This document shows positions 1-64,000 of a stretch of DNA of 64,000 nucleotides, piece by piece. The notes below the pieces were generated by a model that ran no database searches, was not told the origin of the DNA, and saw only the letters and a list, made by a program, of their open reading frames with translations. How positions within the stretch are numbered: the first letter of the stretch is position 1; every line of letters begins with the position of its first letter. Made by a program: the position numbers and the translations under genes. The DNA lies in contig JASSKH010000020.1 of the NCBI GenBank assembly GCA_031763025.1, positions 6,822,667-6,886,666 of the forward strand, read 5' to 3'. Origin of the DNA: Macrocystis pyrifera. Lineage: Eukaryota; Sar; Phaeophyceae; Laminariales; Laminariaceae.

Positions 1-680
1 GCTGCCCTATTCAGACCGTAGTCCGTTTGGTTTATCTTGTGACCGTCGAGCTGTACTGCAGCGTCGCGGGTTTTTTTTTGTGTTCTATCTGTACCATGTC
101 TGCCGCGCTTTTCAGCCCGCAGTCCGTTTGATTTATCTGGTGATCTTCGGGCCGTAATGCAGCGTCGTTATTTTTTTTCTTGTGTGTTCAATCTGTATCA
201 TGTCCGCGGCCCTATTCAGACCGTGGTCCGTTTTGTTTATCTTGTGACCTTCGAGCTGTACTGCATCGTCTTGTTTTTTTTTTTATGTCTTCTATCTGTA
301 CCATGTCCGCGACGCTATTCAGCCCACAGTCCGTTTGGTTTATCTTGTGACCTTCGAGCTGTAATGCAGCGTGGCGTTACTTGTTTTTGGTGTCCTATAT
401 GTACCATGTCCGCGGCACTATTCAGCCCGTAGCCCGTTTTGCCTCTCTTGTGACCTTCGAGCTGTAATGCAGCGTCGCGTTTGTTATTGTGTGTTCTATC
501 TGTACCACGTTCGCCGCCCTATTCAGACCGTAGTCCGTTTGGTTTATCTTGTGACCTTCGAGCTGTACTGCAGCGTCGTGTTTTTTTTTGTGTGTTCTAT
601 GTGTACCATGTCCGCGGCGCTATTCAGCCCGTAGTCCGTATTTGGCTGTTGGTTTTTGCCTGGATTTAGCATTGCAGCGT
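1..680. repeat. ~102-bp minisatellite, about 6.5 copies
   Basis: The phrase GTCCGTTT recurs at about 21, 122, 226, 329, 432 (as GCCCGTTT), 533 and 633, a period of 101-104 bp. Each unit carries a gender of the same four pieces in order: CTATTCAG, GTCCGTTT, a TGTGACCTTCGAGCTGTA block, and a T-run followed by CTATCTGTACCATGTC. Units differ by substitutions and by T-run length. The array is cut by the window start, so its full size is unknown. Open frames across it simply follow the repeat and are not taken as genes. Confidence 0.9.
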
Positions 681-1735
681 CACCGCTCCCTGTTTGTTTC
701 CGTTCGCTCGGGTTTACGATTATTTTCCCCCCGTGTGTTTCCCTTTTGGTCCCTTGGGCAGCTGTCCCGTCTACCGACGCCCCTGGGCAGATTTCATGGC
801 CTTTTATGACTTCACGAGATCACTGGCGCCTCTGGCATTTAGGTGGAACCTAAATGTGTTTGAACGGTGGGTTTCTCCGCTATTAATCGTATATTTCTCG
901 AAACGGATCTGGAAATCCAACCACCCGGTGTGCGAGGCAACGAAACTTAACAACAGTGTGTTGTGTTCTGGAGAAAGTTCAACATATGTGACCACAGTAT
1001 TATTTGAGGCCCTTCAGCTACATCGTAAGCTGGACAGTAAAATATCAATAAACAAGTTCATAATAAGTATTGGTGTCCCCAGCCAACAGAAACATCTACA
1101 ACCCATCATTACCAGAACGCTATTCGGATATCCTAGATTTGTGCTTTCGTATTTTTTTTTTCAGAACGGCGTTCATGCCACCAGCCAAGAAACTGGAGAA
1201 AAATGTTTTTACGCATACGTCGTGCTGCGCAAATTACAGTGTTCCTTCGAGGTGCTGTAACTGGAATTTCCAAACGTGTCCAAACCAAACTTCAATAATA
1301 ATAGCTAAAATGCTAAAATGTTGGTTGTTACGATAGAGGGAGATCTTTTTTGGCCTATATATTTCTGACTGATGGGGCTTCTTATCCGGGAACTATGTTT
1401 GGTTAGAAATCTGCCCCACGAGGGTGCTGATCGGGTTATTAAGCGTCGAAGTTACGTCAAAGGCCGCTAGTGAGTGAGCTATTGAGCCCCTTAGGTGAAC
1501 CCCTACCGTACTACGGATCTACCATTCCAGTACGACAGGGGTTTTTTATCGTTGGAAATTGTCCGAGGTACAGGACTCGTCTACTGAGTCTACTCAGGGC
1601 GTTCTCTATCTAGGCCACGGGGTTCATCATTATGTTGCCCTTTGTTATTTTTATCACTTAGGTTCTGTGTGTCGGGTAGAGAGCTCCTTAAGCGACGAGA
1701 CTCAGAAAAAATATAACATCTACTTAGCATGCCAT
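681..1735. other. intergenic, nothing recognised
   Basis: Open frames of up to 188 codons overlap here on both strands, but none has a recognisable motif or convincing splice borders. No repeat or RNA structure was recognised. Confidence 0.4.
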
Positions 1736-2185
1736 GAAATGGAACCAGCTCTTCAGGACACATAGAAATAATGAACATTCAGTTTTATGTCCCGGTGCAC
1801 CGTTTTATGGAAAAAAGAATGTATACGTCCGTCTGTATTACAAGGTTCTTGCACGCGTTGCTAATAGTAATTTACGTCAATTTAAACCAGCTCTCCAGGA
1901 AACACCAAACCGACGACAGGCAAACCATTGCCTACCGTTTAAATGACAACACGAAGCTGTCCGTCTGTCAGCCTGTCCGTCAATACAAATTTATGCTATT
2001 GTTAACAAGATTCAAGCGTTGCTCGTAATTTACGTAAAATGAAACAAGCTCTTTGGTGAACAATGTAAGCCGACGAGAGGAATACCGTTTTCTCCCGGCA
2101 TACTGTACTTGGCAAAACAAAGCTGTCTGTTCTATTATGTACAAGATTCAAGCGATGCTCGTCATTTTTACCAGTAAATACCTGT
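1736..2185. repeat. degenerate ~150-bp tandem repeat, about three units
   Basis: An ordered set of phrases recurs: ACCAGCTCT(C/T)CAGGA or its variant CAAGCTCTTTGG, then ACCGTTT, then GTCCGTCTGT or CTGTCTGTTC, then ACAAG(G/A)TTC followed by (G)CGTTGCT. Instances start near 1739, 1884 and 2043, with a final partial ACAAGATTCAAGCGATGCTC at about 2141. Divergence is substantial, so this is an old tandem duplication. Confidence 0.6.
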
Positions 2186-2591
2186 CCCAGAATACAAGGA
2201 TATTTTTGCATTGATACGAATATGCAAGATTTGCTTACAATTGCTGATACATAAACTTAACGCATCATACGCACCTACCATTGTGTAACTTTCAACATCA
2301 ATGGCTCACAATCGAAAAGAAAGACTTCAAAATAGATTAAAAAAACGTTCAAGAAAAACAAAACAAAACAAGGCAAAAAGTAGTCAAGGACAGAACGCGA
2401 AAAAAAAAACGCCAGCCAGTCCAAGCGGAGAATTTCAAGAGCACGTGCCGAATAAGCATTAACTCAGGGAAGTGACACTAGCATAGGTTGCCAGCTTTCT
2501 TCTACTTAGTTGCTTGGGTCCCCTAGACACAAAAATATGCCTCTTATTTTGTTTCGTCAGCCCCGGCGCCGGGATTAGCACTGCCAGTGAC

Positions 2592-2592
<1 letters not shown>

Positions 2593-2622
<30 letters not shown>
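2593..2622. repeat. 30-nt poly-C tract
   Basis: An uninterrupted run of 30 C. Other long C runs lie at 9559-9573, 22849-22864, 58067-58089 and 58158-58178, and a G-rich mirror stretch is at 3250-3352. Lengths of such runs are often mis-sequenced. Confidence 0.9.
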
Positions 2623-2626
<4 letters not shown>

Positions 2627-3920
2627 GGAACAAAAGGAAATAAAAACCCGATGAAAAAAGACGAAGAGAGAACAAATGTGTCGAAGGATAATAGTCGTGC
2701 TAGGGGAAGCAGAACTAACCAACATAGACCTTCACACGCGGCGGTGTGCCTTCTACTTCTTACTTAACGCCAACAGCGGCGGTAGGATTCAGTACTGACG
2801 TTGCCCCCCCCCCCTCCCCATAGGGATGCGAGGCCCATGAGTACTACGAGTATACGACTACAGCCATGCATGATAATGAGGGCATCGACCGCCCCCCCGG
2901 CTCGAGTAAATGGTACATTAAGAATGATCACACACACATGTGTCTATTAAGACCGGTACGAACAATATCGGAACCGACGTCGAACCACACAAGTTGGCTA
3001 ACCCTAAATGAATACTGGTACGCGCGAAGGAAAAACGAACGAAAATTAAAAAAATAAACACGCGCGGTTCCCGTTGAATATAAGTAGCAGCGTGGAATAA
3101 ACCCAAATATAAGCAAAGGGGCAAGACAAGGGCACCGTAGAACCCGCAACAGGGGGTAAAACACATACAGCGCCTCAACGAGTGCATGTTTCATGGGTAC
3201 CGCATGAGTCTCCTTCCTATACCAGGATACCTGCCAGGTGAGCAGGACAGGGGGGGGGGGGAGGGGTCGACACTCAACACTACATGAAGGGCGAGGTGGA
3301 CCGAAATATGAAGAATAATGGGGGACGGGGGGGTCGGAGGGGGGGGTGGGGGGCTGAGCAGAATGGGCGTTCGCTTTCTCTCTACGCCACTCCAAGGTAC
3401 TCCTTCAGCGACGGCGGGGAGACGCCGAAAAATTGAGAGATCTGGTTGGTCCCGTTCAAACACGAATGGAGTTGTACAAAGTGTTGCCACTCTGTACTGT
3501 GTTGCCACCGGGCTTAACAGATATTTCTGTTGGGGCTTGTGGGTCACGAACGCCCACTTGCTAGTCATTTCCTTTAACAGCCACTCTACGGTGATGCGGC
3601 AACCACTCATGCACTTGTTGGAATGCAGCATTTTTTCCGTGAGACGGCCTTGAGACTCAGAGTACGGGCAGCAGATGTGAGCGCTCATGTCATACGCCGG
3701 GTCTCCGTAGAGGCAGTACGCGTTGCCGTCCGCGTCGTTCATTTTATCTTCTAACCTTTTTAGCAACCCAAACTCACTCAATAGATTCATATCGTGCCTA
3801 GCTCCTAACTCTGGCGCAAAAAGGTCGACACAAATGCCGTCCGGCGTGACCACGCCCTGGAACTTCATCGCGTGCTTCCTCTTATGTCCGTCGAAGAATG
3901 ATCGCTGCTCGCGCACAGGT

Positions 3921-4615
3921 CTGTCGTGTGCAGGGGAGCATGATTGAAGGGGAGGACGGGTGTAAATGAACGAGCCATGGAAGCGCAGCAAGTCAACAGT
4001 CGTCCAGTATGCAACACAAAACGATGTATAGCACCAGTGCTTCTAACCCTGACTAAATTTTTCGAAGCCTACACCGACCGTTGTCTGTAGCATTAAGCGA
4101 TTGCAACCCCTCGCCCAGCATTGTCCCACCAATATTGGACTGTAGCGCACGGCGTATCCAGCTTTCTTCTCAACTCCTTACCTTGCATTCTACACCCTGA
4201 GAACAGTTTAACTCCCTGTTTTGTTCACTAATTAACGTTCATCGTCCGACAGTGTCCGAAGCAGGAAATATTCCCCGTACCGGAAATAGACGAGGGGTAG
4301 CGGCATGTGGAAAAGAAGTGTCGTGGCTCTTGAATTTAGCGTTATATCCGTACAGGATCCCCGCCCCACAGGGTGATTTTGTAGCTGTACGTAGGGGTGA
4401 GGTACCAATTTTTACTTTAGCTGGGTAACGATGCATCGTTCCTGAACTTAAGGTTAACCTTTACGATAAACATACTCATACTCACACTTTTTTCTACACT
4501 TTTAGGGGCGGCTGGACAGTTGCGAAGACTCGAGCACTTTGCCCCTGCTATGGCGGCAGTTCGGGGTCTGCCGCTTCATCAATCCTAGTTCCAGCACGTC
4601 TTCACCCGTACTTGC
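3921..4615 (-). other. GC-AG intron of the Harbinger-type pseudogene
   Basis: The donor reads G|GCAAGT at 4615-4610, which is the strong consensus for GC donors. The acceptor is CACACGACAG at about 3921-3930. Splicing here restores the family sequence GTVRGIA-R-PVREQRS in frame. The nearby GT (4611-4610) would break the frame. It could also be a GT donor mutated to GC in a dead copy. Confidence 0.6.
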
Positions 4616-4959
4616 CTTGCAATGCCGCGTACCGTGCCGTGGAAAAACCCTCAACAGTTGTCCAGGGGACATCTCCACGAGTGCAGGGCTTCCGCGAAGT
4701 CCACTAACCGAGGAACTTGTCTATCCACGTCTAGGTTCAGCACGGCACCTCAGGTCACGTCCATGAAGTGTAGCATGTAGTTGAACGCCTCGCAGATGCA
4801 CGATTCCGCGACGCCGAACAACATCCTCATGTCTGTCAGTCGATGTGGGAACGCCAACCGATACAAGAGGAAACAGAACGCCTCATGCCCCGACACGACA
4901 TAGTTGCAGTCGGTACGAATCAAGACCGTAACAGCCAGGAAACCCATCATCGTAGCTAT

Positions 4960-5992
4960 CTGCGTTTGCAAATGAACGAACAACGGCGGGGTGTAAGGGT
5001 GTAGCGAAAAGGTTGTCGAGTATTCCTCATCCGAAAAGAGCAGTGGTATTCGTAGTCTGCTTTCATTTCATATCCCATGTACCTCGTAGGTTAATGGAAA
5101 CGGCATGTACATCCTTCTCCGACTCGAGCGCTTCACAGATGTAAGAGTATCTGCTGACTGTGTGGCTTCTTCGTCTCGAGTGCATCAGCCACCGTAAGGG
5201 GTACACTACTGCTGTCAAATGGAACACAATACAAGTAGGACTACTGCAGTATACCCAAACTCGCGCCGTAGAGGCAACTGGGGTTGAGGTGGGAGGTGGG
5301 CCTAATTCCCGATCGTACCACGGCCTCCATCGTACCGGTTGCCGCGTCGAAATCAGACAACGCTCGTCTTGACATGGATGGGAGGGGCTACGTAGAAAAA
5401 GTAGTTGGTCCTCTAAACAGATTTGAGGTTTCTGACGGCGAGTGGTCACGGCTGTGTCGTGGCTTAACGTGGTTGACACCTGGCGCCGCAGAAATTCCAT
5501 CTCTGTCGTTGCGTCTGCTACTGCTGTGGGCCGCTGTTTCTTATGTTAAGAACTTCGATACTGGTTCAGGAGGAAGCATCGCGCGAGGGGTGTATACCAG
5601 GCGGACAACCCGCAAAACACCCGTACGTCGGAAGCGAAAACACATATCAAGTGGCAAGACCGAAAAAGAAACAGCAACAGCAGCATCACCCAAGCATCAG
5701 CACTCGATCAAGTACAAATAATAGGAAACACAAAAGGACCGTGTGCCAAGCGGTCCGCACACAAGGGGAGGGGTACTCTTTGGAAAACCTATGACACGAC
5801 GCCTCCACATCGGTACAGCGGCAAAGAACGACAGAAAGTTCAGGCGAGATTCTATATTCCAATGGACATCTACCTAAACAGTACAGATACAGATGCAAGA
5901 CAACATGATACCTACTTGTACGGCAGTACAATAAAATCGTACACACTGCAGTTCTATTTATACTTCGCATAATGGGTTGCATATACTCGTAC
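4960..5992 (-). other. intron 1 of the Harbinger-type pseudogene
   Basis: A 1,033-bp GT-AG intron, phase 0 on both sides, between FRFTREQ and IATMMG. Long open frames on both strands inside it (for example plus 5284-5721) show no family motif and no splice support, so I treat them as chance. Confidence 0.65.
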
Positions 5993-6268
5993 CTGTTCCC
6001 GGGTGAAGCGAAAGAACTTTATGCAGTCCTGGAAGCTGAAGCGTCTCGACATGTCCCTCTCGACAATCATCGTGGGTGTGTCGTCGATCTCGAGCCGGCC
6101 TACCGTGTGCAGCAGTCCTAAGTTTGCCATGCTCCACATAGGTGAGTACAAGGGACAAGCATTCCGCAGCTGGAACCAAGCCAAGGCCAGTTTCTTGCGC
6201 TTGATCCTCGCGCTGATTATCATACGAGACATCTTGCGGTACCGCTTCAGCGGGTGCGCTGACCGCAC

Positions 6269-7039
6269 GCGGCTACTGGCTCTGGTGTATGTACCGCTGT
6301 GGGGACTACGCTGTGCTGTGAAGAGTTCTCGTGCACATGTGTCACGAGTGATCGAATGGTCGTGGTGTCGAACACTTTTCTGCGGCGGAATGCGGCGGAA
6401 CTACCTCGATGCAGCGGGATTCAACTACCAATCAGTTTAGAGCGCTCAGGGTATGCCATCTTCACCCTGAGTGCTTTTCCGGATCTTTAATATTGGAGTT
6501 CGCCGACCCTGAGCAACCGCCCGTGAGCAGTTTTTTTGTTTTCTCTTTTTTCTTCCGAAACGCTCTAGTATCCGTAGTATTGCGATCGGGTGGCACCCAA
6601 CAGAGGGGCGGGGGCGGTAATAAATAGATGGAACGGAAATGATGCCACAGCGATAGAATAATTTATCGAAGTGGATTGTCTTCAGGTAACAGTGTAGTCA
6701 CTCCGTGTGTTTGTTTTGGCTGTCTTGTAACTGCGCGTGAGGTAAGAAGCCACACGTTCAACACCAACCGAGTCAACGGAGGCCCCTGATTTGCACCTTC
6801 ACCCTCTTCCGGTCGCGTCCAAACCGTGTTGAGTTCGACCAACTTCGTGATGTTAGGACCTCTAAATACGTTTAGTTGCCAGTCACAAAATCGACACCTA
6901 TTTCGGTAACAGCAGCAGCAACACAACTACTGCCAAGCATCAGCTGCACTTCGAAAACCCTAGCAAAAACCATTTCCGCCGGAAACACACAAAGAAGGCA
7001 GAGTGTCCCGATCATACCAAATCCATATGGAACGGAGAG
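6269..7039. other. intergenic, nothing recognised
   Basis: This is upstream of the transposase pseudogene. I could not identify a terminal inverted repeat or a Myb-like partner gene. A T-rich stretch lies at about 6530-6560. Confidence 0.4.
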
Positions 7040-7192
7040 TTAGCCGGGTGAAGCTCGCAGAGCTCTGTAGTGAATGTAGTTCCTCGGTAAGGGGTTTTCA
7101 GGCAAGTCGAACACACGGCCCATTTTTCGTTCGTACGTGAACACGTTCGGCATGATGGTGATGTGGTCGAGTACCCCTTGACGAGGTGACAT
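7040..7192 (-). CDS. possible 50-residue ORF or exon, unrecognised
   Basis: From ATG at 7192 a minus-strand frame reads MSPRQGVLDHITIMPNVF and continues through FDLPENPLPRNYIHY to a TAA. The composition is protein-like, but it overlaps other open frames and no splice site decides it. No family recognised. It could be a small exon of a degraded element linked to the neighbouring Harbinger relic. Confidence 0.2.
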   Translation of the reverse strand: MSPRQGVLDHITIMPNVFTYERKMGRVFDLPENPLPRNYIHYRALRASPG

Positions 7193-7591
7193 TCACAGTT
7201 AACTACGATCAACAGTCAGGCCTCGTGCATACCAGGGCGTATGCACGTATGTACTATAGGTTTTTCACGATTGCCACAGACAATATACGCAACTACGATA
7301 TTGTTTCGTCTGGTGCAGTTATGGTATTTGTATCCGGAGTATCACTCAGAGAGGTTGAACTCGCTCTGAACGAAGGAGAATCACTCGGATCAATAATCCG
7401 TGCGTATGTATGACGATGTTAACCCTCTCTATTGTGCTGTGTTTTGTTGGTTTTGTTGTTTCAGTGCTGAGATTACAACCAACATCTGTACTTTTATTGC
7501 ACACAGGAACCAGGTACAATGCAACCATACAACGCGCATGATATCACATCCTGCCTGGATGACTCACCACCGTACAAGAGCAGGGGTATGA
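7186..7591 (+). CDS. possible two-exon gene fragment, unknown product
   Basis: Exon 1 is open from about 7186 to 7403 with no ATG, so an upstream exon is expected; a plausible acceptor is TGACATTCACAG just before 7197. It reads YYRFFTIATDNIRNYDIVSS and ends SLGSIIRA. A donor GTATGT at 7404 and a strong acceptor at 7461-7464 (preceded by GTTTTGTTGGTTTTGTTGTT) define a 61-bp intron with a possible TTAAC branch site. Joining is in phase and continues AEITTNICTFIAHRNQ to a stop at 7591, or to another donor CAG|GTACAA at 7514. No family recognised. The splice signals are the main evidence; the codon content is only suggestive. Confidence 0.3.
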
Positions 7592-7619
7592 TCGTTCTTG
7601 TTTTCGGCCGCCCCTGTAT

Positions 7620-7962
7620 TACACAGTAGTGGACAAACCTTGATAGTCGATCTTCCTGCGGTAGCTAATTAGGCACTCTGATTGGCTACGGGTATGTTTT
7701 ACGCGCGGCTTGATCAACTTTCGAGTATTTCCCAGCCACAGCATCCCGAGTCATCCGGAGTCAACCTAGAGTCTTCCCAAGCTCAGCATACACGCCGGCG
7801 GAGCCAACCTAGAGTCTTGACAAGCACAGCATCCCAGCACTGACCACTGGCATAGGGTTAGGGTTAGGGTTTGGGTTAGGGTTCGGGTCGGAGGGTCGGC
7901 TTCAGGCGTCCAACACAAAATCCCCATAAATATCTACTATCAAGGTCTGTCCACCCCTCGTA
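7620..7962. mobile_element. MITE-like element with inverted ends
   Basis: The left end (about 7620-7650) contains GTGGACAAACCTTGATAGT. The reverse complement of the right end (7962-7932) contains GTGGACAGACCTTGATAGT, one mismatch in 19. Both ends are preceded by TA, which fits Tc1/mariner-style TA target use. The ~340-bp body has no coding capacity, holds a short duplication (CAACCTAGAGTCTT at about 7763 and 7805) and the telomere-like array below. Confidence 0.55.
7853..7888. repeat. interstitial telomere-like TTAGGG repeats
   Basis: About five imperfect TTAGGG units (AGGGTTAGGGTTAGGG, then a TTTGGG and a TTCGGG variant). TTAGGG-type telomeres are known in brown algae. The array lies inside the MITE-like element, so it may have been captured or inserted at a repaired break. 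Confidence 0.75.
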
Positions 7963-10549
7963 TTACAAGTGGTATGTCGAATATAACACCCCACGCCTAA
8001 TAACAGCGTCGAACTCCACACCGATCACACCTAGTCGACACCATTCGTCCAAAACACGAATCGGTCAGGATACGGGTACAGCATGGAGGAAACTGCCGCA
8101 TCACATCGCATTGAGCCGATCGAGGCCGCGGCCCATATCTCATCAGTACCTGCAGTTGCCGCAGCCCCCTTACTCTAACCCTGAGGTCGTATGGTAGATT
8201 TGTCGCCAATCACGGAATTCGCCGTGACAAAAAATCACCGCGCTTTGGTACCGTAGTACTACAACTGATTTGTCTGAGCTGAGTGTAGGCCAAGGCGCAA
8301 TTCAGGTGTTGCGCTGTCGCGCCAGCCGATGCAATATTACCGAAACGTGACGCATGTGTGCAGCACGCGCCGAAGCCGTCTCGTAGCAAGAACATCCCGC
8401 GCAGGTGCTTATTTTTCCCCACCTTTTTTAACCGCAGACAAAAAAAGGAGTGTGTATTATTTCGCCTGAGGCGAAAAACCGTTTTGTGTTTTAGTCTGCA
8501 CCTAAGCTGCACCAGTCATTTCGAGGCAAACAACCACAGAGGGATTAATGGTACCAATTGAACAGCGCATGTGGCAAATCATTTTGCTCTCCAAGTTCGG
8601 CACAAGTGATTATTGAACATGTTTTGGAAGGTAAATTTATATTATACGAACCAAGTAAAACAAATGTTTACGCCGCCCCCTTCGCGGGGAGTGGCCGCAG
8701 GCGGAGGTGCAGGGCGTCCCCGGCTAACCCTGAGGGATATTTTTTCTGCTCGTGTTGCACGACCGAGGTCTAAAATTCGACCCGGCGTGAGCTAGAAACA
8801 CACGTTTCACGTCAAGATACTACAGGTCTGCTGTTCAGGGGGGTGCAATCCTCGGGAGTTTGATAATCGAATGTGTATCGGTAATCGTCCTACAGTATCC
8901 CAGCAACGCCCGCGATTTAGCCGTCGTCTTTTGGTTTCAAGCGTAGACATCGCCATCACCGGCGTTTCCTAGGACTGGAAAAAGCAAAAGGTAGAAGGCG
9001 AAAGCTTTTTTGGCGCTAGCACCCTCTTTGTACACCCCCCCTGAAAAAAAAAAATATATATATATATATATTGGGTTGGCGTGGGTTGCCAACGACACTG
9101 CTGTAAAACACGCCGCTCACTACTTGAGCTAGACAACAAGGGTAGCTTTTTCTTGGTTTTAGGCAATCGATCAGAGCTGGCGGTAGGGTTAGATCGTATG
9201 TGAGGGATGGAAAACATTTACTCCGCACAAGGGAAATGCTTGTATCACGTAATGCGTATGACAGGTAAACAAGGAGGCAGTTGCATACTACTCCCATTGA
9301 TGGTTCTGGGAAGTGGTCGCACCGGAAACACAAAAAAGACTCATTCAAGCCGTCGTCCATGTGAAAGTCCGCCTCACGAGCTGTTCTTAGTAGGATGCCG
9401 CTCACCCTTCAAGACACCCGCCGGACACGTCACGGCGCTTCGCGCTTGGTGCAAGCAAGGTATTCCTGGTTGGTGACAGGCAGACATGCCCCTTCCTAGC
9501 ATTGTGAAGATGAGAGGCTCTATAGTCACATGATTGAGGCCATGCATAACATCGAGTACCCCCCCCCCCCCCCGCCCCTTTGTTGCCACACCAAGTGTGC
9601 AACACAGCCGAGTTGTCACTCTTTCTGCAATCAGCACGGGGTCTTTTCACACTCCTTAGCGATCCGACATACCGCGCCATTCTTGAAGTACTAGCACAAA
9701 TTAGAGCATTGCACGCCGGACAAACCGTACCGCTCATCAGCATCTGAAACCGACACACCGACCTACTGTGGTGGTAACGACAGCATCCATCTACCTCCAG
9801 GACATAGAACAGTATGCTGCTTGCTGTGAGAATTAAAGTTAAAAATGTCAATCGTTGCTTAGCCTGCCAGCGTGAGCACTCGTTCGACGCTGCCAACAAG
9901 AGCACGGAATCAACAACAGCAGGGGCGCCAGAGCAGCATCAGCGGCAGCATCAAGACCAGCCGTAGGCGTCCCGCCGAAACTCCAAGTATGCTCAGAGTA
10001 TCGAGTATTTTTCGATGCGGCGAGTACTGAGAGTGTTACAGTACTGGCAGTCGACTTGCTACGAATACAAACTGTGGGAGTAGGTAAGCAGTACTACAGC
10101 AACAGTATCGATCAAAATATTCCAGGTAGTCAGAGTTTACCCAGAGCATCGAACCCGGAGATAACGCAGCTGCAGCAGCATCCAGTACAGCACACTCCAG
10201 GAAGTATACCGTACCCGCACTCGCACTGAGCCTCGCAGTGAGAAACTATGGAAAACAGCCTGTACTCAGAGAATAGGCAGAATACACACACAGGATCCTA
10301 GGTACATTGGAACAAAATTAGACGGACAACACCAGAGATCATCGAGCCCGAAAAAGGGTCAAGAAAGTACAGAGGGAGTAACAACAGGTAAGAGTGCAGC
10401 ACGCAACTCTGCTGTATCATGAAAATAGGCAACATAAAAGGCAGGCTGGGAATACATACGAGTTGAAGGGAAAAAACGAGGTCGTTCCACAGATGTTAGG
10501 GTTGTTGCTAGAGAACAAAAAAAAGAGGGTTCGCGGGTTTTTGGGGTAA
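7963..10549. other. intergenic, no gene recognised
   Basis: It holds a TA dinucleotide run at 9055-9071, a poly-C run at 9559-9573 preceded by GCCATGCATAACATCGAGTA, and a stretch at 9985-10240 with scattered AGTACTG and CAGTACT motifs like the cluster at 55.2-56.0 kb. A direct repeat CACGCTCCGTGAGTTTT occurs twice at about 10557-10592. Confidence 0.4.
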
Positions 10550-11250
10550 AACAAAATCACGCTCCGTGAGTTTTCACGCTCCGTGAGTTTTCATTCCAAT
10601 AAAAAAAGCTGAAAAATGTGGTTTTTCGTGATATTTGCAAGTTGTGAAAATTCCGATAGTTTAGATCCTACGGTTTGGCGAGTGGTGCACGGATTGGCCG
10701 GGGCGGCCCGGCCGCGCCTGGCCCGGCCCGTGATACATTCGAATCACGGAGGACGCCTGACCCAGCCTGCGAGATTCAAATCTGACCGACTGTCTGCCAA
10801 CTTCTGTCCCGCAAGACTCCATCCCACAGGCCGTCTGTCCGGCTTGCCCAGTGACAGTTTCGGATTATTTCCGCTTTGGGCTTCGAGCTGTGACCCTTCC
10901 TCGAAATTCCGAGGCTGCAACATGTGCTTTTCAGCTCGTGCTCAGCTGTGTCTTTGGATAGTCGCCCGCTGTTTACACGCGGCGAACGAAGCAGAGTCTG
11001 CCATGTCCCTACACCAGCCTTCGGATACCGTCAGTGCTCGTTCGTTCCGTAATGCCTTGATCGGGCTCATCTTGAGGCACGAAACCCCACGATAAAATAT
11101 CACGATTATTGATTTTAAATGTTTCGGAAATGTCAAAAAAAAAAAATGTCTTCATGAATTGTGATTTTATACGTAATGATTTACGACAAAAAAAAGCACG
11201 ATTAGAGTGTTTGCGCAAAATGTTTTTGATTATCACGCATTTTGTCGGAA
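10550..11250 (+). mobile_element. TCACGATT-rich non-autonomous element, copy A
   Basis: This copy is related in inverted orientation to 13962-14707. Shared order: AATCACG..CCGTGAGTTTTC, GAAAA(A/G)TGT followed by TTTCGTGATATTT, a ~450-bp GC-rich core, then GAG(G/A)CACGA and AT-rich TCACGATT repeats. The core keeps a matching open frame in both copies (shared words FVIF, SNHG, PSDTV, RHE/RHD), 159 codons here. That could be a degenerate coding region or chance in a GC-rich repeat. Terminal inverted repeats are clear in copy B, not here. Confidence 0.55.
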
Positions 11251-12514
11251 ACAATTTCGCAATTCGAACCTTCCGGGATGCGCATTAGGGTAACTGCGAC
11301 AAAACCGATTATGGTTGGGTCGATAACCACAGGCTATTCACGAAACCGAAAACAGAATCGGGTTTGAAACTGCTTGCGAGAACCTAAAACGATCATTTCG
11401 GTTTTGATCTGGAAGTAAAGTTCGATGAAATCGGTATACAGCAACAAATGACAAATAAAGAAATGAAAGTGCGAACAATGCAGCACCAACGGCTTCGTGA
11501 GAGATGATGCTCGCTGCTGCTGCGTGACTCGCTGCGTGTGTGTGCTCTGTGCTCTATGTCAGTCATGCGGAGAATGCCCATATATGCGACTTTGGCCCAT
11601 TGTGTAGTGCATGCGTAGGCGAGCTGTGGGTATGAGTGTGGCGCGGTAACACGCCCCAGAGCCCAGAGTACCACTACTTTGTTGCCGCAGCAAGAAAAAG
11701 CAGCACAGCAGAGGAACAACTTCAGCAGCAGTCCGCAATGCACACAGCGCCGGCAAGTTGAAGTTGCATCCTGCCAGCCCTCCGCTGCGTATACCGGCAT
11801 GACTTTGCCGGCTTTCGCGGGGGGCTCGCGTTGATACGGACAAACCAAATGCGCCGTACGCTAGGTTATAGATTGGTTGGTGGTGTGAGGCAACCCATGT
11901 ATGATGCCTCCCTCCTTCGGCCTGCTGGGGTACGCTGAGCGTATGAGTACGTGACGTGGATGATTTTGATTTTCCTGCCAAATATGATGCTTTCATCCGC
12001 CCGGGGCACGTCGGGGTCATCGCGGCCAAATAAAATTATGATCCTAATCGAAGCCCAACACGCCAAAGCCAATCCGAGTTTTTGGTGAAGACGTGGACCA
12101 TGTCAGCCGATTTTGGCCCTTATTAAGGGAAGTCGATTGTTTTCTTAGATCGGGAGGATAGAAACAGGCCAACCAAACTATAATCTGTACCTCACCAACA
12201 CCATATTATTCGGAGACAACAAAACACTAAATATTGGATTCCTATGTTCGAAAAACAAACTTGCAGAAGCGGCAGCACTTGCGGAACAAAAGAGCGGAAC
12301 AGAAGTCATGCAAGCAGCAGCACCTAACTGCAGTAGCAACAGCAGCACCAAGCACCCACAAACAGGCATAATTACCGTCTACCTTGCGCTCGTCTACAAT
12401 TTCTGTGCAAGCAACGTCACCACAACGAGAATATCGCCCTTCTTCTTCTTTGGCGTCCTCTCGGTCCGAAAATGGGTCGTACTGGCGAAGCTCAGGAGCG
12501 TGGTGGCAAGGGTG
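11251..12514. other. intergenic, nothing recognised
   Basis: No repeat or gene recognised. Overlapping open frames occur at 11393-12029 on the minus strand without family motifs. Confidence 0.35.
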
Positions 12515-12785
12515 CATCTGCTTGCAGCAGCAGCAGTAGCAGCAGCAGCAACAGCAGCAGCAAGCGGCAGCAGCGCCGGCAACAGCGCTTGCTTGAGCCG
12601 GCTCTCTTGGTTGCAGCAGCGCTTGGTTGCAGCAGCGCTTGCACCAACAGTAATGCTGCAGTCAGCACACAAGCTTGCAGCACGAGCAGGAGCAGGAGCA
12701 CACTACGTGCAGCGGCAGTAGTCCGTGACGTGCAGCAGCAGCTGCATCAGCACCTGGTGTATCTGCTGTAGCAGCAGCGGCAGCC
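12515..12785. repeat. CAG/GCA trinucleotide-rich tract
   Basis: Dense interrupted (GCA)n with GCGCTTG and GGAGCA interruptions. All frames give poly-Ala, poly-Ser, poly-Gln or poly-Leu strings on one strand or the other, so overlapping open frames here are composition artefacts. Confidence 0.85.
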
Positions 12786-13961
12786 ATTCTTCGCGAAAAA
12801 TCCCGCCGGCAGCAAACATGGCCCGAGGCCACTCTCGGGGCAAGCTTTGGCCAACACCCAGACGCCCGAAGAGTTTGCGGCGAATAAAATGCAGCGGTCG
12901 AATCTCCTATCACACAAATATGGCTCTAGTTTAAAATGCTACCCAAAAATGCGTAACTTCGTCAGTTTGGTGCAAATTTGATTAGGCTTTTTGATTATTA
13001 ATAGTCGTCGGCAACGTGCGAGGGAATAGATGAGCGAAAGTTGTCATATATATATATATATTTTTTTTTTTTGCGCACTCTTTTCCGACAAAAAATCTCG
13101 AATCGTGATTTATTTTTGTTCGTTAGACCTATGCCAATGGGAAAGCGAAGTATCAATAAAAAGTTCGAATTCCAAAGATACCCCACAAGAAAAACTAGAA
13201 CACGCTTCCTATATGCACGTTTGGAAAAAAAAAAGTTCCCAACTTTTGGAAAAGCCCGAAAAAAGCAAATCTGGGGCCGATGTTGGGCCAAGATCGGCTT
13301 GAGAAAAATTCAAGCCGATCTTTGGTCCGAAGCGGCGAGATTCCGAGTCCTCGACAGACATCGATCGACAAAGCCAACGATTGCGTCATGAATTCTGAAC
13401 GGAGTGCGCTCGTTAGGGGCTCCGACCCACCCTTGGGTCACCGTCTTCACACAATGGCCAGTGACGTGCGGCGGCGGCTGGCCAGGCGTACGATAAAAAA
13501 ATGAATAGCCGCTGGTGTGTGCAATACAGAAGACAAAATTTCTCGATCCGCCTGGAATGGCAAAAAACAGGCTTTTTTTCAGGTTTGGGAGGATACCGCA
13601 GGACGCCGCCGGTGAGCTCTCGCCCCCTAGAGCATCCATCCACTTTCCATCTTCGATGCGGTCAACTATACTCGTTGGCCTTGCCCGACACCAAACGGGT
13701 TGGCCGTGGGTTAAGTCTGTATCGAGATCGAGCATCTAGCGTCGCACGAGCTGATTTCTATCAGCGTGTTGACAGTTTGCAACGAGAGAATACAAATATC
13801 GCCGCCTGCAGCCGTTAGAAAAAAAAGAAGGAAAAATCAAACATTTTTTCCCTTGTTTCCCACAGCGGCGGTACGAAGATGTTTTCGGCTGTGGTTTTAA
13901 AGCCATATTTTTGAAAAAAAAACTTTTGAACTTCGCGGTACCATTGGCATCGGTCCTAGGG
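12786..13961. other. intergenic with one strong hairpin
   Basis: It holds a (TA)n-T run at 13046-13071 and a perfect hairpin: AAGATCGGCTTGA (13290-13302) and TCAAGCCGATCTT (13310-13322) with a 7-nt loop. Similarity continues outward (GGGCC against GGTCC). No gene recognised. Confidence 0.5.
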
Positions 13962-14707
13962 CCACTCCTAACGAACAAAATAAAAACACCATTCGTGAGA
14001 TTTTTGTCGTGAATCGTGATTTTTTTGTCGTGATATCACGATTAATGACACCAATTTTTTTTAGCTTTTCCCTAAAAAAAAAAAATCATGATTCGCGACA
14101 TTTATCGTGTCTCAAAATACGCCTCATCAAGGCACTACGCAACCCACGCGCACCAACGGTATCCGAAGGTCGGTACAGGAGCATGGGAGAATCAGCTTGG
14201 TACGTCGCTTGTGGACAACGGGCGGCTACCCGAAGAAACCGCTGGGCGCGGGCTAACAAGAAGGTTGTGGCCACGAAATTTCGAGGAGGAGGAGCCACTG
14301 TTAGTATAGGAGACAAACGCGAAAATGACCTGAGGATATCACAGGCCAGGCCGGGCAGACGGCCTGCGAGATGCAATCCCGCAAACCGAGCTTGGCCGAC
14401 GGTCGGTGAAATCGGAATCTCGCAGGCAAGGTCAGGCTTCGGCCCGTGATTCGAATATACCACGGGCTGGACTAGGTGCGGACCGTCCAGCCCGGCGTGG
14501 CCGTGTCCCACTCTCGAGAGTTGGCTCCACCCCCAAAAAAACGTTGGGTTTGAAATATCGGAAAATTCACTGTTTGAAAATATCACGAAACGCGACACTT
14601 TTCGGCTTTTTTCGTTAGAACTGAAATGTCACGGATCGTGATCTTTTGGCATGCCGAAAACTCACCAATCGTGATTTTTTTTTCGGTTCGTTAGGAGCGG
14701 CCCTTCC
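13962..14707 (-). mobile_element. TCACGATT-rich non-autonomous DNA element, copy B, with terminal inverted repeats
   Basis: The left end AGGGCCACTCCTAACGAAC and the reverse complement of the right end AGGGCCGCTCCTAACGAAC match at 18 of 19. Inside each end are repeated TCACGATT and CGTGA motifs flanking a ~450-bp GC-rich core that matches copy A at 10550-11250. The minus-strand frame 14598-14086 (170 codons) parallels copy A's frame. No transposase motif is seen, so it would be mobilised in trans. I could not settle a target-site duplication. Confidence 0.65.
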
Positions 14708-17700
14708 AGTATCGCCTCCTTGTGTGAAACGCACCTATTCTTGAGTAAGAAAGTCACCTTTTTCGGTGCTCTGTGCTATACAGCAGCACAATCCTAAGGA
14801 AATCAGTAGGGGGGCGTGCTTCTAAGTAATACCCTTCTCGTGGGGTGCGTGCACTTCACACACCTCGTGGAGAGCGTTTACCTTCTCCCACTAACTACTA
14901 CTGCTGCTGTAGCTGTAGGTAATAATTAAAAGTTTTCAGTACATTGTTCATGTGTAACCTTCGACCAAATGCCGACCCCGGTTTTCACTGGGTATTACTC
15001 CAGCAGCGAACGCGCCTGGCTTCGTATTTCCAAAAAACGCTGAACCCTCGAGTGTTTGCACAACTGCTTGTTGTACACCACAATACCTGTACGAGTAGAC
15101 CGGAGAGCAAGCAGACTCGGAGCTTTAGTGCCTCAATCGAACCCGGCATCAGAATCATGTGGGGATGTAACTTCGACTGGGTGTGATCCTTCAAGAGGCA
15201 TACGACCGCAGACCACTCACGTCTGCCACAACCACCACCGGATGCAGATGGAGAAACGACGACCAGCCGGACAGAAGCTAGGTGTATGAGGTAGCACGTA
15301 CAATAGTCTTGTGTGTGGGCGGACCTCGGAACGCGGAGGGGGCGAGTACCATATGGTTTTATGGTTTCCACGTACACATAACGCTCAAGAATTTTGTGGA
15401 ACTCCCACGAGGCAGGAAGAAAAAACAAGTTGTGGAAGGCACACGCAGAGATTTCAGCAACTGTCCGCCTGGTCGCAGTATCTACACCTGTCCCCGACGG
15501 TTGTTCTTGTTTAGGTGAGTGGATATATTTGCAGTGTTGTGTCTATCATTAGACCAACATCAACCGACATATCCCCATCGTCTCCGACTGCAAATTTCAA
15601 GTCTCGGGTCGGTTCCGTAGACCTGAAAGTATCACCCCTGCCTGGCATCCTCCTCGGCAACGGTGAGTGTGCACACTCAGAACGATGCATCTGTAGAGAG
15701 GACTCGACTCGATATTCCCAAAGCATCATACGAGATACATGCATGTTTCTTGTTCATGGAGGTGAAGACCTGTCCGTGGGGTGTGATACTGCTGGGTGTT
15801 CTGTGTACTGCTGTAAACGGTACCAGGTAGGTACAGTCACCTACATCCTCACGCTTTATGTATCATTGGCATCCATTCACCCGTATTTCGTACCAGGCAG
15901 TGATTAACAATCAGTGGGCACCTCAGAAATCACGCACTAAAGTGGAACCACGATTGGACACATTTGCGTGGCTGCTGCACCCTCGTGGGCAAAATGGAGT
16001 AGTACTCGCGCACGGTTAGCTGGCAACCATGCACTCCAAACCTGCCAATGCTGTTCTACTTCTTTACCTACGACCGCTCCGACTCAATCCGAGACGGTAG
16101 ACAGCCACGACTCGTACGTAACACGGACACCCACACACCCACAGACCTACCGACGTGGGGTTAAACGACTCACCCACTCAGCCACCGACCTACCCACTCA
16201 CTTACTCAGCCACCTACCAATCCATCCAACGAACCTATCCTATCCTTTACTTTCAAGAAGGCGCCAACGTAGTCAAGACTTGCGTTGTTCCCAGTAGCAC
16301 ATTCTCGCATATCCCCGTCTAGGTTGATTGCCCATTCCGGGCCAATTACAGTTCCTCAATAAACAACCTTAGGCCAATTATTATGGAGCCGGATTTGTAG
16401 TCAGTTCTCAAAGAGTTTTCTTCAGCACGTTGGTACAAGGTTTACCCGAACATGTATGAGATTGGCTTTTTCGCCTCAAAATGGGTCGAACTATCATCGA
16501 AGATATACTCAGAGCAGCTGTTCGCTACTCCAGGCGCCCAGTGTCAGGAATCACCTCCAGTACTCCTTGGATCAAACAGTCCCACGTTCGATTACGATCT
16601 TGGATTCGATCAAACAAAACTTGCGCACGTACGTGACCTAGAACTAATCCTCGGTGACTCGAAAGAGGAAACTATCCGGGATTCTCCTTAGTTGGCTCGT
16701 CGGCTCCCGAACATTTTCGCTGTATGACTTGGATACAGTTCATCACAACATTTCAGACTTATTCCAATGATACAGATAAATATCAAGAAACAGTACCATT
16801 AAGTGAACAAAACGAAATCTATATAGGCACAACCGCTTCAAAGGGCGGATTCTAACCACTGTATCTCTGCTTCGCAGAACTGAACAAAGACCTCACCAAC
16901 TTATTCGGAACCCTTAAATGGATAGCTTACGAACATCTGTGACGGGAACATCTTCCGTGTATGGGTGGGTAAGCATGCTAAGCATTCTACGGTTGAGGTG
17001 CACCTGCAATTTCCTGAGACTCCTCGCTTGAGGAGATCCATAATACTAGTAAGTCCAAACGGGATTTTGATAAAAAATAATTTAAACCCGAAGCAGCAAT
17101 CCCGAAGTGGTGGTCAGAATATATGTTTTTTTTTTCTGGGCGCAATTTGACTTTGTTTTGCATGATGATTTTCGGCCAATAGAGATGATAACTTTTTCTT
17201 TTGCCACTTGTCGTCACTAAATTTCACGACTCTCCAGTATCCATCCGAAGATGGAGGATACCCGGGTTGCCGACTCGGAGCTGCAGGTCACCACGGACTA
17301 AAATAAAGGCACCCGACACCCGAACCATTGCCATGGCCATTCAGATTGATCTTGATAGTTCGAGGATTGCCCGTCGCATGTGGAGCGACACTCCCCGCGT
17401 TCTAAGAAATTGGCCAACGTCCAACCTAGAGTTGGGCCATCAGGTCTCAACTCTGATCGAAACGATCCAACCTGTTCGGACCCAAGCTCTTGGGCTCGTC
17501 CTGGAGTCGACTATCAGGCGCCCATCGTCCTGGACTCGTATCAGTAGGGTGCAACCTCAAGGAAACTGCGGAGTCTGCTGTGTGTCGAGATCTCCGCCCT
17601 CTTGACGCTTGGGTCTGTTTGAAATTGTCTCAAAAATGTCGTACAAATATTAACGAGCTTGGCTTGAGGCCATCCAGCATTCGGGACTTAATTACACCGC

Positions 17701-18724
17701 CCAGGGTACATGTAGTTGGGTTAGCGTCAGTGCCTGAGGCGAAGCCCGTGACAAGAATCGTGAGCGGTAACCTGAGATCGGCCTAGCTTTGCCGCCGATG
17801 CTGCTGTGTGGAAAATTTCTTTTTTTCGGGTACCCACAAGACGCCTCCTACGACACTCCACTTATATTACAGTAAACTCCATCGGGGGCAGATAACGGCC
17901 ATCGATCACCCTACTCCCAGCAGAAGAAAGCCAGCCAACGAGTAGGTGGTGTTTTTTCGAGAGGAAACAGGAGCGCACCGCATGTCCGTCAGTCTTGGTG
18001 CCTCACACCGCGGCTGTACTTTCGACCATTTTCGCCTCCTGTCAGGGTTGGACAACAACAAGCAAGTTTAAGTATTAGAATACTTGATACGAGCTATACA
18101 TTCGAGCGATCTCATTTTTTTTTTTAAAATAGCTTCTTGTTTTTAATAGTGTGTACAGCAGTACGGCTACAGAAAAACACGTGAACGAAAAGGTGTATCG
18201 TACTCGTGTTCCAACTCGCACAACAGTATTGTGTACTGGTATGTACGGGTAGAGGTACGAGAGTACCTTATTCTCCCTTGTATTCTCCCTTCCGTGTCTT
18301 CTATGGTTCTGAGGGTATGGCAGTTCTGGCGTGCGTGCGGTTGCCCCGATATCGCTACACACGGGTACAGCAGCATATAGGTATGCTCATCAGTGCATGC
18401 CTGGTACCTGGCAAGATTCAGGCTCTGGGGGCCGACTTTTGCGTTCCTCAAGGCACATTGAGTCGTTTCTTAAATCTAAGCAGAGTTGTCCCGCGGGTTA
18501 TCCTAGCAGCGACGAAGCAAGGGCGAATAAATAGGCCCTATTCATACGTGGCGGGATTGCTCCCTTAACCCGACGAAGAATCCCATAGCGTGGGTGCCAT
18601 TGGAAGCCATCGATTGGCCAACACTAGTGTGATAAGATACCAGGCAGTTCCTCGGTCTCGGAGCCTGTTAGTACTTAAAAGTTCTTGCCTTGCGAGGTGA
18701 AAGTGCAACCCTATCGTAGCACGC
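14708..18724. other. intergenic, no gene recognised
   Basis: A CA/CT-rich degenerate stretch (ACCCAC, CCACTCA words) lies at 16125-16240. Several open frames exist (15515-15907 plus, 15744-15511 minus, 17201-17605 plus). None has a family motif, and splice signals are not decisive. Confidence 0.35.
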
Positions 18725-18838
18725 GTCACATCTGGTACGTTCCTACTGCATCAAACCACTACACCCACGGCACGTGTGCGCGTCATACCTGGTACGTTCC
18801 TACTGCATCGAACCACTACACCCACGGCACGTGTGCGC
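18725..18838. repeat. 57-bp tandem duplication
   Basis: GTCACATCTGGTACGTTCCT and onward (18725-18781) is repeated at 18782-18838, ending both times in CACGGCACGTGTGCGC. Only about three differences separate the copies, so it is recent. Confidence 0.9.
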
Positions 18839-20792
18839 GTATCAGACCTACTTCTCCCCCAAGTGCACTTGTTACATCTGCTTCACCTACACCTGTACCT
18901 ATTGGGATCCCCGCTGTGTGCACCTAACTACTACGGCTGTAAACACGTACCTGTTGCTGCTCTGCACATATGCTGCATTGGCGGCGGCAGCCCTTCAGTC
19001 TTTGTACAACCCGAGGGCCCGTTGCGAAGGGCGGGTGTCGCGGCTGTCCTGCTTTCGCGGTCGGGTGGTGGTCCGGAGAGCCGATGTGACGCATCGCACA
19101 CTGTATCAAGCTTTGTTGTCAAGACACAACACGATATTTTCATCAGCACCTCTGCATAGCGGTGTAAAGGATTCACGATGACTGGTATGCCACTGCCCGT
19201 GTCACTGAAAGATTATCTGTTTTGGGTTTGGGAGCAATCGTGTTGATCATTGACGACAGCGCTAGTTGAACACATTGGTTTTCAAGTAGCTGCACCATTA
19301 CGTTGGGTATCGTTCGTTTTCAAGTACTCTTTGGCAAGGATTCAAGACTTGTTTGAATCCCGGCCTGACAACCGTTTTTCCCGGCAGCAAAAAAACAGCA
19401 CTTTCGTAAAGAGGAAAAGTCTTTGTTCGAATTCTCGCACGACGCCTCTAGTCTATTGATGTGAATCTCTCCCTCTCGGCAATAGTTTGTGTTCTTTTGT
19501 TTTTTGTCATCTTCCTGCAATACTTTGTATTTTAACCAAGTAGGAATGTTCTTGAAGTATTGGATATATTACTGGTCCATTTTCTCGAAACCCAAAATGA
19601 ACATTACTCCAACACGTGACCTTGACTTGTGTTACTGCTGCCACCAGTACTGAAACAAGCGCCGTTATTTGCCGTGACCGCTGCTGCTATTGATTTCTCC
19701 TCGCCGATATCCCAAACGTGGTTTTTATGGGACGAATAACCGAATACGCCAGAATGCTTGAATGCGGTGACAGTCGCAACCATGCTGGAAAAGTGCACCA
19801 ACATAGTTCGGGAAACAGGGTTGTTCGCTCGTTTTCTTACCTCACGAACCCCACACGTTGCGTTGTCTATCCACACGTGCACAGCCGCCGCGAAAAGTCT
19901 CTTGTTGCCGACACACAAATGTCCAGAGTTTTGTATTTCTTACTTTCTTGTAGAATACTCGTTTGTGCTTACTTTACTCGAAACAAAAGAAATGAAACAT
20001 TGATATACAATATAGCAGCCGACCGTCGACCTCAACAGCGCATATTTTACACATGCCAGGTATACATGTTTTGCCATTGCTGGTATATGTCATGCTAAAA
20101 TGATGGTAATTGCTACGATGCTATTCGCAACGATATCGACGTAGCGGGGATTGTTTTGTGCGGGGCGCCCTATGCCCCTGCACCCGGACGCATGTTTGAA
20201 CAGGAGGATGGATTTTTTGTATGACATATTTCCATGTTGACCGAAGGCGTATCTGTTGATCCATGCTGATGGTGCGCTGCCTTTTTTGCCTTTGGCCATG
20301 CCTTCACTTGTGCAAACTCGCGGCTCCCGCCTTGGGTCCCTCCCCCCTAAGTTTGATAATTCCTTGCTCGACCACAATATTTCGTCTGAATGTACAGTAT
20401 AAACCGTACGAGTTTTCGGTGAAGCACTGTCTCGTGGTTTCGTACATCCTACCGAGTAGCATACCTTCGATCTCTCCCGTGCTATTAGCCCCCGAGCGCC
20501 TTCAAAAACTAATTTGTGTTCCATTCCATACCACCCATAAATTGATGTACATAAGCTAGTCGAAGTGCTTTGTCAGCTACTCGGTTTGATGCGCAGGGTG
20601 TTTGGGGAAAGCAGAAGTTTCGAACGCTTGATGGGAAGAGCGACCTGAAGGATACAATTTTTCATGTTGCTTTCTAACAATTCCGTCTTTCATGTTGGGC
20701 AGCTCTTCTTGCACTGTCGGAGGTGTTGATATCTTCTTCCCTGCCGCCTCTTTCCCTGCATCGCATTTCACGGACCCGATATTGTGCCAAGA
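18839..20792. other. region upstream of the first EsV-1-7 gene
   Basis: Possible TATA box TATAAAC at 20398-20404. A minus-strand open frame (20524-20090) is 144 codons long but has no recognisable domain or splice support. I found no clear 5' splice pair for the downstream gene. Confidence 0.3.
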
Positions 20793-22040
20793 ATGGCGCC
20801 TTGTTCAAACCCCTTCTGCAAAACGCGGGCGTCCTACAGTGTCCAGGGCAGCAAGAAAGCGGCGTACTGTAAAAGACATGCCAAACACGGAATGGTCAAC
20901 GTCCACATCAAGCATGGCTCTCCTGGCACTTCCGCAAGGAGAGGTTCCAGCAATGTCGAGGGTATCAAGTTGCCCGCTGGCGAGCAGAGTGCTAAGGACG
21001 ACGACACTAGGAGAAAGCGCTGCTCGCATGGCTCTTGCGATACCGTCCCTTCCTATAATATCGACGGCATTAAGCCTGCAATGTTCTGCAAGCAACATGC
21101 CAAGGACGGCATGTTGCACGTATACGAGAGACGTTGCTTACACCCCACCTGCACGACAAGACCTTCATTCAATATCGAGGGCAGCAAGGCCGCTTATTGC
21201 AAGCTGCATGCAGAAGATGGAATGATCGACGTTCGAAATAGAGCGAGCTCTTCTTCACAATGCTCGTATGCTACATGCACTCTGTGGCCTTCCTTTAACG
21301 TGAAGGGTAGCAAGGCAGCGGCTTTCTGCAAACGGCATGCCGTGGACGGCATGGTTGATGTCCGCACTTCTCGTTGCTTGATTGAATCGTGCCAAACGAT
21401 GCCTTCGTTCAATGTCGAGGGCGGCAAGCCGGTGTACTGTAAGGTGCATGCCAAACATGGCATGGTAAACGTCCACTACAAACGTTGTGCACATGCCACC
21501 TGCACGAAGTCGCCTTCCTTCAATTTTAAGGGCATGAAGAAGGCATCTTACTGCAAAACGCACGCCGAGGACGGCATGGTCGACGTCCGTCACAAGCACT
21601 GCGCACATACATCCTGCACGAAGACTCCTTCCTTTAATTTTGAGGGTAACAAGCTAGCAGTGAACTGTAAGGAGCATGCGGAGGACGGCATGATTCTAAT
21701 CCAGTTTACAAAGCGTTGTTCGCAGTCTCCCTGCTCGAGGCTAGCGTCGTGGGGTAAACTGGCGGACGGCGCGGGCACCGTATGCGCTGGGCATAAAAAC
21801 GTTATCGTGGGCGGTCCTGTAGTTAACTTCAGAGCATTGTGCAGCGTGGCGGGTTGTAGGCACTTTGCGACGTGGGGAACCAGCGAATGTCAGCCTTCTC
21901 ACTGCAACGTTCACGGTCCCCGGACCGACGGCCTTGCCTTCACTGTACCTGCCAAACACACCAAGAGTACCCCTGGCCGCGCATGTAATAGTGCCCCTAC
22001 GAGCCTGTCTTTCCATGTTAAGACGGAGGGATATTTTTGA
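20793..22040 (+). CDS. EsV-1-7 repeat protein (IMM-like family), copy 1
   Basis: A single open exon of 415 residues. I start at ATG 20793, just before the first repeat; the frame runs open upstream only to a TGA at 20727. It holds repeats of C-X4-C-X15/16-C-X2-H, each about 35 residues with the core PSFN-x-x-G-x-K, then YCK-x-HA-x-x-GMV-x-V. Seven are canonical (first Cys at about 4, 77, 115, then four more). Residues 42-76 are a repeat-length unit that kept NVEGIK but lost every Cys and His. Two divergent C-terminal repeats follow, with WG in place of the aromatic-Asn pair, then a basic linker and the ending KTEGYF. The Cys3His pattern suggests zinc binding (inference). IMM, the studied member, controls basal cell development in Ectocarpus; the molecular role is not established. 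No signal peptide or membrane segment. Paralogue at 38100. Confidence 0.9.
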   Translation: MAPCSNPFCKTRASYSVQGSKKAAYCKRHAKHGMVNVHIKHGSPGTSARRGSSNVEGIKLPAGEQSAKDDDTRRKRCSHGSCDTVPSYNIDGIKPAMFCKQHAKDGMLHVYERRCLHPTCTTRPSFNIEGSKAAYCKLHAEDGMIDVRNRASSSSQCSYATCTLWPSFNVKGSKAAAFCKRHAVDGMVDVRTSRCLIESCQTMPSFNVEGGKPVYCKVHAKHGMVNVHYKRCAHATCTKSPSFNFKGMKKASYCKTHAEDGMVDVRHKHCAHTSCTKTPSFNFEGNKLAVNCKEHAEDGMILIQFTKRCSQSPCSRLASWGKLADGAGTVCAGHKNVIVGGPVVNFRALCSVAGCRHFATWGTSECQPSHCNVHGPRTDGLAFTVPAKHTKSTPGRACNSAPTSLSFHVKTEGYF

Positions 22041-25000
22041 GAGGTTGTGATTGCAGATACTTGGTTGATTGCAGCGGTTGAAGGCAAATCTTTAGAGGTG
22101 TTCCTAGGCTAGAGCCAATGTTGTTCAAGACTTTGAAAGTTGCTGGCACGTTCTAGGTATTAATTTCAAAGTGTTATTTGATATCGTCATGAGTGGAGGG
22201 TGTGCTTACAGTAGGTTGGAGGTTAAGGCACACCCCCTTACTTTTCGAGAGGGAGTCAGATAATGAATTTTCCGATGCGCACTGCGTATATCTAAGATAC
22301 ACTACGCTTGGTGCGGCAATCTCACTCCTACAGCGATTTGTGAATTCGAATTACCACCCGAATTACCTCTAGTGTTTGACAGGAACTCCCGCCGGTATAT
22401 GTCGTAGTGGTTAGGCTGAGTTCTTTCGCCGACGTATTTGCAGATGGAGAATTTATTTTTGCCCTGGAGGTTTAGTTGGGCATTCAAGATGCCGTCGGTG
22501 CTTAACATACTTCAACGGTCACCATGTTCGCTCAAGACCGTGCCTTATTTTACGGTGGCCGCAAAGAGCAGATTATGGCGATTTCGGTTAGGTGGGTTAC
22601 GTTAGGTTTTAGATCAGATATCGGGGGTGACGATGTTATACGATGGCAACAATGTATACGGTGCTCAAGTTGTTCTGTGCAAGTTACATAATTGTTGGAC
22701 CATCGTCGCATGTGTTGTGGTCAAGTTGGACACTTCGCACGCATGTACCTTTCCCGGTATATACACGTAGTATAATATTTTTTTGTACCTCTCTGAGTAG
22801 CAGCGCACAGTCTTTTCGTTAGAACGTTGGAGACACCCGTGTTAGACGCCCCCCCCCCCCCCCCTCTCAGTAGGACCTTCGAGATGTTCGGCGTTGGGTA
22901 CTTGAAATGTAGAAGCAACCATAAATGCTTTTCGGCGTTGTTTCTGCACAATTGACGTCGTGACGAGGCCGACGTACTTCATACAAGCATCAATATCTTG
23001 TAGTTGTGCGTTCGTCTTCATCGTGTGTCTACATCAACCCGCCGTTCCTGTATGTGTGTCCACCAGAACGAAACATGTGTGGAATACCCCAGTGGATGTA
23101 TGTTTATTGTTTTTTGTGTTTCGCGCGTCTGGCGTGTTACGCCCAAAGATTGCTTTTCCCACGGCGATAAAATATTTAGCCTAAGGTGAGGGAGCGTTGC
23201 TGTCACAGGTCTGTCAGTACCATAGTTGAGGAGGAACTCTTGTGACCTATGCATTGTTAGGTTCGGGCAGCGTACCTGGTGGGCAGCTCATAGGATTGTA
23301 AAATTTTAGAAAGAGATAGGTTCGACTTGTCTGGCGACGAAACTTGAACGTTACACAAGACGTGTACCAGTCTCGACCACGATCGTTACAGCCTATGGTT
23401 GGCTGTTAATTTTTTCATCATATCGTATATGCCAGGTACTCTGTTTCTGGCACACGGCATGAGCACGAAAATACATGCATGTTTGTGTTTATTACTGCTG
23501 CCCTCGATTTGTGCTACGGAAAGAGGGGTACCCAAATTGCGACTTCCACGTTTATACCACCCGGACGAGTGGCACTGAACCTCACTCGATCCTACACCCA
23601 CGAGAACGGTGTTGGCGCAGAGTAGCAAGAATGCCATGGCGGTGTATTGCGAAAACGTAGCGTATAACGACTTTGACGACCGCTAAGAAGTATAGTGGTT
23701 ACTGGGTCAAGTGGCTCTAACCGACTGAAATGAAAGAATTTCGAGAGAAATCTCCCTACCCTAGCACCTGCATATTTGCTTTCGGGGTCACTGGTGGGCG
23801 AACTACATTTGTCAGCAAGGTCGACGTTTGTCTGAAATAGACAATACACGGGAGATATTATAAGCGTGTGTGCACAATGTTTGCTGACCTCGGAGCGGCG
23901 TGCTGAGATCGTATTTCTATGCGAACCGCGCCCCGGTCGTCTAAGAAAATTCAAGGACGCCGGAAACAAAGCGATGGTGCCACCAAACACGGACACGGAC
24001 CCCCCGTCACTCACAGTGACGCACCTGTCGGTCCGTACGGTAGACCCTAGAATTGAGGCGGAGACAACACTTTTCTTTCGAGAAGTCCCCAGTTTAAATG
24101 TTCTCAGTCCTCGACGATCGGACGAGATGCTGAGCCAAAGAACCAACACATATACAGGATATCTGAGTCAACAGACCGTAACGGGCTTTAGAGGGAGAAA
24201 TTCCCCACCGGAAGTATCTGCCAACATTTGTGGGAAAATCTCCAATGAAAGAGTAGTCGTGGCTGATATGTGATTTTTGAAATGGTTTGTCATTGTCGTT
24301 TCTGAGTTGAGGGAAAGATTCTCCCCCACGGGCAGATACCTGTATCGCAGCAACTATCAATCCCCCGAGTATCTCGACCACCCAATTGTACCGTCTCCAC
24401 TTTGTTACCGGCCTGGTTCCTCACTATTAATAGTATGGCCCACAATGTTCTTCGATGACCAAGCGTCTTATTGATACCGCACTGTTGGACTCTTCCCATC
24501 AAGCTCAGGAAAAAACGAAGAACGAAAACAAAATTCCGATTCCCGCCTACTTGTCCCCCCCCCCCCTCTTCAAAACAAGCGTTGGGGAGGGTGGGAGGGC
24601 TTATAAGGGACACAACGCGCTGGCTTGGTTCACCAATCAAGTAACGACCTTACGTCTGCTCCCGTTCGCAGCAGATACCTCCCGCTTTCTTGCGCCCAAC
24701 GTCAGGATGCTGACGTGCCCGTCATGCCATCTTCGAAAGGACTGCATACAGGGCTGTCGGACACTAAACTATCCCCATACTCCATCCGAGTTCCCAAAAG
24801 CAAACACATATTATTCTCCCTATCGATAGACTCTATTTTGCCTGGCACATGGTTGACGGAGGCCGTTACTTGGTACACGAATCCATCATCCTTATGTATT
24901 AATAGTATACCGGTCAAAATGCGTTGGTATACTGGTTTTTTTCAGTCGTGGGACAGAGACATTCCTCGTTTCGGCTAGGTATCTGTATCGCAGCTACCTG

Positions 25001-26199
25001 CAATCCCCTGGGTATCTCGACCGATGTATTGCAGCGACTCTATCACGGTACTAAGTTACCGGCCGGGTTCTTGGCTACTGTGGTGTGGCCCACAGTTATA
25101 TCGGATTAACAAGATTGCGAATGGTACCGTATAATTCGACCTTCCAACACTGAGGTAATTTGAGACTGATTAGTGTACTCTGAGGTTTTTCTCCGCCAAA
25201 CTGTTCCTTCCCCCAGCTGTCTCTCATTTGCCACCATCGCCACCGCCAGCTTGCGTGACCCCAATGTCGAGTCGTGGATGTTAGTACGCGGGTAAGCCTT
25301 TTACGCGTGGGTCGTCCACCTCCCTCTTCTTTGAAATACTCGTTCCGACATGTCGCCCCCCGCTGCGAGTGTGATCACTCCTCTGATCCACAGCGTAAGT
25401 GGAGCGAACTCATCGGCATTCCGACGTGTATTCTCTACCACTTCCTCGATGACGCGACGCGCACGACCGCACCAGTCTTACAGCTTTACCACAACGGTAC
25501 GCGGAAGGGGGGGCATGGTCATCAAAAACAGGGCAAAATAACATAAACTCCAACATTAAGGCAACGGCCCAACCGCCCAACCTGAGGTATGACGTCGGCC
25601 CGCGAACCTGCTTCCGAATCCCACTAGTGTTCTTTTAATATATTATTGATGGTCCTTACTCCCCTTCGAACACCACCTTCACAAACAACAATGTCGGCCT
25701 ATTGCCATGGGGCGTTTCCCAACCGTGTGCCGTTGTCGTAAGTCGCCCTGTCACCCCGCGTCAGAACGTTCACATGGTGTCCTACCGGGAATCGGCGTTC
25801 AATACCTCGTCCGATGTCGTCATCGTGAAGTAATTCGGACATAAAAACAGTGAAAAAAGAAAACGTCGCCTGTGGTTCTCGTTGGATAATGAGGGTTTAC
25901 ACCGCGAGAAGCATACTGGACGTAACCGGTAGGCGAACGCCGCGCGCGATACCGCCGAGCGCGCACTGAACGACGGGAGCCGTAACCAGTAGCTCCAGTC
26001 GCACCCGCCTATCAACCAAAATATTTTACACTCGCGATTTTTCCGTAGTTCACGATTGCCATGTTTTATCCTGGCGCTTACTACCAAGAGGCAAAACTCA
26101 GTGGAGACCCAGGCTTTGCAACTATCTGCATGACTCGACGCCAAACACACTTAACAACCCATTCACCGGCGAAACGTACTCCAAGACCGGCGAGCAGAT
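22041..26199. other. intergenic, with one local duplication
   Basis: Segments 24333-24455 and 24973-25105 share blocks in order: TATC(T/G)GTATCGCAGC or close, AATCCCC, GTATCTCGACC, TTACCGGCC(T/G)GGTTC and GTGGCCCACA-like. This is an old direct duplication 640 bp apart. A 16-nt poly-C run is at 22849. Open frames (24149-23592 minus, 185 codons) have no recognisable domain. Confidence 0.4.
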
Positions 26200-27120
26200 T
26201 CGTACGGGTACCTAGTCGAGCTCGCAACCAAAACACCGACGTACTTAGATTTCGGTACTGAGATCCGCCCCTGTCTTCACCAGCCTCTCCTCTTGCCAAT
26301 CGATGTCGAAATGAAGCACGTGGAGGTTGAGGGCCATGACTGGATAGATCCATCGCGACACACCGTCCGCCAATGCATTCGCCACTCCCCGTACGTATTT
26401 GTCCTTGAACCACCGGCCATTGCCCATCTGTGGGCAACCAAGCATTCACATCAGTGCACCCGCCCTCGGCTGGCTTGCCCTACCGCATCGTTTGCCCCAT
26501 GAACAGTCGGCATATTGTCGCCCCGCTTTAACATACTCTCGCCGAAGCGTTAAAGCACTGCGTTCGCTTCTACGGGGAAAATTTCATGCCGTGAGCACCA
26601 TATCCAGCAACTCCAAGACCTCAACCGACAGGGCATCCCTACCTCTCACGTGCGACCGTTGGTGGTCCTGTATGTCATATCGAAATCGATCCTCCCCGTC
26701 GCTAAACAAGTAGCCTCCACCGCATCCCCAGATGTGTCGTTGATAAGCTCGCGTGAGTGGGGCTGCAAAGGAAAACTCACGAACGGGGCATACAGGGTAT
26801 CTGCCCCTCCCGCCCCGATCGCATTAACCATGATAAATCGCCCAAACAAAACATCATTCTAAAACCCCCCGTTGAGTCGCACGTGCGAGGGACTCGACGA
26901 CGCGCGCCCGACCCCCGTAGACCCCGGACCCTATCGTGCCAGGCCTGCATCCGAGAGCATGCGTGACTATTCGAGCGTAGGCCTCACGAAAAACCAGCCT
27001 GGTCGCACGACTTCACACATGTGCAACATCTTCCCCATCAACGAACGCAATTCGGACACGAACGCGCGGCGACGGACTCTTTACCACAGCGGGAAATATA
27101 TCGAAATAGCTACTGTATTA
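26200..27120 (-). pseudogene. retroelement RT-thumb/RNase H relic with frameshifts and stops
   Basis: Minus strand, in order: a connection block ELRSLMGKMLHMCEVVRPG then FFVRPTLE (27057-26969), family-like and ending in a stop; INDTSGDAVEATCLATGR (about 26755-26700), matching the DASG start of RNase H; ALSVEVLELLDMV (about 26630-26595), the second acidic motif; RGDNMPTVHGAN (about 26525-26490); and YVRGVANALADGVSRW (about 26400-26350), the C-terminal motif, followed by FDIDWQEERLVKTGADLSTEI. At least three frame changes and several stops separate them. Known for the family: RNase H of LTR or DIRS-like elements removes the RNA strand during reverse transcription. The palm with its catalytic Asp pair was not found. 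I cannot tell Ty3/gypsy from DIRS-like. Confidence 0.7.
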
Positions 27121-28767
27121 AGGACCAATGTTAGTAACTGGGGCTGTTTGTGCCACGAGTAAACGTTTTCCGTCGCGAACAGGAGCGGGGTACTCGCTTG
27201 CCTTTTCTAGAAGAGACGGCCTTGGACGGATCACATGGTATCAGTCGGCCACACATAAAGGTCCCCTAGCGAGGAGCACTGTGGCTCTACCAAAGCTGCG
27301 TCATTTTCATACATTCGACTTGGTAACGGCTTGCGGGGGGATTCAGGTACCCGGAGGCAAAGGTATGGGGCCTCCCGTTTTGAAAGCTTGCTCGCCGCCA
27401 CCCGACTAGAAACTGCATGGCCAACGCCGACTTACATATGATTTTGGAAAACCAAAGGATGCTATTAATAAACCTGATTCGCACTCTCAAGTGCAAAATA
27501 CGGACCGTGTCACACTGATGGTTTACACATCGGATTCAAACGTGTTCGCCATTGCTTCGGTGAAGGACCTTCGTCAACTACCAAGTACGTGTGATCGTAA
27601 ATCCTCCAGTCCTTACGGTAGCGCCGCTGTTTTTCTTTTTATGAAACATCAGTGCTAGAATCGTTGCGAGCCGGCCGGTGACTGAATGTCACATCGCTAG
27701 CACTTGTTTCGGTCAGACCTCCCTGGAATCGACGCGATGGCGCGTCGTAGCACGCTCGGTGATGGCGATGGTTTCCAGCATAGTGATCGGCAGACCACAC
27801 GCTCACCATCATCACCTGCGTGCACGGCCAGTCCCCTTCGTAAACAATTGTTTAGCGGGCTGCGTAGCCGTGGTATCGGAGAACGACTCCGCGGCAACTG
27901 GCTCAGCGGGCGTCGGAAGCATGTCGGACGGCGTGTGGTTGGAAACACGTCGCGCAGTGTGAGCAGCTCGAACCAGAGACACCGAATTCGCCTCAACTGG
28001 TGATACCCACAACTGGTGCACATTGTAGATATGTCTTGCATCCTCGTCTCCCAGGTCGTTTGAAACTCGAACTCGTGGTGTATCCGAGGTTGCTGGTGGG
28101 GATATTGCATATCAGTGTGGCGATAATAAAGTTGCATGTCTCAACCGCGGCTGAAATGCACATAACCCGCGTCAAACGTCAATACCAAGTTTTCTACTGG
28201 TTCCAATCAAGCGCGAATCGCACGGATCAGTCCTACCCTTTTTGACGCTACCAACAACAAGCGGTGGAGGGGGATAAGATATTGTTGGTACGTCATCGGA
28301 GTAGTGAACAAGCGGGACGCCTCCGACAAGCTCGTGGTTAATTCTAATAAATGCCTGTGCCATGCCTTCGGTGTACTGTCTATTGCGTTAGACATGGATA
28401 TGCGGACTCGAGAACGGATTCCGACTGAGACTGCCTGTGGTGATGGTGTACAAGTACAACACTGCTGTAGGACAAGTACAGAACCTTACCCGGGGGTTTT
28501 CCCGTGTATCGACGCATTACTCTGATCGGAAATGTAAGGTACACTCCGAACGCCACAATATGCGCAAAAGTTCCTTATATTTCTGATCAAACTGATATGA
28601 AGAACTTTATGTCATGAGTCCTGTACGAAATTCATAGCCGTACCCGGAACTTGTACAAGTTTTGCACATCTGTGCCACAATACCCAGTGGACGGGTATAA
28701 CACTTTTATACCTGTATGAAACTTCTGTAACTTCTGCAAGCCCGCGCCAAACAGGAAGTCTAAGCGT
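27121..28767. other. intergenic or further retroelement debris
   Basis: It could hold the 5' part of the retroelement relic, but I found no RT palm motif. A minus-strand frame at 28021-27812 and a plus-strand frame at 27704-28003 are unrecognised. Confidence 0.3.
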
Positions 28768-29483
28768 ACGATTCCTCCTGCTCGTTCTACAGAAAAAAAA
28801 ACTTGGCTACCGTACAAGAAATCGAAAATTCGAGCGCCTGGAACTATATACTCAAACTTCAGCGACGAGGTCCGCCCCGAAGGAGGACACGCAAAATGCT
28901 GTCGCTTTGACACTCACGGGAGTGCACCAAGGAGTGCCTATCCGGTCTGCCAATTTTTGCCTCAATGGAAACATTCGGAGCTAGAGCAAAACAACGAAAT
29001 GTCCTCGAGAAAAATACGGCTAAAGACATGCTTCCAGTTTCTTTGTTGTCGGGACTTTTTTGTGCGCTATGCAAGTCCACCTGTTTTGCACTTCCCACAT
29101 AAAAAAGCTGATTTTTGGCCCAAAGTCCCGAAGACAGAGCAAATGGAAGCACGTCTGCCACCGTTTTTTTCATGGGGACTTGTCGCTTTCCTGCTCCAGC
29201 TCCGAACGTTTCTATAAGCAGAAGAACGGTTTAATGTGAAGAACACACACACACATGGGCCCAAAATTTGGCAGACCGGATGTGAGCTTGTTGCACTCCC
29301 ATGAGTGTGCCAAATTGACAGCACTTTTCGTGTCCTCCTTCGGAGCGGACCTCGTCGCTGAAGTTTGAAAATGTGGTTCCAGGCGCTCGAATGTTTGGTT
29401 TCTTGTAAGGTGGCCAAGTATTTTTTTTCTGCTCGAGAAGGAGAAATGTACTCGTTACGACTTCTGAATCCTTCCTGCTCGTT
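28768..29483. mobile_element. foldback element F: ~330-bp inverted arms
   Basis: The left arm (28768-about 29065) starts CTCCTGCTCGTTCTACAG and passes through GCGACGAGGTCCGCC. The right arm (about 29120-29483) is its reverse complement, passing through GGCGGACCTCGTCGC-like sequence (GAGCGGACCTCGTCGCTG) at 29344. Partial copies of the same unit lie at 29475-29800, 31765-32075 and 32147-32235. Frames such as VHSREC recur in each copy but follow the DNA repeat, so coding is not claimed. The right arm carries a short CACACA-containing insert (29218-29252) shared with 43523-43556. Confidence 0.7.
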
Positions 29484-29847
29484 CTACAGCAGGAAAAAAA
29501 ATACTTGGCTACAGTACAAGGAACCTAAAAATCAAGCGCCTGGAACCAAATTTTCAAACGTAATCTACGAGGTCCGCCCTGAAGGTAGACACGAAAAGTG
29601 CCGTCGCTTTGGCACACTCACGGGAGTGGACCAAGGAACTTATACCCGGTCTGCCAAATTTTGGCTCGCAAGGAAGAGTCGGGGTTGAGCAGAAAAACGA
29701 AGTCAGGAAGAAAACGGCGGCAGACGTGCTTCCAAGTACTTCGTTTTTGGGACTTTTTTCGTGTTTTGTGGGCAGTAGTGCCCCAGAGTTGCACTCTGAA
29801 CGGCAATTTTCTAGTAGTGTGGCGTGGGAGAAGCGAAAAAAGAGGAG
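29475..29847. repeat. partial copy of foldback unit F plus TRIM left flank
   Basis: This repeats the left-arm orientation: CTGCTCGTTCTACAG, TACTTGGCTACAGTACAAG, ACGAGGTCCGCCCTGAAGG and CACTCACGGGAGTG. From about 29800 it becomes CGGCAATTTTCTAGTAGTG, the sequence that also flanks the second TRIM (47500) and lies at the centre of the R palindrome (49020-49070). Confidence 0.65.
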
Positions 29848-30291
29848 TGTAGGGAAATGTAGACTAAAAATGTTACGTAACAAACGCTACATGAATTTAA
29901 GGCTTATAAACTCGATTTCCACCACATTCTCCCTCACTAAACCTGACTTATCTCTCCTTGCGAGTAAGTCAGGGACCCCGATGAGACGGAGTATCCAAGT
30001 TTTACCTCCGACTTTTCGGTACCGGACTCAGTATGCAATGATCGCATTGCTCTCATCGTTCCTTTCTAGGTGTTTTCTAAGTGAGTGAGTTTTACAGGTT
30101 CTTGAACATGATATATTCCCCTTTTTTTTTTCCTTTTTTCTTGGGGGACGAAGGCGAGAATCGAACCACGGACCTCGCTCTTCAAAATCTCACGCCCTGC
30201 CTGCGACGCCATTGTAGGGAAATGTAGACTAAAAATGTTACGTAACAAACGCTACATGATTTTAAGGCTTATAAACTCGATTTCCACCACA
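29848..30291 (-). mobile_element. TRIM-like mini LTR retrotransposon, copy 1 (444 bp)
   Basis: Terminal direct repeats of 79 bp (29848-29926 and 30213-30291), each TGTAGGG...CACCACA on the plus strand, differ at one base. On the minus strand the order is LTR, A, then TGGCGTCGCAGG (primer-site position), body, a purine-rich GTGAGGGAGAA-type tract, LTR. Flanks GGAG (29844) and GGAA (30292) look like a 4-bp target duplication with one change. No coding capacity, as expected for TRIMs, which are copied in trans. The body contains GGTTCGATTCTCG, like a tRNA B box. Confidence 0.8.
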
Positions 30292-30295
30292 GGAA

Positions 30296-31270
30296 AGGGA
30301 AACATTTCCAAGGCTTGCGCAGGCATTCTCGATACGGGTCGCTCAAGTTTTCGAGTTTTGTGTTGTTGCCCGTGCCATGTATGTGCTCTCTGCTGCGACG
30401 CCACCACGAGAGCGCTGTAGTTGGAACCTCGCCGTGGCAATGGCCACATTCTAAAGATCTTGTGTAGTGCTACATCATAGTCATTTATTTAATCACCTCA
30501 ATTCGTCGAAGCATGCGGGATATTAATAAATGGCCCCAGCCATCCACGACGCCGAATGATACGTACGTGCCATTCTGGACAATAATGTAACGACCGTTTG
30601 ATCTCCATATTTATGCCTCAACGGTCCTTACAATTCCGCCACGCTCTTCCCAAAGCCCCTCCCTCGTCTCTTCTCGCCAATCGACGTTCGGATTTGGGGG
30701 AGTAGGCGCTCTCTCTCTACGACAATAACAAACAGCTGCTGCAATAACAGCAGCAACACATAGCTAGTCCCTGTGATCGTACGAGTTGCAACAGATGTAT
30801 ATGCTTGCTGTCGGGGTGTCGAGGTGGCTCTGCCTCTCGTTCATTCGTTTGGATTTTTTTGTTCTCGATTGCAAGCGCTTGTCAAGCTTTGCCATCGCAC
30901 TCTTCTTCCTATACTACTGCTGCTGCTGTGATCTGAGTCTCCGGTCTCGGGGTTGTCCGGTGGTTTCACACGATTGTGTGCGGCGTGCTTTCTGCGTGTC
31001 GCAGCTGCTAGAGCTGCTTGCTGCGCGGTCGTCAGATGCTTCCTCCATCGAGCAGAGCTTTCTATCTGTCGTGGGGCGCTTCTCCTGCAAACACTGCTGC
31101 TGTGGCAGGTGTGCCATGCTGCGATCGGCGGCGGAATTAACGGCTGTCTATATCTTCAAATCATCCAATCAGCGTACGAATTTTGTCACAATTTGGTTGG
31201 TTTTAGCGTGTGTGATTGGCCTACGTCACAAAGGTTTCAGGCCCCAACACTGCGAAATTGCCCTCTACCG
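30296..31270 (+). repeat. repeat R, copy A (~975 bp)
   Basis: It begins AGGGAAACATTTCCAAGG and ends about CCAACACTGCGAAATTGCC. It matches 49060-49950 directly and 49015-48062 in reverse. It contains CATTTATTTAATCACC, a TTTATGCCTCAACGGTCC stretch and a CTG-rich part. A 198-codon frame (30786-31382) is broken in the other copies, so I treat R as a non-coding dispersed repeat, possibly a non-autonomous element. Confidence 0.75.
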
Positions 31271-31764
31271 AAAGCAAAGAAAATATGCCCCCGGTATTAT
31301 TGCTACCAACAAATGTGCAACTCCTTTCCTCAAGGGTCACGCAATCAGAGTCAATACAATAATAGTGCCAATGACAAGTTGACTACTGCACGAAGGTATA
31401 TGTCGGAGTACCATTGATCAGAGTGCAGCTTTGATCTACCTGCTCGTCATATCACGTCGTTTTGCAAGTGGTATCCCTCGTCCAGGTGAGAAGATAACGG
31501 TGTGTATGTGTATATGCCCTAATCTCGTCCCGCAGATATTTGCGGAGACCTCGGGCGGCCAGAGAGACAGCAGTAGTAGGACATACAACAGTACAACTTA
31601 TCCTCGCGTTTCCCATTGCTAAAAAACAGTATGACACACACTCGACTATCTAGTGCTTGGTGACCGACGAGTCCGCAATTTCTCTTCACTGGTGTCCCTT
31701 CATGGGGAAAGTTTGTATCGCTCTCGCGCACATTGTCCTCACTCATGAACCTACAAAGTGCTGG
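31271..31764. other. intergenic, nothing recognised
   Basis: This is the stretch between repeat R and the next F copy. No motif or repeat recognised. Confidence 0.3.
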
Positions 31765-32235
31765 CATTTCACCTGTGTTGCACTTCCCACGAAACCCGAA
31801 AAAAGGTCTCGACAACAGAGACAATCAAAGCACGTCTGCCGCCGTTTTTTATACGAGGACTTTTTTCGTTTGTCTGCTCCAGCTCCTATTGTTTCCATCG
31901 CGCCAAAGTTCGGCAGGGTGGATATGAGCTTCTTGGTCCACTCCCGTGAGTGCGCGGAAGCGACAACACTTTTCGTGTCCACCTTCGGGGCGCACCTCGT
32001 CGCTAAAGTTTGAAAATGTGGCTCCAGGCGCTTGAGTTTCCAGGTTATTGAACTACTGCTGTAGTCAAGTAGTTTTTTTTATGATGTATAACGACCAGGA
32101 AGAGAAGCCACAAGTTGCGAGTACGTTTCAGCACGTTTCTCCTGCTCGTTCTACACCAGCCAAACAAATACTTGGCTACAGCGCAAGAAACCGAAAATCA
32201 AGAGCCTGGAACAACATTTTCACAACTTAGCGACT
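31765..32235. repeat. two partial copies of foldback unit F
   Basis: 31765-32075 matches the right arm (CACCTGTGTTGCACTTCCCA, CGTCTGCCGCCGTTTTTT, CACTCCCGTGAGTG, CACCTCGTCGCTAAAGTTTG). 32147-32235 returns in the opposite orientation (CTGCTCGTTCTACA, ATACTTGGCTACAGCGCAAG). This recreates the foldback layout with longer spacing. A further scrap CACCTGTGTTGCACTGCCCA is at 33439. Confidence 0.65.
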
Positions 32236-34239
32236 AGGAGTGTGTTCGAAGCGCAGTGGATGTCGTATTCGGCAGTAACATTTCTAACCAAAACACGAAA
32301 ATACGACTTTTCAACTACCAGGTGGTGGGCGGGGGGGGTACTCACGCCCACTGTAGCCTCTGCTGCTGGGTTTTGTGTGTACAGCAGCAGCAGCGACGGC
32401 GTAGTTGTTTGTGTGTGCTGGTTCGCTGTGGTGCTTGTGTGTGCTAATTCGCTCCGCGCCAATTTCAAATTGTGTGGGGTTTCCCCTGTGCAGCACGAGT
32501 TTTTTTTTGCGGGCAGGTTCTCAAAGTTCGCCTGAGCGGGCACTTTTACGCCGGTTGCCCGAGTATATGTCGTCGTGTAAAGACAAGCATCTGAAGTACC
32601 TTCAGCAGTACTGAAGAAGACCAGACGTTCAGGATTACTCGTGTGTGTGTGTCCCACCCCCCCTCCGTTCGAAAGTAAAATGGCTCCGATACCATGTCTG
32701 GGGATCGTTTTTTAAGGTATTATTTTATCGGGGTGTTTTCCTCGGGGAGAGTTCGTTCAACTTAGTTTTAGGATTGATTTCGAGTTTTCGCGTAAACGAT
32801 ACCATAATGTCCGACAAAGCAATCACCCTTTAAATATAAATATCAGTACCGACAATGTCTTACATTTCCGGAGCGGTGCTGCTGCCACCGATATGTCCGA
32901 AAATACAACGACTGTTGGGGCATTAATACGAGTATGAGAATTATCTAACATTTCCGGACAATGTGGTAATATTTCCGCGGTAGTGCTGATGTTTGAAACT
33001 CGAGGAGAAACGCGTCCTAGCCACTATAAGCGCAGTCTTGGTGCGCTGCTGCAAGCAAGGGCCAGGGCTCGGATGCACGGAGACGAAGCTACTGCTGCTG
33101 GTATTGTAGTCTATGGTGCAGGTGTTGCTGAGTTCTGGTCTGCGCACACGCACTCAAAACTTGCGTCTGTGACCTCTGTGCGGATGAGGGTACGTCAAAG
33201 GGCAGTAGACTGCGCAGAACCCACTTTCTACTATCTCATAGAGACAAAGGCGTAGACTCGGAGACACACAACAAGGAACATACTATAGGGGGGAGACACC
33301 GCCACACCGGCATGGTGTTGGAGCCGCTCTCTGCTGCGTCGGCTGTCTAAGCTTCAGAACTGCAACGGAAGTCTCTCTCTTTCTTGCGCGCGTCATGTCT
33401 CGTCTCGTTTGACAATGGCGACGCGATCGCGGTGCCTATCACCTGTGTTGCACTGCCCATAAAATCCATGCAAAACTCTTCTTTGATTGGTTATACTTCG
33501 CAGAAATTTCCAGAATTTTCAGTATGTATCCGAAGAGAATGGCCCCACATACAGACGCTTTGCCTAAACAATAAGGAGTGTTGGGCAGCAGAAAACTTAC
33601 CATCAATTCCTGGCTTCGCAAGCTCATACAGCGAATACGTGTCTTCTCGTGCTCGCATCGGGATGTCGTGCGTGCTCGCGCCCGTCGTGGGGATGCTGAC
33701 CTGCACGCGATACCTTCCTTGAAAGTATTTCTTGCATGGCCTTCAGATCACAAGCCATCGAAATACTCTATCCCAGTCTCCAATACAGACCCGAGTCATT
33801 ATCACTACCAGCTACCCCTGTTTTGATCGCTGCTTCGTTTTCCGAAAGTCGTTGATTTTCGTACCAACTAAACTACCCTTTGCGCGAATATACGGCAGCA
33901 TTCGAAAAAATACTGCGAGTATTGGAACTATAGGTAATGTAGTACCAACTTTCGGAATACTGCGAGTACAGGCAGCCTCCCAGGATCGAACCTGCGTTAA
34001 TTCTGGAAGAGCAGGACTTGCAAATGTTTCGTTGAAGGCCCGACAGGGTTTAACATAACACAGGTATGCAAACTTCACGACCTATTTTTCCCAAAGCTGG
34101 CACCAACATTTCCCCCTTTGAGCGGTAAAATACATCTTTTAACGTTGACCACCCTGTTACTTTGTTCAAGTATGGGATCAATAGTGAGCTCTCATATGAC
34201 GTTATGCCGGTCCCACGCAGTCATTTTATACATCGCGCC
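32236..34239. other. intergenic with short repeats
   Basis: CATTTCCGG with nearby GGTGCTG or GTAGTGCTG recurs at 32869-32885 and 32948-32990. At 33880-33975 ATACTGCGAGTA occurs twice. Around 33975 a reverse-strand GGTTCGATCC resembles a tRNA B box, but the stem does not pair. No gene recognised. Confidence 0.35.
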
Positions 34240-35220
34240 ACAACTAGCACTCGTACCACTAGTGCCGCAACGCAACCGTGCCACGCCGACCCCACACGAC
34301 AGCCCTCGGGGTCTCCGCCGAAGGAACAGGCGCCGATGCCCCACTCGGCGAGCGGGGGGCGTCGGAAGGCGCTCCCCCGAAGAAAAGTGGCTCGTTCCCC
34401 GGCGAGGAGGGAAACCTTACAACACTAATAATTGCGGTACTGCTGAACTGCGGGGTGCGTGGGTCGTGTGGGTTGTGAGGTGAGTTGGTTGATTTCTACT
34501 TATCGTTTTAGCGTGGACCGGTAGTCAGCAAACACAACCGAAAGCATGAGCAACGATCGGAACGTCGGCGTTGTGTCTACATACATACACGTGTACAAGT
34601 CCCGCTGTCGTAGCGGTGGTCGTATCACTAGTACAACAGAAAGCATCGGGACGTCGGTGAGTTAATGGGCGGATTGGATTTATATAAAATAAACTTCTCT
34701 GGTACTGCTGTGCTACTGCACTGCTGAGTGTGTGGGGGTTTTGGGTAGATACGTGAGTTGTTTTTTCGCTCCAAACGGTTGCAGCATGGGCGGAAGGTCA
34801 GCAAACACAATGTCAAGCACGAGTAGACATCAAGACGTCGGTATTGTGGGCTTTTACGTAAACCGGCCCCGCTGCCATGGCAGCGGTCGCACTACTGGTA
34901 TAATGGTAAGGATCGGAACATCGATAGGTTAGTGGGCGGACTTGTTCAAACGAAAAAGGCTACTACATGTGCCAAGCTGGACCCACACGACAATCCTTGG
35001 ATCCCCGCTGAAAGAGGGGTCGTACCACTAGTGCAGCAGGAAGCATCGGAACGTCGGTGGAATAGTGGGTGGATTAGTTTAGAAGAAAATGTACTGCTTC
35101 AGTACTGCTGCTGTGCTGTTGTACTGGTGGGGGTGTAAGCTGTTTCCCACGAAGGGTGAGTTAGTTCTTGACTACATAGGGTTGCCTCATGGGCGGGTGG
35201 TCAGTTCGACGTCTTCCCAA
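34240..35220. repeat. degenerate tandem repeats with phrase ATCGGAACGTCGG
   Basis: Phrases recur in order: CCCACACGACA (34287, 34982), a GCAGCGGTCG or GTAGCGGTGGTCG block, CACTAGTACAACAG or CACTAGTGCAGCAG, AAGCATCGG(G/A)ACGTCGGT, then GTGGGCGGA with spacing near 250-300 bp nested in a ~690-bp unit. GTGAGTTGGTT or GTGAGTTAGTT starts several units. No coding feature recognised. Confidence 0.55.
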
Positions 35221-38051
35221 AGTAATGACATCTGGCCGGGCTAACGCAGAGGAACAAAGATGCTGGCATCATCCGGCCGCGACTCACCGAAAAGAACGGT
35301 AGTTGTGCGTGACACGCCTGTAAACCAAGTTGGTGTCGGTGGTGGTCACTTAGCGCCATTACTTACGCGGATCGCCATAGCCACGAAAAAGAAGAATGCG
35401 AACAACGCGACAAACGACAACGTGTCTCATCTGTGGCTTTTATATGGTGTTTACTGCTGTGGGGGGATATTTTGCAACAGTACTGCCCTGGGTCCTTGCA
35501 CGTCGTCAAACTCTTCCCAAGTATCTTGAGTCCGCGGTGCTGCTGCTTTGTGATTGTTCAGTACTTCGATTTGCTGTACAACCGAAAGCAACTCTAACAA
35601 AACACGGCACAAAACATATCGCAAACCGCATGGGGTCAAGATCTTTCAGCCAGAAGCGTCCCAGCATGGGCGTGCGCGTGCGGCGGGCAACGACCTTTTG
35701 AACGCTGTTAGTCACTTCCGCTGAGCGACCCAAGCTTCGATAAGGCGATCTCATGTTTGTTAAGATCGCGTAACTCAAGGCGAAAGGCTCCCTTGTATGC
35801 GAACTTTCGCCCAGACTGCTTGCATGTGTGTCGGCGATCGATTCGCATGGTATAGATTACAACGTGGAGAGCGGTTTGATACGAGATTTTGCAGGGATTT
35901 GAGTTTACTTGTGAGGGTAGTGACACAGGTTCGAATTTTCGACACAGGCAACCCTCGATAAACCTATGAGATTTATCGCCCCGTGGGCGCATGTAGAGCA
36001 TAGGGCCGAGCTTTGCTGACCGATGTGCGTCGAAATAACCGAGACCTCAATGACATAACGCATATTAAATACTGCAGTTGTGCGCGATTGCGACATAACA
36101 TACACGTGCCGGCTGACCGGACATAGCCATATTATTTTCTGTTGTCCACCTACAAACAATGTGGAGTTGACTGCTGTAGAAATATGCTATCGCTTGTTTT
36201 TTTCCGTAATTGTTTACCCTTTGCTGAAAATACGTCAGCCTTTGTTCTGCACAACACCAGCAGCACGTGTGTTGTTTGTGCAGTAACGTCGAAGTGTTAC
36301 GTATATAAACCATCACGACAAGTCCATCCGAGAGGGCTCTTCACGAGCCATACACAACTTAGCTAATACAGCACTTGTCCGTCCAACTGATTGAACCAGC
36401 CATACCTGAGGTTTCTCATTGGCGCTCTAAACCTCCACAACAATGATGTACATGCACCAAAAAGCTGAGCACATGACAAAGCAACAGCCGCGCAAACTTT
36501 CGAAGCGAACGTATTGAGGATGCTTTGAACAATAGACGCTACTGATGTAGGGAACCACCTATACAACCTCTGTCGAAGAGAAGGCTCAACGTGTAGGTTG
36601 AAACTCACGACGTGCGGTGGGCGCAACGACTGGGATACATGCCGGCGATGTCATATGTTTTCCTTCAAGCTGCAGCCGCATGGTGTGAGATACTTACTGC
36701 CTGTACGTATCTACATCCGGTGTTGTGTGCTCTCTGTCTGGCTTCCAAGCTTAACTGCATAGTTCATTGTCGGGTAACATGTGCTCAATGTCTGCATTGC
36801 GACTCTGAGGCGTTCCACGATAGAAGTGCACCATACTTTTTCTGAGGCTCCTCACTTGAAGAGCTCGATACTTCACCCGAAAACTGACTTGAGCAAAAGT
36901 CAAATTGAATGCCGATGATTAATCGCATGGCCCAACTATACAAATCGTCATTTCCCGAAAGAAGTTATGGCATTCCGACAATTTTGCGGTAAGGTGCCCC
37001 GTCATTCAGAAACCATTTTAGCGGAGATGTGGTACCTCTATCCTAGAACGCGTCCTCTATTACGTGCTTACTGTGTATCAGCATCTACTTCCGCATCTGT
37101 GGCTGGCGCTGTCGCTGCACGATAGGTTAGCTCCGACTCCCTTCTCCCCCTGTTGCTGCTGCTGCTACTGTCGCTGGTTTTAGGGCGTTTTGTACTTGTA
37201 CTTCAAAACTTTCCTAGAACCTGCTTCCTCCATTTTACCAACTATTACCAATGCTGTGATGCACGATTTGTAAAGCCTTTTTGAAAACCTGAAATGTCAA
37301 TGGTGTGGCACATTCAGGGTGTTCTGTTTCCGCGGCCTTGTGGCCAGCGCCCATTGGCTGTCGATCAAGCTTGACGACCTAACCGCGAAACAGTGTATCT
37401 CTGGGTGCGCGTGGCACGTCGTCGTCCGTGTTGCAACATACACGGTTTCGGTAGGATCTTCTCTGGGCTCTGTACATAATCCTTAATTTTCCCACCTCGA
37501 AACACCCACATAGATGACCTACATGAACGCATAGTCTCACAGTCGTGATTTTAGCTGACCATGTTGCTGAGGTGCATACGATTACGAGGCGATTCGGCTA
37601 TCCAGTTTTACTTGAAGGCGTGGAAGGATAACTTTAGTAGTCTTTGCGTATTTCGCACCCGCTTCCTTGTGGCTTGCCTCAACTTGTTGCCGTTAACGCT
37701 TGACACCTTATCCGAAATATAAAGCGCATCGGGCTGAGTCGGAGTGTTCTTCGTTTATTTATGTATAAAACTGTTGTCAGTTGGACATTGTCTGGGGTTT
37801 GTGAATAATCGTCTTCCCATCTTGAAAGCATCCCAGTTCGCCTTACATTTTTACATTACCGTAAAGTAGTGGTTGTAGCTGGCCCTGTTGTGGAGAGGCT
37901 TGGGGTTGTGTCGCGATACAGCGGCCGAAACAATATCCAAAACGCGAAAGGAAGAACGAGAGTGTTGACCAAAGTTATGTAATTCCCTTGTTATTGGCCA
38001 GATGTAATCTGCACGCGACGTGCATGGAAGGTATTGACACCCCACCCTGCC
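35221..38051. other. region upstream of the second EsV-1-7 gene
   Basis: Possible TATA boxes TATAAA at 37718-37723 and TATAAAA at 37764-37770. Both lie about 300-350 bp before the gene's ATG, which leaves room for a 5' UTR with an intron. Other open frames in 35.2-37.0 kb are unrecognised. Confidence 0.3.
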
Positions 38052-38069
38052 CTTTTCTTTCACTTGCAG
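38052..38069 (+). other. probable 3' splice site in the 5' UTR of EsV-1-7 gene 2
   Basis: CTTTTCTTTCACTTGCAG is a strong pyrimidine tract plus CAG, 30 bp before the ATG at 38100. It suggests a spliced leader exon; a possible donor GTAAAG lies at 37861. Transcript data would settle it. Confidence 0.4.
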
Positions 38070-38099
38070 GGAGTCCGCTGAAACAACACTACGACGAAT

Positions 38100-39119
38100 A
38101 TGGGACGTTGTTTAAACCACGTCTGCACATCGCGGGCACGCTATAATATCGAGGGCCTCAAGACGGCGTTGTACTGTAGGAAGCATGCGGAAGACGGCAT
38201 GCTCAATGTGTACATCAGACGTTGCTTGCATTACACGTGCACGAAGACTGCCTCTTTTAACTTCAATGGTACTAAGGTCGCGACGCACTGCAAGCAGCAT
38301 GCCATGGAAGGCATGGTCAATGTACGCAACAAGCGTCACTGCTCTCACGGCTCTTGTTCGACAATACCTTCGTTCAACCTCGAGGGCAGCAAGACACCCG
38401 CGTACTGTAAGAAACATGCAGGAGACGGCATGGTCAACGTCTGCCACAAAGAGTGCTCGCATGATTCCTGCACGACGACACCCTTCTTCAATGTCGAAGG
38501 TAGCAAGAAGGCAAAATACTGTAAGCAGCATGCGGAGGATGGTATGGTTGACATCTACAGCAACCGTTGCTCAGACGCCACGTGCAACAGGGGACCGTAC
38601 TTCAACAGCAAAGGAAGCAAAACAGCAGCTTACTGTCGGCTACATGCTAAGGAGGGCATGGTGGACGTCCGGAGCAGGCAGTGCTTACACGACTCTTGTG
38701 TGACGTTCCCGTCGTTCAATGTCGAGGGCAGCAAAACCCCGGCATACTGCAAGCGGCATGCTGGGGTTGGCATGGTCGACGTCCACACCAAGCGCTGCTT
38801 CACCGATGGCTGCACGAGACAAGCATTATGGGGTGTGATGTCTAGTGGAGTGGGCACTGCATGCACCGACCATAAGGGCGACATCTTAGACGGTCCGGTG
38901 ATAAATTTCAGAGCGACGTGTCAGGTCGTAGGTTGCCGGATTGCGTCGACGTGGGGACTCAGTGGTGAACAGCCTTCCCACTGCCACAATCACGGTCCCC
39001 TCGAAAATCGTCTTGTCCTCACCGTGGGAACCAATCGGCGTAAAAATGTACCTAGCGGCCTATCCCCCCTCGACGTGGGGGGGGCGTCGTTGCAAGCCAA
39101 AACTGAGTGTTATTTTTAA
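38100..39119 (+). CDS. EsV-1-7 repeat protein (IMM-like family), copy 2
   Basis: An intact 339-residue open frame without introns; the ATG lies three codons before the first repeat Cys. It has six canonical C-X4-C-X16-C-X2-H repeats, spaced about 35 residues from residue 4, with consensus PSFNVEGSK and YCK-x-HA-x-x-GMVNV. Two divergent repeats follow: CFTDGC with ALWG and C-TD-H, then CQVVGC with STWG and QPSHC-HN-H. It ends in a low-complexity linker and KTECYF. The divergent pair, the GPV(I/V)NFRA linker between them and the tail match gene 1, so the two are paralogues. Known of the family: it was named from a phaeovirus EsV-1 protein, and the Ectocarpus member IMM is needed for normal early development. 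Zinc binding is inferred from Cys3His. No signal peptide or membrane segment. Confidence 0.92.
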   Translation: MGRCLNHVCTSRARYNIEGLKTALYCRKHAEDGMLNVYIRRCLHYTCTKTASFNFNGTKVATHCKQHAMEGMVNVRNKRHCSHGSCSTIPSFNLEGSKTPAYCKKHAGDGMVNVCHKECSHDSCTTTPFFNVEGSKKAKYCKQHAEDGMVDIYSNRCSDATCNRGPYFNSKGSKTAAYCRLHAKEGMVDVRSRQCLHDSCVTFPSFNVEGSKTPAYCKRHAGVGMVDVHTKRCFTDGCTRQALWGVMSSGVGTACTDHKGDILDGPVINFRATCQVVGCRIASTWGLSGEQPSHCHNHGPLENRLVLTVGTNRRKNVPSGLSPLDVGGASLQAKTECYF

Positions 39120-40023
39120 AAATGGATGTCCGGAAGAACAACGTTTAGTTAGGCTATACATTACTTTTATCGTCGCTGCTGTTTAAAGACGGCTGTTCCC
39201 GAAGTCGTTTTGAAGGGTAAAGAAGGGTGTAGCTTGGTTTGTTACCAGTACTAGTTAACCGCGACGCGAGCAAAATTTCGCGTCGAGTGCATATCCCTCA
39301 CTCAGTGCAGTTCGGCAAAGCTGCAGCCAGCCAGAGAGCGAAAAAATATTTCGTTGGGTTGCTCTTTTCCAAAGCCGTATAATTGGCATTCGTAGGTGTC
39401 CCATCGCATGCTGACTTCTTATGTGTTCCTGTGAAATAGCTGCTTTTGCTTCATTAACTATGGTACAACATCGAGTCATTTTTTTTGTTTTTTTCAGTCA
39501 CTTTGGACATACCAGTACACGATAAGAAAGAGCAGCCCTGGCGGAATGCTTCAGCCTGTGTGTGTAGAACACCCAGCACACACCAACCCGGTTGAATTCA
39601 GCAGCATAGCATAGCGTGTTCTCTGCCATGTTGTATAAATTAATACAGCGCTGCAGGGGTGAGTAACAAGACAAATTGCGATCGATCGCCACACCAGTTA
39701 CTATGTCGTTTGGTCGACCTGTTTTGTTCGTGCGCATGCAGCGAAGTTACCCCCTAACGCTTGAGGGGTAACCCGAGCACACCGTCGCACAGGCTTCCCA
39801 CTGGTGTTCAATTTTTATCCGCGACGAGCTGGACGACATACACTGCTTATCAAATGATAAAAAACGAGTACAGTAGTATAGTCCACAAGCTTAATACAAG
39901 GCATTGGCCGCCGGGGGCGCCCATAACGCCAGGTCTGGGTGGGATTGGTGTGAGAAGGGATGCGATGCCGTCAAACCCACGGATTGAGCACGCCGCCTAG
40001 GCGAAGCGACGACTATTGATACT
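39120..40023. other. intergenic, nothing recognised
   Basis: Lies between the second EsV-1-7 gene and the tandem array. A T-rich run is at 39479-39495. No polyadenylation signal or gene was recognised. Confidence 0.3.
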
Positions 40024-41795
40024 TACCTATACGCCATTAGTGGTGAAAATCAATATCGTAAATGTTCTTGGAGTTCTTGGCCTCTCCTGCTCTTGATATA
40101 TGAAAAACACAGGAGTACGCACACACCAGATGTAACAAATACTGTATTTTGTCCTGTGTATGCTGGTTTCCACCTTGAAATCCGGCATAATACTTCAAAG
40201 ACGAAAAATATGCACTGCTGTGACCACAGAACTTGTATTCGTATCGTATCTCTCGGCGATTCAAGAATCGGCACGGACACTGGTTGTGCTAGACGTCCCT
40301 GGGTAGAAAGACAACAAACAAACAAACACACCTGACATGCTTTTTCCAACAGTGTTTTCTAGTTGAAATTCAAAAGAAATTGAAGACGACAAAACTGTTT
40401 CGTCCAACAGAAAGAGCTTTCTAGTAGTAGGTGCCACCACTACTTGCTTGTACCGTCATGATGTACGACATCTACACAAGCAGTGTTTAGTAGAAAAACA
40501 GCAGCAGCAGTAGCAGTAAAACACACGAGGCCAGGGTCAACGTCGCTGTACGCTCGGCTTGTCAATCTAACCCTTGGACCCTTTGTGCACGCACTCGATT
40601 TTGTCCTGTGTTGGTTTGGAACTCGAAATTCGACATATTAATTTAACGACGAAAAATCTGCACCCAACATGCTCTGTCCAAGAGAGAGAACTTCTCGTAG
40701 CAGGTGTCACCGCTACTACTGATGTACGACATTTACAGCAGAGCTTCTCCAGCAGCAAAACAGCAGCAGTAGTAGCAGTAGGACACACGAGGCCAGGGTC
40801 AGCGTCGCAGTACGCTCGGCTTGTGTGAACCCGTCAAACGTGTGTTTCCTGGTTCCAAACTCATTACTTGAAGACGAAAATCCACAACCTGACGTGTGAC
40901 CAACAGAGCTTCTAGCAGTGCCACCACTACTACTGCTGTACAACAACTACAGCAGATCTTCTCCTGCTTCTCCATCCCCTCATCAGTAGGAGGGTGAGCC
41001 TGATCATACCACCTGCAACATGTCTCGGGGACATGGCCCGAACGCTCGTTGCTGTGGACAGGCACAGTCTGACTACGAGTACTCGTAGAGCTGGGTTTCG
41101 TTGGGTAGAACTCAAAAAGCATAATAATATTGGTGTTGTTGGTTTTGCGTTTTGTCAACATCCCCCAGCAAAAATTATGCGCCTACACACATTGCCGCAC
41201 CTAGCTCGACCAACTGTGAACGACTTACCACCGCACCAGCACGAGAAGGTTTAGTTTGTGTGTGTGCGCGCGCAGATCCCGCCGGGACTGGAATTGATGC
41301 CGTGTGCGTTGAGCGCGGTGGTGGTCGAACGTGCCCCAAAAAAATGCTGAATCACACACACAGAAGAAACTCAAAGCAAGTCACCCTGCCCTCGTATCCA
41401 ACCCGTTATGAAGAGGCTTTTTTCTTGGAAACATTCAAGCGAAAAAAGGTCCACGTGCTCTGCGCGCTTCGGGCGCCTCATTACTAGTAATTGGTCGTAT
41501 TGAGGCGCGACCTCAGTATTACCTGCAGTAGTCACACATATCTGCGATGCATCATGCTGGGCGAAAACGCATTATTCAATTTTGTGCTGAACCAACACGA
41601 ACAAACATCTACTGTACTGCTTGCTGCTGTACTACCTACTACCTATACGCCGTCGCTGGTGAATCTCAATGTCGCAAATGTTCTTGGCCTATTCTGCTCT
41701 TGATATATATATATGAAAAACACAGCAGCAGTACGCACACACCTGTTGTAACAAATTCTGGATTTTGTTGTGTGTATCCTGGTTTCCATCTCGAA

Positions 41796-43444
41796 GAGGA
41801 CAGGGTTGTCGGAAAAGAGGAACCGTCGGCATGCGTGCAAAGGGCTGTGTGGGGCATGTTGTATGCAGACGACGCAGTATTAGTTTCGAAGTCGGCCGAA
41901 GGCCTTGCAAGAATGATGACAGTCATCGTGACTGTCTTCGAAGCAGTAGGTCTCACGGTATCCGAGAAGAAGACAGAGACGATGCTCCTACGAACACCGG
42001 ATCAGACGTTTACCACCTCACCGCTCGCGATCGAAGCTGCAGGCCAAAAGTATAAACAGACGACCCAGTTTTTATACCTAGGAGGCATCATCCACGAGAA
42101 CGCTGACCTCTCCTTCGAAATCGAGCGACGAGTCCGTCTGATGCGGGCATGCCTCAAACGGTATGGTCCGGAACTGTACGATAGGACGAACGCACCGCTT
42201 AATCTGAAAGTCCGGATGCTGAAGGCCGAGGTGATTGAGACCTTGTTGTACGGTTGCGTGACGTGGACCCTCAATGCGGACCACTTCGCCAAGCTTCGAT
42301 CAGCCCACCACGAAGTCCTCCTGCGAGTCATTGGCTTCCAGCGCCGACTATTCACCGACCACACCACCCTCTCGTATGCGAAGGCGCTCAGGATAACACG
42401 ATGCGAAAGTATCGAAACGACCAACCGTAAACGGCGACTCTTCTTTGCGGGGGCTCTGGTGCGGCAACACGAAGGGCGATTGCCCAGTCGGTTGATGTTC
42501 GGGATGATCGCTGGTGGGGGGAGCCCGAAACCAGGCTGGTAGGCCAAGACGTGGCCTAGGGCCGTTGCTGAGGACGTTAGAGTGTTCAAAGCCACCGAGG
42601 GATCAACGGAAGACTCCCCCGTAGTCTTTGGAGTTGGGACCGCACTGTGGCCCACAGCAGCAAAACAGACGGGAAAGTGGTACCGGGGAATCCTCGAAGC
42701 AGCTGAACAGTTCATGGGCAGGTGGCACGAGGCTGAGGCAAAGCTGAGTAGACAGCGCCGTGCATCCGCTGCAGGTAGTGCTAGAGGGAATGGGGGGAGG
42801 GGTAACAGCAGGAGGGGTAGAAGGAACACCGTACAAGTGTATGGGGGCAGGGGGGGGAACAGGAGGAGTAGAAGGGAAACCGCGGTAGAAGAGAGTAACA
42901 GAGAGACCGCAGATAGGGTAGCAAGGTACCAGGCCGACTAATAGGTTGGACTTTTCTTTGCTACTCGTACCGCCAACTGCTGCGGCCGTTCGGTATGTAT
43001 TAGCTTGGTGCTTTGATTTTTTTTCCATGACTTGACTTTTTCCTGTATTTTCCCCTTCTTATCCTTATAAAAGAAGTACTACGTAGTGGGTGAGTGACGA
43101 GCGTATTTTGGCCCACTCATCATTTCTCTTTTTACTTAGTTAAGTGTTCACCGGGATGCATAGTCCCCTTTTTCCTTCTGGTTTCTTCCCCCTTGCACGT
43201 CCCTTTTGGCTCATGCTCGGGGTAAGCATGTGTCTGAGCTTTGGCTTCCCATTTTATTTATTTGGGATTCTTCTCCTTTTCTTTTTCTTTTTCGGTTTGG
43301 TTTCTTCGTTGCTTCTCTTTCTTTATGGTGTATTTTGGTTGCTGGCGTATGTATGTAGTATATTGTGTCGGCCGCACCTAGTGCGAAGGCATGGTATTGC
43401 GTAGGCTATTAATGCATTACGGTGTGTTATCTCTGTGTCGTAGT
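41796..43444 (+). mobile_element. 5'-truncated LINE inserted in the tandem array
   Basis: The array sequence stops after GGTTTCCATCTCGAA (41795) and resumes near CTGTGACCACAGAGC (43445). About 40 bp of the unit are missing, as in truncated or deletion-associated LINE insertions. The insert carries the coding relic 41850-42941, then a pyrimidine-rich 3' part without introns. A clear poly-A tail or target duplication was not found. The 3' border between about 43140 and 43444 is uncertain. Confidence 0.7.
41840..42941 (+). pseudogene. non-LTR reverse transcriptase, C-terminal part, one in-frame TAG
   Basis: The frame starts in array sequence and becomes LINE at about RAVWGMLYADDAVLVSKSAE; YADD is RT motif C with the catalytic Asp pair. 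Then come GLTVSEKKTETM, FLYLGGIIHENADLSFEIE, the region KAEVIETLLYGCVTWTL, and HHEVLLRVIGFQRR typical of the RT thumb side of LINEs. A TAG at 42540-42542 interrupts it; the same frame continues AKTWPRAVAEDV and TALWPTAAKQTGKWYRGIL to a TAA at 42939. The fingers, palm motif A and any endonuclease are missing at the 5' side. Known role: copies LINE RNA into DNA at a nicked target. This copy cannot act. Confidence 0.9.
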
Positions 43445-44656
43445 CTGTGACCACAGAGCTCGTATCTCTCTAGGGTGAAGAATCAGCACGGACACTGGGC
43501 TTGCTGGATGTCGACGAGTAGAAGCACGGTTTAATGTGAAGAACACACACACACCTCGAAATCCGGCATTTTGATTTGAAAACAAAAATATGCACTGCTG
43601 TGACCACAGAACTTGTATTCGTATGGTATCTGTCGGGGATTGAAGAATCGGCACGGACAATGCCGACAGGTAGAAAGAACAAAAATAAACACACACACCT
43701 CACATGAATTTTTCCTTTTTAAGTTACTGTTAACAGCAGTGTTTTCTTGTTGAAATTCATCATAATTTGAAGACGAAAAGTCTGCATCTGAAATGTTTTG
43801 TCCAACAGAAAGAACTTCTTTCTCGTAGCAGATGCCACTATTACATGCTACTTCTCGTAGCAGATGCCACTATTACATGCTACTTGTACTGACGTACGAC
43901 ATCTACATCAGCAGTGTTTCTCCAGCAACAAAACAGCAATAGCAGTAGCAGTATGACGCACGAGGTAAGGTCAGCGTCGCTGTACGCTCGGCTTGTGTTT
44001 GAACCCTTCGTACATGTGTTTACTGGTTCCGAACTAAAAAATAAAGGCGAAAAATCTAGAACCTGACGTGTGTCCAACAGAGCTTCTAGCAGTGCCACCA
44101 CTACTACAGCTACTACTGCTGTACAACAACTATGCAGAAGATCTTCTCCTGCTTCTCCGTCCCCTCTTTAGCAGGAAGGTAGGCCTGCAGCATAGATCGG
44201 GGACATGGTCCGAACGTTCGTTGCTGTGGGCATGCACAGTCTGGCTACAAGTACTCGTAGAGCTAGGTTTCGTTAGGTAGAACTCGGAAAGCAAAAATAG
44301 TTATGATGTGTTGTTGGTATTATTGTGTTTTTTCAACATGGCCCAGCACAAACATGTGCCCACACACGTTGCCACACCTAGCTCGACCAGCTGGGAACGA
44401 CTTACCACCGCACCAGCACGAGAAGGTTTTGTTTGTGTGTGTGCGTGCACAGAGCCCGCCGGGACTGGAATTGGTGGCGTGTGCGTTGAGAGCGGTGGTC
44501 AAACGTGGCCCAAAAAATGTTGAATCACACACGCATATAGAGAAACTCAAAACAAGGCACCCTACCCTCGTATCCGAGTCGTTATGAAGAAGAGTTTTTT
44601 TTTTCTTGAAGGAATAATCAAAGGAAAAAAAGGACCGCGCGCTCTGCGCGCTTCGA

Positions 44657-44695
44657 GCGCCTCATTATTACTAGTAATTGGTGGTAATGAGGCGC
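44657..44695. other. hairpin in tandem unit
   Basis: GCGCCTCATTA (44657-44667) and TAATGAGGCGC (44685-44695) pair perfectly over 11 bp. The same hairpin with one mismatch ends the first unit at about 41469-41505, so it is a regular part of the unit. Confidence 0.8.
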
Positions 44696-46401
44696 GACCT
44701 CAGCAATACCTGCAGTAGTCATATCTGCGATGCATCATGCAAAACATTTGTGCTGAACCAACACGAACGAACATCTACTGCTGATGTACCTACTACCTAT
44801 ACGCCGTCGTTGGTGAATATTCTTGGCATCATCTGATCATATCCTGCTCTTGAAAAACACAGACAGCCCAGCAGTACGGACACACCTGTAACAAATACCA
44901 TGGTACCAGGTACTGGATTTTGTCGTGTGTATCCTGGTATTTCCACCTCGAAATCAAGCATAATAAAATTTGAAGACGAAAAATATGTACTGCTGTGTGA
45001 CCACAGAACTTATTACTTGTATTCGTATCGTTTCTCTCGGGAATTCAAGAATCGGCACGGACACTGACTGGTTGTGCTGGATGTCGACCGGTGGGAAGAA
45101 CAAGAAGACAAATAAACACACACCCCGATCTATATATATTTTTCTTTTTCTGTTTTTCCAACAGCAAGTGTTTTCTGTTTGAAATTCGGCAAAATTTGAA
45201 CACGAAAAAATCTGCATCTGAAATTATTTGTCCAACAGAAGGAGCTTGTTTCTCGTAGCAGGTGCCACCGCTACTTGCTTGTACTGCTGTACGACATCTA
45301 CAGCAGCTGTGTTTCTCCAGCAGCAAAAACAGCAGCAGCAGCAGTAGCAGTGGGACGCACGAGGCCAGAGTCAGCGTCGCTGTACACTCGGCGGCTCGGC
45401 TTGTCAATCTAACCCTTGAACCCTTTGTACACATCTACAGCAGCAGCAATGTTTCTCCAGCAACAAAACAACAGCAGCAGTAGCAGTAGGACACACGACG
45501 CCAGGGTCAGCGTCGCTGTACGCTCGGCTTGTCAATCTAAACCCTTGAACCCTTTGTACACGTAGTCGATTTTGTCCTGTGTTGGTTTTGAAACTCGAAA
45601 TTTGGCATAATAATTTCAAGACGAAAAATCTGCACTCGGCGTGCTCTGTCCAAGAGAGAACTTCTCGTAGCAGGTAGCAGGTGCCACCGCTACTACTGAT
45701 GATGTACGACATCTACAGCAGAGCTTCTCCAGCAGCAAAACAGCAGCAGCAGTAGGACACACGAGGCCAGGTCAGCGTCGCTGTACGCTCGGCTTGTGTG
45801 TGAACCCTTCGTACATGTGTTTCCTGGTCCCGAACTCATAATTTGAAGACGAAAAATCTACAATCTGACGGGTGTCCAGCAGAGCTTCTTCTAGCAGTGC
45901 CACCACTACTACTACTACTGCTGTACAACAACTATTATACAGCAGATACTCTCCTGCTTCTCAGTCCCCTCATCAGCAGGGGGGTGGGCCTGCAGCATGT
46001 CTCGGGGACATGGCCCGAACGCTCGTTGCTGTGGACAGGCACAGTCTGCCTACCTTCGAGTACTCGTAGAGCTAGCTGGGTTTCAAAATATAATGTGTTG
46101 TTGGTTCTGTGTTTTTTCTACATGGCCCAGCACCAACATGTGCCTACACACGTTGCCACACATAGCTCGAGCTGCTGTGAACGACTTACCACCGCACCAG
46201 CACCAGGAGGTCTCTTTTGTGTGTGCGCGTCCACAGAGCCCGCCGGGACTGGAATTGGTGCGGTGTGCGTCGAGGGCGGTGGTCAAACGTTGCCCAAAAA
46301 AATGTTGAATCACACACACACACCCCACCACACACACACACATGCAGAAAAACTCAAAACAAGGCACCCCACGCTCGTATCCAAGCCGCTATGAAGAGGC
46401 T

Positions 46402-46433
46402 TTTTTTTTCTTGGAAAATTCCAAGAAAAAAAA
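46402..46433. other. 15-bp near-perfect palindrome at the array end
   Basis: TTTTTTTTCTTGGAA and TTCCAAGAAAAAAAA are separated by AA. Earlier units carry decayed forms near 41421 and 44598. It may be a repeat boundary, a transcription stop for Pol III, or simply a hairpin; the sequence does not decide. Confidence 0.75.
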
Positions 46434-46470
46434 GGATCGTCCGCTTTTTGCGCGCTTCGCGCGCCTCATT

Positions 46471-46839
46471 ACATATAGAATACGCGCGCTCGGTTTATCA
46501 CAATACTTGTAAAATTAGGTAAAAATGGAATATAGACGAGGCGTATTACGCAGCTTGCAAAGTTGAGTATCAACTATTTAATCAGTCGAACTCACAGCTG
46601 ACGTATTTCAAAATTTATAAAAAAAAAATTAAAATTATCCTGTTGACCCGGCCAGCATCCAGGGGAGGGGAGCCGCTGGCATATATCTTTGACAAGGAAT
46701 CACATATCGAATACGCGCGCTCGAGTTATCACAATACTTGTAAAATTCGGTAAAAATGGACGAGGCGTATTACGCAGCTTGCAAAGTTGAGTATCAACTA
46801 TTTAATCAGTCGAACTCACAGCTGACGTATTTCAAAATT
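46471..46839. repeat. ~140-bp direct repeat pair
   Basis: 46471-46614 and 46702-46839 share AATACGCGCGCTCG, ATCACAATACTTGTAAAATT, GACGAGGCGTATTACGCAGC and AACTATTTAATCAGTCGAAC. The first copy has a 6-nt insertion near 46529. The 87-bp spacer contains an A-run and GGCCAGCATCCAGGGG. Confidence 0.9.
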
Positions 46840-47546
46840 CAACGATGAGTTTCGTTGGCGTGTTTTTTTTTGTCGAAAATATCCAGCTTACGAAACAGTT
46901 GTCGGCTCTCAGTCTTGGGCGAACAGCAGATGTGTACAATGATGAGCAGATAGATACCTTGTATACGGAAGAGTGTTAGAACAAAAGAGTAGCACATAAG
47001 CATAGGACAGCACAACAACAGTACGGCACAGCAACAGCAGGAAAGAGAGAGCAACTACAACAACAAACAGCAGGTGGCAACTGCAGTAGCAGCAGCAGCT
47101 ATTATATGTAACTGCTTAATCAACAGGGCCCAATACCTGAAAGTATAGCTGCTTCGGGATGTGACGATGTGCAGTATAGCACGCAGAGGGTTGCTCTGCA
47201 CGCGGGTCCGAGTGACGTCAGCACTGTTGCGTCTACTGCTTCGACGTTATTGTCGCACAAATGGAAATGCCACGCCCCCCAGACCTCGCATCATCATAGA
47301 TCACGACTCAGGATGCAAGCTGAGAGGAAAAGGGAGTAAATCATGCAAGGTCTAGGTCTTGCAATTTTGGTGAAGTTGCACGCAGGACACTGAACAGTAA
47401 ACATCTCATCTCAAACAGAGCCACCACAGTATGCACTGCAGTAGATAGAGGTGCGCTTTCCAGACGGCCAGCCAGCCCATACCCCATACGTAGCAAAAAT
47501 GGCAATTTTTAAGTAGTGGGGCCTGGGGGAGGCGAAAAAACATGAG
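46840..47546. other. intergenic, ending in the TRIM-flanking repeat
   Basis: CAG/CAACA-rich at 47005-47100. From about 47490 to 47546 it is the host sequence also found at 29800 and 49020 (GGCAATTTT..AGTAGTGGGG). No gene. Confidence 0.35.
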
Positions 47547-47996
47547 TGTGGTGGAAATCGAGTTTATAAGCCTTGAATTCATGTAGCGTTTGTTACGTAA
47601 CATTTTTAGTTGACATTTCCCTACAATGGCGTCGCAGACAGGACGTGAGATTTTGATGAGCGAGGTCCGTGGTTCGATTCTCGCCTTCGTCCCCCGAGAA
47701 AAAAAGGAAAAAAGGGGAATATCTTATGTTCAAGAACCTGTAAAACTCACTCACTTAGAAAACACCTACCTGGTACGAAGGAACGATGAGAGCAATGCGA
47801 TCATTGCATACTGAGTCCGGTACCGAAAAGTCGGAGGTAAAACTTGGATACTCAGAGTCTCATCGGGGTTGCTGACTTACTCGCAAGGAGAGATAAGTCA
47901 GGTTTAGTGAGGGAGAATGTGGTGGAAATCGAGTTTATAAGCCTTGAATTCATGTAGCGTTTGTTGCGTAACATTTTTAGTCTACATTTCCCTACA
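47547..47996 (+). mobile_element. TRIM-like mini LTR retrotransposon, copy 2 (450 bp)
   Basis: LTRs 47547-47625 and 47918-47996, 79 bp each, TGTGGTGG...CCCTACA, differ at about three bases. A primer-site candidate TGGCGTCGCAGACAGG starts 1 bp after the 5' LTR. A purine tract GTGAGGGAGAA ends at 47917, right before the 3' LTR. Flanking TGAG (47543-47546 and 47997-48000) is a perfect 4-bp target duplication, 5 bp if the shared A is counted. The body matches copy 1 in reverse orientation, including GGTTCGATTCTCG. No ORF; it depends on proteins from another element. Confidence 0.85.
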
Positions 47997-48000
47997 TGAG

Positions 48001-48061
48001 AGGGAAACATTTCCAAGGCTTGCGCAGGCATTCTCGATACGGGTCGCTCAAATTTTTGAGT
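48001..48061 (+). repeat. detached left end of repeat R
   Basis: AGAGGGAAACATTTCCAAGG through GGGTCGCTCAAATTTTTGAG matches the first ~60 bp of R (30296) and the reverse complement of 48955-49015. It directly joins the inverted right end of copy B. Confidence 0.8.
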
Positions 48062-49015
48062 TTTTCGCAGTGTTGGGGCCTGAAACCTTTGTGACGTAGG
48101 CCAATCACACACACTAAAACCAACCAAATTGTGACAGCATTCGTACGCCGATTGGATGATGACTTGAGAACCTAGCTTGTCAATTCCGCCGCCCATCGCA
48201 GCACGGCACACCTGCCACAGCAGCAGTGTCTGCAGGAGAAGCGCCTCATGACAGATAGCTCTGCTCGATGGAGGGAGCATCTATCTGACGACCGCGCAGC
48301 CAGCAGCTAGCAGCTGCAACACGCAGCAAGCACGCCGCCCACAATCGTGTGATGCTACCGGGCAACTCCGAGACTGGAGACACAGATCACAGCAGCAGCA
48401 TGCCCAGTAGAGCGATGGCAAAGCATGACAACAAGGGGTTGCGAGCGAGAACAAAAAATCCAAACGTATAAACGAGAGGCAGAGCCACCTCGACACCCCG
48501 ACAGCAAGCATATACATCTGTTGTTGGAACTCGTACGATCACAGGGACTAGCTATGTCGTTGCTGTTGTTATTGCAGCGTCTGTGCAGCAGCTGTTTGCT
48601 ATTGTCGTAGAGAGAGAGCGCCTACTCCCCCAAATCCGAACGTGAAAAGAGACGAGGGAGGGGCTTTGGGAAGAGCGTGGCGAAATTGTAAGGACCGTTG
48701 GGGCATAAATATGAAGACCAAACGGTCGTTACATTATTGCATCAGAATGGCGCATCAGCGTCGTGGATGGCTGGGGCCATTTATAAATATCCCCCATGCT
48801 CCAACGAATTGAGGTGGTTTAATTGCCTATCATGTAGCTCTACACAAGATCTTTCGAATGTGGCTATTTTCACGGCGAGGTTCCAACTACAGCGCTCTCG
48901 TGGTGGCGTCGCAGCAGAGAGCACATACATGTCACGGGCAACAACACAAAAGTCGAAAACTTGAGCGACCCGTATCGAGGATGCCTGCGCAAGCCTTGGA
49001 AATGTTTCCCTCTCC
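48062..49015 (-). repeat. repeat R, copy B, inverted
   Basis: Reverse complement of 30296-31250. It starts at 49015 (AGGGAAACATTTCCAAGG on the minus strand) and ends at TTCGCAGTGTTGG (48063). Frames equivalent to copy A are interrupted, for example by a stop near 48281. Confidence 0.85.
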
Positions 49016-49059
49016 TCTTTTTTCGCCTCTCCCAGGCCCCACTACTAGAAAATTGCCGT
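49016..49059. other. spacer of the R palindrome, an uninserted TRIM target
   Basis: Reverse complement reads TAGTAGTGGGGCCTGGGAGA, then GGCGAAAAAAGAGGAG running straight into AGGGAAACATTTCC. This is the host sequence of both TRIM sites without an insertion, so it serves as the empty site. Confidence 0.8.
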
Positions 49060-49950
49060 TTTGTGTTGTTGATCGTGCCATGTATGTGCTCTCTGCCGCG
49101 ACGCCACCACGAGAGCGCCCTAGTTGGAACCTCGCCGTGAAAATAGCCACATTCGAAAGATCTTGTGTAGAGCTACATCATAGTCATTTATTTAATCACC
49201 TCAATTCGTCGAAGCATGCGGGAAAATTATAAATGGCCCCAGCCATCCACGACGCCGAATGATACGTACGTGCCATTCTGGACAATAATGTAACGACCGT
49301 TTGGTCTCCATATTTATGCCTCAACGGTCCTTACAATTCCGCCACGCTCTTCCCAAAGCCCCTCCCTCGTCTCTTCTCGCCAATCGACGTTCGGATTATT
49401 TGGGGGAGTAGGCGCTCTCTGTCTACGACAATAGCACACAGCAGCTACTGCAATAACAGCAGCAACGACATATCTAGTCCCCGTGATCGTCCGAGTTCCA
49501 ACATATGCGTATGCTTGCTGTCGGGGTGTCGAGGTGGCTCTGCCTCTGGTTTTTATACGTTTCGGAGTTTTTGGTTCTCGCTCTCAACCGCTTGACAATT
49601 TGTCAAGTTTGCCATCGCACTCTTCTTCCTCTACTACTGCTGCTGCTGTAATCTGTGTCTCCAGTCTTGGGGTTGTATGGTGGCATCACCCGAACGATTG
49701 GGCGACGTGCTCGCTGCGCGGTTGTCAGATGTGCTTCCTCCATCGAGAGCTTTCTATCTGCTGTGAGGTGCTTCTGCTGCAGGCGCTATGCCGTGTTGCG
49801 ATGGGCGGCGGAATTGACAAGCTAGGTTCTTCAAGTCATCATCCAATCAGCGTACGAATTCTGTCACAATTTGATTGGTTTTAGTGTGTGTGATCGGCCT
49901 ACGTCACAAAGGTTTCAGGCCCCAACACTGCGAAATTACCTCTACCAAAA
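49060..49950 (+). repeat. repeat R, copy C
   Basis: Direct match of 30355-31270, from TGTGTTGTTG..CGTGCCATGTATG to CCAACACTGCGAAATTACC. It lacks the first ~60 bp of R. With copy B it forms a head-to-head palindrome. Confidence 0.85.
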
Positions 49951-51248
49951 TGTTTGTACCCTACCCCATATTATACCGCCTCCCAATATTGTGGAGATCC
50001 TTCGCCGCAGTCAAAGCTTGTGCGCAATGGGGCCCATTGCTACTGCGTTTAAAAAGGAGGAGATCTAGCAGAGCGCAGCTGCTATTTGCCCGGGCCTCTC
50101 ATTGTTGTCCTTGCTCAAATCTTATTATCTTCTAGGTGAGTGGTTACCATGTCGACACTGTTTTTTTTCTAACGCAAGCCTGGTTGTGGTAGTATGTTTG
50201 TATCTTCGGAGGCTCGGAGGCTCGGAGGCTCGGGCCAGCCCATGTACACATGCACACGGCCATGCATGACTACTCTGCTACTCATGTGTGTGGTGCTGAG
50301 CAATAAGAAATATATCGCCAGAACCCAGATCGTTTGGGCACCATGCGTGAACCCCTCTCGGTACTACATCATTGTCATGTAAAGTCTGGAATCGATATGC
50401 CTGACTTGAGCAGGCAGCCGTGTAGACTTTTACCTGCTGTTTTACCTCACGTACTGCTATCATATTGGCACTATTAATATGAGTACGATTTCGTACTTGT
50501 TTGTTTTGTCCATGGAGACGCATTGTGTTGCAGCCTGTTTATTAACTCTTAATAGTGTCCACAGGCAGGATTTCAGGGAGGTGGGCTAATACAAAGACGT
50601 GAGGACATCATCATCATCATCGTCATCACGTGTACGATGTGCCTGGTGTACAGTACTACCTGGTACGGTAGGTTAGATAGGTAATCGTCCTGGATCCCAG
50701 CCCGTTTTTTTTTCCTCCTCAATAAAAAGGCCATCTCTTATGGGAGAGTTTTGAAAACCGAAAAACTTACCCGAAGATGTGTTTGTACGTGCTTTCACGT
50801 ATTTCATCTGGAGTCCGACCGAATCAGGCTCGCTCTTCTCGGAACTCTTGCAGTCGTTTGGGGAGAGGTATCTAGACCCGAGATTCTTTTCTCCAGGGGA
50901 GTCATGCGAAGTCTTTGCGATGTTGTCATATTCAGACGAAAAAATCAACCAGGCATTTTCGGGATGTACATGGACGTTTCTGCCGAAAAAGTGGCCTCTT
51001 TTTCATGTAAATCGCGCCCGAAACTGAGTAGAGGAAACTGGAGTTTATTCACATTTTTTCAAACTGCTAGCCAGAAGAAACGGCAAAAGGCGTTGCATGC
51101 CTCTCGCAAAATGGCTGGTAGGACTCCAAGGAAGCGTGCCCGATTCGCCCGTTTCCCTGGTCAAACACGCCTGCGAAAGTGCTGAAACCTCGATTTCCAG
51201 AAATCAAACCCGGTATGACATTAGAGATGGCCTATTTTAAAAGGATGA
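49951..51248. other. intergenic, nothing recognised
   Basis: A threefold (GGAGGCTCG)n is at 50209-50232 and an ATC run at 50606-50624. The frame 50751-51185 is 144 codons with a basic C-terminus but no recognised motif or supported start. Confidence 0.35.
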
Positions 51249-51808
51249 CTTTTATGGGACCCGGAACAGGAGAACAGAAAAGGATTTCCCCTTTACGGTG
51301 TTGAAACCCACACAGGTGATATTTGGTATGCCGTAGCAGCGAACAGCTGCGCTTTCAACAAACAACACCTATCACCGCCGACGATTCCTCGCCTCACAAG
51401 GCACGAGCTGACGCCAAACCTTCAAGGCAATATGTTCCGCTGCTCCATGAGTTCTCGCTACCTAAGTTTGAGGGTCGTTGATGCTGTGTGGCCGGAGTTC
51501 TCGCTCGAGACGCGAAAGCCTGACCCATTTCAGGCCCGTTTTTTTACTCGAAACACAGCTTCAACGATCCTCACACTTGGTAGCGAGCACTCATACAGTA
51601 TTGGGGGATACTGCCTCGAAGCTTTGACGTCATCTTGTGCCCTGTGAGGCGAGAAATAGGCGGCGACGGGTGCTGTTCGTTGAAAGCACTTTTTTTCATG
51701 TTTGGGAAGTGATAGGAAATGGCTCATGTCTACCGACGGCACTACCCTGGTGTTTGTACACGATGAAGTGAAATCCTGATTTGTTTTCCGGTTTCGGGTT
51801 CCCATAAG
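51249..51808. mobile_element. foldback element, ~250-bp arms
   Basis: The left arm includes TTTATGGGACCCGGAACAGG, TGCTTTCAACAAACAACACC, ATTCCTCGCCTCACAAGGCA and GAGGGTCGTTGATGCTGTGT. The reverse complement of the right arm gives CTTATGGGAACCCGAAACCGG-like, TGCTTTCAACGAACAGCACC, TTTCTCGCCTCACAGGGCAC and GAGGATCGTTGAAGCTGTGT. The spacer is about 45 bp (51498-51540). Arms are roughly 80% alike, so it is older than the R palindrome. No transposase. Confidence 0.75.
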
Positions 51809-54800
51809 ATTCAGCCTAGGACCCCAGCAACTTTGTGCGGGCACGGGCTCCCCCATTTGAGAAGTAATGCGAGAACATCAACCACACCAACCTTGGTTGG
51901 TTTTATACGTACAGCAGTACACTTCGTTTAGGCTGGAGTTGCGGGATGGACCGCTTCGAGAGCGGTTTTGTGTACCATAGATCGCGGCCAGCTTCACAAG
52001 ATATTTCTTGTACTTATCCCTGTAAGGGGAGCGTGCGCTCGCACCAGCAGGAGTTGGACGAATCTGTGTCGAACGACCCCTTGCAATCTGTTTTTTTTTC
52101 ATGTTGGGACACCCACCAGACCTCCTGTGGCCAACCAACCAGTCACCGATAAATATGCTGATTCTGCTTGAAGTTGTCATGGTTCGTCGTGCTTGAAAGT
52201 GCCTGATATTGTGGGCATCGATCTGGATCACCGAGCTGACTTTATGACATTGGCCGCCTCGTATTTTTAGCGGCCGTACTGTGCTCAAATTCTGACCCCC
52301 TTGTTTCCGTATGTACTGGATGTGCCGGTGTGGCGTCGCCCATTTGTTTAGTGCGACGACGGCTCCGTACGTACGTCTGTAGATATTTCCGCCGCAGGGC
52401 ACCTGATACATATATACGTACCCACCTTCTACATGTGCGCATATTCATATTGCTATGCCTATGTACTTAGTGCACTTACAGCAGGGTAACCTACGTTACT
52501 ACTGCTTTACTTGCTAGAACAAAAACGCCACGGTTGCCAATAGGCATTGCCGCATTGTAATAGAGGCATCTGTCGACCCCATACCTGGTACACCACAGTA
52601 ACAGTACACAGCTGCCCTTAGTAGCTCCGAGGGGTTCGGTGGTCGCTTCAGCTGCCACTGCTGGTGTTGTCCTTGTCGATTGTAGTGGTTGTCGTGGTAC
52701 CTGCCGCTGCTGTTAGTGGATGTGATGTTCCATGCGATTCTGATCCTTCTGCGAGAATCTCGCCGCTCTTCAATTCTAATACGAATCCCCGGCAGCAATG
52801 CTATCTTGATGGATGCTGTAGAGCTAGCGGCAATGCTGGCATTGTGGATGTGTCGGGGTCCGTCTCGAGATTTCCGCCAATGCTCCGCGCGGCATGAGAC
52901 CTGGTTCAATTACAGCATTCGGTCCAGTTAGCTACAATCGGCCGATAGGCTTGGTGTTGGTTGATTTCAAACGTAGCTGCAGCAAAAGCATGTGGCTCGA
53001 TCCTCTGGATTGTCAGCAATAATCTACGCGCGATTGCCAACGCTCGGGCGGTGCAAGACACCCTATGCCCCGCTGGTGGTGGCGCTCAGCCTTTCCACCC
53101 ATGGGTAAGTTTCTCTATCCCTGCAGCAACTGCTGCTGCTGCTGCTGCTGCTGGTGCGTCTGCTGCTGGTATGCTGCTGTTATACCACTGCTATCTGCTG
53201 CTTCTGCTGCTGCTGTTGCTGTGCGCAATCCTGACTGTAATTCCGCCCCATTGAAAGTCAGTGTGTTTGTACTGCTTTGTCGGCGGTGCTCAGCGCACGA
53301 CGATAGGACCCGCTGGGGCATGAGGCCCGGTGTTCCGCCGGTTGTTGCACACAGCCCCTCTACCATTGTGACGGGGCCGGGCATAGATGCTCTGAATCGC
53401 GCGACAAGGATTCCAGAGAAACATAGATCTTGTCAGAATATGGATGTTGCTCCAAGCAACGTGAGGTGGACAACTCCTGTGTTCGACGTCGTTCCTCAGT
53501 CTCTTTCAAAGGCCTTTGGTATACATGGGCGCCACCACAACAGCAGGGTACGTCGCATGCTTGCAATTAAGTTTCACGTGGTCGTTGCTGTGACTAGTAA
53601 TGAAAACGTTTTGCAACATTCACAATCAAAACAGTAAATTGCGCGGACTGTCCGACCCGTAGCCAAAGCAGTTATCGCCGAACCTCACCGAATTTTCTAG
53701 ATTCTTCAACAAACCATGTGATTGGACTTATGGGTCGGGGGCTTCGTCGTTGAAAAACTCCAGACCCAGGCAAAGCAGGAAAATAACAAAAAAATGCCTC
53801 GTAGGTATTTGAAGATTGTTTCGAACACGGGTATATATGGAAGAATAAATGTAAATCCGTCCCGTATAGACCAATCCCTACAAGTACAGTATCTGCTAGT
53901 ATAACTCAAAAAGCCAGACACGCAATTGTAACATGAGGTATAGGTCCTCCTAGCTAGCGTTGTCGTGCGCTTTGTGAAATACTGATACTAAATAGAGTGA
54001 AATCCTAACGACGGCGGTGCCGCGTGCGGTAATCGTGGCTGTGCAGATGCCCTTTTTTTTCAATTTTTGCCGTCTCTATTTTCGCTTGGCTGCGAGATGT
54101 TTGTCGGTACGATGTCAGATGACCCAAGTACTTTGAGTATTGCTGGGACTTCATTCAAAACCATCAAGTATCTACCGTCGACAACGCTCCTGCAGCCGCT
54201 TGTGCTGTATATGCTGCGGTCGCCGCTGCTGCTTGTCTCGCTGTTGGTGCCACTGATATCACTGGTGCGAATACTGCGGCTGCTGCTCCTGCTGCTGCTG
54301 CTGCTGGCGGGAGCTAGATCGTGTTAGGGTCATGCCACCGCAATGCCTGCTTTTTTGCGAGGGTTCCAGTCTGTCTTCCAGGAACGAGAGTCCGCAGGGA
54401 TTCACTTCCAATCGCTGAGGGTTTTGTGCCATTGCCAACAAAGTAATTATCGTCGGTGAGTCAGCTGGCGTTATAGCCACGCAAGGGCCAGCGTATTTTC
54501 TGAATTAACTCGCGCGAGCGAAGCGTGCCGATTAAGCCCTCCCAGGCAGAGACGGCCTCGCCGGGAAAATGTTGCACGTATCCCGCATTCAACAATCCTC
54601 CCTTCGTGTATCGTAACTCATTACGTGGGATTGACGGCATCTCCCAAATACACCTCACTAAATAACCCGACGAAAAACTAATGTAACTGGTGATTTGAGT
54701 GGTGCCGGTTATTCTTCAGTTGGAGCAAATATACCAGATACAAGGTTCCCCTCCGGGAGGTGCCTAGGGGAGTGGCGCAAGAGCGAAATAATAATCGTAT

Positions 54801-55189
54801 GAAATCCTGCACACCTGTTTAGAAGTGCTATACCTGCATCCACTCATCATTTAAAGTGAAGAACACACGCATACTTTTGAGGACATACTATTACACTGCT
54901 GTTTGCGGAATAAATGTGGGGTCATTATTACAACAATATATAATAGGGTATCGGCAAGTGGATATATTGATCCAGATTACTCGCGGCGATCAAATCAATG
55001 TATGCGGCGTAAACGTAAGCACCATGGTCCAAAAAAGTTGCGTGAGGTCGAGGTTGCGCCATAATACTTTGTGGCCGGCTGAGTAAGGTAGGGCACATAC
55101 ATACTGGTACGATGTATATAGGTTTATATTCCCCCGAAATGAATGTTTCTTGGTGCTCAGGGTAACATCAAGGTTTAACAGATAAATGC
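51809..55189. other. intergenic with CTG-rich tracts, no recognised gene
   Basis: CTG/CTGCTG runs at 53128-53225 and 54270-54306. Between 52640 and 53640 both strands stay open over long stretches (for example plus 53065-53637, minus 52909-52514), and ATGG|GTAAGT at 53105 is a good donor. Poly-Cys, Ala or Gln strings show how far repeats shape these frames. No domain recognised. Confidence 0.3.
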
Positions 55190-55960
55190 TCGAGAACAAA
55201 TCGTAGTCCGAGTACTGGGGGTATTGGAGTACTGGCGGCCAAAATATTGCGAGTACTGAGGAGGCCCAAATACTGAGAGTAATGAGAGTATGAGCAGTAC
55301 CGAACCCCGAGAACACAGGTAAGTATGTACCCGCAATATAGTATTGTATTGAAACACGAAATACTGTGAGTAGAGACAATATGTGCTGTAGAGAACCTCG
55401 AGATACTATGAATAAGAATACTTGCAGTACGTTCATATATATTCCTCGCAAATGCGTATCTCGAAATACTGCCAGACTACTGCTTCAAGTACTCGAGTTG
55501 TCTCCAGCGAAAGTGGTTTGCTCCAACTCCCTCTCGTGTGGGACTATTTAAGAGTGTTTTTTTGCCGAAAGCTGGGCCTGAGAATTGTCGACACGGTGCA
55601 GAGACGGTTGAAGTATATTTCATACTCGAATTATGCTGGGCATGTTGAGGGTATTTCGGTACTGCGAGTACTGAGTCTCGCAGAAGCAGTACGAACACTA
55701 CCAACGGACGAAATACTGCTAGACTAGTATACTCGTAGTACCCGCGGTTCAGAACCCCGAGAAACTTGAAGCACAACAGGGAGTATCCACGACAGCAGCA
55801 GTAGCGAACCCCGCATTAGTGCGAGCCCGAAAATATACGCAGGAGTTTCTGAAGTAGTATGCAGAACCTCAAAATACTGCCAGTACTCGCAGTATCTTGA
55901 GTACAAAGCCCCTGAAATACTGCGAGTGTACGAAGTACCTACAATATAAGCATTTTCTCG
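55190..55960. repeat. cluster of degenerate AATACTG/AGTACTG motifs
   Basis: More than a dozen forms of GAAATACTGC.AGTACT occur in both orientations over 770 bp, for example 55208 (GAGTACTGGGGG), 55252 (GAGTACTGAGGAG), 55362 (GAAATACTGTGAGTA), 55662 (TACTGCGAGTACTGAG), 55868 (AAATACTGCCAGTACTCGC) and 55915 (GAAATACTGCGAG). Spacing is irregular, so it is not a simple tandem repeat. The same motif appears at 9985-10240 and 33910-33970. Confidence 0.65.
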
Positions 55961-58900
55961 AACATACTTTTCTTTACTCCCAAGAATTGGGAGTAGCTGT
56001 GAAATGTTGAGGTATGAACGCACGCCACACCTAAGCGCGCCCGAACTTATTACCTTGGGTAAAAACACACAAGTAACTTGTATTATGTCATATTATACGT
56101 TCAGAAAAGCAAGATGGATGAACGTACTGGTACGTAAAAAGTCACAAGTGAAAAACACAACACACACAACTTGTATTACATAATACTAAACGTTCAGAAA
56201 AGCAAGGTGGATGAATGCCGGTTAAATGATGTGAGGAATGGAAATTGGGAAACGGCTGGCAGAGAAGCGTGTGAGGGATACTACTAATTTAAGTTAGGAT
56301 GCTCGGTTTATAGAGCAACGGCATCTCCGCTATATTGGCGGAAGGCAAGTACAATAGTAATGAATAATAATGAATGTACTGCTGTTGTAGCACTGAAAAA
56401 AAAAGGCGTGGATGGTGCGAGTCGAATGTCGAAAACGAACTTTTTATCGAGCGCAGTATGAGCAGTGCTCGTACAACTGGCACGTCGTGTTTTTCACGCA
56501 GTCTAAAACACATTGCACGATCTCCTACAGCAGTAGAGTAGGTTGTACAGGTACGGCTGCATATACAGCAGTACTGCTGTAAAATGCCACTTGAGGAACG
56601 TGCGTGTACTGATCCCCTTTCAGCTGGCTCTAGGATATATCGGTCAGCAGTGTAAGACACACAGCAATCAGAACTATACTGCTGTAAAGTACCTGGTATG
56701 TTTTGTACGAACGCTGCTGTACGAACGATTTGTTGTGAAGTGTTGTACAGTAGGACGAACGATTTTTTCTTGCTGTACTCGAGTCGACGAATATATCGAT
56801 CCGGGGATAATCGGTACCGAGCAAAAAATACCGGTCACACATTGCGGAAGGTACGTGCATAGGCCAATCAATGTGCCGATGACAACAACAACGAGCATTA
56901 GTACTGAGCGTACAGCGCGGATCTTCCACATGCGCATAGTACCCTGCCTGCTGCTGCTGTTGGCGCACTGTGCTGAGCACAGCTGGAGCAGTGGCAACGT
57001 TGGATCATACACAGCAATATGCAGAAGAGGCAGGGAGAGAGGTGATGCTGGTGGGGTGGTCGTGGCGTGGTCACAAGTGATCGATCGAAATCTCCGATAT
57101 TAAACCAACTTTGATAGCCGCAGTACGATCATCCGTACGGGCAAGGTGTGCCCACTGCTGCTGCTGGGCAGCAGGGTTGTGGTGCTGCAGGAAGCTGGAG
57201 GTAAGCACGCTTTGTGCACTACTGCTGTGGGCATTTTTCTGTAGGCGGTGGTCCGTGCTCCGTGCAACAACCCAAAAAAAATGTACATGGGTATTCTACG
57301 TCATCCTGGGTACATACGGATAAAAAAATATATGGCAGACGATGAAATGCGGACGGCAGGCTCCGACAAACACAACCGGCCACAGCAACACTGCGCATAT
57401 GGATGCGTCGAACACGCACGGCGTGTGGGCGGCAGCGTTGGAACGATGGGATCTGTGCACGTTGTCTGTTGTGTACCTGGTATATGTATGAGCTGTATGC
57501 TCACAGCTCATGAAAGCGTGGGGGAGATAACAGACAGCATGTACCGATACGTACGTACAAAATATAAGGCCTCTCGTACTGAAACCAGGGAAATCGTCTT
57601 ATCCACTCCCGCCGGAAAAAAAAAATTGCGCGCCCGCCACGTGCTCCAGAGTGCACGGATCGCGCCGACACCTCGACCAATGTGTCCGGCCGGGCTTCCT
57701 GTGTCTGAGCATTTGGTGTTATGCCGAAAAGTGACTGTCCGAAGAGAAAAGTTGGCTATAGTACGAAAATTTGACAAACATGCGTATACATACATTTGGC
57801 AAAATATTTAACTTGCAAACACGATTCCCCGGATGTTCTCTCGCGGGAAACTTTCAAGTCTGAAAAAGACCTTGGCCGCCAGCAACCATTGAGTCGGTCC
57901 CACGTCTTCCACTCGAGTGCTGCCTTTGTTCGTTCTTGTACCATCCTCTGCTTTGTGGTTCGACACATCATTTACAGCTGTACCAGTTCTTATATTTTCT
58001 CCTGTTTTTCTCTTAGGGTTCCCTCCCTGTGGGAATGCAGACCAGGGGTCACATAGCGGGAACTCTCCCCCCCCCCCCCCCCCCCCCCCGTTGCTAGGGT
58101 CTATGGTCATACGACTACCGCCATGCATGAGATCGAGTACATATCTCCTATAGAGTACCCCCCCCCCCCCCCCCCCCCGCTACATACCGCGCGTGCGTTC
58201 ATTCGTATGGCGAATAGAGCTGGACTCTTGTTTCCCTCATCGGTTATCCTTGCTAGTTAAGGCTCGCCACAGGCGTATTTGTTCTGAACGCACACATGCA
58301 GCATGCACGAAGCACGATTTTTTTTTTTCTTCATATTTGAAGGCCGAAAGCAGGCAACCGCCATACTTTTGTATTGCAAACACCATACTGAGCAGGACGT
58401 GTCGGACGTTCGCGACGGCGTTGCGCACGTTGACTCCCGGAAGACCGCAACAGACGTCTACGTAAGTCAGCGTTTCGACGTTGAGGCGCGGCGTTAGGCT
58501 ATATTTGCCTCATTTTTTTTTCTTTCGTGCAATAAATGCGTAGTCTTGCTGCAAGTACGGGTGGGTGTTGTAGGGGCTTTGCGTTTCAGGGGCATAGAGG
58601 CCCCCGGCTTATTTTCTGTTTCGGTTCGTGAACATATCTGGCGCTATTTTGTGTCGATTTTCGAAAGGCTGTGTAGGAGCAATTACATAAACGTAAGTAG
58701 ACATATTTACCAAGGAAGAAAACGTATTTAGGATATCATGATATCTACAGAAGTATGTACATGGATATGCAATGCCTTTGCGCGTGGCCACGCCCGCTCA
58801 TTAACGTGGGCCCATGATCTTGGTGTGAAGTACGGCTGCTATATTATACCGTTGCTCGTAATCTTAATAATGCTGGGCACTGGAGAGCATGCCTGCGGAC

Positions 58901-59802
58901 CAAAAACAATTACAGCTACAGGTCACCTTTATTGCGTTTTTAATATGGGCGTTTGAAAAACTTGCGGAAACAAATTGTCTAGACCCGATGCGAACGGAGT
59001 GGGATTGGGCTCGCGTTACCCTACCGGCGCAGGCGGGCAGGACTCCTTGTTGTAGGTCTGCACGATGACGTAGAGTATTTATCAAATCAGCGAACTCACA
59101 CCACATCAATCAAGCAGGCCTCTGGTTTGTGTTGGGGTTAGGGTATATCGGCGTTGAGCCCGCCGTTAGACAAAGCCTAAGTTGAATTCACCGTCGGCAA
59201 AACGTCTTAGGATCGTTCTCAGTTTCGTGACAAATCTGATGTATAACTATATACACCAACGGCATCAAGTGGAGGTTTACGCCGCAGAACCAAATATGTG
59301 TGCCGGCCAAAGCAGATGTTCATACCGCGTCTGAGTGAAGTGGTTCGAAAGTACACACAGAAATGTCGTATTTTCGTATGATATGGTACGGATTTAATGT
59401 TAAACTCCGAAAGTCTTGATTGGATCTCCGTGTGCCGAGAAAACAGAGAGCAGGCAAATTTCTGGCATGTAGGCAATGAAGAAGCAACACAACATATTAG
59501 TCGGTCACACAGGTCCCCCCGCAATCGGACGAATCGAATCTCACTGGAAAACGAACGCCTGAAAAGATCCGGGCGGATGAAAATCGGGAATTTTTTTTAT
59601 GGTCTCGACTCTACTACGTGACCGCACACGAGTATGCTCACACGAGTGCAATATTTTCCGTGCAGCATGTGGCCAACATAGGCATTGGCCCCATTTCTCG
59701 GGCACATCAGTTACACGGGAAGTTGATAAAGTCCGCGCGTTGCTCAAGTGACACGACGGAACCATCCGATGTTCTCAGTCAGGACACCATCCAGATTGTC
59801 TC
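55961..59802. other. intergenic, nothing recognised
   Basis: Poly-C runs of 23 and 21 nt at 58067 and 58158 flank CATACGACTACCGCCATGCAT. A repeated AACGTTCAGAAAAGCAAG-like phrase occurs at 56098 and 56190. Frames such as 57248-57811 (plus, 187 codons) are unrecognised. Confidence 0.35.
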
Positions 59803-60240
59803 CCAAGGTCAGCTTCGAAGAAGTCGCGAACTCGCCATTGCGACGACACGAGGAAGGAATGACCGCGTGTCGAAACGAGTGTATTCTTCTACTGAAAGGT
59901 CCTACTTACAGACCTACTTTCCACTGCGAGATTAGCTTATTGGACGACATGCATTCCGCAACTGTTTGGGAAGCACGCCCGCAATAGACAGCCTACATTT
60001 GAAAACGGTGTTACCAGAATCTGCAGGCTTGTTTGCGTAATTTTCCCGGTACGTCAGGTACACAGGAGGTTGAGTCAGGAATACAGCCGGCTCTTCTTCG
60101 AAGGTCAGCTTTGGAGATATTGCAAGCTCGCTATTGCGACGACACGAGGAAGAAGTACCCACGTGTCGAAACGAGTGCAATACTTGACTGCAAGGTCGCA
60201 CTCACTGCCCAACTTTCAACAGCGAGACAAGCTTATTGAT
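59803..60240 (+). repeat. direct repeat pair, ~290 bp apart
   Basis: 59803-59945 and 60095-60240 share AAGGTCAGCTT, GCGACGACACGAGGAAG, GTGTCGAAACGAGTG and GCTTATTG. Read in the same plus frame they give RELAIATTRGR and CKLAIATTRGR, then VSKRV, so the duplication may include coding sequence. The second copy runs into an open frame to 60540. No family recognised. Confidence 0.6.
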
Positions 60241-61359
60241 CGAGTGTATTGCGCAGAGTCGGAAACCACGGCGGCCATAAACAGCTTGCGTATGAGTTTG
60301 GTGTCGCAGGGATCTGCAGGCTTTGTTCGACTTTATTCGATGGCGTGGGGGCTGCCGAATGATGGATGTATTGCAGCGTTCTCCAGAGGCCAAGCCCGCG
60401 GTTTGACATTATACGCAAGACCACGAAAAACACAATACAACTCCCTCCACATAAGCTCTTTTGGGTACGTGGACCGCGCGATCTCCGTGACACCTCAGAA
60501 CCTACGAGATGAAAAACTTGAATCGTACCCCACTTGTTGAACGCGCCTGTTGTCCAAGGTACCGTGGATTCTGAAGGCCGGAGATTACCATTAGATGGTT
60601 CGTCGAGATCGATTCTACAGGGTAACCAGAAGTTATCCCACACAACCGTAAAAAATCACAAAGTTTACAGCCGCCATACACAAGGACACCGATCACACTC
60701 GTATTTTCGCCGCTGCCACGGCGTAGTAGGGCGGGATCACCACACGCCGTCTACTCGGCTCAATTATCACGAGTGTGATTTGGTTGGAATCAGTTCGATT
60801 CTGAGCTGTAGCAGGTACAGGAGTACCAGGTACAAGCTGTCTCTGGGCACTCGCGCAGCAGGATAGGGGCAACTGTCGTCCTTTTGTATGCGTCGGTGGA
60901 TTGTATACAGTAGCGTGTGCATGCAATGCCCCAGCTGGTACCATTGTACTGTATACGAAAAGCACAGCATGCATGCATCGTACACACCAGCAACCCATGT
61001 ACTGCGTCAACAATGATTGAGATAATCACAAGATAATGTTAGGTAAGGTGTGCTGTCGTACAAGCACTGACTGTTCTCGACTTTGTAAATTCGTACGGAA
61101 GAAACGAAGAGAACGATAATCAGCGAACATGTATCATACATAGACGTACACAAGCAAGTTTTGGTTGGTCAAGAGGGACGGCAACCACCATAGGCTTCGC
61201 GCTCTCCCCCGCTCAACAGTCGACTCTCCGCCTTCCCGGTTCGGCTGGCATCTGGCCGACGCTATACCCCTCCTCGCGGCCCACGCTACGGTGCTGCTAC
61301 TGTTGTAGAGAAAGGAGGACAACTAGAAATAACATGTTTCAAGAGAACAACGACCACCA
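60241..61359. other. intergenic, nothing recognised
   Basis: Lies downstream of the minus-strand gene candidate. GTACAGGAGTACCAGGTACAAG-type TAC repeats are at 60815-60835. No RNA gene or element recognised. Confidence 0.3.
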
Positions 61360-62446
61360 TCACCGCCAGACTTGGTCTCTAGCGCTGATTCGCGATAGAG
61401 CCGTCTGCCTTTCGGACTCCGCGGACACGGGAGTACGTTTTTTTTCGGCTCGTCGCTGGATGGTCGCATTCGCTTATGTTCAGCCGATATCTACTGTGAC
61501 ATTCCCCAAGTCTGTTTTTTTTTTTACATTTTTCCTTGAAACCCCACTAAACAAGCTAAAAGTCCTGTCACACAAGCTGGTGTTTAGACGACGACCGCGC
61601 GATCTCCACCTATCTATAGGCCGACGAAATAAGCCGAATTCCAACCCATAATACAAATAATACGAAGGTCGACGTACCTTCATCGGCGTGAAGGAGAGAG
61701 GCGAGGAGGGGCAGCGTCGACAGCCCGTTCGTGAAGATGCCACTTCTCGTCGGAACGAGGGCTCTTTGGGCCGTGGCATTGGCCTGCTTTATATCGTCGT
61801 CCTTGGCGGTGAGACGCGTATACAAGTGAAGGATATACTCCAGCAACCCCCTTTCGTGCGCGTTGTTGTTTTGTTTCAACGCACGCGAAATGTGCGCTTG
61901 ATACATTGCTTCTCATGATAGTGTTTAGTTTTGGACGCCCCTGTGCTGCACGACGAACGAATTTGATCGCTAGAACAAGGCGCCGCCCCTACTCCTCGAG
62001 ACGGTTGGTCCGATCCAAAAAAGACATTGCATCGCACCTAGCGCCCCCGTAGCGTGATGTCCGTGTAGCATATCTGGTACTATTGTATCGGTACCACACA
62101 GACGTTCGGCATATTGATGCAGTCTCATTCCGACATACTTTCCAGGTATTTGTAGTTCACCGGGTACCAGATAAGTGTATACCAGTACGGAGCAACTCCC
62201 GGAGGAGCCAGTCGTTGAACTTCTCCAAATTTGATTTGGAATTTCTTGCCCGCTCGTACGTTTTCGATGTTGTATTTCGCAGTTCCCTTTTTGCGGCACT
62301 TCTTTTCTGCCATCGTTGGACCCGTAACTGTCGGTGTTGCAACCAGCGACAGGCTTCCCATCAATCTCACCGATATCGTGTACGTAGCATTGGTGTCGAT
62401 CTCTGTACCGGCCTCGGGTGATGTAAACATGATAGGATATTTCAGA
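61360..62446 (-). CDS. candidate multi-exon gene, unknown protein, 5' end missing
   Basis: Minus strand. An upstream exon (62446-62139) follows acceptor AAGAAACAG and reads LKYPIMFTSPEAGTEIDTNA, later KFGEVQRLAPPGVAPYWYTL; it is beta-rich, like a small extracellular-type sandwich. It ends at donor A|GTATGT in phase 1. The next exon (61908-61678) follows CATGAGAAG with a CTAAAC branch-like site 20 bp before, and reads HISRALKQNNNAHERGLLEY then KDDDIKQANATAQRAL, helical; it ends at donor G|GTACGT in phase 1. A last exon (61472-61360) after CATAAG fits the phase and ends SAESERQTALSRISARDQVW plus one residue and TGA, but its acceptor is weak and another frame there is also open. No family recognised. 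The 62834-62628 frame (GASAAIARIKHISPERP) may be a further 5' exon. Confidence 0.4.
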
Positions 62447-63497
62447 CTGTTTCTTGTACCCTTGATTTGTTACACTTTGTTTTTGTATTTTCTTCCCTTG
62501 AATGCTTTTGCTTTTCGTGTGTGTTCGCCATTTTCAGCCTTCTTTTTGATTTTTGCGTCCAAGCCAATATATCAGCCGGAGGCACTTTACTTAGGCTTGT
62601 AACAGCCCGCCGTCCAGACGCAATTTTTCAGTTCGTTGTGGAATCTTCAAACGTGGTAACTTCACGAAGTCGCCGGAGGTGCGATTTCCAGACTTTTTTT
62701 TTTGTTGGACGTTCCGGTGAAATGTGCTTGATGCGTGCTATTGCAGCGCTAGCTCCTTCATTTTCGGACGATCCTCGTTGAACTCTCATGTCCCCCAAAC
62801 GCTGGCCAAAACCGTACGCGATTAACCATCCCATGGTCTAGGTATACAACCAATATGTTTTGCGAAGTACGAGTGTCGTCCCGGCGATAAAGAGTACGCG
62901 CATGCTACGATCGAGGTAGCACATTTTGGCCGCAATACTTATCGTTCGTTGACCGGGCTCATTAACTCGGTATCGCGGGGTACCATCGGCATTTTACAAT
63001 TGTATTCGTCGTAAACCTATTGATAGTGTAGGCCTTGGGATTGTCGGATTACCGATTTAGCCTTCCACTGTATCAGCTTTTGGGGTTGAGATATGGAGTT
63101 CTTATACTATATTCAAATCATACGAACCTGACAAAAAAAATGGTGCTACCTCCATCGTAGCATGACGCGAGGGATTCATCGAGAAACAATTCCCCGTCAG
63201 TCTCTCTTGTTTTCTTAAAACACTCCCTCTATCGTGGCGCGGATCATTTTACGAACTGTGGAGTATATCTGTAGCCTCTAGTATGGTATGCTTGCAGATC
63301 CCATGTGCGCTGTGTTCAGCGCCCATCACTCCTAAACAACCCACGAAGTAAGAAGACGCCCACCGCTCCCAAACAACCCAAGAAGTAAGAAGAACCCCAA
63401 GGACCCAAGGGTCTCCCGTTATGCCTTCGAACTTTTTTTTGCATACTCGCTACGTTCAATGCCGGCTTTCCCCGCGATGAGGCGTTTCCCTTCACAG
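62447..63497. other. intergenic or introns, nothing firm
   Basis: Contains the possible upstream exon at 62834-62628 (minus) noted with the gene candidate. A duplicated AACAACCCA(C/A)GAAGTAAGAAGA phrase lies at 63335-63395. Nothing else recognised. Confidence 0.3.
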
Positions 63498-63612
63498 GAA
63501 AGGTAATATCACGGTGCTCATACTTGTGCGTGCGCTGGTATCCCCTCCGGTCGTACTTTTCGACAGATTTTCGCCGACAGTCCAGCAGACGAACCACCGC
63601 GTTACTGCACAG
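63498..63612 (+). CDS. isolated splice-bounded exon, unknown
   Basis: Acceptor CGTTTCCCTTCACAG and donor CACAG|GTAAGA bound 115 bp that stay open in one frame (entry phase 1, exit phase 0), reading KGNITVLILVRALVSPPVVL then FDRFSPTVQQTNHRVTAQ. A second strong acceptor, TTGTTCTCTTTTCAG, ends at 63701, giving an 88-bp intron, and the next codon is TAG, so this could be the last coding exon. The opposite strand is also open (63708-63316), which lowers confidence. No family recognised; upstream exons not found. Confidence 0.3.
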
Positions 63613-64000
63613 GTAAGATCGATACCGAAAGTCCACCCTTTGCGCGCCCATGGTATCCTGTGCCTTCCCATACACCCGCCACAGGGTTGTTCTCTTTTCA
63701 GTAGACACGAATGTTCTGCAGTTCTGCAGATTTTTTTCCTCGGGCGTTCCTTGTGTTTGCTACATTGGCGCCTACAAAACGTTTTTACAATGACGCGTAA
63801 AAAACATGTAGTCTTCTTTTAGATGGCGGAAGCGATCGACCGGGCGACCAACCGGGATCCCCACCAACCCAGACAAGTTGACAACAATTTGAAGTATCTT
63901 TGTGTGTCCGAGCTCATACGACTACGAATTCAGGGGTATTCATTCGAGAAAACCCTGGTTTTATTTCGTGCATGTACTATATGCTGCTGGTTATTGTTTT
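63613..64000. other. window end, nothing further recognised
   Basis: Contains the possible terminal intron and 3' UTR of the plus-strand exon. No element or RNA gene seen. Confidence 0.3.

What the first reader, a model, noticed from the sequence alone, without database searches (positions are those of the whole stretch)
20793..39119. Two EsV-1-7 paralogues share a derived C-terminal double module
Both proteins end with two repeats that keep C-X4-C ... C-X2-H but replace the aromatic-Asn core with WG, are linked by GPV(V/I)NFRA, contain QPSHC, and finish in KTE(G/C)YF. The canonical repeats differ in number (7 plus a dead one against 6). Conservation of the unusual end over the array suggests a separate function, for example a partner-binding or folding cap. 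EsV-1-7 repeats are known; this terminal module as a distinct subtype is my inference.
Basis: partly seen in the sequence, partly recalled or inferred. Interest (0 to 1): 0.8.

Follow-up and report, generated by a model that had tools for sequence, protein, structure and literature searches.

The report
A shared C-terminal cap on EsV-1-7 proteins
Two neighbouring genes of what looks like a brown alga end in the same unusual pair of zinc-finger-like units, and that ending recurs in dozens of related genes of the same genome, which points to a distinct end module on a large, poorly understood protein family shared with giant viruses.

Summary
Genes A (20793-22040) and B (38100-39119) are uninterrupted EsV-1-7 (PF19114) arrays ending in two WG fingers, a linker and a tail.

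Of the 49 best-ranked matches to a typical cap, 44 cover the whole double module, 38 without an internal stop. In 49 cap loci read (A and B included) no canonical repeat follows the cap. The core is W in 0 of 240 array repeats, WG in 73 of 81 cap fingers. Separate HMMs sort 267 of 267 fingers correctly in cross-validation. So the WG cap is a real terminal subtype.

Corrections: the cap is not better conserved than the array; QPSHC and YF are mainly variants of one local cluster; WG2 resembles FG-type repeats more than FN-type ones.

New: the tail holds a SUMO-consensus-like psi-K-x-E at one fixed place in 31 of 43 caps.

Best reading: a finger array, probably nucleic-acid-binding, with a separate partner/modification end. 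Function is inferred. Only one genome was searchable.

The parts
20793..22040 (+). Gene A, 415-aa EsV-1-7 protein, with stop codon
20802..20879 (+). A, first canonical repeat (C to H)
20907..21020 (+). A, dead repeat without cysteines (residues 39-76)
21021..21677 (+). A, canonical repeats 2-7
21717..21794 (+). A, finger WG1
21795..21839 (+). A, linker with GPVVNFRA
21840..21914 (+). A, finger WG2 with QPSHC
21915..22037 (+). A, tail; VKTE at 22017-22028, protein ends VKTEGYF
38100..39119 (+). Gene B, 339-aa EsV-1-7 protein, with stop codon
38109..38759 (+). B, canonical repeats 1-6
38796..38873 (+). B, finger WG1
38874..38918 (+). B, linker with GPVINFRA
38919..38993 (+). B, finger WG2 with QPSHC
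38994..39116 (+). B, tail; AKTE at 39096-39107 (Ala in the psi place), protein ends AKTECYF
58288..58494 (+). Probable decayed relic of a third EsV-1-7 gene (canonical-type remnant, no cap seen)
   Evidence: FN model 16.3 bits for the best domain, E 0.0004 for the frame; 0 of 1000 shuffles reach its alignment to A and B

Best explanation
A and B belong to a large subfamily of EsV-1-7 proteins built in two parts: a variable number of FN-type C-X4-C-X16-C-X2-H fingers, then a fixed end of two WG-type fingers joined by a GPVINF-like linker, with a tail that usually ends psi-K-x-E-C-x-F. Shown: the end is a distinct, terminal subtype shared by dozens of paralogues in this genome, its eight putative zinc-ligand positions are nearly invariant, and most close pairs show purifying selection on it. 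Inferred: the array binds nucleic acid; the WG cap is not more array but a separate end, most likely for binding a partner protein; the tail lysine is a modification site of the SUMO type; the whole is a nuclear regulator with a tunable array and a constant effector end.
For: Terminal place: 0 of 49 loci have a canonical repeat after the cap, in frame or in the downstream DNA held. Core W in 0 of 240 array repeats against WG in 73 of 81 cap fingers, and W in 0 of 95 repeats of 20 uncapped ends. 267 of 267 fingers sorted correctly by cross-validated models. In 35 aligned caps the six Cys are 35 of 35, the two His 34 and 35 of 35. Module dN/dS is 0.44 or less in 18 of the 22 closest pairs listed. 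psi-K-x-E sits three residues before the end in 31 of 43 caps, 0 times in 10463 array residues, shuffled tails 0.35 on average and at most 3; it also occurs in 7 of 19 uncapped or decayed ends, shuffle mean 0.77 (this set was tested after the motif had been noticed in it, and one of the 7 is a leftover cap tail). For nucleic-acid binding: an Ectocarpus Tc1/mariner-type transposase carries an N-terminal EsV-1-7 domain (passage of PMC12477816); structure matches include viral proteins named endonuclease or DNA primase; the family has been proposed as zinc finger transcription factors (passage of PMC12629598).
Against: No binding, zinc, location or modification data exist here. The module is no better conserved than the array. 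In 4 of the 22 closest pairs module dN/dS is 0.66-2.92, three of them within L029/L079/L080, whose first WG finger has lost its W in at least two copies. 33 of 66 high-scoring gene groups have no cap match downstream, so the cap is not needed for the family as a whole. The tail match is absent in 12 of 43 caps, many of them with a cut or shifted end. In gene B the psi residue is Ala. The final C-x-F is conserved too, which a SUMO site does not require. The cap structure model is of middling quality and shows no clear PDB relative.
Confidence: 0.4

Rival explanations
1. Structural end cap: the WG fingers only close off and stabilise the last canonical repeat, as terminal caps do in other repeat proteins, and have no partner of their own.
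For: Strictly terminal place; conserved ligands and linker; array length varies while the end stays fixed.
Against: FN-type genes L099, L101, L106 and L108 keep open frames of 452-752 aa although the region after the last repeat has lost the cap cysteines (remnant recognised by eye). The tail motif lies outside the fingers.
Confidence: 0.2
2. Edge effect: the last repeats of a tandem array escape homogenisation and drift; WG is an old relic shared by descent through tandem duplication, with no function of its own.
For: Module and array are equally diverged; A and B lie in one local clade of 7 caps, all on C201 6.45-6.86 Mb; the first repeats of A and B also have a flavour of their own.
Against: Drift would not keep six Cys at 35 of 35 and G57 and P63 at 35 of 35 in caps that are on average only about half identical; dN/dS 0.44 or less in 18 of 22 closest pairs.
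Confidence: 0.2
3. The WG fingers are themselves the binding fingers for a constant nucleic-acid element, and the canonical array adds affinity or variable specificity.
For: Ligand pattern and WG1-FN homology (hhalign 96.8%).
Against: WG2 is far from the FN type (13.6%) and alone is not recognised by Pfam's EsV-1-7 model.
Confidence: 0.15
4. The conserved tail is not a SUMO site but a C-terminal peptide (E-C-x-F) read by another factor, for example for docking or turnover.
For: C after E in 22 of 35 rows and final F in 23 of 35, always exactly at the end when present (31 of 31).
Against: The residue between K and E varies (T, A, V, P, N, M) as in psi-K-x-E sites, and psi-K-x-E also occurs away from the terminus in some decayed or uncapped ends.
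Confidence: 0.3

Closest known systems
EsV-1-7 domain family (PF19114), with EsV-1-7 of Ectocarpus siliculosus virus 1 and the Ectocarpus IMMEDIATE UPRIGHT protein
   Same: Canonical repeats far above the Pfam cut-off; structure matches to EsV-1-7 and EsV-1-115.
   Different: Terminal WG1-linker-WG2 plus tail; WG2 alone is not recognised by the Pfam model. Whether EsV-1-7 or IMM carry such an end was not seen.
FG-type EsV-1-7 proteins of the same genome (L003, L004, L005, L008, L069)
   Same: Same ligand spacing, aromatic-Gly core like the cap; L069 ends in one WG finger and its last two repeats match cap residues 1-68 at E 1e-7.
   Different: No double WG cap; different ends.
Zf_WRKY19 (PF24906)
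   Same: Weak match in B's WG1 region (12.1 bits, E 0.18).
   Different: Far below the cut-off of 27 bits.
KRAB zinc finger proteins (abstract starts of PMC3731817 and PMC4592553)
   Same: Analogy only: clustered genes, variable finger arrays, one constant end module.
   Different: Unrelated fingers, module at the other end; no array position with pN/pS above 0.99.

Membership tests
EsV-1-7 (PF19114) | Score above the curated cut-off | tested here: met
   300.2 and 268.7 bits against 25
EsV-1-7 (PF19114) | Tandem C-X4-C-X16-C-X2-H repeats | tested here: met
   7 and 6 canonical repeats
EsV-1-7 (PF19114) | Cap fingers score as EsV-1-7 on their own | tested here: inconclusive
   Whole B cap 26.6 bits (over 25), whole A cap 10.8; WG1 alone 13.5 (A) and 21.7 (B); WG2 alone no match; profile comparison WG1-FN 96.8%, WG2-FG 87.0%, WG2-FN 13.6%
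EsV-1-7 (PF19114) | Zinc and nucleic-acid binding | not testable with these tools
   Proposed in the literature (passage)
Zf_WRKY19 (PF24906) | Score above the curated cut-off | tested here: not met
   12.1 bits against 27
KRAB-ZFP-like system (analogy) | Diversifying selection at particular array positions | tested here: not met
   Highest pN/pS 0.99 over 44 mutual nearest repeat pairs
KRAB-ZFP-like system (analogy) | Clustered paralogues | tested here: met
   7-gene clade on C201 6.45-6.86 Mb; further groups on C191 and C222
SUMO acceptor site | psi-K-x-E consensus (consensus recalled) | tested here: met
   31 of 43 caps; A has VKTE, B only AKTE
SUMO acceptor site | SUMO present in the organism | tested here: inconclusive
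   Of 24 PF11976 matches most are tandem and look like polyubiquitin; C221:14726493 may be a SUMO exon. A putative Ectocarpus SUMO gene is named in a passage of PMC12678776
SUMO acceptor site | Conjugation to SUMO | not testable with these tools
   none

The most novel reading that the evidence does not exclude
Capped EsV-1-7 proteins are a brown-algal counterpart of the KRAB zinc finger families: clustered, rapidly turning-over nuclear finger arrays whose constant WG end and SUMO-type tail recruit a shared silencing machinery against transposons or latent giant viruses.
Probability: 0.1. Interest if true: 0.85.

Novelty: new variant of a known kind. Interest (0 to 1): 0.55.

Why it matters
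The EsV-1-7 family is expanded in brown algae, includes a developmental regulator (IMM), is shared with giant viruses, and has no known biochemistry (passages). A defined terminal module divides the family and offers small targets for mutation: two WG fingers and one tail lysine. That makes the question of what these proteins do directly testable, since a gene-editing method for brown algae has been published (listing and abstract start of PMC12853178).

Tried and rejected
Rejected: the end as the best conserved part; diversifying selection in the array; a WRKY19-type finger; WG fingers scattered in arrays (0 of 240 and 0 of 95 cores).

Full report
What is there. The window lies at C201:6822667-6886666 of a 537-Mb, 223-contig genome. 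That it is a brown alga of about kelp genome size is my inference from the gene family. Genes A and B are uninterrupted frames that match EsV_1_7_cys at 300.2 and 268.7 bits. A has 7 live canonical repeats, B has 6; A's cysteine-free unit is a dead repeat. Both end in two units with WG at the core position and tails that match up to the stop codon.

B's 110-residue end was searched against the own genome: 148 matches, with 150 of 209 candidates scored. With a more central member as query (94 matches, 150 of 481 candidates scored), 44 of the first 49 rows cover the full double module, 38 of them without an internal stop; three lower rows also cover it, with stops inside. I read the 30 best places with 1.5-kb flanks (A and B are two of them) and 19 chosen lower ones, 49 loci. 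L069, an FG-type protein, was read but kept out of the counts; other weaker places were not read. In 49 of 49 no canonical repeat follows the cap, in frame or in the downstream DNA held, which is short for the 19; in 40 of 49 at least one precedes it. Cores are W in 0 and G in 3 of 240 array repeats, and WG in 73 of 81 cap fingers. Loci chosen by a cap query lean towards caps; as a check, 20 ends of PF19114 genes without a cap match showed W in 0 of 95 repeats.

Subtypes. In five-fold cross-validation by gene, models of WG1, WG2 and FN repeats, with an FG model as fourth choice, assigned 37 of 37, 37 of 37 and 193 of 193 fingers correctly. Profile comparison: WG1-FN 96.8%, WG1-FG 96.7%, WG1-WG2 89.4%, WG2-FG 87.0%, WG2-FN 13.6%. 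A second group in the same genome has aromatic-Gly cores and no cap. L069 ends in one WG finger, which still scores best as FG (34.7 bits, against 27.6 for WG1, 25.4 for WG2 and 16.7 for FN), and its last two repeats match cap residues 1-68 at E 1e-7. So an FG-like terminal pair is at least as likely to be the older state as FN.

Family-wide cap. Of 39 full caps, 35 were aligned; L017, L029, L084 and L087, with odd tails, were left out. The six Cys are 35 of 35, the two His 34 and 35 of 35, W15 31, W56 34, G57 35 and P63 35 of 35. QPSHC has S in 7 of 35 and T in 26; six of those seven belong to the window's own cluster. Tail counts are K 28, E 28, C 22 and final F 23 of 35, rows cut short counted as misses. 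In a tree of 39 caps, A and B fall in a clade of 7, all on C201 between 6.45 and 6.86 Mb, support 96/95; only 8 of 36 inner branches are well supported.

Constraint. In the 22 closest cap pairs listed, module dN/dS is 0.44 or less in 18 and 0.66-2.92 in 4 (L029/L080, L029/L079, L079/L080 and, at 0.94, L011/L022). L079 and L080 have lost the first W, which fits decay. Over 630 pairs median identity is 0.53 (module), 0.41 (tail) and 0.54 (last 200 residues of the array at most); the module exceeds the array in 278. No array position exceeds pN/pS 0.99 over 44 mutual nearest repeat pairs.

Tail motif. psi-K-x-E lies exactly three residues before the end in 31 of 43 caps scoring above 60 bits (psi is V 26, A 2, I 2, L 1). 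It occurs 0 times in 10463 array residues and twice in 4163 residues of the rest of the caps; shuffled tails give 0.35 on average, at most 3. In B the psi residue is Ala. Of 28 uncapped or decayed ends, 9 were skipped as open or too short; of the other 19, 7 hold the motif against 0.77 by shuffling. That second set was tested after I had noticed the motif in it, and L109 among the 7 is a leftover cap tail. That psi-K-x-E is the SUMO consensus is recalled, from no call.

Genes without the cap. The 150 scored PF19114 matches (of 1585 candidates) form 66 gene groups; 33 have a cap match within 2.5 kb downstream and 33 do not. Of 20 such uncapped ends read, L095, L097, L100 and L104 are FG type or close to it. 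L098, L099, L101, L106, L108 and L109 are FN arrays with what I read by eye as a cap remnant that lost its cysteines or was cut. L091-L094, L096 and L103 stop early or look frame-broken. L090, L102, L105 and L107 run off the stretch.

Structure and viruses. A model of B's last repeat plus the cap, from 10 window rows, reached mean pLDDT 72.7, but two of its five models were near 30. In BFVD it has 22 matches at E 0.001 or better, among them EsV-1-7 and EsV-1-115 and proteins named endonuclease or DNA primase of Faunusvirus, cedratvirus and pithoviruses. Query-normalised TM-scores of these are 0.25-0.41. They show the repeat kind, not the WG cap.

Mechanism. Shown: a separate, terminal, mostly constrained pair of finger-like units on arrays of variable length. 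Inferred: array for nucleic-acid binding, cap for a partner, tail lysine for modification. The folding-cap and edge-effect rivals remain open.

Literature. In the library, 5 papers hold 'EsV-1-7'. I saw passages of four and only the listing and abstract start of the fifth, PMC6368402. None of those passages mentions a terminal module. The founding paper (Macaisne 2017) is not held. So I can say only that the listings and those passages did not show the cap, not that it is absent from print.

Noticed in passing
L059-L068 (10 places, several on small contigs): A dispersed repeat of about 1 kb or more (pairwise identity about 87-99%) carries a non-coding 3' fragment of a cap gene (WG2 plus tail). 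The copy number was not counted: one search did not complete.
   Followed up: partly
L003, L004, L005, L008, L104 (C220, C195:7.89-8.02 Mb, C203): A second, uncapped EsV-1-7 group with aromatic-Gly cores; some ends are charged or low in complexity, with basic stretches such as KRKR and KRRK.
   Followed up: partly
L099, L101, L106, L108: Ends where the cap has lost its cysteines while the array frame stays open; basic stretches (KRPK, KRPR) or psi-K-x-E appear there.
   Followed up: partly
window 58288-58494 +: Decayed relic of a third EsV-1-7 gene.
   Followed up: partly
window 41547-42542 +; also 40-46 kb, 29-32 kb and 47-50 kb: A frame with a marginal reverse transcriptase match (30 bits, cut-off 29.6) inside blocks repeated within the window.
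   Followed up: no
L029 end: The tail of this cap protein is duplicated in tandem within the frame, so the protein ends VKVEGYL twice.
   Followed up: no
L089 3-797 -: A giant-virus-like contig with an RNA-polymerase-like frame (my reading of the translation) holds an EsV-1-7-like array whose cores mix YN, FG, YD, FN and FD in one protein.
   Followed up: no
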